From a virus: a stretch of DNA of 56,722 bases. The DNA lies in the IMG/VR virus record IMGVR_UViG_3300042558_002627, positions 1-56,722 of that record, one strand, 5' to 3'. Both the position numbers and the translations under genes were made by a program. Below, piece by piece: positions 1-56,722 of this stretch. The notes below the pieces were generated by a model that did not search any database, was not told the DNA's origin, and saw only the letters and a program-made list of their open reading frames with translations. Each line of letters begins with the position of its first letter. The stretch's first letter is position 1.

Positions 1-1226
1 CTGCAGGGACTTTCCCAGCAAACGTAGGTGCTAACGGAGAGCGTTTTTACTTAATCTTTGACGAACCTTTGTTTGAAGAAACAAACGTACTTCGTGGCGA
101 AGTTGATGATTACCACTTGTTGGTTAAAAAAGCAATGGACGCAGGTTCTCGTTACAAAGTTGAAGTTGAATTAGTAACTGACAACTCTACTAAATCTGTT
201 CCTTCTGAGGAATTAGCTATCGGTAGTCGTTGGTCTAAATTCTACTCTTTGTCTCCTTCTACATTGTCTTACCAAGGTGCTAAGCCTTACTTTACTTCTC
301 CTTGGAGAATGGAAAACCGTCCTTCTACATTACGTATGGAGTATGAAGTTGCAGGTAACACAATCAACAAAGGTAAAAACGAACCATTAGAGTTTGGATT
401 TGCTTACAAAGGTCAGCAAGAATCAATTTGGATTAACTACCAAGATTTAGTTGCTCACCACCAATGTGAGGAAATGTTCGCTCGTATGTTGATGTACGGT
501 AAGAAAAACTGGACAGCTGATCACAAATACTTGAACAAAGATGACAAAACGAAATATGCTATCGAATCAGGTGCAGGTTTCTTTGAGCAAATCGCTCCAT
601 CTAACGTTCACTACTACAACTCTTATGACCTTGACTGGCATTTAGAATTGTTGTTAGATATGGGTGTTGGGAAAATTGAAAGAGGAAAACGTGTTATTCA
701 CTTGTTAACGGGAGAGTTTGGTGCAATCGAAATTTCGAAACAAATCCAAGCTAAATCAGGAACAGGTAAATTCACTGTAATCTCTGACAAATTCTTAATG
801 TCAAACACAGATCCAGGAAACTTAGGTGGTAAAAACACTAAAGGTTTAATGGAACCACAGTGGAACGTGTACGAATGGTACAATGGAGTTGTTATTATGG
901 TTGAGATCGTTGATTTCTTCGATGATGATGTATACTTCCCACAACGTCACCCTGATGGAAAAGGTCTTGTTGAGTCTCACCGTATCCTTGCTTTGGATTA
1001 TGGAGATAACGCAGGTATCTACCGTGTGAAACCAAAAGGAGTTCCAGATTACAATTGGGCTTATATCCCAGGTATGAGAGATCCATTCTCTCCTGCAGGT
1101 AAAGGTTCGCCGAAAATGGTAGCATCTCCTGTAGACGGATACTCAGTACACTTCCAAAAATGGGGTGGATTGATGATCGAAGACCCTACAAAAGTTGTAG
1201 ACTTACGTCTTTCAGTAGAAAGATAA
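1..1226 (+). CDS. Major capsid protein, crAss-like (5' end outside window)
   Basis: The reading frame is open from base 3, so the start lies upstream; the first ATG/TTG-like codons inside the window are internal. About 408 C-terminal residues are present, against roughly 500 for the whole protein in crAss-like phages. The visible part has the mixed alpha/beta, Trp/Tyr-rich composition of an HK97-fold capsid protein (for example FDEPLFEETNVLRGEVDDYH and FLMSNTDPGN). It forms the icosahedral shell. Arg codons are almost all CGT and the coding is cleaner than in the cargo genes, as expected for the most abundant virion protein. A strong hairpin terminator follows at once. The assignment rests on recognition of the family and on the crAss-like gene order downstream; another abundant shell protein is the main alternative. 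Confidence 0.8.
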   Translation, partial: AGTFPANVGANGERFYLIFDEPLFEETNVLRGEVDDYHLLVKKAMDAGSRYKVEVELVTDNSTKSVPSEELAIGSRWSKFYSLSPSTLSYQGAKPYFTSPWRMENRPSTLRMEYEVAGNTINKGKNEPLEFGFAYKGQQESIWINYQDLVAHHQCEEMFARMLMYGKKNWTADHKYLNKDDKTKYAIESGAGFFEQIAPSNVHYYNSYDLDWHLELLLDMGVGKIERGKRVIHLLTGEFGAIEISKQIQAKSGTGKFTVISDKFLMSNTDPGNLGGKNTKGLMEPQWNVYEWYNGVVIMVEIVDFFDDDVYFPQRHPDGKGLVESHRILALDYGDNAGIYRVKPKGVPDYNWAYIPGMRDPFSPAGKGSPKMVASPVDGYSVHFQKWGGLMIEDPTKVVDLRLSVER

Positions 1227-1243
1227 TAACTATAGAAATGTAT

Positions 1244-1277
1244 CCCCTTGGAGCTAATCACTCCGAGGGGGCATTTT
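1244..1277 (+). terminator. Rho-independent terminator after the capsid gene
   Basis: A 10-bp stem (CCCCTTGGAG pairing with CTCCGAGGGG, one G-T wobble) closes a 7-nt loop and is followed by GCATTTTT. It sits 18 nt after the capsid stop codon and would separate capsid mRNA from the genes downstream, fitting the need for a large excess of capsid protein. Confidence 0.85.
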
Positions 1278-1306
1278 TAAAAGAGAATTAATTAAGACAG
1301 CAAAAA

Positions 1307-2245
1307 ATGGAAACACAGACAGCAAAAGACGTGGTTTACGGTTCATTCTTACAAAACAGAATTGTAGCTATAAAACCAGTAGAATCATCAGGGAAATGGA
1401 GTACCCTATTAGTACAAGGACAGGATAACAAAAAAGATCCTTTCATGTACAACAAAGCAAAACGAAGCTTCCAAGTTCCACTTAACAGTGCAGCATTTGG
1501 AGGAGGAGTTAAAGTAATTTTAGACGATCAGAAGAGAGTTAAAATTCAAAAATACATGGAGTCTTTTCCTAACGGAATGACTCAAAAAGAGTTCTTTGAA
1601 AAAGAGTTAGGTGTAGATTTAAATCCTACACTAAAACAAGAAGACAACTTCTGGAGAACTGATAGACGTGGACGTGTGATTCTAACTAAAGAAGGAATCT
1701 CATTAAACTTAAATCAGTCTTTAGATATGTTAAAGTACTTGATTTTATTAGCAAACAAATCTCTTATCTCGCCATCATACGATGATAGAAATTTGAAAGC
1801 TACTTACGAGTTTATGGTCGTAGACGAAAGTAAGGTTACTACTAAGAAATTAGAAGAAGCACAAGTACGAGCTCAAGCTTGGGCAAAATATGCTGAAGTT
1901 ACTAACAGTAAGAAAGCTACTATCGGATTTATTAAATCTCTAGGTAGAACTATACCTGCTACTGCTTCAGACGAGTGGTTGAAAAATGAAGTCTTGAATA
2001 TAGTGGATACCAATCCTACATATTTCTTAGAAATCGTTAATCACCCACAATACTCTGAAAGAATCTTTGTTCAAGAAGCTGTAGAAGCTGGAGCAATTAT
2101 TCGTAAAGGAGAAAAACGTTATACCTTGGATAACGGTTCAGAATTAGGGGACATGACTGATGTTATTCAGTACTTGCTTAATCCTGATAACCAAGAGGTT
2201 AAACTTAGAATTAAAGCAAAAATTGATTTGACAAAACGTAATTAA
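1307..2245 (+). CDS. Conserved virion/morphogenesis protein next to the capsid gene
   Basis: A 312-aa soluble protein with no signal peptide or membrane segment. The N-terminal third is beta-rich and basic (YGSFLQNRIVAIKPVESSGK); the rest is helical with Lys/Glu-rich stretches. It starts at an ATG behind an A-rich run, 30 nt after the capsid terminator, and ends 2 nt before the next gene, so the two are probably co-translated. Position directly after the capsid protein in a crAss-like genome suggests a head-assembly or head-completion role. I do not recognise a domain, and the function is inferred from position only. Confidence 0.6.
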   Translation: METQTAKDVVYGSFLQNRIVAIKPVESSGKWSTLLVQGQDNKKDPFMYNKAKRSFQVPLNSAAFGGGVKVILDDQKRVKIQKYMESFPNGMTQKEFFEKELGVDLNPTLKQEDNFWRTDRRGRVILTKEGISLNLNQSLDMLKYLILLANKSLISPSYDDRNLKATYEFMVVDESKVTTKKLEEAQVRAQAWAKYAEVTNSKKATIGFIKSLGRTIPATASDEWLKNEVLNIVDTNPTYFLEIVNHPQYSERIFVQEAVEAGAIIRKGEKRYTLDNGSELGDMTDVIQYLLNPDNQEVKLRIKAKIDLTKRN

Positions 2246-2247
2246 TT

Positions 2248-3012
2248 ATGACTGCAAACGAAATGGCTGATAAATTGGATGAGAAACTAGACAGAATGGA
2301 TAGTTTCGGATCTCCAGGATATGAAGACTTTGATTATTCTTCAGTTCTTACTGAAGCCGCGCAGTTGTATGTTAAAAAATATTTTGACGAATTAAACAAT
2401 AGAAAAGGCAAAGGCTTTGAAGAAATTGAAATAAGAAATCAAGGATTAGGAGCATTAGTAAAGGATGCTCCTTCCTTGACTCCTTCAGCATCACAAGTTG
2501 GCGTTATCGTCAATACTAATGTAACAGGGAAGTTCTTTGATTTACCGACAGATCACATGTATACTATATACGAGGAGTGTGTAATTAATAAGCAAGAATG
2601 TGGAACTAATAATCCAATCGTAGCTTACGTAATACCAGTCGCGCATACAGAAATGCAAAGATTTAATTGGAGTAAATATAAAAGACCTTTTTACAAAAAT
2701 TACGGCGACTGTAGAGTTTGGCGCTCAGAATTCTCAAGACAAGTAACAGGAATTCTGCCATCAGCTCCAGCAACAGCCAAAAGACATGAGATCTTTACAG
2801 ATGGAACATTCGATATAGTAACTTACCATATGCGATATGTTAAAAATCCTAAAGATATAGTAGTAGACAGAACAACTACTGCTAACCAACGTAACTGTGA
2901 GTTAGACGAGTCTACACACGTAGTTATAATTGACATAGCTGTAAGCTTAATGTCAGACAGAATTAGAGAACAAAGATTACAAAACATAGAGCAGTTTAAA
3001 GAGCTCGAATAA
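2248..3012 (+). CDS. Putative head-tail connector/adaptor-like structural protein
   Basis: A 254-aa protein with an N-terminal helical part (TEAAQLYVKKYFDELNNRKG) followed by a beta-rich part with a DLPTDHMYTIYEE-type strand and a FDIVTYHMRYVKNPKDIVVD segment. Layout and size resemble the ring/connector protein at 14801-15523: an N-terminal helix pair, then a segment of the form LPxxxxVL...xxYLTIRxxFEDP. A shared adaptor fold is therefore possible, though sequence identity is low by eye. It starts 2 nt after the previous stop. The role as a connector subunit is inference. Confidence 0.5.
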   Translation: MTANEMADKLDEKLDRMDSFGSPGYEDFDYSSVLTEAAQLYVKKYFDELNNRKGKGFEEIEIRNQGLGALVKDAPSLTPSASQVGVIVNTNVTGKFFDLPTDHMYTIYEECVINKQECGTNNPIVAYVIPVAHTEMQRFNWSKYKRPFYKNYGDCRVWRSEFSRQVTGILPSAPATAKRHEIFTDGTFDIVTYHMRYVKNPKDIVVDRTTTANQRNCELDESTHVVIIDIAVSLMSDRIREQRLQNIEQFKELE

Positions 3013-3044
3013 TTAACAATAATAATAATTAAAACTTAAAAACA

Positions 3045-4322
3045 ATGTTAAGAAAAGCTAACAACGTATTCAGCGTTATTCTTGATGATGTTACTGTCAC
3101 TACCACTTTTAGTGCTGGAGATCTTGTAACAGATGCAAACTTACCGAAAGGTGGTGTAGTATTAGTAGACTTGGGTAACCGTTTCTTGGGAACAAGTGCT
3201 TATGCAGCTTTGGCAAATGGAGCTCAATTCCGAATTGTACAAGGTAAAGGAGTTGGTGTTCCTTTAATGAAAACACCTGTTCTTACTAAAGGGAACACTA
3301 AAATGACAATTGCTAAGCACAAGCCAGCAGTTCAACAAGTTACTACTATTGGTTACAATGGTACAACTGGAGCTTTGCCTGTAGCAAGCAACACAGATTT
3401 CTGGATCAAAATCCGTAAAAGAGATAATGATGCAGCTAACCGTTCTCAACCTTTTAGTTTATTTGCTGGACCAGTTCGTACTGACGCAACAGGTACTCAA
3501 GCAGAATTAGCTTCTATGTTAGTTAGAAACGGATGGCAAAACTTTAAAGACGAGCCAGCTAATCAATACTTGAAATTTGAAGCTACTTGTGATGCAGCAG
3601 GAGCTGTACCAACAACTACTACTACTTTTGCAGCAGTAAATGGTTCTCGTACAGTAACAGTAGATGCATTGCCAGGTAACGTTGCTGTAGGTGATTATAT
3701 TCGTCTTGAAGGTACAGCTGTAAGTAGCCCAGTTTACAAAGTAACAGGTCTTTCAGGTCTTAGTATGGTATTAGATTCTCCATTTACAGGAGCAACTGCA
3801 ACTTACGCTGTAGCGGCTACACGTCGTATCACAGCTGTATTAGCTGCTGCTGCTAACTTTGGAGTTCGTATCACAGGTATCGCTGCACCATTTAATGTAA
3901 ACACTTTCCGTGATTACTATGCAAATCGTTTCACTGCAACTTTCTCTGATTCTACTGCATTAGTTACAGCTACAATGGGAGCTCGTAATGGTAGTGGAGT
4001 TTGGCAACAAGTTGCTATGGATGAGTATATGTCTTACGGTTTCGAAGGAGAAAACAACCAATTGGCTGTTCCTTCTATCCCTCGTGACCAAGATGTAAAA
4101 ATCCCAGGTATCGGAGGTGTAACAGCTGCAACAGCACGTTACTCTTCATTAGATATCTCTTGGGAAGAATCTATGATGGGTCTTGTTAATTTAGCAGGCG
4201 GAAAAGGAAATGTAGTATTCTACGTTAACTTGAACGGTTCTGGTAACTTATCAGGTACAGGATCTACAGGTGAAATCTTAGTTACAAACTTAGGATTGAC
4301 TCCAGCAGATTTTAACGCGTAA
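3045..4322 (+). CDS. Abundant virion structural protein, beta-rich (auxiliary capsid or tail component)
   Basis: A 425-aa protein rich in Ala, Thr, Val and Gly with few charged residues, typical of beta-sandwich virion proteins. Residues about 200-265 form a small beta-barrel-like insert (NGSRTVTVDALPGNVAVGDY... VLDSPFTGATATYAV). Nearly every Arg codon is CGT/CGC, as in the capsid gene, whereas genes further downstream mostly use AGA. This suggests strong expression and therefore a high-copy virion component such as an auxiliary capsid protein. It starts at an ATG after an AT-rich 32-nt gap, and a terminator follows. The exact position in the particle cannot be told from sequence. Confidence 0.55.
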   Translation: MLRKANNVFSVILDDVTVTTTFSAGDLVTDANLPKGGVVLVDLGNRFLGTSAYAALANGAQFRIVQGKGVGVPLMKTPVLTKGNTKMTIAKHKPAVQQVTTIGYNGTTGALPVASNTDFWIKIRKRDNDAANRSQPFSLFAGPVRTDATGTQAELASMLVRNGWQNFKDEPANQYLKFEATCDAAGAVPTTTTTFAAVNGSRTVTVDALPGNVAVGDYIRLEGTAVSSPVYKVTGLSGLSMVLDSPFTGATATYAVAATRRITAVLAAAANFGVRITGIAAPFNVNTFRDYYANRFTATFSDSTALVTATMGARNGSGVWQQVAMDEYMSYGFEGENNQLAVPSIPRDQDVKIPGIGGVTAATARYSSLDISWEESMMGLVNLAGGKGNVVFYVNLNGSGNLSGTGSTGEILVTNLGLTPADFNA

Positions 4323-4336
4323 TTCTCCAACCCTCA

Positions 4337-4386
4337 GTAGCCTGCCACGAAATTTTGCTGTCGAGTGGTGGGCTACTATATTTTTT
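4337..4386 (+). terminator. Rho-independent terminator ending the capsid module
   Basis: GTAGCCTGCCAC (4337-4348) pairs with GTGGTGGGCTAC (4365-4376) in a 12-bp stem with two wobble pairs, followed by TATATTTTTTT. It lies 14 nt after the stop of the 425-aa structural gene and just before a promoter-like box. Confidence 0.85.
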
Positions 4387-4388
4387 TA

Positions 4389-4396
4389 TATCTTTG
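4389..4396 (+). promoter_or_regulatory. Bacteroidota-type promoter -7 box (TATCTTTG)
   Basis: TATCTTTG matches the Bacteroidota -7 consensus TAnnTTTG exactly. It lies right after a terminator and 16 nt before the ATG of the adhesin cassette, leaving room for a short leader. No convincing TTG -33 element is visible, because the upstream bases belong to the terminator stem. It would start the adhesin and lysis transcript. Confidence 0.6.
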
Positions 4397-4412
4397 ATAA
4401 AATTTTATTCCT

Positions 4413-5240
4413 ATGAGTTTAATTCCTCAAATATCTCTATCACTAGGCAATAGATGTAATACTGTTACAATTGAAGAATTGACAGGAGTATATGTTTCAA
4501 CTACTAACGTTGGCGGATGGGGTACTCCTAACATAAATACAAATGCTGTAACTTATGCTGCAGTAAACGTATTTCCTTCAACAGGAGCTGTAGTAAGTGC
4601 AATATGCACAGGATCAATCTCAGGAACTTTATTCACAGATACTACCCACCTTTCAGGTAATTTTGCTGTAGGTCAAATGCTTACAGGAACTGGTATTATA
4701 CCAGGAACAATGATTGTTGCTGTAATCACAGGAACAGGTAATAACAACGGAGGAACTTATATTGTAAATTATTCACAAACAGTAGGACCTATTACAATTA
4801 GTGGGACTCCTGTAATGGGAACTTACATATTAAAAAATGGTACAATAAACGTTTACTCAGGTAACATTACTGCTCCTACACCTGCACCATTCATTGCTCT
4901 CGAAGACCAATCTTGGTCTAATCCAGATGGAATTTACGAAATTGTTTATACTGTTACTAACGGTACTAATGTATATACAAACGAAACTCAACACCAATTA
5001 TTCTTATGTAACCTTTGCAGTTGTAAAGATAATTTAGTGATGAAACTTCTTAACGCTTGTTCTTCACCTGCTACTATTAAGCTTAAAGAACAAGTAGACC
5101 AAATGGAAATGTTTATTTATGGAATCGAATCAGCTTTTAGTTGTGGAGATTTTGACACTGCTGAAAACATTTTAACAGCAGCTTCAACTTATTGTCAAAC
5201 AGTATCTGATTGCAGCGGCTGTGGCTGTGGAGGATGTTAA
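4413..5240 (+). CDS. Cys-rich virion surface protein with phage beta-domain
   Basis: A 275-aa protein with three parts. Residues about 1-60 are beta-rich. Residues about 65-135 form a domain common in phage adhesins, of the form GSISGT...FAVGQMLTGTGIIPGT...GTYIVNYSQTVG. The C-terminal helical part is full of cysteines (CNLCSCKDN, CQTVSDCSGCGCGGC at the very end). It is the first gene after a terminator-promoter pair and is followed by two more Cys-rich genes. Probably a fibre, decoration or adhesin component; the cysteine cluster could bind metal or cross-link subunits. Confidence 0.55.
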   Translation: MSLIPQISLSLGNRCNTVTIEELTGVYVSTTNVGGWGTPNINTNAVTYAAVNVFPSTGAVVSAICTGSISGTLFTDTTHLSGNFAVGQMLTGTGIIPGTMIVAVITGTGNNNGGTYIVNYSQTVGPITISGTPVMGTYILKNGTINVYSGNITAPTPAPFIALEDQSWSNPDGIYEIVYTVTNGTNVYTNETQHQLFLCNLCSCKDNLVMKLLNACSSPATIKLKEQVDQMEMFIYGIESAFSCGDFDTAENILTAASTYCQTVSDCSGCGCGGC

Positions 5241-5251
5241 TATAATGTATT

Positions 5252-5764
5252 ATGTGTAAATGTAAAGATTGTAAAGGTTTAACGCTTTTAAAAGGAAGTG
5301 ATGGTAGAGGAATTGTTTCCATTACAAATAATGAAGATGGTACATTTACTTTTCTATATACAGACGGTACAACTTATATTTCACCTGATTTAACAGGTCC
5401 TCAAGGTGAGCCAGGAACTGATGGCACAGATGGTACAGACGGTACTGATGGAACTAATGGAACAAATGCTTATAAATTTACTAGAAGATTTTTTATGGCA
5501 GAAGGCGGGGTAGTTACTATTGCTAGATCCGTTTTACTTGGATGTTCTGCATTACCTGTAGGATGTTTTGGTTTAGAGACTTTTGCTTCTTTATTAGATT
5601 TTCATGTTCAAATTTGGACAAATAATGCAGAAACTCCTTCCGATATTTGGACTTTAGATAATACTAGTTTTGATGTTGCTGTAAATAATGCTACAGGATT
5701 AATAACTATTACTAGAATTGCGGGAAGTATAGACCTTTATATAAGAGTTGTAATATTAGCGTAA
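5252..5764 (+). CDS. Collagen-like short tail/head fibre protein
   Basis: A 170-aa protein that opens with a Cys motif (MCKCKDCKG), continues with a small beta-hairpin domain, then a 24-residue collagen-like stalk (eight Gly-X-Y triplets, mostly GTD/GTN) at residues 49-72, and ends in a beta-rich knob of about 98 residues. Gly-X-Y stalks of this kind trimerise in phage fibres. Its stop overlaps the next start (TAATG), so the two proteins are likely made together. Confidence 0.65.
   Translation: MCKCKDCKGLTLLKGSDGRGIVSITNNEDGTFTFLYTDGTTYISPDLTGPQGEPGTDGTDGTDGTDGTNGTNAYKFTRRFFMAEGGVVTIARSVLLGCSALPVGCFGLETFASLLDFHVQIWTNNAETPSDIWTLDNTSFDVAVNNATGLITITRIAGSIDLYIRVVILA
5396..5467 (+). repeat. Collagen-like Gly-X-Y coding repeat
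   Basis: Eight consecutive Gly-X-Y codon triplets, with a 9-nt DNA period of the form GAtGGnACn in the second half. Such in-frame short repeats can gain or lose units and so change fibre length. Confidence 0.75.
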
Positions 5765-6048
5765 TGAGCTGTTCTACTACCATAGAAATAACTGAGGATA
5801 TGAATCCTGAAGTTGCATGCTTTATTACTTTAGTATGGCAGTCACAATGTGACTTTGCTCAATGTGTACAGTCTTATTTAACTCAAATGCAGTTTGGAAT
5901 TTTTAATTGCGAAGCATTAGAAAATTTAAAAAATAAAAGAAGAGCATTAGAAATACTTAACTGTTACGATGTTAGAGATATTCCTAATGATACTACAGAG
6001 TACAACTTCTTTACATATAATCAAATGAAAAAACTTTTAAACTCATAA
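5764..6048 (+). CDS. Small Cys-containing protein of the fibre cassette
   Basis: A 94-aa, mainly helical protein with six cysteines (Cys 3, 19, 29, 34, 49 and 67). It starts inside the stop of the collagen-like gene (TAATG) and ends 2 nt before the large fibre gene. I do not recognise the family. Context suggests a partner or assembly factor for the Cys-rich adhesins on either side; the cysteines may pair with those of the 275-aa and 170-aa proteins. Confidence 0.5.
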   Translation: MSCSTTIEITEDMNPEVACFITLVWQSQCDFAQCVQSYLTQMQFGIFNCEALENLKNKRRALEILNCYDVRDIPNDTTEYNFFTYNQMKKLLNS

Positions 6049-6050
6049 TC

Positions 6051-7964
6051 ATGAATATTAATAAAAAACTTAGTCAAAACGGAGAGCATGAGACTAATGC
6101 TGGAATAGACTTATACAAAAGTAGAAATACAGGAGACTTAGAATATAAGGACCATTACGGTAAAACTGTAACTATTGCTGACCATACTTATGTAGAAACA
6201 AGTATGCAAGAAGTTATAAATAATATTCAAGATGGGTTTACTTTAGATTTTAAAAAAGATTCAGTAGGACCTAAAGTAAGTTTTATAAAAGCAAGCGGCA
6301 GTGATCCTGACAATCCTGAGCATAGAGATATTATTATTCCTGGGTTATTAGAAATTACTCGTAGAAATTCTGGAGGTATTTTTAATTATGCTTACGAAGA
6401 AAGTTTTGATGGAGAAGTTAGCCCTCTTCATACTGCTTGGAATACTCAGTATGTAGATGCTGAAAATACTACTTGGGCTCCATTAGCAAATATTTCTAAT
6501 AGAACTTTTACTGTTTGGAGAGAAGCTATTGTAATGCCTTCAGGTAGTTCTGTGGCCCCCCAATATGTAGGAATTAAAACAGTAATGCAGTTTACTAATC
6601 CTGAATCAGGAGAAACTCGTTATTGGTTATTTGAGTTTACTTATTGGGGAATAGGAAATGACGATGATTATGGTTTTGGTTATGATCGTTATGAAATCTT
6701 TCCTTCTGTTTTCTTTGAGCAACCATCTGCTGCTAATACAAATACTCCACAAACTATTGATATTATTTCTGAAGGAGTACATTTAACAAGAAATACTAAT
6801 GGGGGTAGTTTATATAATATTTTAGTAGAAAATAATAACAATAATGGAGTATCTCCAAAAAATACTCGTTGGAATAGTGTGTATACAGATACTCGCTCAC
6901 AGTATAATGGTTTTGCTGATTTATCAAATGTAAAATCTCGTGTTTATTCAAGTTTTAATCATGCTTTAGATGATAATGTAAATGACAATATAGATTCAAC
7001 TAAATTAATAATGCATGATTTAACTACCGATTTATATTGGAAAATTGTATTTAATAGTTGGGACAATTCAGGAGCAGATCCAGGAGGAGTCAATACTTGG
7101 ACTGTCACAAATGCAGGTTCAGGATATGAAAATGGAGATTACTACTTAAATGGTACAGGAGGCACAGGAGCAGAGTTTTCAGTATATATTACTGTTGTTG
7201 ATGGAGTACCTACTATTCTTTACAGTGGATATAGTGGATATGATTATACTGTAGGTGACGTAATAACTTTTCCTGGAGACGGTATTGATAATATGTTAAC
7301 TATAGTAATAGATAGCATTTACACTAACGGAGGTTTTAGCTATTATCGTCAAGTTATTCCTCAAGGAGATGCTGTTAAATTTGCTGATGGAACAGAATTA
7401 GATAGTGGACTATTTAATAGTTGTCCTGAAGGAAGTACAATTAATACAGAAATATATGGAACATTCCCATGGATCCTTGCTCCGACTATGTCTAAAATTT
7501 GTACAAAAGTAATAGATATCAATGATAATCCTGGTTTTCAAGGATATAGAGTAAATGCTTCATATCTTGTACAAGAAGATAATTTTGTCGTTGCTTATGT
7601 AGGAACTATAGTAGTAGAGAGTCCTACAATGTTATCTGAAGAATTATCTTGGAAAATTACAGGAAATCTAATAAGTAGAGCAGATGATATATTACCACAG
7701 TCTACTGTTAATTCTGGATTTGCTAATGGGGCTACAATATGGGATAATGATAATGGAAGAACAATTCCAATCGATTTAGTAGACATACTAATTCCTACAG
7801 CAGAAGAGGTAGACGGTGTATTCTACTATGATCTTTTCTTAATAGCAGCATCAGGTGCTACTAGATTAGATGGAGAGCCAATTCTTTTTTCTACTGTAAT
7901 TAATTTTGAATTAGAAGTTTTAATTACAAAAGGAGACACTGTAAATTTTGTACAGTTTATATAA
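6051..7964 (+). CDS. Large fibre/receptor-binding protein with duplicated domain
   Basis: A 637-aa protein with an N-terminal anchor region (1-90), a first copy of a beta-rich domain (about 94-218), a second copy (about 236-437), and a C-terminal domain of about 200 residues. Both copies run through the pattern IxxxGxxLTRRNxGG..., VSPxxTxWN, (A/D)LxNVxSRxY and YWKIxFxxW. In the second copy a separate module (about 340-423, TVTNAGSGYENGDYYLNGTGGTG...) is inserted in the loop between VFNSWD and GGFSYYRQVI. These modules are typical of environmental phage fibres. It probably contacts the host surface. Confidence 0.6.
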   Translation: MNINKKLSQNGEHETNAGIDLYKSRNTGDLEYKDHYGKTVTIADHTYVETSMQEVINNIQDGFTLDFKKDSVGPKVSFIKASGSDPDNPEHRDIIIPGLLEITRRNSGGIFNYAYEESFDGEVSPLHTAWNTQYVDAENTTWAPLANISNRTFTVWREAIVMPSGSSVAPQYVGIKTVMQFTNPESGETRYWLFEFTYWGIGNDDDYGFGYDRYEIFPSVFFEQPSAANTNTPQTIDIISEGVHLTRNTNGGSLYNILVENNNNNGVSPKNTRWNSVYTDTRSQYNGFADLSNVKSRVYSSFNHALDDNVNDNIDSTKLIMHDLTTDLYWKIVFNSWDNSGADPGGVNTWTVTNAGSGYENGDYYLNGTGGTGAEFSVYITVVDGVPTILYSGYSGYDYTVGDVITFPGDGIDNMLTIVIDSIYTNGGFSYYRQVIPQGDAVKFADGTELDSGLFNSCPEGSTINTEIYGTFPWILAPTMSKICTKVIDINDNPGFQGYRVNASYLVQEDNFVVAYVGTIVVESPTMLSEELSWKITGNLISRADDILPQSTVNSGFANGATIWDNDNGRTIPIDLVDILIPTAEEVDGVFYYDLFLIAASGATRLDGEPILFSTVINFELEVLITKGDTVNFVQFI

Positions 7965-7999
7965 TTCATTAAACTAATTAAAATTTTAAAAATAACATT

Positions 8000-8191
8000 A
8001 TGACAAATTTAATTCCATCAGAAGATAAATGGCCTAGCCCTTCTACAGAAAATACAGCAGAAACCTCCACTTTTATTGGAAAAGAACCAGATAGAAGAGA
8101 AAAAATAGCTCAAATGCGAAGAACATTAAAAGAAAATCTTATTGCTAAATATAGTGATAAGGAAGGTGCTGCAGTTAAACCAAGAATTTAA
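8000..8191 (+). CDS. Small hydrophilic protein, unknown
   Basis: A 63-aa protein with a Ser/Thr-rich N-terminus and a charged helical C-terminal half (DRREKIAQMRRTLKENLIAK). It starts at ATG after a 35-nt AT-rich gap within the adhesin cassette. No domain is recognised. It may be an assembly factor for the neighbouring fibres. Confidence 0.45.
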   Translation: MTNLIPSEDKWPSPSTENTAETSTFIGKEPDRREKIAQMRRTLKENLIAKYSDKEGAAVKPRI

Positions 8192-8203
8192 TAAAATAAA
8201 ATC

Positions 8204-8554
8204 ATGCCAAATAGAGAAGTCACAATAGCAGGAGGTCCTAATAATACCAAAGCAATGGTAACAGGGCAGCAAGAATTAGTAGTAAAAATTAATTCTTCAA
8301 GTCCAGGAGCATTTACTCCATCAGGAATAGTAAAAACTCCTACAATTAGTCGTCCATCAAATACTACAGGTACAATTGCTGCAGGAGCTAATGCTGTATC
8401 AATTGCTAATGTTGGAGCAGCAGATGGAACAGTTGCAACAGTTACATTAAAAGCTGGAGAAACTATCAATTTTGATGCAGGTGCTAATAACACTTTAACT
8501 TCAATTGCATATGTTGCAACAGGAACTGAGTTTTTAATTATTACTATTTCTTAA
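8204..8554 (+). CDS. Small beta-rich virion decoration protein
   Basis: A 116-aa protein without Cys or membrane segments, rich in Gly/Ala/Thr/Asn. Its C-terminal half has the pattern VSIANVGAADGTVATVTLKAGETINF followed by TSIAYVATGTEFLI, seen in many small phage surface proteins that form a compact beta-sandwich. Start behind AAAATC; its stop overlaps the next ATG (TAATG). Confidence 0.5.
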   Translation: MPNREVTIAGGPNNTKAMVTGQQELVVKINSSSPGAFTPSGIVKTPTISRPSNTTGTIAAGANAVSIANVGAADGTVATVTLKAGETINFDAGANNTLTSIAYVATGTEFLIITIS

Positions 8555-9114
8555 TGTCTACACGTATAGACATAGATAAATACACTCAAAATCCATTGGG
8601 GTATCTGAGTAGACTGTATACACAGACTAACTCTAGTACCCCTATAACTAATACAGCTGTAGAAACTTCTTTGTTAGACGGTGGTTTAGGTACTCTTACT
8701 GTTCCTGCTGACGGATTTAGAGTTGGAGATAGCTTCCATGCTGTACTTACAGGACATATTAGTTCAGTAAACAATCATACGTTACGCATTAGAGTTAAAA
8801 CTGATGGAATTGTATTAGCTGATACAGGAGTAATCACAATGGCATCAACAACCGCTAAGCATTGGAAATTAGAGGTTGAGTTTGTTGTTAGAGCGATAGG
8901 AACTTCAGGGGTAGCTAAAATTGCTACAGGCGGAGCTTTCTTCTACACAAAGAATGCGTCTAATGCATTTGAAGGAACTAACTTCTCTACTGAAACATCT
9001 ACAGGGTTCAATACTACGATAAGCAATACATTAGCAATCACCGCACAATGGGGACAAGCAAATGCAGGAGACTCTATTTATTCAGAAATTTTCACATTAA
9101 ACAAAACTTATTAA
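8554..9114 (+). CDS. Beta-sandwich virion protein (fibre or decoration)
   Basis: A 186-aa protein: a short N-terminal arm (TRIDIDKYTQNPLGYLSRLY), then a jelly-roll-like region (TLTVPADGFRVGDSFHAVLTG, HTLRIRVKTDG, KHWKLEVEFVVRAIG) ending in SEIFTLNKTY. The strand pattern is that of a common tail-associated or decoration domain of environmental phages. Its final codons and the following junction are copied almost exactly at 10686-10726. Translation is coupled to both neighbours by TAATG overlaps. Confidence 0.5.
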   Translation: MSTRIDIDKYTQNPLGYLSRLYTQTNSSTPITNTAVETSLLDGGLGTLTVPADGFRVGDSFHAVLTGHISSVNNHTLRIRVKTDGIVLADTGVITMASTTAKHWKLEVEFVVRAIGTSGVAKIATGGAFFYTKNASNAFEGTNFSTETSTGFNTTISNTLAITAQWGQANAGDSIYSEIFTLNKTY

Positions 9115-9121
9115 TGAGCAC
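9082..9121 (+). repeat. Junction repeat, copy 1
   Basis: Forty bases covering the last codons of the 186-aa gene, its stop and the start of the next gene. Copy 2 (10686-10726) differs by four substitutions and one inserted A. Both copies encode EIFTLNKTY-stop and run into ATGAGYAC. Confidence 0.75.
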
Positions 9122-10514
9122 TAATATAAATAGAGTTTTACCAGGTGATATATATGATGCAGCAGTTAATAGTAACACTCCATCTATTATAAATACTTTT
9201 GCTACGCAGTTAGATCTGGCTAATATTAATAATCCAGGTAATGCCAATTTATTAATATCAGGAGGAGCTTCATGGTCTGGTACAGGAATGGTATTTAATA
9301 CCACAGCTCTTGAATATCAAATATCTGGAGTTCTTCTTACTGCAAATCCACAAACAGTAACATTACCCACAAGTAATCCAACAAATCCTAGATTTGATGC
9401 AATAGTAGTAGATGAAGCTCGTATAGTTTCTGTTATATCAGGAATACCTGCCGCTAATCCACTTACTCCAGCAATTGATGAAAACTATGTTCTTTTACAA
9501 TATGTATTGGTTGGAGCTGGTGCAACTGTACCAACAGTAACTAATGAGTTTGTATACAGAGAAGGATCTAGTCCTGATTGGCTACCAGTTTCGGTACCAG
9601 GAACAGCTCCTTTACTAGTTGCAAATTTTTCAAGTACTTTTCCTACACCTTTTCAAGGTAGTCAATGTACTCTTGTAAATGCACCTACCTTTAATAGTGG
9701 TAAGTATATTCAGTATACAAAACCAACAGGTACTATTGATAGAGCAACATTTGCTTTTTTATCATTTAGAGTTAATCTACCTGCAGCTTTGGCAGCAAGA
9801 AATATTCAAGTATCTCTTTTCAATGGAACTACTTTGATAGGATCTGTTCAAGCTACAGCTTGGGGATTAAATATGAGTAGTACAAATAACTGGCAATTAG
9901 TATCTATCCCTACGGGATCATTTGGAAATGTTGCTATTACTACAATCACAAGAATTAGATTTTTTCTTACAGGTACAGCAGCAAATACTTTCTCTACAGG
10001 AATAGATAGATACGCTCTTGATGATATAAAATTCCAATCTGGATTTGGACCACAATCAAATGTAGCAACTATAGATGTAGAAAATAATGGGGCGCCTGTT
10101 GGATCTACGGCTAAGTTAAATTTTATACCAACTCTAGGAACAACTTGGTCTTTTGTGAATGATATCATTAATAATAAAATAGATGTAAGGGCTTCTTCTA
10201 AAAATGCAATTATAACACCTGAAGTAGTTTCAATTGGTAGAAATTTAGTAAGTACAGATGCTGGAAAATTTTTAATTGTAGATTCTGCAACTCCACAATC
10301 AATGACTATTGAACTAAATAGCCTAGTTAGTATACAAGTTGGAGTAGTAGTTAAAATTACACAACAAGGTACTGGTTCTGTTAATATAGTTAATGCAGTT
10401 GGTGTAAATTTATATTCTAGTGGTGGTGGAACTAGTATTCCTGGTCAATATAATGTAGCAACACTTACAAAAACAGCAACAAATACTTGGTATTTAGAAT
10501 TTAGCTTAGTTTAA
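9114..10514 (+). CDS. Tail fibre/adhesin-like structural protein
   Basis: A 466-aa protein starting at the ATG that overlaps the previous stop; a longer in-frame extension upstream to 9048 would run through the 186-aa gene and is rejected. N-terminal residues 1-160 hold a beta-rich segment with PQTVTLPTSNPTNPRFD and VVDEARIVSVISG, as in phage baseplate or fibre attachment domains. Residues about 180-310 look like a carbohydrate-binding jelly roll (FNSGKYIQYTKPTG, SFRVNLPAALAARNIQVSLFNG, RYALDDIKF). The C-terminal 100 residues are another beta domain (ITPEVVSIGRNLVSTDAGKF). Probable host-surface glycan binding. Confidence 0.55.
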   Translation: MSTNINRVLPGDIYDAAVNSNTPSIINTFATQLDLANINNPGNANLLISGGASWSGTGMVFNTTALEYQISGVLLTANPQTVTLPTSNPTNPRFDAIVVDEARIVSVISGIPAANPLTPAIDENYVLLQYVLVGAGATVPTVTNEFVYREGSSPDWLPVSVPGTAPLLVANFSSTFPTPFQGSQCTLVNAPTFNSGKYIQYTKPTGTIDRATFAFLSFRVNLPAALAARNIQVSLFNGTTLIGSVQATAWGLNMSSTNNWQLVSIPTGSFGNVAITTITRIRFFLTGTAANTFSTGIDRYALDDIKFQSGFGPQSNVATIDVENNGAPVGSTAKLNFIPTLGTTWSFVNDIINNKIDVRASSKNAIITPEVVSIGRNLVSTDAGKFLIVDSATPQSMTIELNSLVSIQVGVVVKITQQGTGSVNIVNAVGVNLYSSGGGTSIPGQYNVATLTKTATNTWYLEFSLV

Positions 10515-10523
10515 AATATAAAA

Positions 10524-10709
10524 ATGGGAACACAAATATTTATAAAATCAGATGGTTGTAAAGTAGAGTATACTAAGATTAATGCTCATTCATTCTCTAT
10601 GAGCCCTATTATAAATAATGGAGAAAGTCCTTCTCCAGTTCTTTACTATGGTGGTAAAAATGGTCCAGAAGGACAAGCTACATGGTCAAGAAATTTTTAC
10701 ATTAAATAA
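10524..10709 (+). CDS. Small ORF, probable chimeric remnant at an adhesin junction
   Basis: A 61-codon ORF. Its 3' end carries GGACAAGC plus a 41-bp near copy of the end of the 186-aa gene, but one extra A moves the copied EIFTLNKTY-stop codons to the +1 frame, so this ORF instead ends SRNFYIK. This looks like a duplicated gene end, shortened and frameshifted. The first 45 residues (MGTQIFIKSDGCKVEYTKIN...) have no match that I see in the window. It may still be expressed. Confidence 0.4.
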   Translation: MGTQIFIKSDGCKVEYTKINAHSFSMSPIINNGESPSPVLYYGGKNGPEGQATWSRNFYIK

Positions 10710-10726
10710 AACTTACTAATGAGTAC
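10686..10726 (+). repeat. Junction repeat, copy 2 (frameshifted gene end)
   Basis: Near-identical to 9082-9121. Read from 10690 it encodes EIFTLNKTY-stop directly before the ATG of the beta-helix gene, but that frame is not joined to a longer ORF upstream. Confidence 0.75.
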
Positions 10727-12041
10727 ATCAATACAAATATCATCTGCAGGATTAACAAACGTTAACTATTCTAACGTTGCTTGGGTAGACGCTATTAATG
10801 GAAATGACCTTACAGGAGTAATAGGTGATTTTACAAAACCTTTTGCAACAGGAGCACAAGCAGTAAATACTGCAAATTCTTTTGGCTTTACTGCTACTAA
10901 TAGAGGATTAGTATATATTAGACGTGGGCAATACTCTGACCAAATTCAACTTTTAGCAAACATAGATTTTTACTGTGAACCAGGGACAGTTTGGACTTTA
11001 GGTGGATTTGTTGATACAGCAACAACAGGATCTGTAGGAATCTATGGTTCAGCAAAATTTGTATTAAATTCACGCCCTTTAAGAGTTGATTTTTCATCAA
11101 CTATTTATATGGAATTTGATGAAGTAAATCAAAATACTACCTTATCAATAGGAGCAATTGAAGTAGTGCCTTTAGCAGCTTACTCGGCAAATGTCACTAT
11201 AAATTGTAATAGAATATATTCTAATTGTAGAAATGCATATGCTATTACAATCCGAGGTAATGCTAATTTTGATCTAAACGTTACAAAAGAAATTAAAGGA
11301 CCTTACCAAGTTATTTTTATTAGACAAGCTGCTGATGGTACATTGTGGAACGGAACAGGCGTTATAACCTGTCCAAGAATCATTTGTGAAAATGGAGGCT
11401 ATGTTGGTAATTCAGCTGCTTTTAAAAATGCAGTATATTTCTTTAGTGTAAATTCAGCTACTAAATTAACTATTAATGGAGATATTATCAATGAAGCAAC
11501 TGGCTATGGTTATTCAATTCAAAGTTGTATTGTATCGACTGCTGCATCTTCACATTCTATTATAGTTAATGGATCTCTTATAGGTAATATTTCAGTTGGA
11601 TTAATTGCTGAAGGCAATGTAAGATTTGTTTTAAATGGAAATGCTTCTTCAACTGAACATGCTGCTAGATGCGGCGGAAGTGCAAATATTATTTTTAATA
11701 ATTCACGTTTAATAAAATATTCAAATTTTGGAGGAACTGCCGTAGTTGTTTTAAATGCAACTTGTATTGCTTATTTTAATAATTGTATGCTATATAATGG
11801 AGAACCATTTGGTCCTTCCATTGTTACTATAGCAAATACAACAGCAATTGGATATTTCTATAATTGTGTAGGATACTCAGTGGGAACTATTAATGCGCGA
11901 TTTGTTTGGACAGGAGGCGCTGCTGCCAAAATTGGAACAATAAATACACAATCAAATCAAATAAATGACCCAGCTTGTGTTGAACAATTCTCAGTTTCAG
12001 GATTTACACAAAATGCATTACTTGTCTTACCTAATTTTTAA
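10719..12041 (+). CDS. Beta-helix tailspike-like protein (pectate-lyase-like fold)
   Basis: A 440-aa protein. Residues 20-60 hold the classical entry to right-handed beta-helix tailspikes (WVDAINGNDLTGVIGDFTKPF followed by an ATGAQAVNTA-type helix). About 300 residues of short strands with Asn/Val/Ile ladders follow (NVTINCNRIYSNCRN, KLTINGDIIN, IVNGSLIGN, VRFVLNGNAS). Such proteins bind or cut surface polysaccharides; no catalytic residues can be assigned by eye. It begins exactly at the second junction repeat, suggesting it arrived as a module. Confidence 0.65.
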   Translation: MSTSIQISSAGLTNVNYSNVAWVDAINGNDLTGVIGDFTKPFATGAQAVNTANSFGFTATNRGLVYIRRGQYSDQIQLLANIDFYCEPGTVWTLGGFVDTATTGSVGIYGSAKFVLNSRPLRVDFSSTIYMEFDEVNQNTTLSIGAIEVVPLAAYSANVTINCNRIYSNCRNAYAITIRGNANFDLNVTKEIKGPYQVIFIRQAADGTLWNGTGVITCPRIICENGGYVGNSAAFKNAVYFFSVNSATKLTINGDIINEATGYGYSIQSCIVSTAASSHSIIVNGSLIGNISVGLIAEGNVRFVLNGNASSTEHAARCGGSANIIFNNSRLIKYSNFGGTAVVVLNATCIAYFNNCMLYNGEPFGPSIVTIANTTAIGYFYNCVGYSVGTINARFVWTGGAAAKIGTINTQSNQINDPACVEQFSVSGFTQNALLVLPNF

Positions 12042-12046
12042 TTAAA

Positions 12047-12376
12047 ATGGAAATTACTAATATAGCAACAACAGTTCTAGTAGATAACTACGAAACTTCA
12101 GTAGGTGAAATTGTCACAGATAATGAAGGTACTAAAGTAATTACATTAGTAGCAGCAGAATTATCTCCTGAAGATTTTATTACATATTCAAATTATGTGT
12201 CTTTGTATATGGAAAAGTCAAGTATAAAAATTACAAATTCAGATGAACAGTTTGTAGTAACAAGAATAACTTCCTTTCCTGTTACAGAAGAAACAGTAGA
12301 ATTTGATTATGCTTCTTTGTCTACATCAGACCAAGATATTTTGCATAACTTCTACAATTTATTATTACAAAAATGA
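12047..12376 (+). CDS. Small acidic protein, unknown
   Basis: A 109-aa acidic protein with a beta-rich first half (TTVLVDNYETSVGEIVTDNEG) and a helical end (SDQDILHNFYNLLLQK). It overlaps the start of the spanin gene by 4 nt (ATGA), linking the tailspike to the lysis cassette. No family recognised; possibly a tailspike chaperone or tip. Confidence 0.45.
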   Translation: MEITNIATTVLVDNYETSVGEIVTDNEGTKVITLVAAELSPEDFITYSNYVSLYMEKSSIKITNSDEQFVVTRITSFPVTEETVEFDYASLSTSDQDILHNFYNLLLQK

Positions 12377-12834
12377 AGCTAAGACTCTTATATCTCACTA
12401 TTATTCTAATAGCTTTTTTAACGAGCTGTCATGATGCTAAATATCATTTAGATAAGTTCTATAAGAAAGGTGGAGTAATCACTTGTGATACAATCTATGT
12501 ATCAAAAACAGATACTCTAGTTGTTAAAGGTAAAGATGGCAAAGATTCTTTAGTCTATATTACTAAACAAGTACCATGTAATTGTCCGCAGGCTACTGTA
12601 GAAACAAGATGGAAGACTAGATTTGATAATAAAAGATTTGCTGATTCAATGAAAATAATTGCTAAGATGTATGATGATTCCTTAGCTGCTGCAATTAAGA
12701 TTAACAAGCAAAATAATAAATCTGAAATTAAACAAGTAAAATATAAAGAAAGAGCAGGATTTCCTTGGTGGATGTTATTTCTTTCTTTAATTTTAGCTAG
12801 CATTTTATTTATCATTAAACAATTTAAGAGATGA
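12373..12834 (+). CDS. Unimolecular spanin (lipoprotein with C-terminal membrane anchor)
   Basis: A 153-aa protein with a lipoprotein signal peptide (residues 1-19, lipobox LTSC with Cys19), a periplasmic middle (about 20-128, partly beta then coiled), and a C-terminal transmembrane helix (about 129-150, WWMLFLSLILASILFII) followed by a short basic tail. A lipidated N-terminus plus a C-terminal inner-membrane anchor is the design of phage T1 gp11-type u-spanins, which fuse outer and inner membranes at the end of lysis. It opens a tightly coupled lysis operon (ATGA overlaps) that includes holin and endolysin. Confidence 0.65.
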   Translation: MKLRLLYLTIILIAFLTSCHDAKYHLDKFYKKGGVITCDTIYVSKTDTLVVKGKDGKDSLVYITKQVPCNCPQATVETRWKTRFDNKRFADSMKIIAKMYDDSLAAAIKINKQNNKSEIKQVKYKERAGFPWWMLFLSLILASILFIIKQFKR

Positions 12835-13091
12835 CAACAGAGGTTATGATGTTCATATTAGCTACTGCAATAGGAATCATTGGGTATTTTTTAAGAATTG
12901 TACACGCGGATGTACGTAAAAATACAGAAGAGCAAGGAAGACTTAAAGGAAAAATTGAGTTAGTAGAACAAGAGAATAGATTAAAATATCAAGCTATTCA
13001 AGAACAAACTCAACTGGAGATTAAGATGCTTGCTAAGAATGTAAGTGATCTTTCAATTGCTGTTAAAGAATTAATGATAAAAATAAATTAA
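12831..13091 (+). CDS. Membrane-anchored coiled-coil protein of the lysis cassette
   Basis: An 86-aa protein with one N-terminal transmembrane helix (about 5-23) and a long coiled coil (about 30-84, rich in Glu/Lys/Gln with Leu/Ile heptads). Proteins of this design often accompany holins in Bacteroidota phages, perhaps as a holin regulator. It overlaps the spanin gene by 4 nt. Confidence 0.55.
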   Translation: MTTEVMMFILATAIGIIGYFLRIVHADVRKNTEEQGRLKGKIELVEQENRLKYQAIQEQTQLEIKMLAKNVSDLSIAVKELMIKIN

Positions 13092-13092
13092 T

Positions 13093-13368
13093 ATGGTACT
13101 ATCTGCTGAAGCTCCTTCATTTGGAGTATTTGAAACACTAACCCAATATGGGGCACTAGGAGTCGTAGTCCTAGGATTAGGAGCTGTTCTTTGGTTTATG
13201 CTAAAGAGACAACTTGCTTCTGAAGACAAATTAAAAACTAAAGTTGATGAGTTACAAAAAGAACTCACTACTTATATTGCTTCAGATGCTCAAAAAACTA
13301 CAGAGGCTTTGAACAATAATACAAAGGCTCTTGAGAAATTACAAGACATAATAATCTCTAAGCGATGA
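13093..13368 (+). CDS. Second membrane-anchored coiled-coil protein of the lysis cassette
   Basis: A 91-aa protein: short polar N-terminus, a Gly/Val-rich transmembrane helix (about 19-38, YGALGVVVLGLGAVLWFML), then a charged coiled coil to the end. Same design as the gene before it but a different sequence. It could be a holin, antiholin or assembly factor. It overlaps the next gene by 4 nt. Confidence 0.55.
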   Translation: MVLSAEAPSFGVFETLTQYGALGVVVLGLGAVLWFMLKRQLASEDKLKTKVDELQKELTTYIASDAQKTTEALNNNTKALEKLQDIIISKR

Positions 13369-13718
13369 AAAACAAGCTTATATTACTTGGACTTATAGCA
13401 ATTATCATTGCTCTTATACTTACTCAAATACTTGAGAGTGGAGCAGAGCATGTTGATGTTGTTGATACAGCACAAACTCTTCAGGCTGATAATAAAAAAT
13501 TAACTGTAGAGAATGGAATACTAGAGTCAGATGTAAAACAGCTTGAACAAACTGTATCAACTGCAGAAGAACAATTAGCACAAACACCTATTGCCGAAAC
13601 TGTTGAGGTTATTAAAAAAGTAAAAATTTACATTCATGACACTATTGTAATACATGATACAGTAGTTATCAAAGAACAGAAGAATTTCTGGGGTAAAACT
13701 AAATCAGACACACTATGA
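13365..13718 (+). CDS. Type II membrane protein with periplasmic coiled coil (i-spanin-like)
   Basis: A 117-aa protein with a short basic N-terminus, a transmembrane helix (about 4-21, KLILLGLIAIIIALILTQIL), a coiled coil (about 33-75) and a C-terminal beta motif (YIHDTIVIHDTVVIKE). That motif resembles the CDTIYVSKTDTLVV segment of the spanin-like protein at 12373. The topology fits an inner-membrane spanin subunit, but a single-chain spanin already seems present, so its role is uncertain. Confidence 0.5.
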   Translation: MKNKLILLGLIAIIIALILTQILESGAEHVDVVDTAQTLQADNKKLTVENGILESDVKQLEQTVSTAEEQLAQTPIAETVEVIKKVKIYIHDTIVIHDTVVIKEQKNFWGKTKSDTL

Positions 13719-13993
13719 GAAAATTATTTAGAGAGCTCATTTCAGATGACAACAAAATAAATGAACAAGCCTTTGTAGGTGTAGTAGCATTCTTTGCTAT
13801 GGCATTTATTTTAATAGTTGATGTAGTTACAGGTATCTTAGGTAAGGAATTAGTTATTAAAGAGTTTATCTTTGATGGCTTTATGATTCTAACATTAGGT
13901 GCGTTTGGAATTACTACAGCTGGTAGAATTATGTCACTAAAGAAAAAGACTAAAGCAAAAGAAAAAGAGACTTCAGAAGAAGTAGTAGATTAA
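13715..13993 (+). CDS. Holin-like protein, two transmembrane helices
   Basis: A 92-aa protein with two hydrophobic helices (about 20-43, FVGVVAFFAMAFILIVDVVT; and about 51-73, FIFDGFMILTLGAFGITTAG), a short linker and a highly charged Lys/Glu C-terminal tail. This is the design of class II holins, which open the inner membrane to release the endolysin. It sits directly before the endolysin gene and overlaps the preceding gene by 4 nt. Confidence 0.65.
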   Translation: MRKLFRELISDDNKINEQAFVGVVAFFAMAFILIVDVVTGILGKELVIKEFIFDGFMILTLGAFGITTAGRIMSLKKKTKAKEKETSEEVVD

Positions 13994-14010
13994 CAATAAA
14001 AATAAACAAT

Positions 14011-14469
14011 ATGCAATTAAGTAAGAATCTAGCATTAGCAGAAGTAATGAGATCAGAGACTGCTAAAAGAAAAGGAATTAGTAATATGCCTACACCAGAG
14101 CATATTGAGAATTTTAAGAAACTAGCTGAGAATGTATTCCAGCCAATTAGAGAACACTTTGGAGTTCCTATTCATATTTCATCAGGGTATAGAAGTAAAG
14201 CTTTAAATACTGCTGTAGGTGGAAGTTTGTCTAGTCAACATTGTACAGGTGAAGCAATTGATATTGACATGGATGGAACATCTATTACTAATAAGCAAGT
14301 TTTTGATTTTATAAAAGAGAACTTAAACTTTGACCAAATGATTTGGGAGTTTGGAACAAATGCCAATCCTGACTGGGTTCACGTATCATACGAGTCTACA
14401 GGAAAACAGCGTAAGCAAGTTTTGAAAGCAGTTAAGCAAGGAGGTAAAACCGTATATAAACCTTATTAA
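14011..14469 (+). CDS. Endolysin: M15-family peptidase
   Basis: A 152-aa enzyme with the zinc-peptidase M15A pattern: SSGYRSKALNTAVGGS (57-72), SSQHCTGEAIDID (74-86, with His77 and Asp84 as zinc ligands) and DWVHVS (121-126, His124 third ligand). The family cuts peptide bonds in the peptidoglycan stem or cross-bridge. Length and motif spacing are typical of phage endolysins of this family. There is no signal peptide, so export relies on the holin upstream. Confidence 0.85.
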   Translation: MQLSKNLALAEVMRSETAKRKGISNMPTPEHIENFKKLAENVFQPIREHFGVPIHISSGYRSKALNTAVGGSLSSQHCTGEAIDIDMDGTSITNKQVFDFIKENLNFDQMIWEFGTNANPDWVHVSYESTGKQRKQVLKAVKQGGKTVYKPY

Positions 14470-14470
14470 T

Positions 14471-14629
14471 ATGAAAACAAGAAACAGTTGGAAATTCCGC
14501 AGAAAACAGTGGGATAAAGTCGCAATTAAAGTTAGATTAGGAGCAATAGATTTTCTTTGTATAGAAGTAGATATTTCTAGAGAGTTTTATATGCTTACTA
14601 TTTTAAATTTTACTATTAAAAATAGATAA
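14471..14629 (+). CDS. Small basic protein, unknown
   Basis: A 52-codon ORF starting one base after the endolysin stop (TAATATG). The first 20 residues are very basic (MKTRNSWKFRRKQWDKVAIK); the rest is hydrophobic/beta (IDFLCIEVDI). Tight spacing and same strand support it as a gene. No family recognised. Confidence 0.4.
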   Translation: MKTRNSWKFRRKQWDKVAIKVRLGAIDFLCIEVDISREFYMLTILNFTIKNR

Positions 14630-14631
14630 AT

Positions 14632-14772
14632 ATGGCTAAGATTAATTCTTCAGATACAGGAAAAAAAATATCTGTAAAAGTTAGTAGACCAGGTGTACAT
14701 GCTAAAACAAAGACTTCTGCGCTTAAGACTTCTCGTAATTATAAGAAAGCTTACGGCGGACAAGGAAGATAA
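14632..14772 (+). CDS. Small conserved phage basic protein (ends YGGQGR)
   Basis: A 46-aa very basic protein with KVSRPGVHAKTKTSALKTS and a final NYKKAYGGQGR. Tiny proteins of the form VHAKTKTS...NYxKxYxGQG(R/K) are common next to structural genes in many environmental phages; the function is unknown. It starts 2 nt after the previous stop. Confidence 0.6.
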   Translation: MAKINSSDTGKKISVKVSRPGVHAKTKTSALKTSRNYKKAYGGQGR

Positions 14773-14786
14773 TTAAAAATTAATTG

Positions 14787-14794
14787 TATATTTG
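14787..14794 (+). promoter_or_regulatory. Possible promoter -7 box (TATATTTG)
   Basis: Matches the TAnnTTTG consensus and stands in the short gap at the boundary between lysis and tail modules. Only 6 nt separate it from the ATG of the ring gene, so a transcript from here would be nearly leaderless. No clear -33 box. Confidence 0.35.
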
Positions 14795-14800
14795 CTTATT

Positions 14801-15523
14801 ATGTTATCATTACAGGACTATCAAGCACAAATAGATGAGGCTCTTGCGATTAACTCGATAGAGTCAACTTATTCGTATGAATTCTATACGGATTTAATTA
14901 ACGAACAACGTGCGTTATGGCTTCGTAATGAGTATAACAAAAATCGAAGTATTGATCCTTATGTAATACAAGATTTAAAATGTGTGGAGCTTGAAGAGGT
15001 AAGCCCTATAGATTGCTGTATTACAGTTCCAACAGGATGTAAAGTATTGCGAACTAAAGTAAAAATCCCGAATACTATTGAGTTATATTATACTAAAGGA
15101 ATCGTAACAGTGGGCCCTGCAGATATTATGCAGCCTCGTTTTGTTTTTGTCGATTACTCTAGAGTTCCTTACGTAGGAAATGGTAGAACAACTCAGAGAG
15201 CTATTTATGCATTTTTATACGATAGTTACTTATATATTACTAGTAAAAATCCTAGTACTATATTAATGAAATATTTAACGATTAGAGGAATCTTCGAAGA
15301 CCCTACTTCATTAGGAGACTTCATGGATTGTACTACTAATCAAACTTGTTGGAAACCTTCAGATCCTTATCCGATTAATCAATGGATGTGGGCTTACATT
15401 AAACCTTATATTCTACAGCAACTGATGCAGAAAGGCGGATTGCCGTATGATAGTTCTAATAATGCACAGGATTTAAGATCAGATTCTGGACAAATGGCAG
15501 CACCACAAAATGGAGGACAGTAA
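14801..15523 (+). CDS. Ring/connector protein, crAss-like (gp40/gp43 class)
   Basis: A 240-aa protein from ATG 14801; an upstream in-frame TTG at 14792 overlaps the promoter box and is less likely. It has N-terminal helices (LQDYQAQIDEALAINSIEST), a helix with NEQRALWLRNEYNK, a beta region (CCITVPTGCKVLRTKVKIP; SYLYITSKN; LTIRGIFEDPTS) and a C-terminal YPINQWMWAYIK helix. Its place before an IHF-like gene, a second ring protein and the muzzle gene matches the crAss tail-ring gene order. It would form part of the ring stack between portal and muzzle. It overlaps the next gene by 14 nt. Confidence 0.65.
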   Translation: MLSLQDYQAQIDEALAINSIESTYSYEFYTDLINEQRALWLRNEYNKNRSIDPYVIQDLKCVELEEVSPIDCCITVPTGCKVLRTKVKIPNTIELYYTKGIVTVGPADIMQPRFVFVDYSRVPYVGNGRTTQRAIYAFLYDSYLYITSKNPSTILMKYLTIRGIFEDPTSLGDFMDCTTNQTCWKPSDPYPINQWMWAYIKPYILQQLMQKGGLPYDSSNNAQDLRSDSGQMAAPQNGGQ

Positions 15524-16052
15524 TACATACTTAAGAAGAGGAAAAGGTAAACTTGCAGGAGATGTAAAGAAATCTGCATTTTATTTGTTCTATAAGAACA
15601 ATGCTAAAGAAACAGTATTACCTAGAAGTACTTATAACGCTTTTGTAAAAGAATTGCTAATGGCTTATAGTTCTAATGTAGTAGAAACAGGATTAGAATT
15701 AAAAGTAACTAAAATAGGAAAATTAAGAATTAAAAGCAGTCACCTAAATTTTTTTAAGAAAAACGGTGAGCGCTCAAAAAGCTTAAAACCTAATTGGCAC
15801 GCAACTTGGGAATACTGGCACACTAAATATCCAGGATTAACGAATGACGAGATTGTAGAAATAAAAGACAAGAAAGTTATTTTTCATGAGAACGAACATT
15901 CAGACCAAGAATTTTATGAACACCATTGGGATAAGTTAACGTCTAATGTAAAATTTAAAAGCTTTTACAAGTTTAAAGCTTCTAGACAATATTCAAGATT
16001 ATTAGCCAAGGTGGTTAAAGATCCAAACAGAAAAGTATTTTATTATGGATAA
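15510..16052 (+). CDS. IHF/HU-like basic protein of the tail module
   Basis: A 180-aa very basic protein. Residues about 38-78 resemble an HU/IHF-type segment: STYNAFVKELLMAYSSNVVE, then LELKVTKIGKLRIK, echoing the GxGxF strand of HU proteins. The C-terminal half (HWDKLTSNVKFKSFYKFKAS) is basic. A gene for an IHF-like protein between the ring genes is a known feature of crAss-like phages. The similarity here is weak by eye, and a structural role unrelated to DNA bending is possible. Confidence 0.45.
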   Translation: MEDSNTYLRRGKGKLAGDVKKSAFYLFYKNNAKETVLPRSTYNAFVKELLMAYSSNVVETGLELKVTKIGKLRIKSSHLNFFKKNGERSKSLKPNWHATWEYWHTKYPGLTNDEIVEIKDKKVIFHENEHSDQEFYEHHWDKLTSNVKFKSFYKFKASRQYSRLLAKVVKDPNRKVFYYG

Positions 16053-16338
16053 AATGATGATAGCAGAATTAGGAAGAATGAAAGAAACTCCTAATTCAGG
16101 TAAAGAAGTAGAAGCAGAAACAAAATGTATTAAAAAACAATTTGCTGATGGTTCTTCTGAAGAAGTAACCGTAGAAAAAGTTGATGGAGGATATATTAAA
16201 ACAGTGTGTAAACGTTTTAAAGATTCTGAAGGCTGCTGGCAATATACAGATGAAAAGTCTGTACATACAGAAGATCCTTTAGAAGAAAAAACTTCTATAG
16301 TAGATAGATTAGAATCAGTACTTAAAGGAATAGGATAA
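16045..16338 (+). CDS. Small protein between ring genes, unknown
   Basis: A 97-aa charged protein with a beta middle (KKQFADGSSEEVTVEKVDGGY) and an amphipathic C-terminal helix (SIVDRLESVLKGIG). It overlaps the IHF-like gene by 8 nt and the second ring gene by 1 nt. No family recognised; possibly a tail assembly factor. Confidence 0.5.
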   Translation: MDKMMIAELGRMKETPNSGKEVEAETKCIKKQFADGSSEEVTVEKVDGGYIKTVCKRFKDSEGCWQYTDEKSVHTEDPLEEKTSIVDRLESVLKGIG

Positions 16339-17162
16339 TGTACGCAGGGAAAACAGTTTCATATAAAGCAATCATTGATAAGGCCATTAGAGATTTTGGC
16401 TTTAACTACGATATCCACGAAGAGGAAGGAGTAGAGTGGTTGGCAGAATTCATGGCACATACTAATGTAGGAGTGACTATGGAGGAGAAAATTGCTTATA
16501 TCGAAGTCTGTGATGCTCGCGGAGATTTACCTTTTGACCTTTACAAGATTGGCCAAGTAGCTCACGTAGAAGGAGTTATGACTATCGAAGATGCAGAATG
16601 TGGTAAAGGAAGAATGTATCCAATGCGTTGGAAAACAGATTACTTCCACAAAAGATATCACAAAGATACTCGTGACTATACTACAGAAGCTAGAGAAACT
16701 TATACCGTTGGACAAGGATATATTTTCCCGTCAATGGACAAAGGAATTGTAGCAATGTCATACAGTGCAATACCGACCGACGAATGTGGCTATCCTACTA
16801 TTCCTGCAGAGCAACAATGGATGGAAGCAGGAGCTCACTATATTGCTCACAAGATTGCTAGAAAATTATGGTTAAGAAATGAACTTGCTGGTGATAAATA
16901 TCAAATTATTGAAAGAGATAGAGATTGGTATTTTGCACAAGCAGTTAATCATGCTAAACAATGGAACGGCGTAGACGAAGCAGAAACAGTGAAAAATTCT
17001 GTAGTAAGAACTATTCCTGATCTACAGGCGCATGCTTCTTTCTTTGCAAATATGCAGTTGCCAGAGCAACGTAAATTTAGACCTAAAGCAGGAATTGGTT
17101 TAGTGTCTACAATCAATGTTATAACACAAAATACTCAAGGTAGTAATCCAGCAACATCATAA
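16338..17162 (+). CDS. Ring/tail tube-type connector protein, crAss-like (gp43 class)
   Basis: A 274-aa protein starting in the stop of the previous gene. N-terminal helices (SYKAIIDKAIRDFGFNYDI) are followed by EGVEWLAEFMAHTNVGVTME, a beta region with VEGVMTIEDAECGKGRMYPM and a GYIFPSMDKGIVAMSYSAIP segment, then helical AGAHYIAHKIARKLWLRNEL. This pattern corresponds to the second ring protein next to the muzzle gene in crAss-like phages. It overlaps the muzzle gene by 1 nt (TAATG), so the products are made in coordination. Confidence 0.65.
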   Translation: MYAGKTVSYKAIIDKAIRDFGFNYDIHEEEGVEWLAEFMAHTNVGVTMEEKIAYIEVCDARGDLPFDLYKIGQVAHVEGVMTIEDAECGKGRMYPMRWKTDYFHKRYHKDTRDYTTEARETYTVGQGYIFPSMDKGIVAMSYSAIPTDECGYPTIPAEQQWMEAGAHYIAHKIARKLWLRNELAGDKYQIIERDRDWYFAQAVNHAKQWNGVDEAETVKNSVVRTIPDLQAHASFFANMQLPEQRKFRPKAGIGLVSTINVITQNTQGSNPATS

Positions 17163-20100
17163 TGGAAAGACAGATTAATACATACGGAGGAATGAATATG
17201 GATGCTGCTTATGATACCATAGCAGCTAATCTATATGTAGATGCAGTTGATATTAGAATATCGACTACCAAAGGAGAATCTATGGGAGCATTTACCAACA
17301 TTCAAGGTAACGTAGAATCTTTTGAAATTCCTTCTGAAGGAGATTGGGGTATTGCTGTAGGGGTTCCAGAAATTATCGGATACACAACTATTAGAAGTAG
17401 AATTATACTTTTTGTAGCAGACGACTCTAATTCTAATGGCTGGATATACGAAATACAATATAACGAAGCTACTCGTGAAATCCTTCCTGGATTTCCTAGT
17501 TTACTTTATTTTAATGCTGCTTTAAATTTTAGTAAAGAGTTTCCAATTGAGGCATTAGGAAGATACGAGCAAGCAGGAATTCAACGAGTTTATTGGACAG
17601 ATTATAATAATTATCTGCGTTCAATAAATATTAGTTCTCCTGTTTTATTTACAACTCCTCCTGGACTAATCGATATTTATCCTGATACAATTTTTGTTCA
17701 GCCTTTATTGTCTAACATTCTTAATGGGGGAAGTCTATTAGTAGGAGAATATCAAGTAGCTTATAGAGTAAGAACGGCTGATGGTAAAGAATCTTTAATA
17801 TCTCCGCCAAGTAATCTAATTCATGTTACTTCTAAGTCTGAACTATTAACGCAGTCTGCCCAATATACAGGAATGACTAAAGGAGCAAATTCTGGAAAAG
17901 CATTAAGTATTAATGTAGATGTAAGTAACTATGCAAGTTTTACAGAAATAGATGTTTTCTTAATTTTTCATGAAGATTTTAGAGCCTTACCTGAAGTAAC
18001 TTACGTAGAGACTAAAGCTATTTCTGGGTCAATAGTAAACTTCATTATCACAGGAAATGAAGAAACTGCTTACATAATAGAGTACGCAGAATATATAGCA
18101 AAATCTTTTGCTTTTAAAACTGCTAAAAGTATTACTCAGAAAGATAGCTCATTAGTAATTGCTAATTTAAAGTCTTCTAACTTTTCTATTCAAGATCGTT
18201 TAGCAGACTTAAATGAAACTTTTGATACTGACGTAGTACGTTATGATTATTTAGCTACTACAGATAACGATAAATTTTGTAAAAGATATAACAGAGATGC
18301 ACAATGGAGTGATGGATGGTTTAATGACGATCAATTTAAATATCAATCTGATGGTGTAACTTTAGGAGGACAAAGTGATAATATTAGTTTTAAATTTCAC
18401 TTAGAACAATTTACTCTTGATGGAAGTCCTACAAATGGTTTTGTCAATGTAGCTAACGTTCCCGATTACGGCCCTGTTCCGCCTCCTCATAATTTAGATG
18501 ATGGCGCCAATTTTTACCAAAATATTACTTTTCCAAATAATGCTTCTCCGTTTATTTCAGGTTTATTACGTGGGTATAAGCGCGGAGAAACATATCGTTT
18601 CGGGATAGTATTCTATAATAAAAAAGGAGAGAGTTCTTTTGTAGAACATTTATGTGATATTAAGTTTCCAGATATCTCTGACCAAGATGATGTGCCGAAT
18701 AATTCGGGGACTACTTATTTTCCATTAACCACTTCTAGTGGTACTACTACTTACGGGTATGCCCTAGGAGTAGAGTTTACTTTAGACTTTTCTACTTGTC
18801 CAACTTTTTTAACAGAAATAGATAGTTATCAAATAGTAAGACTAGAAAGAACTAATGTAGACAAACGACGCATTACTTCAGGTATTATAAAAGCCTTTGC
18901 TGATATTGATATAGGAGCTCCTAACACTGGATTAGATTTTGATTTAACTCAACCTATTGGAGGTTCTGTAGTATCAGGAGGAAGTGATATTTATCACATT
19001 TATCCTGAAAACAAAATAGGAACTACTTTTAATAATTTACATGGAGTAACTCGTCCTTACGGAGATGTACCAGGAGATTTTATTGCTTTCCACAGTGCAG
19101 ATGTTTCTTATAATTTTGATAATATAGGAGAGTTAATTACTTCTACTAATAATGCATGCGTACTTGTTACAGGAGGTCTAAACCATCCTGCAGGTGTTCT
19201 TTTACCTACAGTAGATTTATCAGGCCCTGAAGACTTATGTAAAATAGCTCAAGATTATAGAGTAACTATGCGAGACATAATTGACTTACAAAGTTTATCT
19301 CCAGAAAATATTAAGATTTGGGCAAACGGCAAATCAAAAGTAGGGATGTACTCTACTTCAGAATATACCGATAATGTGATTGGGCCTTTTGATGTAGGAG
19401 GTACAGCTACTTACTTGCGTAATTATTCTGCTAGTTATGACACTATTACTAGTACAGGTATTAATGATCCTCAAGGAAGTCCTGCAGCAAATAGTCCTAA
19501 TTTTGAAATTAGTAAAGGCGCTACAGGAATTATCGGTAAAATAGGAAAATTATTAGTAGATCCTATTGATGCAGCACCAATTCCTGCTTCATCTTTGTAT
19601 GATAATTTTTCAAATTTTGTAACTGTTTCTACAGGATCTGAGTCAGCATTTATTCCTATTGTAGATATTGTTCTTCCTAAAGAAGAAATTTACGGAGGAT
19701 ATACTAATGATGTATTAGCAGCTAATGTTTTTATTTCTGCTTCTCCAATTATTCCTGTAGGAGAAACTAATCCTAAAGTATTTGGTGGAGACATTTTTAT
19801 AAACATGTTTACTTTCCAAAGTGGAACTATTGAATTAGATACAATATTTTACAAAAATGCTGGGGGACTTTCTCCTGATGCATTTGGAACTTCTTATTCT
19901 AGAACAGGAGCTTTTCCAGTAGAGTCTTCTATAAATATTGATTTAGCACAAGGAGCTACTATAAAGACTGGAGTTAAATATACAGAAGCTTTAAATGGTA
20001 CTCAGAATACAGTACTTAGACAAGAGACTGCTAATACTTACACACAGTATGGAGAAAATTTGTTTATGTATGCTTACAACACAGTATATTCTCAAGAAAA

Positions 20101-21421
20101 TAATAATGTAACTTTCTTTACTAAACCGTTAAACTTTGATAGTACTTCAGCTGCCAATGACATCCGAGCGTATTTATCAAATGTAAAAATCAACGGAGAT
20201 AAGATCGATGCTTGGACAAAATTCGGCGCTAACAACTATTATGATGTTGACGACTACGGTCCAATCAATAAAGTAATCAATTGGAAAGATACAGTTTACT
20301 TTATTCAAGATAGAGGCTTTGGAGCTTATGCTATCAATAGAGCTGCTATCACTACTACTAATGACGGAGTTCCTACACAATTAGGTACAGGTCAAGGATT
20401 TGGTAAACACCAATATTTTTCTAAAGAGCATGGAGCAATTCATCAATGGGGAATAAAAACTACAGACTCTGGTATATATTTATTTGACGGTATTCACAGA
20501 AAGATTTTTGTATTTAGTACTTCAGGAAATGGAGGAGGAGAAAATAATCCTTTATCAGAAATTAAAGGATTACATAGTTTCTTACAATTACTTCCTGATG
20601 GAGTATTCTATAGAAAAGAAAATCAAGGAGATAATCCAATAAAAGGTTACGGAGTTACTATTGGAAAAGATAGAATAAATGATGAAGTAATTTTTACATT
20701 CCTATCTACTACTCCTAGAGTATTAGACATTGTTTCAGGAGAAACTTATTATCCAGGAGATATTATTATCTATGAAGATTCATATTATGTAGTAAATGAA
20801 GAATTTACAGCTTCAGCAAATCCTCAAATTTTACAAGGACAATTAGAAAAATATACGGACCCAGTATCAATTAATCCTACGTTACAAGCAACTAGTATTG
20901 TATATGACGAATTGATGCAGCAGTTTTCTTCTAAGTACTCAGCTACTCCAAGAATGTGGATAGAGAACGGAGATATTTTATTGTCTGCTGATCCTGCTGA
21001 AGGAAATCTTTTATACACGCACAACATTGGTAATTGGGGAGAATTCTATGGTAATGTAGAAGAAGCTTCTATTACTTTAGTAATTAATCCACAAGCTGAT
21101 ATAAATAAAATTCTTCGTACTTTAGAATTCAATTCTATTGTAAGAGATGATTTAAAACAAATAGATAGATCTGTTACTATTACTGCTTTTAGAGTCGAGA
21201 CTCAAGACCAAGATACAGGAAAGATTCCTTTCTCTTCAGGTAGAATTAAACGTAGATTTGATAAGTGGAGAGTTAAACTTCCGAGAGATACTAACTCAAT
21301 AAATCAACGTGCACGTTTGAGAAGTACACATTTTATTGTAACTTTATACTTTGATAATAGCGACAATAAAGAATTTATAATGAATCGTTTAATATCGTAT
21401 TTCGACTATCAGATATTCTAA
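17162..21421 (+). CDS. Muzzle/tail tubular protein, crAss-like (gp44 class)
   Basis: A 1419-aa beta-rich protein. It opens with RQINTYGGMNMDAAYDTIAA and VDAVDIRISTTKGESMGAF, the start typical of the crAss muzzle and related tail-nozzle proteins. It continues through many beta-propeller-like segments (YEIQYNEATREILPG, GVYRVYWTDYNN-type strands, GTDSGIYLFDGIHRK-type blade) and ends with RWKVKLPRD-type strands and NRLISYFDYQIF. Muzzle subunits form the tail nozzle through which DNA and cargo leave. Length suits the family; both ends are coupled to neighbours by 1-nt overlaps. Confidence 0.7.
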   Translation: MERQINTYGGMNMDAAYDTIAANLYVDAVDIRISTTKGESMGAFTNIQGNVESFEIPSEGDWGIAVGVPEIIGYTTIRSRIILFVADDSNSNGWIYEIQYNEATREILPGFPSLLYFNAALNFSKEFPIEALGRYEQAGIQRVYWTDYNNYLRSINISSPVLFTTPPGLIDIYPDTIFVQPLLSNILNGGSLLVGEYQVAYRVRTADGKESLISPPSNLIHVTSKSELLTQSAQYTGMTKGANSGKALSINVDVSNYASFTEIDVFLIFHEDFRALPEVTYVETKAISGSIVNFIITGNEETAYIIEYAEYIAKSFAFKTAKSITQKDSSLVIANLKSSNFSIQDRLADLNETFDTDVVRYDYLATTDNDKFCKRYNRDAQWSDGWFNDDQFKYQSDGVTLGGQSDNISFKFHLEQFTLDGSPTNGFVNVANVPDYGPVPPPHNLDDGANFYQNITFPNNASPFISGLLRGYKRGETYRFGIVFYNKKGESSFVEHLCDIKFPDISDQDDVPNNSGTTYFPLTTSSGTTTYGYALGVEFTLDFSTCPTFLTEIDSYQIVRLERTNVDKRRITSGIIKAFADIDIGAPNTGLDFDLTQPIGGSVVSGGSDIYHIYPENKIGTTFNNLHGVTRPYGDVPGDFIAFHSADVSYNFDNIGELITSTNNACVLVTGGLNHPAGVLLPTVDLSGPEDLCKIAQDYRVTMRDIIDLQSLSPENIKIWANGKSKVGMYSTSEYTDNVIGPFDVGGTATYLRNYSASYDTITSTGINDPQGSPAANSPNFEISKGATGIIGKIGKLLVDPIDAAPIPASSLYDNFSNFVTVSTGSESAFIPIVDIVLPKEEIYGGYTNDVLAANVFISASPIIPVGETNPKVFGGDIFINMFTFQSGTIELDTIFYKNAGGLSPDAFGTSYSRTGAFPVESSINIDLAQGATIKTGVKYTEALNGTQNTVLRQETANTYTQYGENLFMYAYNTVYSQENNNVTFFTKPLNFDSTSAANDIRAYLSNVKINGDKIDAWTKFGANNYYDVDDYGPINKVINWKDTVYFIQDRGFGAYAINRAAITTTNDGVPTQLGTGQGFGKHQYFSKEHGAIHQWGIKTTDSGIYLFDGIHRKIFVFSTSGNGGGENNPLSEIKGLHSFLQLLPDGVFYRKENQGDNPIKGYGVTIGKDRINDEVIFTFLSTTPRVLDIVSGETYYPGDIIIYEDSYYVVNEEFTASANPQILQGQLEKYTDPVSINPTLQATSIVYDELMQQFSSKYSATPRMWIENGDILLSADPAEGNLLYTHNIGNWGEFYGNVEEASITLVINPQADINKILRTLEFNSIVRDDLKQIDRSVTITAFRVETQDQDTGKIPFSSGRIKRRFDKWRVKLPRDTNSINQRARLRSTHFIVTLYFDNSDNKEFIMNRLISYFDYQIF

Positions 21422-24400
21422 TGAAAAAGAAGCCTAAAAATATACCTAGTCCATATGAATTTGAAGGTACTCCAATCTTCAGAGATACTACGGATTTGCC
21501 TTTTTTAAACGGAGGTCCATTAGTAGATAAGACAAATCATGGTAAATTATTAAATAGTATATATGCTTCTGCATTAGGAGATTACTATGCCAATGGCGGT
21601 ATGTTAAAAAGAGCTGACGGTTCTTCTTCTCCAAGAGGTTTATGGGATAATATTAGAGCTAAAGCTGCTTCTAATAAAAGAGCAGGAAAAGAAGGTAAGG
21701 CTCCTAGTAAAGAAATGTTGGCTCAAGAAAAAAAGATTAACAGAGAATATAAAGAAGGGGGTCAATTTGTTACACCATATTCTTTGCCTGAAGATAGTTT
21801 TATGCAAGGAGGAAGAAATTTACACAATAGTGTATACGCATCTTCTCCTGGACAATATCCAGCACCTTATAACTTTGGCGGAACATTACACAATAATCTA
21901 GCTACTAGACAACAGATGTATATGCCGCTAGATCATATTACTCGCGAAGGTGGTTCTATTTTATCAATGTCAAATACTCCGCAATTAGAAGGAGAAGGTA
22001 AAGATTTAGATTATAAAAATGGTGGTCATATGTATCCTGATGGAGGCCAGCTTTTTACATATTCAGGAAGACCAGGTGCTACTTATCAAAAAGTAAATAA
22101 CCAATGGTATATTAATACAGATAAAACTAACGGTGAATTTATTCCCGTACAGGATCCAACAGGAAAACGCACTGCTTTATTAAATGCTCAAGCTAAACCA
22201 ATGGCTATGCCTGCTAATAAGTACCAACGTAATTATGATCCATTATTAGACAGCAAACCACAAGTAGCGGAGAGTACTGTACCTAAAAATAGTTTTGATG
22301 CAGGCATGCAAAAAAGTGTGCAGAATAAATTAAGTCAAGGTGCTGCAGAAAATCAAGCTGTTAAAGCAGAGACTATTAATGCAATAAAAAATTCTGCAAC
22401 TCTTACTAAAGAACAAAAAAATGAAATTCTTTTAGATCCAAAAAAAGTAGAAGAATATAAATATTTAGGAGAAAATGCTGTTTACGGAGATCCTAATCAA
22501 GGAGCTATAAAAGAATTTGATCCTAACGATAAACCTAACAGAGTTTGGGAAATAGTTACTAATCCCCTTACTGCTTTCGAATATGCTGTTTCTGGAGGAG
22601 GTGTAGAAAACATGCCGCGCAATATCAATGAAATGCGCATGGCAGGTATTGATCCAGGAGTAGTAGAAGGTAGAAATTTAGTAGGGAATGCAATAAACTC
22701 TAATCTTAATTTATTAGATGCGGGCGATAAGTTTACGCGCAATGCTGAAGAAGGAAAATACTTAGCAGCTTTAGGAGAAGGAATGCGTTTTATTCCAGCA
22801 GGAGCAGGAGCAATAGCAGGTACTAAAACATTAGTAAATCAAGCAGAAAGATTAGGGTTACAAAATGTTGCCACAGGTAAAGCTAATTTTAGCGATTTAT
22901 TTGTTAGAGACGATTTGTATAATATTAAAACTGTAGAAGGATTAGCAAATTACAAAAAAGCTTTAGCAGAAGGAAAAATTAGTGCTACTAATAATAGATT
23001 CTATAGTACAGAATCTAATCCAGATTTCTTAAACTATATTAAAGGAGAAGAAGAAGTATTCTTACATAGAGTTCCTCAAACAAAAGCAGCAGCTGCTGGA
23101 AAAAGTTTAGCAAAGATAAAACCAAAAGGAGATGCTTTAATGGCTAGACAACGTAGTCTTCCTCCATCTGCTGATGTAGACGAGTTAATTGCATCAGGAG
23201 AATTAGCAGGATACTCTGATGAAACATTACAATCTCTTAAAGAAGTTGCGGCTAATCCAGAAGGATATTGGAATTTAGATGTTTATAAAAACAATCCTGA
23301 ATTACAAAAACTAATAGCAGATCCGCACTTAGTAAATCGCAATGAGCATTTTTTAAAAAGACCTGCTGTTGAAGATTTTAAACTTACTAATGTTGAGGAC
23401 ATAACAAAAAATGCCCCAGCATTAATAGATGTTAAAAAAATAGGAAAAGATGCATTAAAAGGATATGAAACTTTAAATCCTTTAGGTATTGCTGGGTCTA
23501 AAACTGCACCAAGTAGTATAGAAGAAATTGATAAATATAAATTAGGAGGAACTATGAACTTTAAATCAAACGCAGATTACCATAAATGGTTAGCTTATGG
23601 ACATGCAACAGGTGCATTCGAAAAAACACCAGGTAATCAACCTATAAGTGTTGCTGGAAAATCTCATAATGTACAACATGCATTAGGAGGAAATATGTAT
23701 GCAAGCGGAGGATTTGCTAATGCAGGATTTATGGCTTTGCCTAAAGAGGTTCAAGCTAAAATTAGAGCAAACACATTTGCAGAAGGTGGGCCAATGGAGG
23801 CACAGTTAACAGAATTTACTGAAGGAGGACGTCACGAAGAAAATCCTTTAGGAGGAATTCCTCAAGGAACAGCTCCTGATGGAGGTTTAAATTTAGTAGA
23901 ACAAGGAGAAACTAAATTAAATTCTTCTAATTATATATTTTCAGATTCTTTAAAAGTTGACAAAGTAACTGCAGATCAATTTGCTTTACCTAAAAATGAA
24001 GTAGGAAAAACTTTTGCAGAAATTTCTAAGAAATTGAATAGACCTAATTCTCGTAGAGAAAATGATACTATCGAACAAGTAGCTATCAAAAGAGATTTAG
24101 ATAATCTAATGAACGCACAAGAACAGTTTAAGCAAAAAGAAGTTCAAAAGAAAATGGATGAAATCCAAGCTTTAGACCCTAATGCTTTAGCAGGATTACA
24201 ACAAGGTGCGCCACAACAAATGCCTCAAATGGATCAAATGCAACAAATGCAAGGAGCTCCTGAGATGCAGCAAAATGTTCCACAATCTGTACAACCTATG
24301 GGAATGCCAGAAGGACAACCTATGGACCCTAATCAAATACCTCCTGAGATGTTAGCACAGATGCCTGAAGCACAACAAGGTCAACCTGTTATGGCTATGG

Positions 24401-26850
24401 GCGGTGGTATGTATAAATGTGGAGGCAAGATGTATAATTTTGGTGGAAGCATGTACGACTTTGGTGGATTCGTAAAAGAAAACAACGATGCATTTACTCA
24501 AGCAGGAACTGGTGCTTTAAAAGGTGCAGGTAAAGGAGCTATGATGGGAGCTAATCCAGTATTAATGGCGGCTACAGGAGGATTATCTGCTCCTATTGGT
24601 GCAGTTTTAGGAGGTTTAGCTGGAGGTATTTCAGGAGGAGTAAAAGGACATAAACAAGATGAAGCAGAATATAAAGCTAAAATTGATGCTGCTAATAAAG
24701 AAAGACTAACTGGAGTACAAACAGAAATTCCACAAGAAGCTTCTAATAATACAGCAATGGCTTTAGGACAAGCAGCTTTACAAGGAGGTCAAGATATGAT
24801 GGGAGCTTTTGCAAAAACGCCTACAGCACCAGCAACTCCTACTTCAGGTGGAGGAGTTCCAGTAATGGATAATGCAGGAAATCAAATGACAGGTACAGGA
24901 GATGCATATTCTTGGAATTCAGGTAATATGCCGACAATGCCTAATAATATGGTTAATGCTGGTATGCAAAATAATCCTTATCAAGGATTTAGAGCAGGAG
25001 GATTTGCACATAATGCAGGTCCAATGGGACAACCTTTAACTAATCTTTATGCAGAAGGAGGTTTTATGGTAGATCCAGGAGAACCAGGTGGACCTGGAAC
25101 TTCAGCAAACCCAACAGCTTTGGCTCCTGTTACAGTAACTCGACCAAAAACTTCTGCTCCAGCAATTGCTTCTTATAATCCTACTTTAGGAAGTGACTAC
25201 GCAAGTCAATATACTTCAAGTTTAGAAGGCTACAAAAATAATCCTAAAGACCCTAAAACAGGAGCTCCTATGTATGGTTCAGGAGGATCAGATGCAGGAA
25301 GTCCTACAGGTACAGGAGGAGATTACCGTCCTTATACTACTGCAGAACGTGCTGCTAGAATTAAAATGATAGAAGGACTACCTGCTACAGAATTACGTCC
25401 TGATTATTTAGAAGAGTATCAAGTATTAAAAAATAACAAACCTTATTTTGTTGCTTCTCAACAGCCAGATAAATATATTTACGAACCTTATGATTTACGT
25501 AAATATACTCCACCAACAGCAGAATCATTATCTACAATGTATCCACCTGCGCCAGACCCTAATGCATTAAAACAAAATTATTACACTGATGCAAACACTG
25601 GTCAAGTAGTAAAAGATTATGATCCTACAACTGGACAAATGGTTCCTAGAAAAATTGAAGGATTGACTACAGGAAGTATTCAATATAGTCAACCATTAGA
25701 ACAAATGGCTAATGATCCAGCAAGATTAGCAGCAAAAGCACAACAAGTTGAACAACGTAATGAAAATGTTGACTTATTAAAAAATATGACTGCTGAACAA
25801 AAAGCAGCAATGAGAGCTGCTGGTCAATCTCCTAGACAATTTTTAGGATTAGATCAAGAATCGAATACTACTCAAAAAGAAATGGGAGGTTACTTAGATT
25901 CTCCCACAGAAGACGATATGATTAATCATCTTACTAATCTCCAACAGTCTGGAGCTACTCACTCTTTTTTACGTGGTGGAGGATTTAGTCTTGAAAGAGA
26001 TTCATTAGGAAATATTGTTCCTTATAAAGTAGATTATGATGCACTAGATAGTGCAGCTTCTTTAGATAATCCTTATAATAAAGGAAGTTTAGCAACTAGA
26101 ATGGCTTTACCAGATAGTAATGTAGATTTTGCTAATATGACTGAAGAAGAAAAAGCAAAAGTATTATCTGATTTAAAAGAAGTTGATGAAACTTTAAAAT
26201 ACAAGAATCAAGATTTAACTATGAATCAAACTCTTGCTCAAGGAGTAGGTCAATTACTTCCTGCAGCATATAATCTTGGTTTAGGATTGTTTGGTAAAGT
26301 AGATAAATTAGATCCAAGAAGCTTTTACCAAAAAGCAGATTTTTCACCATGGGAATATAATATTGATCCACAGAAAAAAGAAGTACAACGTTCTTATGCT
26401 CAATTATCAAAAGCTGCTAGAGACACTGGTTTAGGTGGAGGATCCTACATGAGTAATATGCAACAAGCAGCTATGAGTCGTAACGAAGCAATGTCTAAAC
26501 TTTATGCAGAAAAACAAAATGTAGATGCGGCAAATGCATTAGATGCTAAAGTAAGAAACAAAGCTATTGAAGCCGCTAATAAAGGAGTTTTAGCTAATGT
26601 TACAGATTACAATATTAAAGCTAGAGAAGCTAAGCAACAAATGGCTGCTGCAGGTTTAAAACAAGGAGCAGATGCTGCTAGAAGTTCTGCAGAAATGGCT
26701 GCTCAAACTGCATACATGAAATTAATAGCTCCTGAATTTGCAGGAACTTTTAAATACAATACTATCTTTGATCAAGCATTAGCAAAAGCTGAAGCAAAAG
26801 CGGCAGCAGCAGCTAAAAAGAAAAAAGAAAAACAAGATAATCAAGCATAA
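21421..26850 (+). CDS. Giant cargo protein with Gly-Gly repeat motifs (gp45 class)
   Basis: A 1809-aa protein. The N-terminal and central parts carry scattered motifs with a Gly-Gly core (YANGGM, KEGGQF, KNGGHMYPDGG, LGGNMYASGGF, CGGKMYNFGGSMYDFGGF). In between is a segment HEENPLGGIPQG, followed by NLVEQGETKLNSSNYIFSD, which I associate with the first cargo protein of crAss-like phages. A hydrophobic Gly/Ala stretch (about 1035-1075, GALKGAGKGAMMGANPVLMA) could insert in membranes. The C-terminal 300 residues are helical, Ala/Lys-rich. It is presumed to be packaged in the particle and ejected with DNA. Confidence 0.65.
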   Translation: MKKKPKNIPSPYEFEGTPIFRDTTDLPFLNGGPLVDKTNHGKLLNSIYASALGDYYANGGMLKRADGSSSPRGLWDNIRAKAASNKRAGKEGKAPSKEMLAQEKKINREYKEGGQFVTPYSLPEDSFMQGGRNLHNSVYASSPGQYPAPYNFGGTLHNNLATRQQMYMPLDHITREGGSILSMSNTPQLEGEGKDLDYKNGGHMYPDGGQLFTYSGRPGATYQKVNNQWYINTDKTNGEFIPVQDPTGKRTALLNAQAKPMAMPANKYQRNYDPLLDSKPQVAESTVPKNSFDAGMQKSVQNKLSQGAAENQAVKAETINAIKNSATLTKEQKNEILLDPKKVEEYKYLGENAVYGDPNQGAIKEFDPNDKPNRVWEIVTNPLTAFEYAVSGGGVENMPRNINEMRMAGIDPGVVEGRNLVGNAINSNLNLLDAGDKFTRNAEEGKYLAALGEGMRFIPAGAGAIAGTKTLVNQAERLGLQNVATGKANFSDLFVRDDLYNIKTVEGLANYKKALAEGKISATNNRFYSTESNPDFLNYIKGEEEVFLHRVPQTKAAAAGKSLAKIKPKGDALMARQRSLPPSADVDELIASGELAGYSDETLQSLKEVAANPEGYWNLDVYKNNPELQKLIADPHLVNRNEHFLKRPAVEDFKLTNVEDITKNAPALIDVKKIGKDALKGYETLNPLGIAGSKTAPSSIEEIDKYKLGGTMNFKSNADYHKWLAYGHATGAFEKTPGNQPISVAGKSHNVQHALGGNMYASGGFANAGFMALPKEVQAKIRANTFAEGGPMEAQLTEFTEGGRHEENPLGGIPQGTAPDGGLNLVEQGETKLNSSNYIFSDSLKVDKVTADQFALPKNEVGKTFAEISKKLNRPNSRRENDTIEQVAIKRDLDNLMNAQEQFKQKEVQKKMDEIQALDPNALAGLQQGAPQQMPQMDQMQQMQGAPEMQQNVPQSVQPMGMPEGQPMDPNQIPPEMLAQMPEAQQGQPVMAMGGGMYKCGGKMYNFGGSMYDFGGFVKENNDAFTQAGTGALKGAGKGAMMGANPVLMAATGGLSAPIGAVLGGLAGGISGGVKGHKQDEAEYKAKIDAANKERLTGVQTEIPQEASNNTAMALGQAALQGGQDMMGAFAKTPTAPATPTSGGGVPVMDNAGNQMTGTGDAYSWNSGNMPTMPNNMVNAGMQNNPYQGFRAGGFAHNAGPMGQPLTNLYAEGGFMVDPGEPGGPGTSANPTALAPVTVTRPKTSAPAIASYNPTLGSDYASQYTSSLEGYKNNPKDPKTGAPMYGSGGSDAGSPTGTGGDYRPYTTAERAARIKMIEGLPATELRPDYLEEYQVLKNNKPYFVASQQPDKYIYEPYDLRKYTPPTAESLSTMYPPAPDPNALKQNYYTDANTGQVVKDYDPTTGQMVPRKIEGLTTGSIQYSQPLEQMANDPARLAAKAQQVEQRNENVDLLKNMTAEQKAAMRAAGQSPRQFLGLDQESNTTQKEMGGYLDSPTEDDMINHLTNLQQSGATHSFLRGGGFSLERDSLGNIVPYKVDYDALDSAASLDNPYNKGSLATRMALPDSNVDFANMTEEEKAKVLSDLKEVDETLKYKNQDLTMNQTLAQGVGQLLPAAYNLGLGLFGKVDKLDPRSFYQKADFSPWEYNIDPQKKEVQRSYAQLSKAARDTGLGGGSYMSNMQQAAMSRNEAMSKLYAEKQNVDAANALDAKVRNKAIEAANKGVLANVTDYNIKAREAKQQMAAAGLKQGADAARSSAEMAAQTAYMKLIAPEFAGTFKYNTIFDQALAKAEAKAAAAAKKKKEKQDNQA

Positions 26851-26875
26851 TAGATAATAACAAATACAGATAATC

Positions 26876-29617
26876 ATGCCAATTAGTCCATATAGTACGC
26901 CCATTCAATATGAATACAAGCCTCTAAATTTATCAGCTTTTGCTGCACCCCTTAGTGCAATGCAAGAAAAATTTGATATTGCTACAGAGGCTATTGATGC
27001 TGCGGATTTCAATTTAGCAAATCTTCCTTATGGGACAGATCCTGAAAGAGCAAAAGAATTGATTAAGACTGTTAAATCTAAAAGAGACGAGCTTGCTAAA
27101 AATTTGGCTGAAACGAAAAATTATAAGCAAGCAGCCTCTAAACTTCGTGAACTAAATACTCTTTGGCAGAAAGATCCAGAACTAAATGCTCTTCAAGCTA
27201 ATGCTAAGTTATGGGCAGAACGCGATAAAGCAGAAAGAGAAAGAATTGACAAGCCAGGAGGAATTACTCGTGACCAATATTTACAATGGAAAGATAGAGA
27301 GATTCGTAAATACAAAGAAAATAAAGGAGCTGCTTTTACTGCTACTGCTGCTGATAAACAAGGAACATACAATCAAATTACTGGACAAACTGGACGACTT
27401 GCTGATTTATCTAAAGATTTAGAAGAACTATCTTGGAAAGTAGCTAGTGCTGTTCCTGAAAATAAAATGGATGCTTTCCGTTCAGCAGGTATCGATCCTA
27501 CTACTCTTGATGCTAAATTTGTTAAGACTGTAGTTGAGGAAAAAGATGCTAAAAAAATAGCACAATTAACTTCTGATTACCTTCGTACTTTACCTAGATT
27601 TAGAGATTGGGCAACTGAAGTAGCAGATTATAACCATGATCAACTACAACAAAATCCTGAAGCATACAAACAAGTTGCTTCAGAATTAAATGATAAGTAT
27701 TTATCTAGTCTTAACTATCAAATATCAGCAATTGAAAAAGCTGCTAAGAAAGATAAAAATCTTTTAAAAGGTGCTGAGTATACAGACTTAATGGAAGAAA
27801 AAGCTAAAGCTGAACAAGCTAAACTTACTGGAGAATACGATGCTACTGCTACTAAAAATTTATACACCCATCAACATTTAAATAATGTTTATGACATGGG
27901 AGCTTTGGGTAAAGTTCTTGCGTATAAAAATGTTACGCATGATTATACTTTCAGAGACATGCCAAATGAAGGAGACGGTTCTGGAAGTGGTAGTGGTAAC
28001 GCTGCTACAGGAGATGGATTCTTTATACCAAATTCTGAAGAAAAATGGTCAATACCAGATTTAGGTAAAACAAAAATAAGTGCAGGAAAACAGTTATATG
28101 AAACTGTAAAGAACATTAATAAACTTGCTGCAGGTAATGTAAGATTAGCTATTTTAGGAAAACCAGGGACAACAGAGTATAAAAAATTAGTAAATAATCC
28201 AGATCAAATTAGAGCTAGACAAGAACAACTCTTTACTACATTAACTCAAACAGTAGCTAATGGAGGTAATTGGAAAAACTTTAAAAATGCAATTAATAAT
28301 AAAGGAATTGTTTTATCAGATAATTTAGCTAGAAGCCTTTGGAAAGAAATGACTACTCCAGATGCAGAAGGTGGAAATCAAAGTTTAACAGAGTATGCTA
28401 ATTATTTAAAAAATTCTGAAGAAGTTGCTAGTGTTTATAATACGGCAAATTCTACCTTAACTCAGATAAAATCTAAAGTAAAAGAAACAGAAGAATTTAA
28501 ATTATTCACAGCAGGATTAGAAGAATATACTCCAGCAGAAGCTATAATTTATGGAACAGGTATTGACGAAATGGGTAACGAAGATTACGGAGATCCTAAA
28601 TTGCAAAGATTATATAATCCAAAAAGTTATACAAAAGAGCAATTAGCAAAAGCAGGTTATACTGGTGGAAAAGTTTTAAGTCTAGGACAAATTGCAAAAT
28701 TACGAGGATATAAAAATGTTCAAGATGCTGTAAATAAAGGATATAATTTTGGAGAAGTATTAGTTAATGGAGTAGATTTAGAAACAGGCCAAGGAATATC
28801 AGCTGGATTAGGCGGACAAGCTGGTACTATTTCAGATATTCTAAACAGAAAAGTAAATCAAATTTATAATAATGATCTAACTAAAAATGAACAATCTTAT
28901 AGATTTGTTAATGATAAAAACTTAGATAAAGAAATGGCACAATATTTTTTAGGCGCTTCTGATTTAAGTTCTTTCTTACCTGCTTATAGTTCTAATTGGA
29001 AAAATGTTAATGGCTTCGATGAAGATGGAAAATTAGCTGCTGGTACAGTTTTAAACATCAGTGAGAATAGAAGTCCTAAAATAGTAATGCATGGTAATAG
29101 TATGTTCTTCGAAGTGCCTATTAAGTACGATAAAGATGGTAATGGAAGCGCGGATACTGAAGGAACTGTTACTATAAAACCTAAAGCTGGGACTAATATT
29201 AAAATAGGAGATTTGTTGTATAAATTAGATGCTGCTTCTAGTGGAGGTACTCAACTAAATAAGCAAACTAATGATATGATTAAAGCAGCAAGATTTGATA
29301 ATGCTTTTGCTGGAAATAATTTATCTCCTCAACTTATACAATCTGTTGGAGTAACTCCATTAGATCAGGGAGGAAAAAGAATAGAACTATATTCAATTCC
29401 TTTTGATGCTAATTCTAGATTATCAGTAGTAAAAGTTCAAGGTAAAGTAGACAATAATCCAGTATTGAAAATTGCAATATCAGATAATAGTGGTAAATTT
29501 ATTCGTTATGCTCCTAACGAAGAAACTGGAAAAGACTGGTATTATAATGCAGATTCTAACGAGGCCGCTTCTGCTGCTAAAGTATATTTAATGGGAGCAT
29601 TAAACCCAGGAAGATAA
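26876..29617 (+). CDS. Internal virion/cargo protein (gp47 class)
   Basis: A 913-aa protein. The opening YSTPIQYEYKPLNLSAFAAP followed by LSAMQEKFDIATEAIDAADF is the usual start of the second cargo protein in crAss-like phages. The first 330 residues are helical, Lys/Glu-rich coiled coil; a short Ser/Gly linker (GDGSGSGSGN, about 369-378) precedes a mixed alpha/beta half. No catalytic motif is visible. The gene stands between the first cargo gene and the polymerase genes, so it probably helps carry the polymerase. Start after ATAATC. Confidence 0.6.
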   Translation: MPISPYSTPIQYEYKPLNLSAFAAPLSAMQEKFDIATEAIDAADFNLANLPYGTDPERAKELIKTVKSKRDELAKNLAETKNYKQAASKLRELNTLWQKDPELNALQANAKLWAERDKAERERIDKPGGITRDQYLQWKDREIRKYKENKGAAFTATAADKQGTYNQITGQTGRLADLSKDLEELSWKVASAVPENKMDAFRSAGIDPTTLDAKFVKTVVEEKDAKKIAQLTSDYLRTLPRFRDWATEVADYNHDQLQQNPEAYKQVASELNDKYLSSLNYQISAIEKAAKKDKNLLKGAEYTDLMEEKAKAEQAKLTGEYDATATKNLYTHQHLNNVYDMGALGKVLAYKNVTHDYTFRDMPNEGDGSGSGSGNAATGDGFFIPNSEEKWSIPDLGKTKISAGKQLYETVKNINKLAAGNVRLAILGKPGTTEYKKLVNNPDQIRARQEQLFTTLTQTVANGGNWKNFKNAINNKGIVLSDNLARSLWKEMTTPDAEGGNQSLTEYANYLKNSEEVASVYNTANSTLTQIKSKVKETEEFKLFTAGLEEYTPAEAIIYGTGIDEMGNEDYGDPKLQRLYNPKSYTKEQLAKAGYTGGKVLSLGQIAKLRGYKNVQDAVNKGYNFGEVLVNGVDLETGQGISAGLGGQAGTISDILNRKVNQIYNNDLTKNEQSYRFVNDKNLDKEMAQYFLGASDLSSFLPAYSSNWKNVNGFDEDGKLAAGTVLNISENRSPKIVMHGNSMFFEVPIKYDKDGNGSADTEGTVTIKPKAGTNIKIGDLLYKLDAASSGGTQLNKQTNDMIKAARFDNAFAGNNLSPQLIQSVGVTPLDQGGKRIELYSIPFDANSRLSVVKVQGKVDNNPVLKIAISDNSGKFIRYAPNEETGKDWYYNADSNEAASAAKVYLMGALNPGR

Positions 29618-29644
29618 AATTTTCTAAGGTTTAATTAGATTATG

Positions 29645-29652
29645 TATCTTTG
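29645..29652 (+). promoter_or_regulatory. Bacteroidota-type promoter -7 box (TATCTTTG)
   Basis: An exact TAnnTTTG match, identical to the box at 4389 and at nearly the same distance (18 nt) from its ATG. It stands in the 53-nt gap before the virion polymerase module. No TTG -33 element is clear. Confidence 0.55.
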
Positions 29653-29670
29653 TTATTATAAATAATCATC

Positions 29671-32600
29671 ATGGCAAAAAAACAAGTTCCTGTAGTAGTA
29701 CCTACTAGTCCACGACACGACATGATCCAAAAAATTGTGGATCAAAAAGTGGATAAGACTTTAGGGTTTAATCAAGAAGTAGTTGATAAATTAGGTGTAG
29801 GAGAATCAGGGGAATACTCAGGACTTCAAAAAATCTATAAACAAAAGAATGCTGATATTTTTGATCCTTATGAGGATTATGTAGATAGAGGGACTTTACA
29901 TGGAGGACAATTTTCCATGGAAGAGTTGGGAAAAATTCGTGCAGAAAATCAATCTAATTGGGAACAAGCAAGACATGCTGTAGGCAGAGTAGCGGTTAAT
30001 ATAGTTCCTCAAATTATTGGAGGACTTTCCTCAATGGTTGATGTACCTGGTTATTTTAGCGCAGAAGAAGCTGCTAATAATCAATTAGTTAATTGGGCAC
30101 AAGATCTTAAAAAAGAAGTAGACAACGATTGGTTTCCTATTTATGAAGAAAACCCTGGACAATCTATGAATTTATCAGATCCTGCTTGGTGGATGTCTCG
30201 TGGTTCTGGATTAGTAGAATCCATAGGATCATTTGCTGTAACAGGTATGGTTGGAGGTAAAATTGCGTCTACTGTACTAGGAGGAGTAGGAAAACTTACT
30301 AGAGGTAAAGATTTAGCTCGTGCTGTTCTTGGAGCAAATAAGTCACAAAGATTATTAGGAGGAGCAGAAGCACTTACTAATGCTACCATGATGAATCAAG
30401 CTGAAGCAACTATTTCAGCAACTCAAGTATTTAATGATACTTATAAAGCACGTTTAGCTCAAGGATGGGATGCTCCTAAAGCTAAGCAAGCAGCGGCTGA
30501 AGCTGCTGCTACAACAATGAATATCAATAAAATTAATATTCTTTTAAATCTTTCATCTGCTGCTGCATTCCTTAAACCTATACAAGGAGGAAGTAGAAAT
30601 TTAGTAAAGCTTACTTCAGGTTTAGGAAAAATTACTGAACTAGCAAAAGAAGGAGGACAAGAAAGTCTTGAAGAACTTATCAATTTAGTTGCAGAAAAAG
30701 CTGGTACAGCTAAAGGTAGAGGAGAAAAGTATACAATGAAAAATGCCCTAGAAGATATGGGCAGCATGGAAGGTTTTGAAGCAGCTTTTCTTGGAGCTCT
30801 TGGGGGTATAGGTCAAAAAGGAATTATTAATGCTACTGAGTATTCTAAATACGGTGCAGGAAATACTAAAGATGCAGAAGGAAATCGTATTAGTAAAGTA
30901 GAGTACGAAAGAGGACAATATGCTAAACAACAAGAAGTAATTAATGAACTTAAAGAAAAAGGAGTTAATGTTACTGATGTAATGAAAAATTTCAAGGACA
31001 ATTTATTGTTCCAAGAAAAATTAACGGAAGCTGAAGAAAAAGGAGACCAAGCTGAAGTAGATAAATTAAAAGAAGAGTTGTTTGAAAATCAAGCAATTAA
31101 AGCTTTTCAATCTGGTACTACCGAAGTATTAGAAAATTTATACAGAGCAGAAGCTGAAAGAAATCCAGAAGAAGTGGGGCAGGATCATATTGATCGAGCT
31201 AACGACGCTTTAGTTCAGCTTAAACAATTAGAATCTATTTACAATAACTTTGAAGGATATGAAAATGTAGATGAAATATTCTTCAACCGTGCTAATAAAA
31301 GTAGAGCAGATCGTAATCTTAAATATGTTGAGGGATTAAAAAAAGAAAGTGATTTTCAATTAAGTAAAGACCTTCATTCAATTGCTAAAAAATATTCATA
31401 CGAAAGAGAACGTCCTATTCTTATTAAAGAAAATGGAGAAGTAGTAAGAACGGAAATAGCGACTGATACAATTCCTCTTTCATATTCTATGTCTAATCTT
31501 GATGAAAATCAAGGACATACAGAAGCTGAGCAAAAAATTTATGATAAGTTTTTAGCAGAAGTTAAAGCATTACCATCTTATAAAAACTCTACAAGTTACG
31601 GAGAAACAGTAGACAAGATGCAGAACTTAGTTACTACTGCTGATCAAGAGTTTGCTGAAATTACTAGTAAAAAATATCAAATTACATTTGCTGAGAAAAA
31701 AGCAAAAGAAGCAGAGAAAAAAGCTGCTTTTGAAGCAATTAGCAGAAGTACTTCAATGGCTGAAGTAGAAAAACTTCGTGATGCTTTTGACGATCCTATG
31801 TTAAAGAAAGCTGCAGAGAATAAATTAGCAGATTTAAAAAAAGCTAATGACATTGCAGCTAAGCAAAAGCAAACAACTTTTGTAGTACAAACATTTAATG
31901 ACAAGATTAAGAATGCAACCAAAGATCAATTAGAACAGTTGCGTACAGAAATTGAAGAGGCAGAGTTATCTCAGAATCATAAGACAGATTTAAATCTAGC
32001 TTTAGATAAAAAGATACGTGCACTAAATGGTGAAGAAACAGAAGAAGATCTAGCAGAGGATGCAGAAGAAGATAATCCTTTAGCAGATGTAGATTCTCGA
32101 ACTCCAGAAGAAATTGCGGCTGAGGTGGAAAAAGAAAACGCTAGTTTTGACACTACTCTTCCTAAAGATTTACCAAATCCAAATACAGAAAAACAAGATG
32201 TAGAAGGAGAAGTAGGAGAAGCTGCTGTTAATTTAGCTCAAGAAGATAAAACATTAGTTATCGGCGAAGATGCAGAAGGTAACTTAATTTATAGCTATGA
32301 TAGAAGTTCAGAAGGATATAATCGTGCTGCGTATTTATCTAAAGAGTTCAATCAAAAAGAAGTTCTTGGAATTGTTTATCGTAGTGACATAGACAATACT
32401 GTAGATAATTTAGAATTATTAGATCCAGATTACTTAAATGCGGGAGCAGAACTAAACCTACAGGTTGATTCTGAGTACGCAGGAGAAAAATATGATCCTA
32501 CTTCTAATACCCGAGAAAAAATTTCTTGGTCAATGCGAGAAATAGAATTACAAAAACAAGCTGATGCTCAAGGAATTCTATTAACAAGTTTACCTGAATA

Positions 32601-35600
32601 CATCGCTGAGGTTCCTATTAAAGTAACTGATAAAGACGGTAATACAGTATTCTATGTACACGACAATGCATGGTATAGAGCAGAAAACTTAAATGCTACT
32701 GCTGAAGAAATTGTTGAAGATAAAGCTCGTAACTTTAAAATCCGCGAGACTATTGTCAAAAAAAATGAACCAGTTAAATCTAAAGTACAATACAAAAGCT
32801 TTGGTAAATTATTTAAAACTTTTGACGGAGAATCTCTTCCTGTTTCTATAACAATGCCTGATTCTAAGTTAATTTTAGCAGTCGGACGTGACGGTGCATT
32901 TGAATTACCTGGTAATGCTAACAAACTATTAAATGGCGGAACTATTTTAAATAGCCCAGTATCTGAAGGTAGATTATATGCTATCGTCAAAGTAGGCCCT
33001 AAAGATTACATGCCAATTCCTTTAGAAAGAAAACCTATTTCTAAAGAAGTTATTAATACAGTAATGTTTGCAATAGAAGCGCATTTGACTGGTGATCAAG
33101 AAAATCCTATAGTAAAAGCTATTAGAGAATCTTCATTAAGTTTAGACATTACTACTACTTCAGGTTTAGCAGAATATTTAAATCAATTTATTTACCTATT
33201 TCCTACTCAAGGACCTGCAGGTTTAGAAAATTATTTACTTCGTGGGGGAGGCCAAAATACATTAAAATCTAATATGCCTTTGATCAGTGTTACTGCAACA
33301 GGAATCGAATTCGGTCGTCCTGGTGTTAACATGGGATCTTATGTAGATAAGAACGGTAATAAAGTTACTAAGTGTGCTATTACAGTTTCTGCTAACTTTA
33401 AATCTAAAGGTGGGCAAGCTACTAATCAAGCAGGTTTAGATAAACTACGTGCACTATTAGAAGATCCTAGATATACTCCTCTTGCAAATGCAAGTAGAAA
33501 AGATCTAGCTAAAAACGCAGATTCAATAATTATTTTAGATGCAGAAGGAAATACTAATACAGTAAAATATCCAGACTTAGTAAAAAATTCTCATCAAACA
33601 AATATCTTATCGATAAATATTGGTACTGAGGAAGAACCTAAGTGGGCTTATACTATCCAGCCTACTATTCTTTTTGATACTGCATTTGCTGGTATAAAAC
33701 CTACTAAGAAAAAAGCAGCTGCTACTCCAAAGATTAATAAAGTTACTCCTGCACAAAAATCTTCTTTAAGATATAAAGGAGTAAACCCTACTGTAGATGT
33801 AATTGTTACTAAGATAATTAACGGTGAGCCTCATGTTTTAATTATCAAAAGAGGAGCCAATGCAAAATCTGAACCTAATAAATTAGCATTTCCTGGAGGA
33901 TTCCACGACACTACTGCAAAAGCAGGTAATAAATGGAAACCTGGTAAAGAGACTGCAGAAGAAGCAGCAATGCGAGAAGTTAAAGAAGAAACTGGTTTAG
34001 ATCTAGAAGGACTTCCTTTAGAACAAGTAGGAGTATTCGATGATAGAACTAGAGACCCTAGAAATTCTAACACTTCTTGGATATCTTCTACTGTATACAA
34101 AGTCACTATCCCTGAAGATTTTTCTGGATCTACTGAAGTATCTGGACAAGATGATGCTCAAGATGCTAGATGGATTCCTGTATCAGAATTAAGTGCTACA
34201 GATAAATCTGAATTTGGATTTGATCATGCTGATATTTTAGAAAGTGAAGGATTAATTTTTACAACTACTGACCTTGAAGCAGAAAAAAAATCTAAAGTAT
34301 CTACCCTAAGAGCAGAAGAGCAAGCAGAATTAACTAAGGCTATCCCTAACATAGATGAGTATAAGGTTGATGGTGAGATAGATAAGGAATCTATGCCAGC
34401 GGATGTTAGAGCTAAGTATAATAAAATTTATGACAAGTACGATAAATTAATAGCCCCATTACTTCCTAAAAAACCTACTGCTGAACAAGAAGTAGAAGAA
34501 CTTACAGGAGAAGCATTGATTGAGGCTTATGCCCAAGATATTGCAAAAGGAATTGAAGATAAAAGTCAAATTGAACAATACCTTGAAAATTTAAAAGAAG
34601 GATTAGTTCCTGAAGCAGATGCTGTAGATATGGGATTTAATTCTTTACCAGAAGCAATTGCCTCTTTTGAGAAAGCATTAGAAATTTTTAATAAGAATGA
34701 AGCTGACTCTAAAACTATTACTTTACCAAGTGGATTAAAAGTTACAGTAAATAAAAATACTAAAGACTCTAATCCAATAGGAGAAGATAGTGTTGATGAG
34801 TTAATGACTGCGCTAGATGAAGATCAATTAAAAGAGCAACGTGATGAAATAGATCAAATGCTTATTAGAGGATTAGATACACAAACTCAATCATCTTTAA
34901 TTGCTTATTTGTCTTCAGATATTATTCAAGCAACTCTTAGTGCTAAAGAAGTAGGCGGACTTAAAAGTGTAAAAGTTAAACCTATATTAGACAAGCATTT
35001 AGAATCATTAAAAGAATTATCTAAGTTTTATAAAGAACAAGGATTAGATAATAAAGCAGCACGTCTAGATGCAGTCATTGATCAATTCGATAAAGTTAGA
35101 AGATTAGTAAATCAAAACATGAGTCTTTTATCTACAGGAACTGTAAAAGAGGATATCGAATTAGATGCTAATGAAGATGCGGGAGGATTAGTACGCAACA
35201 ACTATACAGATGATTGGGCATTTACAGTGAATCCTAAATCTACTACTTCAGAAGATTTGAAAAAATTCTTCAGTATGATTCAAGCGCAAGATGAAAATGG
35301 GCCTATAGTTAACTTACTAGGACTCCCAGAAATTCTTCCGTATGATACTGTATATAATACTTTAAAAGGACTTTTATCAAACAAGCCTGCAGACTACGAC
35401 TTAATGATTAAGATTCTAGAATTAAATACAGAGAAATTCCCTTGGATTAACTCTGTAATAGATCTTTTAGAAAAAAGTAATACTCCTGATAAAATTAAAA
35501 ATGAGTTTGTTTCAGGAATGGTGGGCCATAATATTCACATGCAGTTTGTTATGTGGAGTAAAGATCGTAATGGAAACTACTCTTTACAAAAATGGTCTAG

Positions 35601-38277
35601 TAACTCTTCAGCAGTAGAAGAAAGACTACGTGCTATATGGAATTCTAACTTAAAAGGTGTAGGTACTAGAAGTAATTTGATTACAATAAACGAAGATGAT
35701 GAATACATTTTTGATAAGACTGTAGGTAATACACTAATTGCACAAGCAGCAGAATTTGCTAAAAACCCAGAAGCAGTAACTAACGAAGAATTAGCTAATT
35801 GGTTAGGACTTTTTGGAATTGTAATCAGTGATAAAACTTACGAAGATTTACGTAAAGGTAAGTTTAATAATAAGGGTCGTAAAAGTTGGAATGCATTATT
35901 CACTGGTGGAAAAGGTTTAGTTAAAGCATTAGCTAGAACTTTAGATGCAACACTACAAGGAGAAGTATCTTTTGATGATGCTAAGATTCTAACAGATTCT
36001 GTAGTAAAAGCATTGGCTAAATTAGAAGCTAGCAATAACCTAAGTGTTTATAGCAACTCTTTCCAAGCAGGTGGAAAAACTGTGTACTCTTACGGAAATA
36101 ATAATTTCCTTGTAAATAGAATGCGCGATCTTACAGCATACAATAATGAAACAGGGACATTTGTTAATCAAGATTTGATCGATAAATTACAAAATATTTC
36201 CTTTAGTAAAAATAGTAGTTGGCTTCAAGATCTAACCGAAGATGGGGCATTGGGTGATACAATGCGTAATACTTTCAGAATAAACTATTTATCCCTAGAA
36301 GCGCTTAAAAAAGCATTTACTAAATCTCAAGATAACAGAAAGCTAAATAACTTAACTGCTGCAGAGCACGAAGTAATTAAAATTGCTTTCTTCCAAAATG
36401 TTTCTGGAGATACTCTTAATGGAGAAGATAGAAGAGCTGTAGACTTCTTTTATCCTACTATGTCTGATAAGACTACTATGTTGACTATCAGCGCTTTAAC
36501 TCGACAATTAGTTTTAAGTGATGGAGAAATTTCGGATAAAAATCTAGAAACATTATACGATACAATTGTTGTTCCAGAAATAAACAGAATTCGAGATAAG
36601 CAATCTGATAACATTAAAGGATACGAACCTAACTATTTCTATTTCTTCCACAGCCTTAATTCTTTAATGGTTCCTATGGGAATAGACGTTAATGGAAATG
36701 TTACTGAGAAATCATTCCTAGATATTGTTAAAGATAAAGACAATACTTTATATTCTCCTGAAGTTAAGCAGGCAGTAATGGAAGAAATCAAAAGTATTTT
36801 TGATGGATTACTAGAAAAGAAATTAGAAGACTGGGGTAAACTAGGAATTGGATTAAAGCTTACAGATAAAAATAATAGAGTAACTGATAACTATACTTTC
36901 TTAGATAAGGAGTATATGTCTAAAGTAGCTAAAGTAGGTAAAGGAGTTGACAAGGTTAGTTACGCAGCAATGGATTATTTATTCAATAATTTAATTGCCA
37001 ATGCTGAAGCTTATAAATTATTTGCTGGAGATCCTGCTTTATATGCAAAGTTTAATAGCAAGAAAAGCTTAGAACAAAACCTAGAAGAAACTTTTACTAA
37101 TATTGGTAAACGTCTTGCTGGAGATATTGCACCAGGTATGGAATTAGCAGACAGTGCTAATAATAATTACTATCAAGTATTTATGCAGGATAAAAAGATT
37201 GATAGTAATAATGTAAAAGACACTGCTCAAAAAGAATACTTTAGTAAAATCATGAGTAAGTTTGGAGAAAACTACTCTGGAATAGAAGGTTCCGATGCTC
37301 AGGAATATACTACTTGGAAAGAGCACTTATATGTAATGCAGCAATTAGGTCGATTGACTAAAGCTCAATATGATAAAATTTATAAACAATTAGAAGGACA
37401 GTCTAAAGGAGATTTTAGAAAATCTAATATACTTTCTTATGATGATATAAATATTGTCATGCAGCCTTTAAAACCTGTATATGTAGGCAACACTGCTTCT
37501 ATAGAAGATAATGCAGACCGTAGAGTTTATATTAAGTCTTCTAGTTTTCCACTACTTCCCCAATTAACTTTAGGAATGCAAATAAATAAAATTCGTAAGG
37601 GATTAGAAGCATTTGAAGAAGAAATGTCGGGTACTACTAAAGATGGTAAACCTGCATTTGTTAGAGCTTCTTTTGGAACTGCAAATAAAGTAGGGGCTGT
37701 TAAAAATGCTGTAGAAGTTTTTGATAATAATGGTAATGTTGTTGATAACTTTAAAGTAAGCCTAGATAATACGCTATTACTTTCTAGATCAAACTTCAGA
37801 ATTCAGCAAGATGTTCCTTACAAACGTGAAAAAGATGCTGTAAATATTGGAACACAAGAACGTAAGCTATTATTTGTAAATACATTAGATCTAGAAATTG
37901 AACCAGGTGTTAAAGGTCAAGATTTAATGGATCTTTATAATCAAAACTATCAAGATTTATACGAATATGCTTACGAAGAGTTATCTAAGAAACTTGGTCT
38001 AGTTAAAGAAATAACTAGTACAAAAGACTTAACATCATTGTTAGCGATGCCATCTTCAGATATTTTTGAAAGAACTTCTGAATTAGAAAAGCAACTTAAA
38101 AGCGTTAGTCCTATTAAGAAAGCAGAACTGCAACAAGATTTTGCAGAGGAAATAGGGGATGATAACTTAGAAAGAGTTAACTTTATAAACAAAAATTTCG
38201 ACAATATAGTTGAAGCATTGATGTCATCAGACATGGCAATCTTCAAAGACGAAAATAATGAATTCAAAAAATGTTAA
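29671..38277 (+). CDS. Virion RNA polymerase, N-terminal half (first double-psi barrel) with Nudix domain
   Basis: A 2868-aa protein. Residues about 105-215 include hydrophobic, Gly-rich stretches (VGRVAVNIVPQIIGG; GSFAVTGMVGGKIAS) that could insert in the host membrane during ejection. Residues about 280-800 are long charged coiled coils. About 1370-1520 is a Nudix hydrolase domain: FPGGF, then G1425-K-E1427, R1435-E1436 and E1439-E1440-x-G1442 of the Nudix box. Near the C-terminus, YIKSSSFPLLPQLTLGMQIN (K2622) and ASFGTANKVGA (K2673) look like the first double-psi beta-barrel of QDE-1-like crAss polymerases. The catalytic Asp barrel is missing here and lies in the 2057-aa protein downstream. 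Probably packaged and ejected to transcribe early genes. Confidence 0.7.
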   Translation: MAKKQVPVVVPTSPRHDMIQKIVDQKVDKTLGFNQEVVDKLGVGESGEYSGLQKIYKQKNADIFDPYEDYVDRGTLHGGQFSMEELGKIRAENQSNWEQARHAVGRVAVNIVPQIIGGLSSMVDVPGYFSAEEAANNQLVNWAQDLKKEVDNDWFPIYEENPGQSMNLSDPAWWMSRGSGLVESIGSFAVTGMVGGKIASTVLGGVGKLTRGKDLARAVLGANKSQRLLGGAEALTNATMMNQAEATISATQVFNDTYKARLAQGWDAPKAKQAAAEAAATTMNINKINILLNLSSAAAFLKPIQGGSRNLVKLTSGLGKITELAKEGGQESLEELINLVAEKAGTAKGRGEKYTMKNALEDMGSMEGFEAAFLGALGGIGQKGIINATEYSKYGAGNTKDAEGNRISKVEYERGQYAKQQEVINELKEKGVNVTDVMKNFKDNLLFQEKLTEAEEKGDQAEVDKLKEELFENQAIKAFQSGTTEVLENLYRAEAERNPEEVGQDHIDRANDALVQLKQLESIYNNFEGYENVDEIFFNRANKSRADRNLKYVEGLKKESDFQLSKDLHSIAKKYSYERERPILIKENGEVVRTEIATDTIPLSYSMSNLDENQGHTEAEQKIYDKFLAEVKALPSYKNSTSYGETVDKMQNLVTTADQEFAEITSKKYQITFAEKKAKEAEKKAAFEAISRSTSMAEVEKLRDAFDDPMLKKAAENKLADLKKANDIAAKQKQTTFVVQTFNDKIKNATKDQLEQLRTEIEEAELSQNHKTDLNLALDKKIRALNGEETEEDLAEDAEEDNPLADVDSRTPEEIAAEVEKENASFDTTLPKDLPNPNTEKQDVEGEVGEAAVNLAQEDKTLVIGEDAEGNLIYSYDRSSEGYNRAAYLSKEFNQKEVLGIVYRSDIDNTVDNLELLDPDYLNAGAELNLQVDSEYAGEKYDPTSNTREKISWSMREIELQKQADAQGILLTSLPEYIAEVPIKVTDKDGNTVFYVHDNAWYRAENLNATAEEIVEDKARNFKIRETIVKKNEPVKSKVQYKSFGKLFKTFDGESLPVSITMPDSKLILAVGRDGAFELPGNANKLLNGGTILNSPVSEGRLYAIVKVGPKDYMPIPLERKPISKEVINTVMFAIEAHLTGDQENPIVKAIRESSLSLDITTTSGLAEYLNQFIYLFPTQGPAGLENYLLRGGGQNTLKSNMPLISVTATGIEFGRPGVNMGSYVDKNGNKVTKCAITVSANFKSKGGQATNQAGLDKLRALLEDPRYTPLANASRKDLAKNADSIIILDAEGNTNTVKYPDLVKNSHQTNILSINIGTEEEPKWAYTIQPTILFDTAFAGIKPTKKKAAATPKINKVTPAQKSSLRYKGVNPTVDVIVTKIINGEPHVLIIKRGANAKSEPNKLAFPGGFHDTTAKAGNKWKPGKETAEEAAMREVKEETGLDLEGLPLEQVGVFDDRTRDPRNSNTSWISSTVYKVTIPEDFSGSTEVSGQDDAQDARWIPVSELSATDKSEFGFDHADILESEGLIFTTTDLEAEKKSKVSTLRAEEQAELTKAIPNIDEYKVDGEIDKESMPADVRAKYNKIYDKYDKLIAPLLPKKPTAEQEVEELTGEALIEAYAQDIAKGIEDKSQIEQYLENLKEGLVPEADAVDMGFNSLPEAIASFEKALEIFNKNEADSKTITLPSGLKVTVNKNTKDSNPIGEDSVDELMTALDEDQLKEQRDEIDQMLIRGLDTQTQSSLIAYLSSDIIQATLSAKEVGGLKSVKVKPILDKHLESLKELSKFYKEQGLDNKAARLDAVIDQFDKVRRLVNQNMSLLSTGTVKEDIELDANEDAGGLVRNNYTDDWAFTVNPKSTTSEDLKKFFSMIQAQDENGPIVNLLGLPEILPYDTVYNTLKGLLSNKPADYDLMIKILELNTEKFPWINSVIDLLEKSNTPDKIKNEFVSGMVGHNIHMQFVMWSKDRNGNYSLQKWSSNSSAVEERLRAIWNSNLKGVGTRSNLITINEDDEYIFDKTVGNTLIAQAAEFAKNPEAVTNEELANWLGLFGIVISDKTYEDLRKGKFNNKGRKSWNALFTGGKGLVKALARTLDATLQGEVSFDDAKILTDSVVKALAKLEASNNLSVYSNSFQAGGKTVYSYGNNNFLVNRMRDLTAYNNETGTFVNQDLIDKLQNISFSKNSSWLQDLTEDGALGDTMRNTFRINYLSLEALKKAFTKSQDNRKLNNLTAAEHEVIKIAFFQNVSGDTLNGEDRRAVDFFYPTMSDKTTMLTISALTRQLVLSDGEISDKNLETLYDTIVVPEINRIRDKQSDNIKGYEPNYFYFFHSLNSLMVPMGIDVNGNVTEKSFLDIVKDKDNTLYSPEVKQAVMEEIKSIFDGLLEKKLEDWGKLGIGLKLTDKNNRVTDNYTFLDKEYMSKVAKVGKGVDKVSYAAMDYLFNNLIANAEAYKLFAGDPALYAKFNSKKSLEQNLEETFTNIGKRLAGDIAPGMELADSANNNYYQVFMQDKKIDSNNVKDTAQKEYFSKIMSKFGENYSGIEGSDAQEYTTWKEHLYVMQQLGRLTKAQYDKIYKQLEGQSKGDFRKSNILSYDDINIVMQPLKPVYVGNTASIEDNADRRVYIKSSSFPLLPQLTLGMQINKIRKGLEAFEEEMSGTTKDGKPAFVRASFGTANKVGAVKNAVEVFDNNGNVVDNFKVSLDNTLLLSRSNFRIQQDVPYKREKDAVNIGTQERKLLFVNTLDLEIEPGVKGQDLMDLYNQNYQDLYEYAYEELSKKLGLVKEITSTKDLTSLLAMPSSDIFERTSELEKQLKSVSPIKKAELQQDFAEEIGDDNLERVNFINKNFDNIVEALMSSDMAIFKDENNEFKKC

Positions 38278-38768
38278 TAATGGAAAAATTACTTACAGAA
38301 AACGAGATTAAATTTCTCAATATGTTCGGTAAATTAGAGTTGACTGCGTCACATGTGTATCAGCACCTTACTAATCGAATGAAGACTTTAGGTTACTTCG
38401 GCGCAGAAAAATTCTTTTTATCAGAATCTTTAGACGAAAGAAAGCATTACAATACAATAGAACAATTTATGAACGACATGAATTGTGAGCTTTCTGTAGA
38501 GTCTTTAGACCCTGTAACTAGCTCTGTAGCTGGTATTGGAGACGCTTTAGATATGGCTTACAAAATGGAAGCGGATCTTTTAGCAGCTTATGAAAAAGTA
38601 GCCAATTCCGAAATATCAAGAAAAACGTTAATTTTGCTTCAAGACTTTATTATGATACAAGTATCAGCAGTAGGGGAATATGGAGATTTAATTAACCGTT
38701 TAAAACTTACTGATAACATGTTGCTGTTTGATGCAGATATGTTAGAAAGAAGTGAGAACGAAGGATAA
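38271..38768 (+). CDS. Ferritin-like diiron protein inserted between polymerase halves
   Basis: 165 codons (162 from the second ATG at 38280) that start inside the end of the 2868-aa gene. Four-helix pattern. Glu23, Glu56, His59, Glu100 and Glu136 occur at the spacings of the E. coli FtnA diiron ligands E17, E50, H53, E94 and E130 as I recall them, a constant offset of 6, and FtnA is also about 165 aa. FtnA Gln127 corresponds to Ala133. An ELTASHVYQHL first helix and an EYGDLINRLKL final helix support the fold. It would oxidise and perhaps store iron. It sits exactly where the polymerase chain is split. A Dps-like or diiron-oxidase role is an alternative. Confidence 0.7.
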   Translation: MLIMEKLLTENEIKFLNMFGKLELTASHVYQHLTNRMKTLGYFGAEKFFLSESLDERKHYNTIEQFMNDMNCELSVESLDPVTSSVAGIGDALDMAYKMEADLLAAYEKVANSEISRKTLILLQDFIMIQVSAVGEYGDLINRLKLTDNMLLFDADMLERSENEG

Positions 38769-38782
38769 TAAAAAACAACAAC

Positions 38783-41700
38783 ATGTCAAATTGTAAGTAT
38801 TTTGTCAATGGTGATTGGGTAACTGAGAACCAATTAAAAGAGCTTTTGAATGCTGGGCTATTAGATAATTTAGTTTCTAATGGAACTGTAGAAGTAAAAG
38901 GCTTTAAAGTAGACAGCTCTAAGTTGCTTAAAGCAGAAACTACTAAAGTTACTAGTGATAATATTCCTGCAGTAACATTGGCAAACATATTAGCAAATGA
39001 GATTAAAAGCCGACAAGGCTATACTCTTAACATGTTGTCCGCATTAGAATTAACTAATCCTACTGCAGAAGAAAGAGCTAATGGGGTAGAACCAGATTTC
39101 AAAATTCCTTTATGGGCATCGCCGTATGCAAATAAATTTGAAAGTTTACTTACATCTTTAGTAAGTAACAAAATAGTTAAGCAAAAATTCCCAGGAAATT
39201 CTTACATCTTAGGTTCAGAAGAAGGGTTCCGAGTTAAAGAAGGGGACGAAGCAGCAGGAGAATTAGGAAAATCTAACATCGTATTTACTTCTAACTTTGA
39301 TCCAGAAAAAGGATTACAGCCAATGCGTTGGGATTTCGAAAATAAAAAGATTCTTCCTGCGCAAATAATGATTCCATTTAAATTCCGCGACGAATCAGGA
39401 GAAATTCTTTCTTTGAAAGATTTTACTACACTAGAAGAGGGAGGAAGAATGGTATTAGATACTACCAAAATTCCAGACAAATTACTTCAACTATTTGGCT
39501 TCCGTATTCCTACACAAGAGCGTAACTCTATGGCCGCTGTAGAAATAGTAGGCTTCTTACCTGAAGCATCAGGAGATCTTGTCTTAGCGCCAAGAGATTT
39601 TACTAAGCAAATGGGATCCGATTTTGACGTTGATAAATTGTACACATATATGTACAATCATTTCTACGATAATAAAACTGGGAAACTACATACCAACTTT
39701 GTTTCTGATAAAAAGAAAATCAAAAGTTTCATAGAAATTACAAAACAAAGTATTGAGGATATAAAAGAAGAATTTAAACTTTCTAAAGAGCAGAAGAAAA
39801 TTTTAAATGCTTACATCCAAGAGGCTAATGTTAGTTTAACAGATCAAGATTATTCAGAAAGACGTTCTAAAGGTGAGGAAACAGAATCTGAATTATCTAG
39901 AATGGCTGCAGAAATTTTAAATTTCTCACTTAAAGGAGAACTAAAAGAAAAGTTAGACTACAATATCAATCAACTATCGATATTAAGTAGATCTTACAAA
40001 GCTTCTCGACAAAATAATATCTTAGATATTCACCATAGAATTATGACCTCTTCTAATCCTGAGATCATATCTTCTATTATGGCCCTAGATTCCTTTGGAG
40101 AATTTGAAAAATTAGCTAAGGATATCAACACCTTAAGAAATACTGACGGCGCAATTCCAATTATTCTTTCTGACGTCTATCAAAGAACTAAATATATTAA
40201 TGCAACTGCAGGTAAAAATGGTGTAGGATCTTTCTCACTAGATTCTACGTTTAATGCAACTGCACAAGGTAAACAACTTACTATACAAAATTTATCTGCA
40301 GAAAATAAAGAATTATTATTTGGTACTGTTCAAGAACCTAGAACTCCTACAGCAGCAGAAATTTTAGAAGCTAATGACCCTATTGCTACTTTTGGAAATG
40401 TAGTTTCTAAAGGAGATTTATCTAATAAATATACTCTTCGTTCTCAAGCAATTATTAATCTTGCTAAAGCAGAAAAAAGAGAATTAACAGATAAAGAAAA
40501 AGAATCTTTAAAATACAAATCTACTATCATACGAGCTCTTCAATCAACGGCAGTGGATAATGAGAAAGCACAGATCCTTGATAAATTAAATATCAATGAT
40601 GAAACTTTTGATGCTATCCGTGCAATGGCCCTATTAGGGTTTGAAGAATCAGAAATAGTAGGATTAATAACTCAAGATATTATCTGGGAGTTTATTGATA
40701 AATTGAAAGACGCGCGATCTTCCTTGACTTCTTATAATGCAAATGCAAGTGCAGATATATTCCAAGAATTAATTGCTAAGTACGATCCTAGTAAATCCTA
40801 CGCCGCACTTGATGCTGATAGAATAGATTCTTATTCTGCTAAATCTGGAGTAGAGCTTATTGCTAATATTGGAAATAAAACTCTTGTGCCTCTTAAAGAA
40901 GGTACTACTCCTGATTTTCATCTAGAGCAACTAGCATTATTAGATAAATTCTTAAAGTTAACAGCTACAGGAAAAGACATCAAAGTATTGCAGTCTTCTA
41001 TTAATACTGAGTCTAGCGGTATTCCTAAATCATTATTGGAGACAAAAACTAAAGTAGAACAAATAGAACGTTTGCCTTACTTAAACATTTTCAATGCCGA
41101 TAAATTATTAGGTGAATACGAGGTAACAGGATTAAGTAATCCTACTACTATTAATGGATACGCTGCGTATTACGGAGCAATGTTTGCTAATAAAATATAC
41201 GATAAGTATTTCCCATATAAACAAACAGGGTTTAATGCGGTAGTAGGAGAGATTATGTCTCATACTCCAAAAGGAGATACTATAAGTTTACCTAAAAAGA
41301 CTACACTTCAGCAAGAGATTTTTGATCAAGTAAAATCTTATCTGTATTCGAATACTAATACTAATTTATTTGGAGATAATCCTGATATAGAAAGACATAG
41401 ATTATTCATTGATACTAAACAAAATAAAAGTTTAGCATCTATTTTAAATGAACTATCTAATACAACTTGGTTCCAAAAAAATGGATTCTTGAATAAACTT
41501 TCGTTTGACATCAATAAAAATGGTACTATTTCTAGAATTAACTTTGAAGCAGCAGCTGGAGAAAATCTAGATGAAAGAAATATCTATGATGGATTTAATT
41601 ACTTGCTTAGTAAAAACTTTGCAATTGGAAACTACAACGGTATAGATTATACTAGTCGTATTTTAGCACAAGAGCTTGTTGCAGCAGCTTTCTTAGAAGG

Positions 41701-44700
41701 AGGAAATCAAGGTGCTAAACAATATTTAAAATACGTTCCTGTAGCTTATTTAAAATCATTAGGATTTGGTGAATATTTACAAGGAATTCCTTTTGATTTC
41801 CAAGAAACTTTCTTTGGAAATATAGTAGAAGAAACTGTTATTTATAATCAACCGTCTACTTTTACTCGTCAATATTTTCAAAATAACCCTGATCTAGTTA
41901 AAACAATAAACTTATCAGACATAGAAAATAATAACAATAAAATTCCTGATTCTTTTACTTTAAATAAAGAAGCATTAGCAGATAATTTTGTAGATACTAT
42001 TGACCCTGCAACAGGAGAAGCTACAAAAGAACAAGTACATTTCCTATCTATTTACGATAGTAAGTTACCTTCTAACTATGCATTATACGAATTTGACAGT
42101 GTGTCTCGTGTATATCGTAAAATTTCTGTTTTATCAGGTAGTTACGGATTTGTTGGGTATAACTCACAGTCTAAAAATAGCATGCCTACTGAGATTAAGA
42201 ATTTATCTACAGCAGCCCCAGTAGAACAAGGAGCACCTGGATATACAATAAATAATATTCCAGTAACTCCTTCTAAAAAATTCGACCTCAATGTAGTTAA
42301 TAATCCTACTACTCCTACAACTACTGCAGGATTACCTATCAACAGAAAATTATCTGGTACTAAAGAAGCTTTAGATGATTTATTAAATAATCTAGAAACT
42401 TCTAATGAAGTGTCTACTTTAAATACGCAGTTAATTCAATTGATTCGTACTTTAGAATTACCTCAAAACTTCAAAGTTGTATATGATGATACTTTAGAGT
42501 CTAGAGGTAATTATAATTCCGAAGAATCAGTTCAAACTTTGACTATAAATTTAAAAGATCCTAACAATAAAAAAGTAAATGATTTAGCTACAGCAGTTGT
42601 ACATGAGCTTATACATACGTTTACCGCTGATAGTATTCAAAAGTATGAAGATGGAGACTTGGATAAATTGTCTGCTAAAACTATTGCAATTATACAGCAA
42701 TTAGAGTCTTTACAAAAATTATATATTGATGAGCTAGTAGCTAAAGAAGGACCAGAAGGATTAAAAATATTTGAGAAAAAATATTTTGATTGGAAAGCAG
42801 GATTAGCAGATGCTCCTAAAGTATCCAAAGAACAAATAGCTAAATACTACGGAGCTATTAAGTTGACAGAGTTTGTTACAATGGCTTTAACTGATGCAGA
42901 ATTTCAAAAGCATTTAAATGATATTACTGATGAAACAGGTTTATCAATGTGGGAGCAATTAAAAGAGTTGCTATCTGACTTATTAAATGCATTAGGACTT
43001 GATATTAAACCTGGATCTGCTTTAGCAACTGCTATTAAAGATAGTATGGATTTAATTAAAGCTAATCAAGATGCTTTAAAAGAAAACAATATTGAAACTA
43101 AGCAATTTATAGAGTTTGGTAATACTTATAGATTCCAAGTAGATGGTAACGGTAAAGTAATTAAAGCAGAATATGCTCAAGGTAACGGTGTTTACAAAGC
43201 GATGAACGCTAAAAATAGCCAAAAGAAATATGACGAATTAAAAAATAAACCTGAAATACAAAAAACAGCAGAAGCTAAAATTACTGAAGATACTATTAAT
43301 AAATACGAATTATTCCCAGGAGTATTTGCAAATGCTGGGCAAACTGAAGCTATTGATAAATTAAATGACTTCTTAAAATCAGACGAAAAAGCTTTCTTAT
43401 TAGAAGGTAAAGGAGGAACAGGTAAAACTACTATTATCAAACAAGTAATTGCAAGTTCTGCAATTAGTGGTAAAAAAGTATTAGCAATTGCTCCATCGCA
43501 TAAAGCTAAAAAAGTATTAGCTAGATCTTTAAAAGATTTAGATGTTACTGTTAAAACATTGGCTTCTGCTTTAGCAATTAAACTTGATGAAAGCACAGGT
43601 AAATTTGAACCTGATGAATATGCTAGAAAAAAAGGAAATGTTCCTATTGGAAATGGGCAAATTATAGTTATTGACGAAAGCTCTATGGTATCTGATGCAT
43701 TATTAGCAGAGATTAAACAGTGGGTATCCGCAGGAGCTAAGGTAATCTTTATGGGTGACCGCGCACAATTACCTCCAGTAGGACAAGAAAAAGACAGTGA
43801 TGTTTTTGGATTAAAAAATCGATACGAGTTAACTGAAAAAATGCGTCAAGCAGCAACTTCTCCAATTATAAATATTGGAAGCAAGATTGCAGCAAACGCA
43901 GAAAACGATACTAACAGAGTAGCTAATCCTATTACATCTTTAGACCGTGTTAATAGTACAGATGTTGTAAGTGGCTCATCAATTACTTGGGAAAGTTCAG
44001 AAAGCGCTGCGTTAGATCAATTTGTAGAAGATTTGCAAAAAGCTGAAGGCGATGTAAACTTTGCTAAAATAGTAACGTTTAACAATCAAAACCATAAGAG
44101 CCCTCAAAGTGTTAAAAATCTTAATACTAAAGTTCGTCTTAAATTATTTGGAGAACGTGCATTAGGAGAAAAATTTATTCCTGGAGAAATTTTAACAGCT
44201 TATGATTCTTACAATCCTACACAAGGAAAAGAAGAAATAGATATAGTATTCTTTAATAGTGAGGATATGATTGTTGAAGCAGTTAAGACTATACAAGGCC
44301 GCCCAGTGACAGTAGAAGTATTTTCAGGAGCAAAGGGAAGACGCTCTGCATCTTTCAATTTTGATGTAGAAATGCTTACTTTACAAAATGATGAAGGCAA
44401 AACTATAACTAAATTTGGTAGTCCTGTAGAAATTCCTGTAATTGCAGAGTCTAGTAAAGAAGAATACTCAGCAGTTTTGAATAAATTATGGTCAACTGAT
44501 CGACAAATGGCTTATGCATTGCAAGCTAAATTTGGAAATTTAGAATATGGATACGCAATAACTTCTCACAAAGCTCAGGGCTCTACTTATACTAATGTTT
44601 ACGTGATGGAAGATAACATCATGGGGCCAAGTAACGGTGGTAGCATCAAAGCTAAGAGTCAATCATTATACGTAGCAGTCTCTCGCCCTACTACTAAATT

Positions 44701-44956
44701 AGTAATGGTATCTAGTAAAAATGACGAAGCTCCTATAAAAAGAACAGGCTTAGATTTATCTAAACTTTCTGGTAAATTAGAAGATTACCAAACTTTCCCA
44801 ACATCAAGTTACGGAGAAGAAGAAGATAGAATGAGTAATCGTCCTAGCCAGGATGATTATGAAGCTTATCAAAGAATGATGGGAGACGAGCTATTATCAG
44901 AATCTCCGATTAATAGTGATAACTTGAGAAATTATTTGTTAATTTGTGGTAAATAA
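38783..44956 (+). CDS. Virion RNA polymerase catalytic half with zincin-like peptidase and SF1 helicase domains
   Basis: A 2057-aa protein. Residues about 240-290 hold the second double-psi barrel: GFRIPTQERNSMAAVEIVGF leading to MGSDFDVDKLY, where Asp280, Asp282 and Asp284 are the magnesium-binding residues of the DxDxD loop, as in the phi14:2 virion polymerase and cellular beta' subunits. Residues about 1240-1380 form a zincin-like peptidase domain: H1274-E-L-I-H1278 and a likely third ligand, Glu1363, in LTEFVTMALTDAEFQ. Residues about 1520-1990 form a Dda/RecD-like SF1 helicase: GKGGTGKTT (1542-1550), VIDESSM (D1631-E1632), GDRAQLPPVG, SHKAQGSTY and VAVSRPTTK. It needs the barrel of the upstream 2868-aa protein to complete the active site. 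The fusion suggests a packaged transcription and DNA-entry machine. Confidence 0.75.
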   Translation: MSNCKYFVNGDWVTENQLKELLNAGLLDNLVSNGTVEVKGFKVDSSKLLKAETTKVTSDNIPAVTLANILANEIKSRQGYTLNMLSALELTNPTAEERANGVEPDFKIPLWASPYANKFESLLTSLVSNKIVKQKFPGNSYILGSEEGFRVKEGDEAAGELGKSNIVFTSNFDPEKGLQPMRWDFENKKILPAQIMIPFKFRDESGEILSLKDFTTLEEGGRMVLDTTKIPDKLLQLFGFRIPTQERNSMAAVEIVGFLPEASGDLVLAPRDFTKQMGSDFDVDKLYTYMYNHFYDNKTGKLHTNFVSDKKKIKSFIEITKQSIEDIKEEFKLSKEQKKILNAYIQEANVSLTDQDYSERRSKGEETESELSRMAAEILNFSLKGELKEKLDYNINQLSILSRSYKASRQNNILDIHHRIMTSSNPEIISSIMALDSFGEFEKLAKDINTLRNTDGAIPIILSDVYQRTKYINATAGKNGVGSFSLDSTFNATAQGKQLTIQNLSAENKELLFGTVQEPRTPTAAEILEANDPIATFGNVVSKGDLSNKYTLRSQAIINLAKAEKRELTDKEKESLKYKSTIIRALQSTAVDNEKAQILDKLNINDETFDAIRAMALLGFEESEIVGLITQDIIWEFIDKLKDARSSLTSYNANASADIFQELIAKYDPSKSYAALDADRIDSYSAKSGVELIANIGNKTLVPLKEGTTPDFHLEQLALLDKFLKLTATGKDIKVLQSSINTESSGIPKSLLETKTKVEQIERLPYLNIFNADKLLGEYEVTGLSNPTTINGYAAYYGAMFANKIYDKYFPYKQTGFNAVVGEIMSHTPKGDTISLPKKTTLQQEIFDQVKSYLYSNTNTNLFGDNPDIERHRLFIDTKQNKSLASILNELSNTTWFQKNGFLNKLSFDINKNGTISRINFEAAAGENLDERNIYDGFNYLLSKNFAIGNYNGIDYTSRILAQELVAAAFLEGGNQGAKQYLKYVPVAYLKSLGFGEYLQGIPFDFQETFFGNIVEETVIYNQPSTFTRQYFQNNPDLVKTINLSDIENNNNKIPDSFTLNKEALADNFVDTIDPATGEATKEQVHFLSIYDSKLPSNYALYEFDSVSRVYRKISVLSGSYGFVGYNSQSKNSMPTEIKNLSTAAPVEQGAPGYTINNIPVTPSKKFDLNVVNNPTTPTTTAGLPINRKLSGTKEALDDLLNNLETSNEVSTLNTQLIQLIRTLELPQNFKVVYDDTLESRGNYNSEESVQTLTINLKDPNNKKVNDLATAVVHELIHTFTADSIQKYEDGDLDKLSAKTIAIIQQLESLQKLYIDELVAKEGPEGLKIFEKKYFDWKAGLADAPKVSKEQIAKYYGAIKLTEFVTMALTDAEFQKHLNDITDETGLSMWEQLKELLSDLLNALGLDIKPGSALATAIKDSMDLIKANQDALKENNIETKQFIEFGNTYRFQVDGNGKVIKAEYAQGNGVYKAMNAKNSQKKYDELKNKPEIQKTAEAKITEDTINKYELFPGVFANAGQTEAIDKLNDFLKSDEKAFLLEGKGGTGKTTIIKQVIASSAISGKKVLAIAPSHKAKKVLARSLKDLDVTVKTLASALAIKLDESTGKFEPDEYARKKGNVPIGNGQIIVIDESSMVSDALLAEIKQWVSAGAKVIFMGDRAQLPPVGQEKDSDVFGLKNRYELTEKMRQAATSPIINIGSKIAANAENDTNRVANPITSLDRVNSTDVVSGSSITWESSESAALDQFVEDLQKAEGDVNFAKIVTFNNQNHKSPQSVKNLNTKVRLKLFGERALGEKFIPGEILTAYDSYNPTQGKEEIDIVFFNSEDMIVEAVKTIQGRPVTVEVFSGAKGRRSASFNFDVEMLTLQNDEGKTITKFGSPVEIPVIAESSKEEYSAVLNKLWSTDRQMAYALQAKFGNLEYGYAITSHKAQGSTYTNVYVMEDNIMGPSNGGSIKAKSQSLYVAVSRPTTKLVMVSSKNDEAPIKRTGLDLSKLSGKLEDYQTFPTSSYGEEEDRMSNRPSQDDYEAYQRMMGDELLSESPINSDNLRNYLLICGK

Positions 44957-44962
44957 AGAAGT

Positions 44963-47900
44963 ATGTCAATAGCATGTCCTAATAAGAATTCTAAAGAGTG
45001 GAAAACTCTTGTAAAGCAGACAGGAGAACAGTTAGCAAATCTGGCTTTTGTATCAAATGAATATAGAATTCCCGATGTAAAAAGTTCTACAGAAATTAAA
45101 AAGGCTATCAAGTTCCAATCTAAAGTGGAAAATTTTGCAGGAGTAGCTTCAAGACTAAGAAAGTATAACCAACAAAACGGTACTTCTCATTACTTTACTT
45201 TTAAAAATGTTTGGGGTAATACTTTTGAACTTACTTTAAAGTACAATTATTTACCAGTCAATTTAGAAAAACAAAGACAGAGAGAAGCGGCTAAAGGGGA
45301 CCCTTTATATGCTATTAACGATTTTGATGCACCTGCTTTTAATTACATGTACCCAGGAAGTAGTAGCCAGATTAGACCTAGCTCTAACATTGATGAATTA
45401 ATTCCTGGTGCAGAGACTCAAGTAATTGCTGTAGAAAAATTAAGAAAAGACAAAATAAATACAGCAATAATTAAGCAGCGTCAAGAACTAGCTAATGTAA
45501 AAGATGCTGTAGAAATGCGATCTATTCTCAATAAAATTGAGAGTTTAGTTAAAAGTTTAGAAGGGACTGAATCAATTAGAGGTGCTCAAGAACGGCTACT
45601 ATTAGCGGGTGAAATTAAAGCATTTGAAGAAGTAGAAATTTTTGGAAATTTGCAATTAAAAGAAATTGAGAAATTATTAAATAATCCTGCAATTAGCGCA
45701 GACGATGTTTATTATGCTCAACGTATTATAGATCTTTGGTTAAAAGCTGGAGATTTTTCTACAGACCCTCGTGAACATATTTTCTTAGATGAAGATGAGT
45801 TTAATACTAAGGAAATTCGTTCTAAGTTTAGAGCTCTTGCTGCTACAGCACAAGATCTTCAAAGTAAACTTATTCCTATTCGAGAAGAACATACTACAAA
45901 TTTTGTAAGACAATACACTGATGGCAAATTAACTCAAGAAGAAATCTTTAAGAATATTCGTGATGTCAATAAAGTTGCTGCTATGACCTTAAATTTAAGT
46001 CGTCACGGTGACGCAATGTTACAAGCAGGTTTTGCTGCGGTAGAGGCTGCTAATATTTCCGCACAGCAAGAAGCATCTGAAGTGTGGAAAGAACTAGATG
46101 AACTTACTACAAAATTCTTAAAAAAATCAGGGGGTAATTTTAATATCTTAAAGCAGTTGACTGAAGATGGAAAAGAAACAGGAAGAACTGTTACTCGTTT
46201 TTCTTCAGAATTTTTTGAAACACGTAATTTATTATTAAAAAGAGCCTTTAAAACTGTTGATGCAAAAACTAAAAAAGTTACTAAGAATGCTGAGGCAGTC
46301 AAAACTTTTTTTAATTGGACTAATACTAATACTATTTCTTTTGATCCTAGAATCTTAATAGAAGATAGTCTATTAGATAATAGTATTATGCCAGAAAGTT
46401 TCTTATACAAAAGAGTTACTTATGATGAAGGTAGTCGCCAAAAACATATTGAAGAATTAAAGAAGCATTTAGGAGAAAAAGGATATGAATTCTATATTGA
46501 ACGTGCAAAAGAAAAAATAGAACAATTTAAACTTAGACGTGATGCTGCTTATGAAAGTATGCATTCTAAAAGTGAATTATCTAAAGTCGAGCAAGATGCT
46601 TTATTTGAAAATTGGTTAAGAGAATATTCTCCTTATTGGTCTATGGATATGATGGAAAATCCTACTTCTCGACAAAAAGGAAAAGATTCTTTCTATTCTC
46701 CAAAAGGAATGCGTGAATACATTATTCAAGTTCCTAGAAAATTTACTGCTGAAGGAAATACAAAATGGTACGATAAGAACTACGCTAAGATTGAGGCAGA
46801 TGATGATTTATATGCGTACCATAATTATATGATGAAGACTTTAAATAGCCTTCGTTATATGTTGCCAGAGCAAAAAAGAGCTTTAATGGGAGTAGGTGTA
46901 TTGCCTACTATTCAAAAAAGTTTAATGGACACATTCCAAGAAAAAGGAATGATGATGGGTGTTATTCCTTTTTGGGATAAAATGAAGCAACTTCAAACTA
47001 CTACGGATTTAGCTACAACAGTTTATTCTGATGTAAATCCTTTAACAGGTAGTATTGAAAAGAACATTCAAATTCAATATGTAGAAGATAATCAAGCTAG
47101 AGTAAAAACTTTAGTACGTCAAATGCAAATTAAGCATGAGCAAGAGACAGGAAAACCTGCTACAAATGAGGATAATATTAGATTTACTAAAGAAACCAAA
47201 GATTTTTTATCAAAAGAAAAATCTTGGGATGTTACTAAAATCTTAAAAGCATACTCTTTAAATATTCTTGCATATAAACACAAGTCTTTTATCGAGCCTC
47301 AAATTAAATTACTTGAGCAGGAATTAAAAGCTCGTAAAGAAATAGTAACAAATAAAGCGGGTCAAGCTCAAGTAGATGAATACGGTAAACCTTTAGAAAG
47401 AGAGGGCTTAAATAATCTAAAATCTGCTTGGGATTTCTTTATGGATTCTACTTTTTATGGAGTAGGAGGTCGTAAAGTAGAAGGAGTTACTAAGACTAAA
47501 CTCTATACAGATGCCGAAAAAAAACGTAAAAAAGAGTTAGAAGCTCTTTTAGAAAAGGAAACTGACGAAGAAAGTAAACAATTTTTACAAGGACAAATAG
47601 ATTCTTTAGGAGGATTTAGAACAATAAGTGGTGTAGGTGATACAGCACTTAAATACATGACTCTTAAAGGATTAGGATGGAACTTTTTCTCAGCCTTTTC
47701 CAATATAGGATTTGGTACTATTTCCAATTTAATCCAAGCATCTGATGGTCGAGAATACTCAATGGCAGATATGCGAAGAGCATATATATTAACTTTAAAC
47801 TCAGTTGGAAGAAATTTAAGTTTTAATTACTTAGACGGAGTAAATAGTAATGCCTTAAAAATTAGAACATTAATGGATAAATGGGATTTACTACAAACTT

Positions 47901-49012
47901 CTAACAAGGAGTTGTACGACATGTCCCAAAAATCATCAATGTCTAAATTAAAAAGATTTGGGCCATTTAGTTTGCAAGAACGTTCTGAATATTTAAATAT
48001 TGCTCCCGTAATGATAGCAACTATGCTATCAAAAAAACCAGATAATTCTCCTCAGTTTCCTGCTATAGGTCCTGATGGAGAAGTAGTTACTATATGGGAT
48101 GCATATGATATTTCAACAGGAAAATTAAAAGAAGGTTTTACTTCTGAAGTAGATGAAGTCAAACTTGTGCAAAAAATTAGAAGAATAGTAGAAATGAATC
48201 ATGGGGATTACAATAATGCCCTACAAGTAAAATCTACTATTAGTGGAAGATTATTAAGTCAATTCCGTACATGGATGTTTGAAGGATTTGCTAATAGATT
48301 TCAAGCAGCAGATCCTGATTACGGATTAAGCTATGGATTAGATGAAACTTACATTCGAAAAGGACGTTATCGCAGTTACACTAAAGGCCAGTTACTTACT
48401 ACTGGTGCAGCAGTTGGAACTATGTTTTTACCAGGTGTTGGAACCGCTCTAGGAGCAGGAATCGGTTATCTGGGCGGTAAATTTTTTGGCATGCAGACTG
48501 ACGAAAGTGTTTTAGGGGATACTTTATATACTTTAAAACAATTAGCTCGCAAATTGATGTTCCAAAAAACTCAATTTGGGGATAAGTTTACAGCAGTTGA
48601 TGCCGCTAACATGCGCAAAAATATGACGGAGCTTTACTTAATGATGGGTCTTATGGGAATAGCTTTATTCCTTAAAGGATTAGCGGGAGACGATGATGAT
48701 GAAGAACAAGTTGTAACTAATTTCCTTCTTAATCAAACTATCCGACTTCAAACAGATATCGGGTTCTATACTAATCCATTAGAAGCAGAAAAATTAACTA
48801 AAACTGCTGTTCCAATGGCTGCATTAGTAGACGATGTTAGAACTCTTTTTGTAGATATTGGGGGGCATCTTAATGATGAAAAAGGTGACGAAGTATTTGA
48901 AAGCGGACCGTTCAAAGGAAACAGTAAATTCCTTACACATTTAGGAGAAGCAATTCCTGGAACATCACAAGGAATTCGATTATACCGTACAGGACAACAA
49001 GTTATGGACTAA
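44963..49012 (+). CDS. Large cargo protein of the virion polymerase module
   Basis: A 1349-aa protein, the last gene of the virion block, 6 nt after the catalytic polymerase gene. Mostly helical and charged. Near the C-terminus a Gly/Ala-zipper hydrophobic stretch (about 1148-1172, GAAVGTMFLPGVGTALGAGI) and a second one (about 1222-1240, LYLMMGLMGIALFLKGL, followed by DDDDEE) could span or disturb a membrane. Such segments are found in proteins ejected by phages to extend the tail across the envelope. No enzyme motif is seen. Probably co-packaged with the polymerase. Confidence 0.5.
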   Translation: MSIACPNKNSKEWKTLVKQTGEQLANLAFVSNEYRIPDVKSSTEIKKAIKFQSKVENFAGVASRLRKYNQQNGTSHYFTFKNVWGNTFELTLKYNYLPVNLEKQRQREAAKGDPLYAINDFDAPAFNYMYPGSSSQIRPSSNIDELIPGAETQVIAVEKLRKDKINTAIIKQRQELANVKDAVEMRSILNKIESLVKSLEGTESIRGAQERLLLAGEIKAFEEVEIFGNLQLKEIEKLLNNPAISADDVYYAQRIIDLWLKAGDFSTDPREHIFLDEDEFNTKEIRSKFRALAATAQDLQSKLIPIREEHTTNFVRQYTDGKLTQEEIFKNIRDVNKVAAMTLNLSRHGDAMLQAGFAAVEAANISAQQEASEVWKELDELTTKFLKKSGGNFNILKQLTEDGKETGRTVTRFSSEFFETRNLLLKRAFKTVDAKTKKVTKNAEAVKTFFNWTNTNTISFDPRILIEDSLLDNSIMPESFLYKRVTYDEGSRQKHIEELKKHLGEKGYEFYIERAKEKIEQFKLRRDAAYESMHSKSELSKVEQDALFENWLREYSPYWSMDMMENPTSRQKGKDSFYSPKGMREYIIQVPRKFTAEGNTKWYDKNYAKIEADDDLYAYHNYMMKTLNSLRYMLPEQKRALMGVGVLPTIQKSLMDTFQEKGMMMGVIPFWDKMKQLQTTTDLATTVYSDVNPLTGSIEKNIQIQYVEDNQARVKTLVRQMQIKHEQETGKPATNEDNIRFTKETKDFLSKEKSWDVTKILKAYSLNILAYKHKSFIEPQIKLLEQELKARKEIVTNKAGQAQVDEYGKPLEREGLNNLKSAWDFFMDSTFYGVGGRKVEGVTKTKLYTDAEKKRKKELEALLEKETDEESKQFLQGQIDSLGGFRTISGVGDTALKYMTLKGLGWNFFSAFSNIGFGTISNLIQASDGREYSMADMRRAYILTLNSVGRNLSFNYLDGVNSNALKIRTLMDKWDLLQTSNKELYDMSQKSSMSKLKRFGPFSLQERSEYLNIAPVMIATMLSKKPDNSPQFPAIGPDGEVVTIWDAYDISTGKLKEGFTSEVDEVKLVQKIRRIVEMNHGDYNNALQVKSTISGRLLSQFRTWMFEGFANRFQAADPDYGLSYGLDETYIRKGRYRSYTKGQLLTTGAAVGTMFLPGVGTALGAGIGYLGGKFFGMQTDESVLGDTLYTLKQLARKLMFQKTQFGDKFTAVDAANMRKNMTELYLMMGLMGIALFLKGLAGDDDDEEQVVTNFLLNQTIRLQTDIGFYTNPLEAEKLTKTAVPMAALVDDVRTLFVDIGGHLNDEKGDEVFESGPFKGNSKFLTHLGEAIPGTSQGIRLYRTGQQVMD

Positions 49013-49015
49013 AAT

Positions 49016-49045
49016 AAAGACCAGTTTTTAACACTGGTCTTTTTT
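49016..49045. terminator. Bidirectional terminator between convergent gene blocks
   Basis: AAAGACCAGT pairs with ACTGGTCTTT (10 bp, 7-nt loop), flanked by A and T runs on both sides, so it can end the plus-strand virion transcript and the minus-strand early transcript. The minus-strand stop codon lies in its loop. Confidence 0.85.
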
Positions 49046-49315
49046 ATCCCAAGGAGGTATGAAATAATATTCAACTCTATCTTTTAATTCTTTACCCCAT
49101 TTTTCTTTAAATGGGTTCCACAATCTTTGCATTGCATCCCATAAATCATCTCCCGATACCCATTCTCCAAAAGACATTGATGTTACTCCTCCATCTTCAT
49201 CAAAAAATGTAGTTACATCACAAGAATGATTATGATGGCAATAAAGATTTTTAATTTCTGTACTACCATAAGCTCCTTCTACACTATATGTAGTTTTTAC
49301 TCTTGTGTGGCTCAT
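49028..49315 (-). CDS. Small protein, unknown (last early gene)
   Basis: A 95-aa protein with a Cys/His segment (LYCHHNHSCDVTTFFDEDGG) and a Trp-rich C-terminal half (WVSGDDLWDAMQRLWNPFKE). The Cys/His cluster might bind metal. It overlaps the upstream gene by 4 nt and ends within the shared terminator. No family recognised. Confidence 0.5.
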   Translation of the reverse strand: MSHTRVKTTYSVEGAYGSTEIKNLYCHHNHSCDVTTFFDEDGGVTSMSFGEWVSGDDLWDAMQRLWNPFKEKWGKELKDRVEYYFIPPWDKKDQC

Positions 49316-49698
49316 CTCTCTATTTTTTTAAATTCTTCAATTTCTTCGTCAGTTAATTCCTGAATAACACAACGATTTAGATCTACTCCACTATTCAATA
49401 AATAAATAATAGTATGAAGACCTACCCCGTCATTCTTAGCAATCAACTCTGCAATTTTTTCAATAGTAAACATTAAGTCTGCAGATGTTATCTCATCTAC
49501 GGTCCAGATGTTTTTCTTATCTTGAGCCATTGTAGATTTTAATACAGCTACTGCTTTACGAACAGCTTCTGCTTCCCTAGCTCTATACTTATTAGTACCT
49601 TTTAAATCTAATTGACAATTCTGAACCACTTGTAGAGCAGAAAGTAATGTAATGTAACTAATTGTATCTTGGCTCGGCAGTCTCTTCTCCTGTTCCAT
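49312..49698 (-). CDS. Small helical protein, unknown
   Basis: A 128-aa protein, mostly helical, with a central EAVRKAVAVLKSTMAQDKKN and a C-terminal NDGVGLHTIIYLLNSG segment. It overlaps its downstream neighbour by 4 nt and touches the upstream one by 1 nt, so it belongs to the same early operon. No domain assigned. Confidence 0.5.
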   Translation of the reverse strand: MEQEKRLPSQDTISYITLLSALQVVQNCQLDLKGTNKYRAREAEAVRKAVAVLKSTMAQDKKNIWTVDEITSADLMFTIEKIAELIAKNDGVGLHTIIYLLNSGVDLNRCVIQELTDEEIEEFKKIER

Positions 49699-49937
49699 TA
49701 TCTTAAAATTTTATCTAATTGATACTTCATCACTTTGTAAGAACTTTTAACTGCGCTGCTTTCTTTTGTTCCTGAAATACTCCAATTATGTTCTTTATAA
49801 AAAGGAGAAGCATTTCTTGATATTTCAAATCTTTTGTAATCACTGTAGTCTGTTTTAATTCTTTTTTCTGCATCGTCTAAAACAGCTATCATTCTTTTTA
49901 ATTCCTCTTTAGCAGAGGTAATATCTTTAATCCGCAT
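49698..49937 (-). CDS. Small basic helical protein, unknown
   Basis: A 79-aa protein with an N-terminal helix rich in Lys/Glu (TSAKEELKRMIAVLDDAEKR) and a basic C-terminus. It overlaps the upstream gene by 11 nt. Operon position and codon pattern support it; function unknown. Confidence 0.45.
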   Translation of the reverse strand: MRIKDITSAKEELKRMIAVLDDAEKRIKTDYSDYKRFEISRNASPFYKEHNWSISGTKESSAVKSSYKVMKYQLDKILR

Positions 49938-50292
49938 TTTTTTTAATATAAGTTGTTAATAATGTATACTTTAGATTTTGAAAAACATCACTGTTTAAAT
50001 CTAAAGCAACTACTTCTTCTAATTCTTCTTCTTCTTCAAACTCATCTAATTCTTTAAACCTTTCCATCCTAAAAGCAGGTTCTTGGATATCATCTATAAG
50101 ATGAATATAAATAGGCATATTGACTACCTCTTTTAAAAGTATTCCTGTTACTATATCATCATTGTTGATAATATCTCTTATAGTATAGGTTTCTCCTTCT
50201 TTAATCCATTGCTTGTAAACATTCCTTACAAAGGCTTCTTTACCAGGTTTAATAGAATCATCTATACAAACGACTTTTTGACCAATTCTCAT
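49927..50292 (-). CDS. Small SH3-like domain protein, conserved in Bacteroidota and phages
   Basis: A 121-aa protein. Residues 1-75 fit a small beta-barrel (RIGQKVVCIDDSI, WIKEGETYTIRDI, GILLKEVVN, EPAFRMERFKEL), a pattern I have seen in short phage and Bacteroidota proteins of unknown function. Residues 80-95 are an acidic run (EFEEEEELEEV). Overlaps both neighbours. Role unknown. Confidence 0.5.
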   Translation of the reverse strand: MRIGQKVVCIDDSIKPGKEAFVRNVYKQWIKEGETYTIRDIINNDDIVTGILLKEVVNMPIYIHLIDDIQEPAFRMERFKELDEFEEEEELEEVVALDLNSDVFQNLKYTLLTTYIKKNAD

Positions 50293-50528
50293 AATATGTT
50301 TTCTTTTTTTAAAACTTTCCTGAAATTCCTTATTATACCGTGTTTAAGTTGATTAGATGTACGGTGTTCTAAATGCAAACACCATACAGAACTGTTTATG
50401 TAGACTTTATATCCTCTTCTAGTATGTATTACTCTCCAATTGTAAAACCTACATAAACGTTCTATATCTTTCCAATGTAGATTATGAGAAACATTATCAA
50501 CTGCTTGTAATATTTCTTCATTACTCAT
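50289..50528 (-). CDS. HicA-like dsRNA-binding-fold protein without catalytic His
   Basis: A 79-aa basic protein with a HicA-like pattern: a helix (HWKDIERLCRFYNW), a beta-hairpin (RVIHTRRGYKVYINSSVW), and a strand-helix (LHLEHRTSNQLKHGIIRNFR). HicA toxins carry a GSHH-type motif on the hairpin; here it reads GYKVY, so the ribonuclease activity may be lost. No HicB partner is adjacent. The fold is inferred by eye only. Coupled by overlaps to both neighbours. Confidence 0.35.
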   Translation of the reverse strand: MSNEEILQAVDNVSHNLHWKDIERLCRFYNWRVIHTRRGYKVYINSSVWCLHLEHRTSNQLKHGIIRNFRKVLKKENIL

Positions 50529-51346
50529 TAGATAATACTTAATTCAATTAAAATTGCTCTTACTTTTTCTATCAATTCTTCGATAGTTCCATCATTGACA
50601 ATCTCATAATCAAATGTTGCATCATCAAGAGCTGTTTCACTAGGATGTAATAGTTGCTGTTCTTCAAATTCTGTAGCTCTTCTAGTAATATGTCCATCTG
50701 TAACTATATTATAGTTTTTATTAGGACGCACTACGCGGATAGTAACACCTTCTTTAGATTTAACAGCAGCTAATTCATTAGGAAATCTTGTATCAGTTAT
50801 AATCCAGTTAGGTAGGTTAGATGCAATATAAGTAACACTTACTCTTGTATACGTATCAGGCTTATAATCTGCCATAAGAGAATTAACCCATACATTTTCA
50901 TGTAAACCATTTCTCATAGCTTCAGTTCCTAATTTTTGAAGAAACTCTCTTACAGTCATTTGATTATGTTGTTGAGTATTGCCCTTTCCTGATAACCATA
51001 TATTATCTGGTTTGTAGGGAATAGTCTTTACTGCAACTTGTCTACTTCCTCCCTTTCTAATAATACCGTAAGTATCCCACTCAGGACCTAATACAGTCTT
51101 CTTAAACTCCTGATCTTCTAATTGCTCTCTTGTACAACCTAACATCATACAAGCAATATCTTTTAGTTTATCAGCAAACTTTTTAATTTTCCAATTATTT
51201 GAATTAAATCTACTAAATTCTTTAAGCATTAACCACTTTTCATAAGAATTTTTAGTAATATCATTAGGAGATTCAGTTAAATACTGAATAATACTGCCTA
51301 CAGTGTCTTTACCACTTCCTATTTTTCCAGATATACTAATTATCAT
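50528..51346 (-). CDS. Deoxynucleoside monophosphate kinase-like P-loop protein
   Basis: A 272-aa protein opening with a Walker A motif (G7-KIGSGKD-T15), followed by a lid/substrate region with FADKLKDIACMMLGCTREQL and a Walker-B-like WIITDTRFPNELAAVK. The pattern resembles phage dNMP kinases (T4 gp1 type), which turn dNMPs into dNDPs for phage DNA synthesis. Length fits the family. It overlaps the MazG-like gene by 4 nt, so two nucleotide-metabolism enzymes are co-translated. Confidence 0.7.
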   Translation of the reverse strand: MIISISGKIGSGKDTVGSIIQYLTESPNDITKNSYEKWLMLKEFSRFNSNNWKIKKFADKLKDIACMMLGCTREQLEDQEFKKTVLGPEWDTYGIIRKGGSRQVAVKTIPYKPDNIWLSGKGNTQQHNQMTVREFLQKLGTEAMRNGLHENVWVNSLMADYKPDTYTRVSVTYIASNLPNWIITDTRFPNELAAVKSKEGVTIRVVRPNKNYNIVTDGHITRRATEFEEQQLLHPSETALDDATFDYEIVNDGTIEELIEKVRAILIELSII

Positions 51347-51795
51347 AGCTCAGGTGCTTTAAATTTGTGGGACTTTAATACTTTATTGTCAGAAAAACGG
51401 TAAGTTATAAATCTACCTCTAACTTCCTTAGAGTATGTATTAATACCTTGCTCCATGTAATGTCTATATGTTAATATAGCATCGTCTAGGGTAGCATCTG
51501 CTTTTGACATATTACTTTCGTAAATTGCTTCAATAGTTTTTTGTGGATCGATACCCATTTCGAACATTGCTCGAATAGTAACCCATAAAAGATCGCCTAA
51601 ACCGTCTTCTGTTTCTTGTAAGTCTTTACTTAGGATAGCATCTTTAGTTTCTTGAAGCTCTTCGTCAATCAATTTCATCGACAGAGTGACTCTTTCTTGT
51701 GAAGGGAACCCTTTTTCCTCTTTCATAGGCAACCCGAAGGTGCGGCTCCAGTCTTCGACTAATTCCTGGATTGACTTTGTTGAATTTTTTTCCAT
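51343..51795 (-). CDS. MazG-like/all-alpha NTP pyrophosphatase
   Basis: A 150-aa protein. Residues about 10-105 show the all-alpha NTP pyrophosphatase pattern: FGLPMKEEKGFPSQER, then L-IDEELQET (first metal-binding EExxE-like site) and ETEDGLGDLLWVTIRAMFEM (second site ending in GD). The family hydrolyses NTPs or dNTPs to monophosphates; in phages it may clean the nucleotide pool or lower the alarmone signal. Conserved residues begin before the second ATG, supporting the start at 51795, even though that places 131 nt inside the neighbouring gene. Confidence 0.65.
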   Translation of the reverse strand: MEKNSTKSIQELVEDWSRTFGLPMKEEKGFPSQERVTLSMKLIDEELQETKDAILSKDLQETEDGLGDLLWVTIRAMFEMGIDPQKTIEAIYESNMSKADATLDDAILTYRHYMEQGINTYSKEVRGRFITYRFSDNKVLKSHKFKAPEL

Positions 51796-52117
51796 AATTA
51801 AAATAAAATTGTTTTTCTAATCTGCTTAAGTCCTTCCAACTGTATTGTGGAAGATCAGAAAGCATTTGTTCTTCAGAGAAATAGGCTTCGGTTTTACTAC
51901 CAAGTATGCATTTAGGCATACCAGCATTTACTGCTGCCATAATCTCTTTAAAATTACCGTAAATGTTATTTAAAACATTTTCAGTGATGTCAAATTTACG
52001 ACAAATTAATCCTTCAGGTGTTCCGCGAATAATCTCGTCACGAATAGCTGCTAATTCTGTTCTAGTAAAATCTTTTTTAATTAAAAAGTTACCATTTAAT
52101 GATATTCTCTCCTCCAT
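51665..52117 (-). CDS. Protein with HTH-like segment, unknown; overlaps MazG gene
   Basis: A 150-aa basic protein. Residues about 20-55 (TELAAIRDEIIRGTPEGLICR, then KFDITENVLNNIYGNF) look like a helix-turn-helix. The last 43 codons overlap the MazG-like gene in another frame, and the first 29 nt overlap the glycosylase gene. The overlapped tail is rich in Arg (SRRLEPHLRVAYERGKR), as often happens in overprinted extensions. Function unknown; a regulator is possible. Confidence 0.5.
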   Translation of the reverse strand: MEERISLNGNFLIKKDFTRTELAAIRDEIIRGTPEGLICRKFDITENVLNNIYGNFKEIMAAVNAGMPKCILGSKTEAYFSEEQMLSDLPQYSWKDLSRLEKQFYFNYGKKFNKVNPGISRRLEPHLRVAYERGKRVPFTRKSHSVDEID

Positions 52118-52772
52118 ATAAATGTGTTATTAAATTATTTACTTGATCAAAATTAGGGCATTCCCAATCTCTTCTTTCTAAAGAAGCTTTCATCGGATGT
52201 TCCCATGAAAATACATGTTGATTGTGGGATAATACTTCTGAATATTGTTGCGCTTCTTTTCCCCAAAGTATAAAAATAGTACCTGGTTTTTCCGCAACAA
52301 TTTGATAGAGGATAGAACCAAAGAATTTCTTCCATTGTTTCTTGTGGCCTTTAGGATCTCCTTTGGGACAAGTGAGACTCCTGTTTAACATTAAAATTCC
52401 TTGTTGCGCCCAGCTTTCAAAAGTAAAGTCAAAGTCCAAATTAAGATGACCATTTACTTTTTCTATTCGATTACGAATCTCTACTGCTGCAGGATTTTGA
52501 GAAATAGTAGATGTATCAGAGAAAGATAGTGGCCCAAGTCCAGTATGTGGATGTGGCTCAGTTCCTATGACTACTACTCGTAAATTTTCCCATGGACATA
52601 ATTTAAAAGCTTTAAAAATCTCCTTAGAATTTTCTGGATAAACAGTATCCATCGCGTATTTAACAGATACAAAATCCATTAATTTCTGCATGTAGGGGTC
52701 TTTAAGCAATGGTTTTAATATCATCGCCCAACCTTCTCCCAGTTGATTAATCCAATACTGTTTTCCGTACAT
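52089..52772 (-). CDS. Uracil-DNA glycosylase family 1-like protein with altered motif A
   Basis: A 227-aa protein aligned by eye to E. coli Ung. Water-activating motif A, normally GQDPYH, reads GTEPHP (70-75), so catalytic Asp64 becomes Glu72 and Tyr66 becomes His74. Phe84 (Phe77 of E. coli) in LSFS, Asn130 (Asn123) in ILMLN, and His192 (His187) in EHPMKASL are kept, as are FILWGKEAQ and the C-terminal Trp. The spacing is one residue short in the motif A loop. It may remove uracil weakly or with changed specificity, or serve as a non-catalytic DNA-binding or replication factor. It follows two hairpin terminators. Confidence 0.75.
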   Translation of the reverse strand: MYGKQYWINQLGEGWAMILKPLLKDPYMQKLMDFVSVKYAMDTVYPENSKEIFKAFKLCPWENLRVVVIGTEPHPHTGLGPLSFSDTSTISQNPAAVEIRNRIEKVNGHLNLDFDFTFESWAQQGILMLNRSLTCPKGDPKGHKKQWKKFFGSILYQIVAEKPGTIFILWGKEAQQYSEVLSHNQHVFSWEHPMKASLERRDWECPNFDQVNNLITHLYGGENIIKW

Positions 52773-52792
52773 GTTATTAGTTTAGATTAGTT

Positions 52793-52817
52793 AAAAAGCC
52801 CCTGAATTAACAGGGGC
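52793..52817 (-). terminator. Rho-independent terminator upstream of the glycosylase gene
   Basis: On the minus strand, GCCCCTG-TTAATT-CAGGGGC is followed by TTTTT. It lies 21 nt before the glycosylase ATG and 47 nt after the end of the 205-aa gene, so it would stop or attenuate transcription coming from the right. Confidence 0.8.
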
Positions 52818-52846
52818 CGTCTTTCTTTATAAGAAATATACACTCA

Positions 52847-52879
52847 ATAAAATAGGGGGGAGCCTATTCAAACTCCCCC
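52847..52879 (-). terminator. Second hairpin at the 3' end of the 205-aa gene
   Basis: On the minus strand, GGGGGAG pairs with CTCCCCC (7 bp, 10-nt loop containing the stop codon) and is followed by TATTTTATT. It forms a tandem with the terminator 40 nt further on; weaker because the T tract is interrupted. Confidence 0.5.
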
Positions 52880-53481
52880 GTTGGTTCTAATTTTTCACTT
52901 AGAAAAGTATATTTTTTGAGCGTATCTACACATAATGTCTCTGCCTCCATATCTATAATAGGCCAAACTTCTTGGTCATATAGATTGGCTGCAGAATTAG
53001 GACTACTTAATCTTTCTTCCCAGCTTTCTTTTAAAGCATGTGCTTTATTCAGAACTAGAGGAAGGGTAAAAGGTTTACCGTCGAAGAAATAATTTCCTAG
53101 GATCAACTTTTTAGCTTCTTTACTTACTTCAGAATATTTACCTCTTACGATTAAATCATAATCAGGTTTCAATTCTTTAGAAATTGAGAAGACCATTACC
53201 AAGGAATTATTCTTTTCGTAGTCATCTTTGTAATTAGGAAATCCACACATAGTGGTGTAAAATGCATCAAAATCAACATCTCTATAATTTCTCAATACTA
53301 GAAAAATACAGTCTTCTTTATAGCTACTAATATCCTCATCAAAAAGATAGGCATTTATAAATCTATTAGTGAACAACTGTTTTCCGAAAACATTTTTTAC
53401 ATTACATGTAAATAAGTCTTTAGGGATTTCTAGTAAAGGAAATAAAAAAGTTGCAGTCTTTGTGAATTTTACTTTACTCAT
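52864..53481 (-). CDS. Conserved early protein, unknown
   Basis: A 205-aa protein, mixed alpha/beta, with CIFLVLRNYRDVDFDAFYTT and LVMVFSISKELKPDYDLIVRG and a C-terminal helix. It overlaps the nuclease gene by 4 nt, suggesting a partner role in DNA processing. No known domain recognised. Ends at two hairpin terminators. Confidence 0.5.
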   Translation of the reverse strand: MSKVKFTKTATFLFPLLEIPKDLFTCNVKNVFGKQLFTNRFINAYLFDEDISSYKEDCIFLVLRNYRDVDFDAFYTTMCGFPNYKDDYEKNNSLVMVFSISKELKPDYDLIVRGKYSEVSKEAKKLILGNYFFDGKPFTLPLVLNKAHALKESWEERLSSPNSAANLYDQEVWPIIDMEAETLCVDTLKKYTFLSEKLEPTGEFE

Positions 53482-54494
53482 ACTGTGATATCGATTTTTC
53501 CGTTGTTTGTATAATACTCTTTAGGATAATCCCAATTATTAGTGTCTAATGCATACTGCAATCGATCTAATGCTTGATTGAATCCTTCTAATTCTTTACC
53601 ATTTCGTAGAAATCCACCCATCAATCCAACTTCTAATACCTCTTCAGGTACTCTAAAAATCATTGGATTATTAACTAAGTTTGTTTCTACTACAATATAC
53701 AAAAAATCTTCTAAAACGTAGCCCTGATCAAGTAATTCTTTGATTTTTGGGTGTACGGATAATCCGAAAGTATATACTGCTGCTTGGAAATCATAGCGAT
53801 AAGTAAAGAACTCGTATTTGAAATCATTTATCGATTTTCCTGTAGTTTTGAAATCAATCGGAGTAATTCGTTTTTTACCATGGTTAATTCTAACACGGTC
53901 CAATTCTCCTTTCATTTCAAATCCTTTGTAATTGAATTCCACAATAAATTTATCCCAAAATTCTACATTAGGCTCGTGTTTTGCTACTACGTATTTACGA
54001 ATAAATTCATTAGACTTAAGAGCCATTACACAGCTCACTGCTTTTGCATACTCGCTTTCAGTAATAATAGTTCTACCATTGATTGACTTTAACAATTGAA
54101 AGTAACCTTTACCTTCAGCTAGAATTTTGTCAATTCTTGTGTCGTCTTTCCAATTATTGTAATAAGAGACTTTATTACACTGCTCCAAGATAAGTTCTCG
54201 AACATTTACTCCAGATCCTTCAGGAAGCGCTATCTGTGCGGCTACTACTCCATCAACGATGGCTTTGATAGTATCACTGCATCCTGCATCATCCGAAATC
54301 TTATAGAATTTGTTTTCAAACTCTTCTTTATTACCTGTCAACATAATATCTACAACACTGCCAAAGACAAAATGCGGAGCAATCGACTGCTCACCTTTTT
54401 CTTGCTGTGCTTTTGCACGTAGATACTCAAGAGGACTAATAAGAATTTTCTTTAGAACACTCTGATTCAATTTGCTTATTTTTGAATACTCCAT
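53478..54494 (-). CDS. PD-(D/E)XK nuclease (RecB/Cas4-like)
   Basis: A 338-aa protein. The catalytic core is visible: GELDRV (196-201, Asp199), TPIDFKTT (211-218, Asp214 and Lys216) and Q237-AAVY241, the QxxxY motif of RecB-like exonucleases. The N-terminal SKLNQSVLKKILISPLEYLR segment is common in phage nucleases of this type. The helical N-terminal domain would hold DNA. Likely works in recombination, replication or end processing, together with the RusA-like gene 2 nt upstream in the operon. Confidence 0.8.
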   Translation of the reverse strand: MEYSKISKLNQSVLKKILISPLEYLRAKAQQEKGEQSIAPHFVFGSVVDIMLTGNKEEFENKFYKISDDAGCSDTIKAIVDGVVAAQIALPEGSGVNVRELILEQCNKVSYYNNWKDDTRIDKILAEGKGYFQLLKSINGRTIITESEYAKAVSCVMALKSNEFIRKYVVAKHEPNVEFWDKFIVEFNYKGFEMKGELDRVRINHGKKRITPIDFKTTGKSINDFKYEFFTYRYDFQAAVYTFGLSVHPKIKELLDQGYVLEDFLYIVVETNLVNNPMIFRVPEEVLEVGLMGGFLRNGKELEGFNQALDRLQYALDTNNWDYPKEYYTNNGKIDITV

Positions 54495-54496
54495 AT

Positions 54497-55027
54497 TTAT
54501 TTTTTTATTAATCCTTTTACTAAATCTTCAAGAGTTAATTCTAGTGTCTTAATTTCATACACTAACTTTCTATCTTTAAAATTTAATACAGGGATGAATT
54601 CGTAACTAGTTTTTCTTAAATGTTTGACAGTATCGTCAGGTAGAATTCCTTTCTTGATCAATACGTCATCTAGACATTTTAACCAGATAAGAGCTAGATT
54701 ACCAATATCCCAATTAGGATCGTAATCCACGGGAGCAGGGTTCCAACTTACTTTACGTTTTCCTGTTGTTTTGTCCAACACCATTTTCATATTCCCAAAA
54801 TTTATAGGCGCATACACCGTAAGAACAGTCTCGACTGGGCCTTGAATTGTAAGATTTTCTGGAATATGTTTTTCAATATATCCGTGCATAGCTGCTACTA
54901 GAGCAGCTCTTGTTGAAAAGTGCACAGATGCATGAATTTTGTTATAACCTATCTTAATCCATTCCTTTTTATTCTTAGGTATGTGCGTGATAAATTCTGG
55001 AAATTCTAATTTAATTTCACTTACCAT
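54497..55027 (-). CDS. RusA-like Holliday junction resolvase (tentative)
   Basis: A 176-aa protein with the general RusA design: a beta-rich N-terminal half (HASVHFSTRAALVAAMHGYI) followed by DYDPNWDIGNLALIWLKCLD, then DVLIKKGILPDDTVKHL. The two Asp clusters (WDIGN and PDD) fit the acidic metal-binding pairs of RusA, which resolves four-way junctions. The spacing is as expected, but the family is divergent. Sits between a PD-(D/E)XK nuclease and an unknown early gene. Confidence 0.5.
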   Translation of the reverse strand: MVSEIKLEFPEFITHIPKNKKEWIKIGYNKIHASVHFSTRAALVAAMHGYIEKHIPENLTIQGPVETVLTVYAPINFGNMKMVLDKTTGKRKVSWNPAPVDYDPNWDIGNLALIWLKCLDDVLIKKGILPDDTVKHLRKTSYEFIPVLNFKDRKLVYEIKTLELTLEDLVKGLIKK

Positions 55028-55037
55028 ATCAATTGTT

Positions 55038-56198
55038 TTATAGCCACTGTAAATTTTCAGCTTTTATTTCTTCAACTTCTTCTACTTCCTCAATAACTTT
55101 AGGAGTAAAATCAGAATAGATGTTAAAAACATAATTATTATTTAGAGTAGCCAGGATTTCATAAGATAATGTAATATTCTTAACCTTAAATACGGCAGAA
55201 TCACCTTTACTAAGAACTTCTCCACTATATTTTGTAAGCAAATAATTTACTGCTTCTACTGTAAGAACTCCTTTATCCATCATACTTTTAACAATACTAT
55301 CTAAAGTGCTTTGTAACGTATATCTATCTTTTTGTAAATAAGATAGTAACGATTTGAAATTAACATGATCTTTAGTTCTAGAGTCTGCCATTTTATGATA
55401 AAATTCTTTAAATAGTAGATGAATAAAAAGAAGACTTTCCTTGTATCGACTATTCGCCATAATCTCCATTGCTATTACATGATTATCATTATCCGAACTT
55501 TTAAACATTTCTGACAACTGTTCAAAAACTTCTTCAGTGATTAAGATAGCATCATCACCATTTAATTCTCCAATTAACTCGGACTCATTAAAAATAGGTA
55601 TATTTTGCAAATCAGTTATCATTTCGACATACTGTTCTTCTACAATGTCAACATAGCAAGAACTTCTATGTAATTGTGCAGCAGAACCAGCATTAACAAT
55701 TTGGTTTTTATACGGTGGCAAATCCTCACTACAAAAATTGTACATAGAAGACCAGTCTGAATAAACCTTACTACCTGAATAATTATCCAAAGCTAAATTT
55801 ATAGAAGCAATATCTTTATTATCCAAAAGAGGCTCTAATAAAGTAAAACATTCTTTAAAATTCTCTACAGGGATAGTATAATACCAAGTACTTTTAACTA
55901 TCTTACTTACAGAATGTTTATTTCCAAATACAGCAGTTGCTTCTTTAGGATCTTTTACAATCTTAATATTGTAATCTAAAACAAGTTGCTTAAGTTTTAC
56001 TCTTGGAATATTTACACCAGGCATAAAAAATAATTTATCACCAATTTTAGGAGAATATTTCTCTGTAGTAGCTTTTAAATTATTTTTCATTTCTTCTGAA
56101 AGTATCGCTGGACGATAACTAGTTTCTAATCTAACATCTAAAACACCGTCATGACCTACATGGCATATGGGCACATTTAATACTAAAAGATTTTCCAT
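55038..56198 (-). CDS. Conserved early protein, unknown
   Basis: A 386-aa protein, mixed alpha/beta N-terminal half (LLVLNVPICHVGHDGVLDVR; KIGDKLFFMPGVNIPRVKL) and a helical C-terminal part with a Glu/Val repeat (VIEEVEEVEEIKAEN). Proteins with a similar opening stand next to the replication genes in crAss-like phages, but I cannot name a function. 7 nt separate it from the ATPase gene. Confidence 0.5.
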   Translation of the reverse strand: MENLLVLNVPICHVGHDGVLDVRLETSYRPAILSEEMKNNLKATTEKYSPKIGDKLFFMPGVNIPRVKLKQLVLDYNIKIVKDPKEATAVFGNKHSVSKIVKSTWYYTIPVENFKECFTLLEPLLDNKDIASINLALDNYSGSKVYSDWSSMYNFCSEDLPPYKNQIVNAGSAAQLHRSSCYVDIVEEQYVEMITDLQNIPIFNESELIGELNGDDAILITEEVFEQLSEMFKSSDNDNHVIAMEIMANSRYKESLLFIHLLFKEFYHKMADSRTKDHVNFKSLLSYLQKDRYTLQSTLDSIVKSMMDKGVLTVEAVNYLLTKYSGEVLSKGDSAVFKVKNITLSYEILATLNNNYVFNIYSDFTPKVIEEVEEVEEIKAENLQWL

Positions 56199-56205
56199 AA
56201 TATTA

Positions 56206-56722
56206 CTATTTTAAAGCCATTTTAGCGACTTCTGGGTTTAACATTAGTTTACTGAATTTTGATTTATTACCAGAAAGCAATTCTTTGATGATGTAATATT
56301 TAAGATCATCTGTAAAAGAAACACAAGTAGTAACAATGTTAGAAATTCTTTGAATCATTGCTTCAGGAATACTCTCTGTAGTAGCTTTTGTCAATGCAAA
56401 ATTGATAATTCTAGTAGAAACTACACTTGCAATATCCGCGCGGAATTCGTCATCTTCTCCAATCATGTCTTTCAATGCTCCAAAAACATACTTTTCATCT
56501 TTAGTTAAGATATCTTCAGGCCCAATAATTCTATCTAGTTTATTATTAATAAACATAGTAAACATTGAACTAAAGTCATCTCCAACTGAACCTTCGCCAA
56601 TCATTTGAATAATAGGTAATCCTTCTTCAAACTTTTGGATAGAGCTAATAGAATTAAAGAATGTAGTTACACTTCTAGGATTAACTTTCTGAGTAACTAA
56701 TTCTGGATTCATCAACAAAAAG
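56206..56722 (-). CDS. AAA+ ATPase, C-terminal part (cut by the right edge)
   Basis: The frame is open to the window edge, so the start lies outside. The visible 171 residues include NPRSVTTFFNSISSIQKFEE, then LPIIQMIGEGSVGDDFSSMF and TMFINNKLDRIIGPEDIL, the C-terminal helical lid region I associate with phage MoxR-like AAA+ ATPases. The Walker motifs would be outside the window. Probably works with the replication and recombination proteins of this operon. Confidence 0.5.
   Translation of the reverse strand, partial: FLLMNPELVTQKVNPRSVTTFFNSISSIQKFEEGLPIIQMIGEGSVGDDFSSMFTMFINNKLDRIIGPEDILTKDEKYVFGALKDMIGEDDEFRADIASVVSTRIINFALTKATTESIPEAMIQRISNIVTTCVSFTDDLKYYIIKELLSGNKSKFSKLMLNPEVAKMALK

Follow-up and report, generated by a model that had tools for sequence, protein, structure and literature searches.

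The closest described relatives of the protein considered here are the FTN-type ferritins of E. coli (FtnA), Thermotoga, and Vibrio, which share its fold, its length, a C-terminal helix E, and the ligands E17, E50, H53, and E94 together with Q127. Animal H ferritin uses the ligand set E27, E62, H65, E107, and Q141. Encapsulins and their encapsulated ferritins offer another likeness, a ferritin-like protein tied to an HK97-type shell, which is borrowed here as an idea only; EncFtn has two main helices (PMC5012862). Ferritins in phages are already known, both as BFVD matches and as Dps genes. The Dps and Mn-catalase genes of the Gratiaviridae are likewise phage-borne members of the ferritin superfamily but belong to other families (PMC8008677). 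A Dps-like gene of Lactobacillus plantarum phages also belongs to another family and lies near replication genes rather than at a polymerase or portal junction (PMC6669764). In the Kuttervirus Sajous1, gp217 is a published virion “ferritin” called by Phyre2 (PMC10892097). The papers searched yielded no conserved family of H-type ferritins linked to virion-cargo junctions.

The window analyzed here belongs to a crAss-like phage and is the 56,722-nucleotide stretch formed by positions 1-56,722 of the IMG/VR virus record IMGVR_UViG_3300042558_002627, and all features described lie on its plus strand. An open frame at 38271-38768 (165 aa) overlaps the end (38277) of an upstream 2868-aa ORF by 7 nt and stops 14 nt before a downstream 2057-aa ORF that starts at 38783, as an earlier note on this DNA had described. 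The note also placed the start codon at 38271. The frame is real, but the ferritin probably starts at the second ATG, at 38280, because its homologues begin with MEKLL at that position; this gives 162 aa. The nine-nucleotide extension (38271-38279), which contains the overlap with the upstream ORF, is probably a sign of coupled translation and not the genuine start of the gene. Most homologues show a stop/start overlap or a short gap to the stop of the upstream gene.

The segment 38280-38768 encodes a complete FTN-type ferritin. The protein matches Pfam PF00210 with an E-value of 2.4e-10 (40.9 bits against a curated cut-off of 24.5). An AlphaFold2 model built from the window ferritin and 13 homologues (pLDDT 90.6) has five helices, at residues 7-37, 40-66, 86-108, 114-144, and 149-160, that form a four-helix bundle and a C-terminal helix E; the final residues are of low confidence. 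The best Foldseek matches in the PDB are FTN ferritins, with TM scores (by query) of 0.78-0.89, mostly 0.8-0.89. The best matches by sequence and by fold are non-haem ferritins, and among the PDB matches listed, which are classical ferritins, none is named Dps. The earlier description of a full-length ferritin with the length of FtnA is therefore sustained, and it extends to the fold and helix E.

The metal site differs from that proposed earlier, which comprised five ligands matching the FtnA diiron site at a constant offset. Numbered from 38280, the FtnA/phage pairs in a profile alignment are E17/E20, Y24/Y27, E50/E53, H53/H56, E94/E97, Q127/Q127, and E130/A130. Phage numbers run ahead of FtnA by 3 through helices A-C and coincide with it in helix D (offset 0), so the fifth proposed ligand is wrong while the other four stand. 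That residue (Glu136 in the earlier numbering, Glu133 when counted from 38280) pairs with Leu133 of FtnA, and only 80 of 124 homologues have Glu there, which rules it out as an iron ligand. By contrast, E20, E53, H56, E97, and Q127 are each invariant in 124/124 phage ferritins. These residues form the predicted diiron ferroxidase site, a set like that of animal H-ferritin, with Gln and without Glu130, rather than that of FtnA. Judged by the FtnA alignment and the confidently predicted fold, all five would come together in space. The position of FtnA Glu130 is Ala in the window ferritin and Ala or Ser in 118/124. At the third iron site of FtnA (E49, E126, E129), the window ferritin has D52, I126, and S129, and E126/E129 are mostly missing across the 124 sequences. 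Because E126, E129, and E130 are absent, the iron chemistry of the phage ferritin may differ from that of FtnA.

Phage ferritins therefore differ from bacterial FTN proteins in lacking E130 and mostly E126/E129, and also in sitting within virion gene modules. Their resemblance to animal H-type ferritins includes the Gln, the Ala at the place of FtnA Glu130, and a helix D pattern QVxA(V/I)xE(Y/L)GD, and the top phmmer and profile matches are animal-type ferritins. However, identity to these is only about 20%, the C-terminus is shorter, and the gene lies in a tailed phage. Among annotated phage families, PHROG 16594, which has no assigned function, is matched by the ferritins of loci L034, L041, and L052 (E 4e-10 to 4e-8), whereas the window protein itself reaches only 0.015.

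The gene lies between two giant ORFs. The upstream giant (29671-38277, 2868 aa) is a cargo ORF with a NUDIX domain (Pfam, 8.9e-14) and shows homology (blastp, 8e-86) to gp33 of Flavobacterium phage Fpv1, over the N-terminal two thirds of that protein. The downstream giant (38783-44956, 2057 aa) is an RNA polymerase half with DFDVD and HELIH motifs and a Dda-like helicase domain. The DxDxD-type DFDVD (39620-39634), conserved in alignment A5, is of the kind that crAss-like virion RNA polymerases are expected to carry at their catalytic site. A third giant cargo ORF (44963-49012, 1349 aa) begins with MSIACPNK. Within the 4401 residues of Fpv1 gp33, the first ORF matches residues ~1974-2990 and the second ~2953-4376; a flanking-ORF match to gp33 reaches 1.6e-111, and the profile of the window polymerase group matches cr50_1 and crAss001 gp50. 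Because the flanking ORFs together match this single fused protein of the virion RNA polymerase type, the earlier placement of the ferritin at a polymerase split is right. Both halves share one ORF in Fpv1 gp33 and in cr50_1 (4774 aa). Homologous giants are virion proteins verified by mass spectrometry in phi14:2 (gp076-gp078, record annotation) and crAss001 (gp47, gp49, and gp50; PMC10172136). Profiles of giants from clusters 0, 2, 11, 17, 24, and 41 did not match the crAss references, and one giant of these clusters matches a phrog virion RNA polymerase (4e-15).

The association with the split recurs in related phages, which the earlier note had proposed to survey. Among 80 IMG/VR polymerase loci (14 split, 61 fused, and five uninformative), a ferritin occupies the gap in 14/14 relatives with a polymerase split at the same place and is found there in 0/61 with the upstream part fused, four of which carry a ferritin just after the stop (Fisher p 2e-15, not corrected for relatedness). 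More broadly, IMG/VR scans returned 13, 45, 80, and 74 loci, many of them shared, that yield 123 distinct ferritins, including the window, two contigs from bacterial bins, and one phage-collection record. Two giant cargo ORFs flank about 87 of the 123. A portal-type gene precedes another 22 (for the representative L041, the phrog portal HMM gives E 1.9e-64), Portal_Mu and Mu-F genes precede two, and seven come right after a giant or fused polymerase (three after a giant ORF and four more from the polymerase survey). In the annotated phage genome collection no cultured carrier was found; the sole clear match is an unverified 4.9-kb record.

The ferritin gene is under purifying selection, with pairwise dN/dS values of 0.02-0.13 for the pairs where they could be computed. 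The HMM score, the conserved site and position, and this selection exclude chance. Since over 120 related copies in phages nearly always adjoin genes for virus-head proteins, the ferritin is a real, selected phage part rather than a chance insertion. Phage ferritins, formerly scattered annotations, thus become a family of over 120 members with an invariant iron site beside genes for virion-internal proteins.

The gene is also exchanged between phages. DNA identity between the window and L001 is 82% and confined to the ferritin gene (38279-38755); their giants are unrelated apart from short stretches. One of these is an N-terminal head module of about 45 aa in the downstream giant (38783-38917, MSNCKYFVNGDWVTENQLKELL; 41% identity over 44 aa). 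The upstream giant ends in a corresponding tail module, its last 46 aa (38137-38274), which finishes with FKKC; tail comparison and DNA matches place similar tails in L005, L008, and L010 as well, on upstream giants that are unrelated. L005 is 70-76% identical to L003, L004, L011, and L013 over the ferritin and parts of both modules. Ferritin DNA that is similar while the neighboring giants are unrelated shows that the gene passes from phage to phage and settles at the same junction, as a cassette traded at the polymerase junction. In L001-type phages this junction is an ordinary one, where the upstream ORF is homologous to crAss001 gp47 and the downstream ORF to gp50, and the ferritin splits nothing. 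On the ferritin tree, where the window groups with L001 and L002, 17 context changes are needed, compared with 52.9 if contexts are shuffled.

The giants display a distinct cysteine pattern. Per 1000 residues, Cys occurs 0.07 times inside upstream giants (140,692 residues) and 0.19 times inside downstream giants, compared with 9.9 in ferritins and 9.2 in other neighbors. Yet 86/91 upstream giants have a Cys within the last six residues (~5% by chance) and 87/91 downstream giants have one within the first nine (~8% by chance). In the window, the upstream giant has only Cys1235 and the final Cys2868, the downstream giant only Cys4 and Cys2055, and the third giant a single Cys5; the ferritin gene occupies one point at which a C-terminal and an N-terminal Cys face each other. 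The pattern extends to cultured phages. In phi14:2, the sole Cys of gp078 (1797 aa) is its last residue, gp077 (2180 aa) has Cys3 and Cys2179, and gp076 has Cys3. The same chain runs through crAss001 gp47, gp50, and gp49 although they are encoded on two strands, with one extra internal Cys in gp50. Fpv1 gp33 (4401 residues) has a single Cys, at residue 4400, and lacks one at the fused site, so where the polymerase is split at the ferritin both new ends carry a Cys that the fused form lacks. The fused polymerase has no Cys at its end in five loci; four are those with a ferritin next to it, and the polymerase follows a Cys-tailed ORF in all five. An exception is crAss002 gp33, whose seven Cys include none at either terminus. 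The N4 vRNAP (3500 aa) has no Cys.

The simplest reading of this pattern is Cys avoidance in ejected proteins combined with paired end cysteines at each cargo junction. We tentatively propose that crAss-like phages couple giant ejected proteins end to end via single cysteines at facing termini, possibly by disulfides that the reducing cytoplasm of the host would open. Nothing relevant to cysteine-terminated cargo was found in the literature searched, which is no proof of novelty. The rule offers a cheap and concrete test of how multi-megadalton cargo is ordered and ejected through a narrow tail.

For the ferritin itself, our preferred reading, to which we assign a probability of about 0.5, is an active ferritin made late with virion-cargo genes that sequesters iron during assembly. 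An FTN-type ferritin of crAss-like and other tailed phages would be translated together with the late genes for cargo proteins inside the head and would probably build a cage in the infected cell. Its H-type diiron site would oxidize Fe(II), and the iron would be stored. Newly made polymerase, exposed terminal thiols, and DNA would thereby be kept from Fe(II) and peroxide while virions are built. Late expression, cage assembly, ferroxidase activity, and the protective role are all what we infer. Since the ferritin lacks the Cys avoidance of the ejected giants, it is unlikely to be ejected along with the cargo. Of the functions suggested in the earlier note, protection from iron or oxidation fits best, and the association with virion genes is borne out by ferritins that recur beside portal, Mu-F, or giant cargo genes. 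The long-discussed link between phages and iron becomes testable in a defined gene.

The main rival, less likely but possible, is that the ferritin is a structural part packaged in the capsid, an inverted encapsulin that holds iron or protects packaged DNA. In several lineages of phages it adjoins a portal, Mu-F, or cargo gene, which is consistent with packaging, as are the weak structural matches by which ferritin-like domains show up in phage proteins called “prohead protease.” However, the ferritin has a normal Cys content, unlike ejected cargo, an indirect clue to packaging, and an undissociated 24-mer cage is too large for tail constrictions under 50 Å (PMC10172136). No cargo-loading tail is recognizable, and the C-terminus aligns with the start of an ordinary helix E. 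EncFtn, in contrast, has loading sequences and a two-helix subunit rather than the full five helices of the window ferritin. The published precedent, Sajous1 gp217, has no counterpart in the searched parts of its relative Vi01: HMM searches of ~150 of its 157 kb, on either side of 100-107 kb, yielded no ferritin, and Pfam scans of five genes at or next to the tail-completion gene gave no ferritin match either.

An unlikely account is that the ferritin is a general metabolic moron that buffers host iron, its position being a tolerant, recombination-prone late junction with no link to assembly. Horizontal exchange at the junction agrees with this, and ferritins and Dps are known as stress genes in other phages (PMC8008677, PMC6669764). 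Yet despite the 17 context changes on the tree, nearly all contexts are virion-internal genes. Also improbable is that the ferritin aids redox coupling of the giants by controlling peroxide or iron where facing cargo cysteines pair. The gene lies exactly between Cys-tailed and Cys-headed giants in the ~87 loci, and it recombines between phages together with the tail and head modules. Against this, the same Cys ends occur where no ferritin was found (Fpv1, crAss001, phi14:2, and cr50_1), and ferritins also sit beside portal genes without Cys ends. A direct part for the ferritin in thiol coupling is less likely than the coupling itself.

The earlier suggestions of an in-frame-neutral insertion or a polymerase regulator, which the position in the split-polymerase gap invites, are highly improbable: purifying selection, invariant metal ligands, the tie to the split, and repeated presence beside head or cargo genes reject neutrality, while a regulator fits poorly with fused-polymerase phages that mostly lack the ferritin, with L001-type junctions, and with members that adjoin portal or Mu-F genes instead.

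A recent host ferritin was also considered as the source and rejected. A scan of bacterial genomes with the phage profile gave only two matching contigs, and both are probably viral DNA, because their ferritins adjoin an ORF that ends in a Cys tail like that of the phage giants. Bacterial-type ferritins do occur next to fused polymerases in L236, L237, L248, and L253, and these may be an independent acquisition, as they are separate on a tree with only two cellular sequences.

The interior of the giant virion-cargo proteins is almost without cysteine, but every terminus facing the next cargo protein bears one (window 29671-49012; compared phage loci L060, L061, L062, and L297; 91 flanking giants per side). 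The crAss002 protein gp33 is an exception to this terminal-cysteine pattern. The facing positions of the terminal cysteines suggest that the giant cargo proteins could be thiol-coupled end to end. Phage N4 has zero cysteines in its virion RNA polymerase (3500 aa) and likewise none in gp51 and gp52, which are encoded by the two genes that follow. Thus, cysteine avoidance may be a general trait of ejected phage proteins. Unlike the cysteine-free cargo proteins, a 275-aa ORF elsewhere in the window (4413-5240) has 12 cysteines and ends in a cysteine-rich tail, SDCSGCGCGGC.

The window giants also contain recognizable domains and motifs. A NUDIX hydrolase domain (33793-34203) lies within the 2868-aa cargo ORF. 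The virion polymerase ORF carries, fused to its C-terminal part, a Dda-like SF1 helicase domain (43100-44716; phrog_325, 1.3e-70). A zinc-peptidase-like HExxH motif, HELIH (42602-42616), lies in the stretch of this polymerase-half ORF that separates its polymerase region from the helicase domain.

At four loci (L236, L237, L248, and L253), a ferritin gene is directly 3' of a fused polymerase. These ferritins form a separate clade, are bacterial FtnA-like, and retain Glu130; their sequences possibly reflect an independent acquisition.
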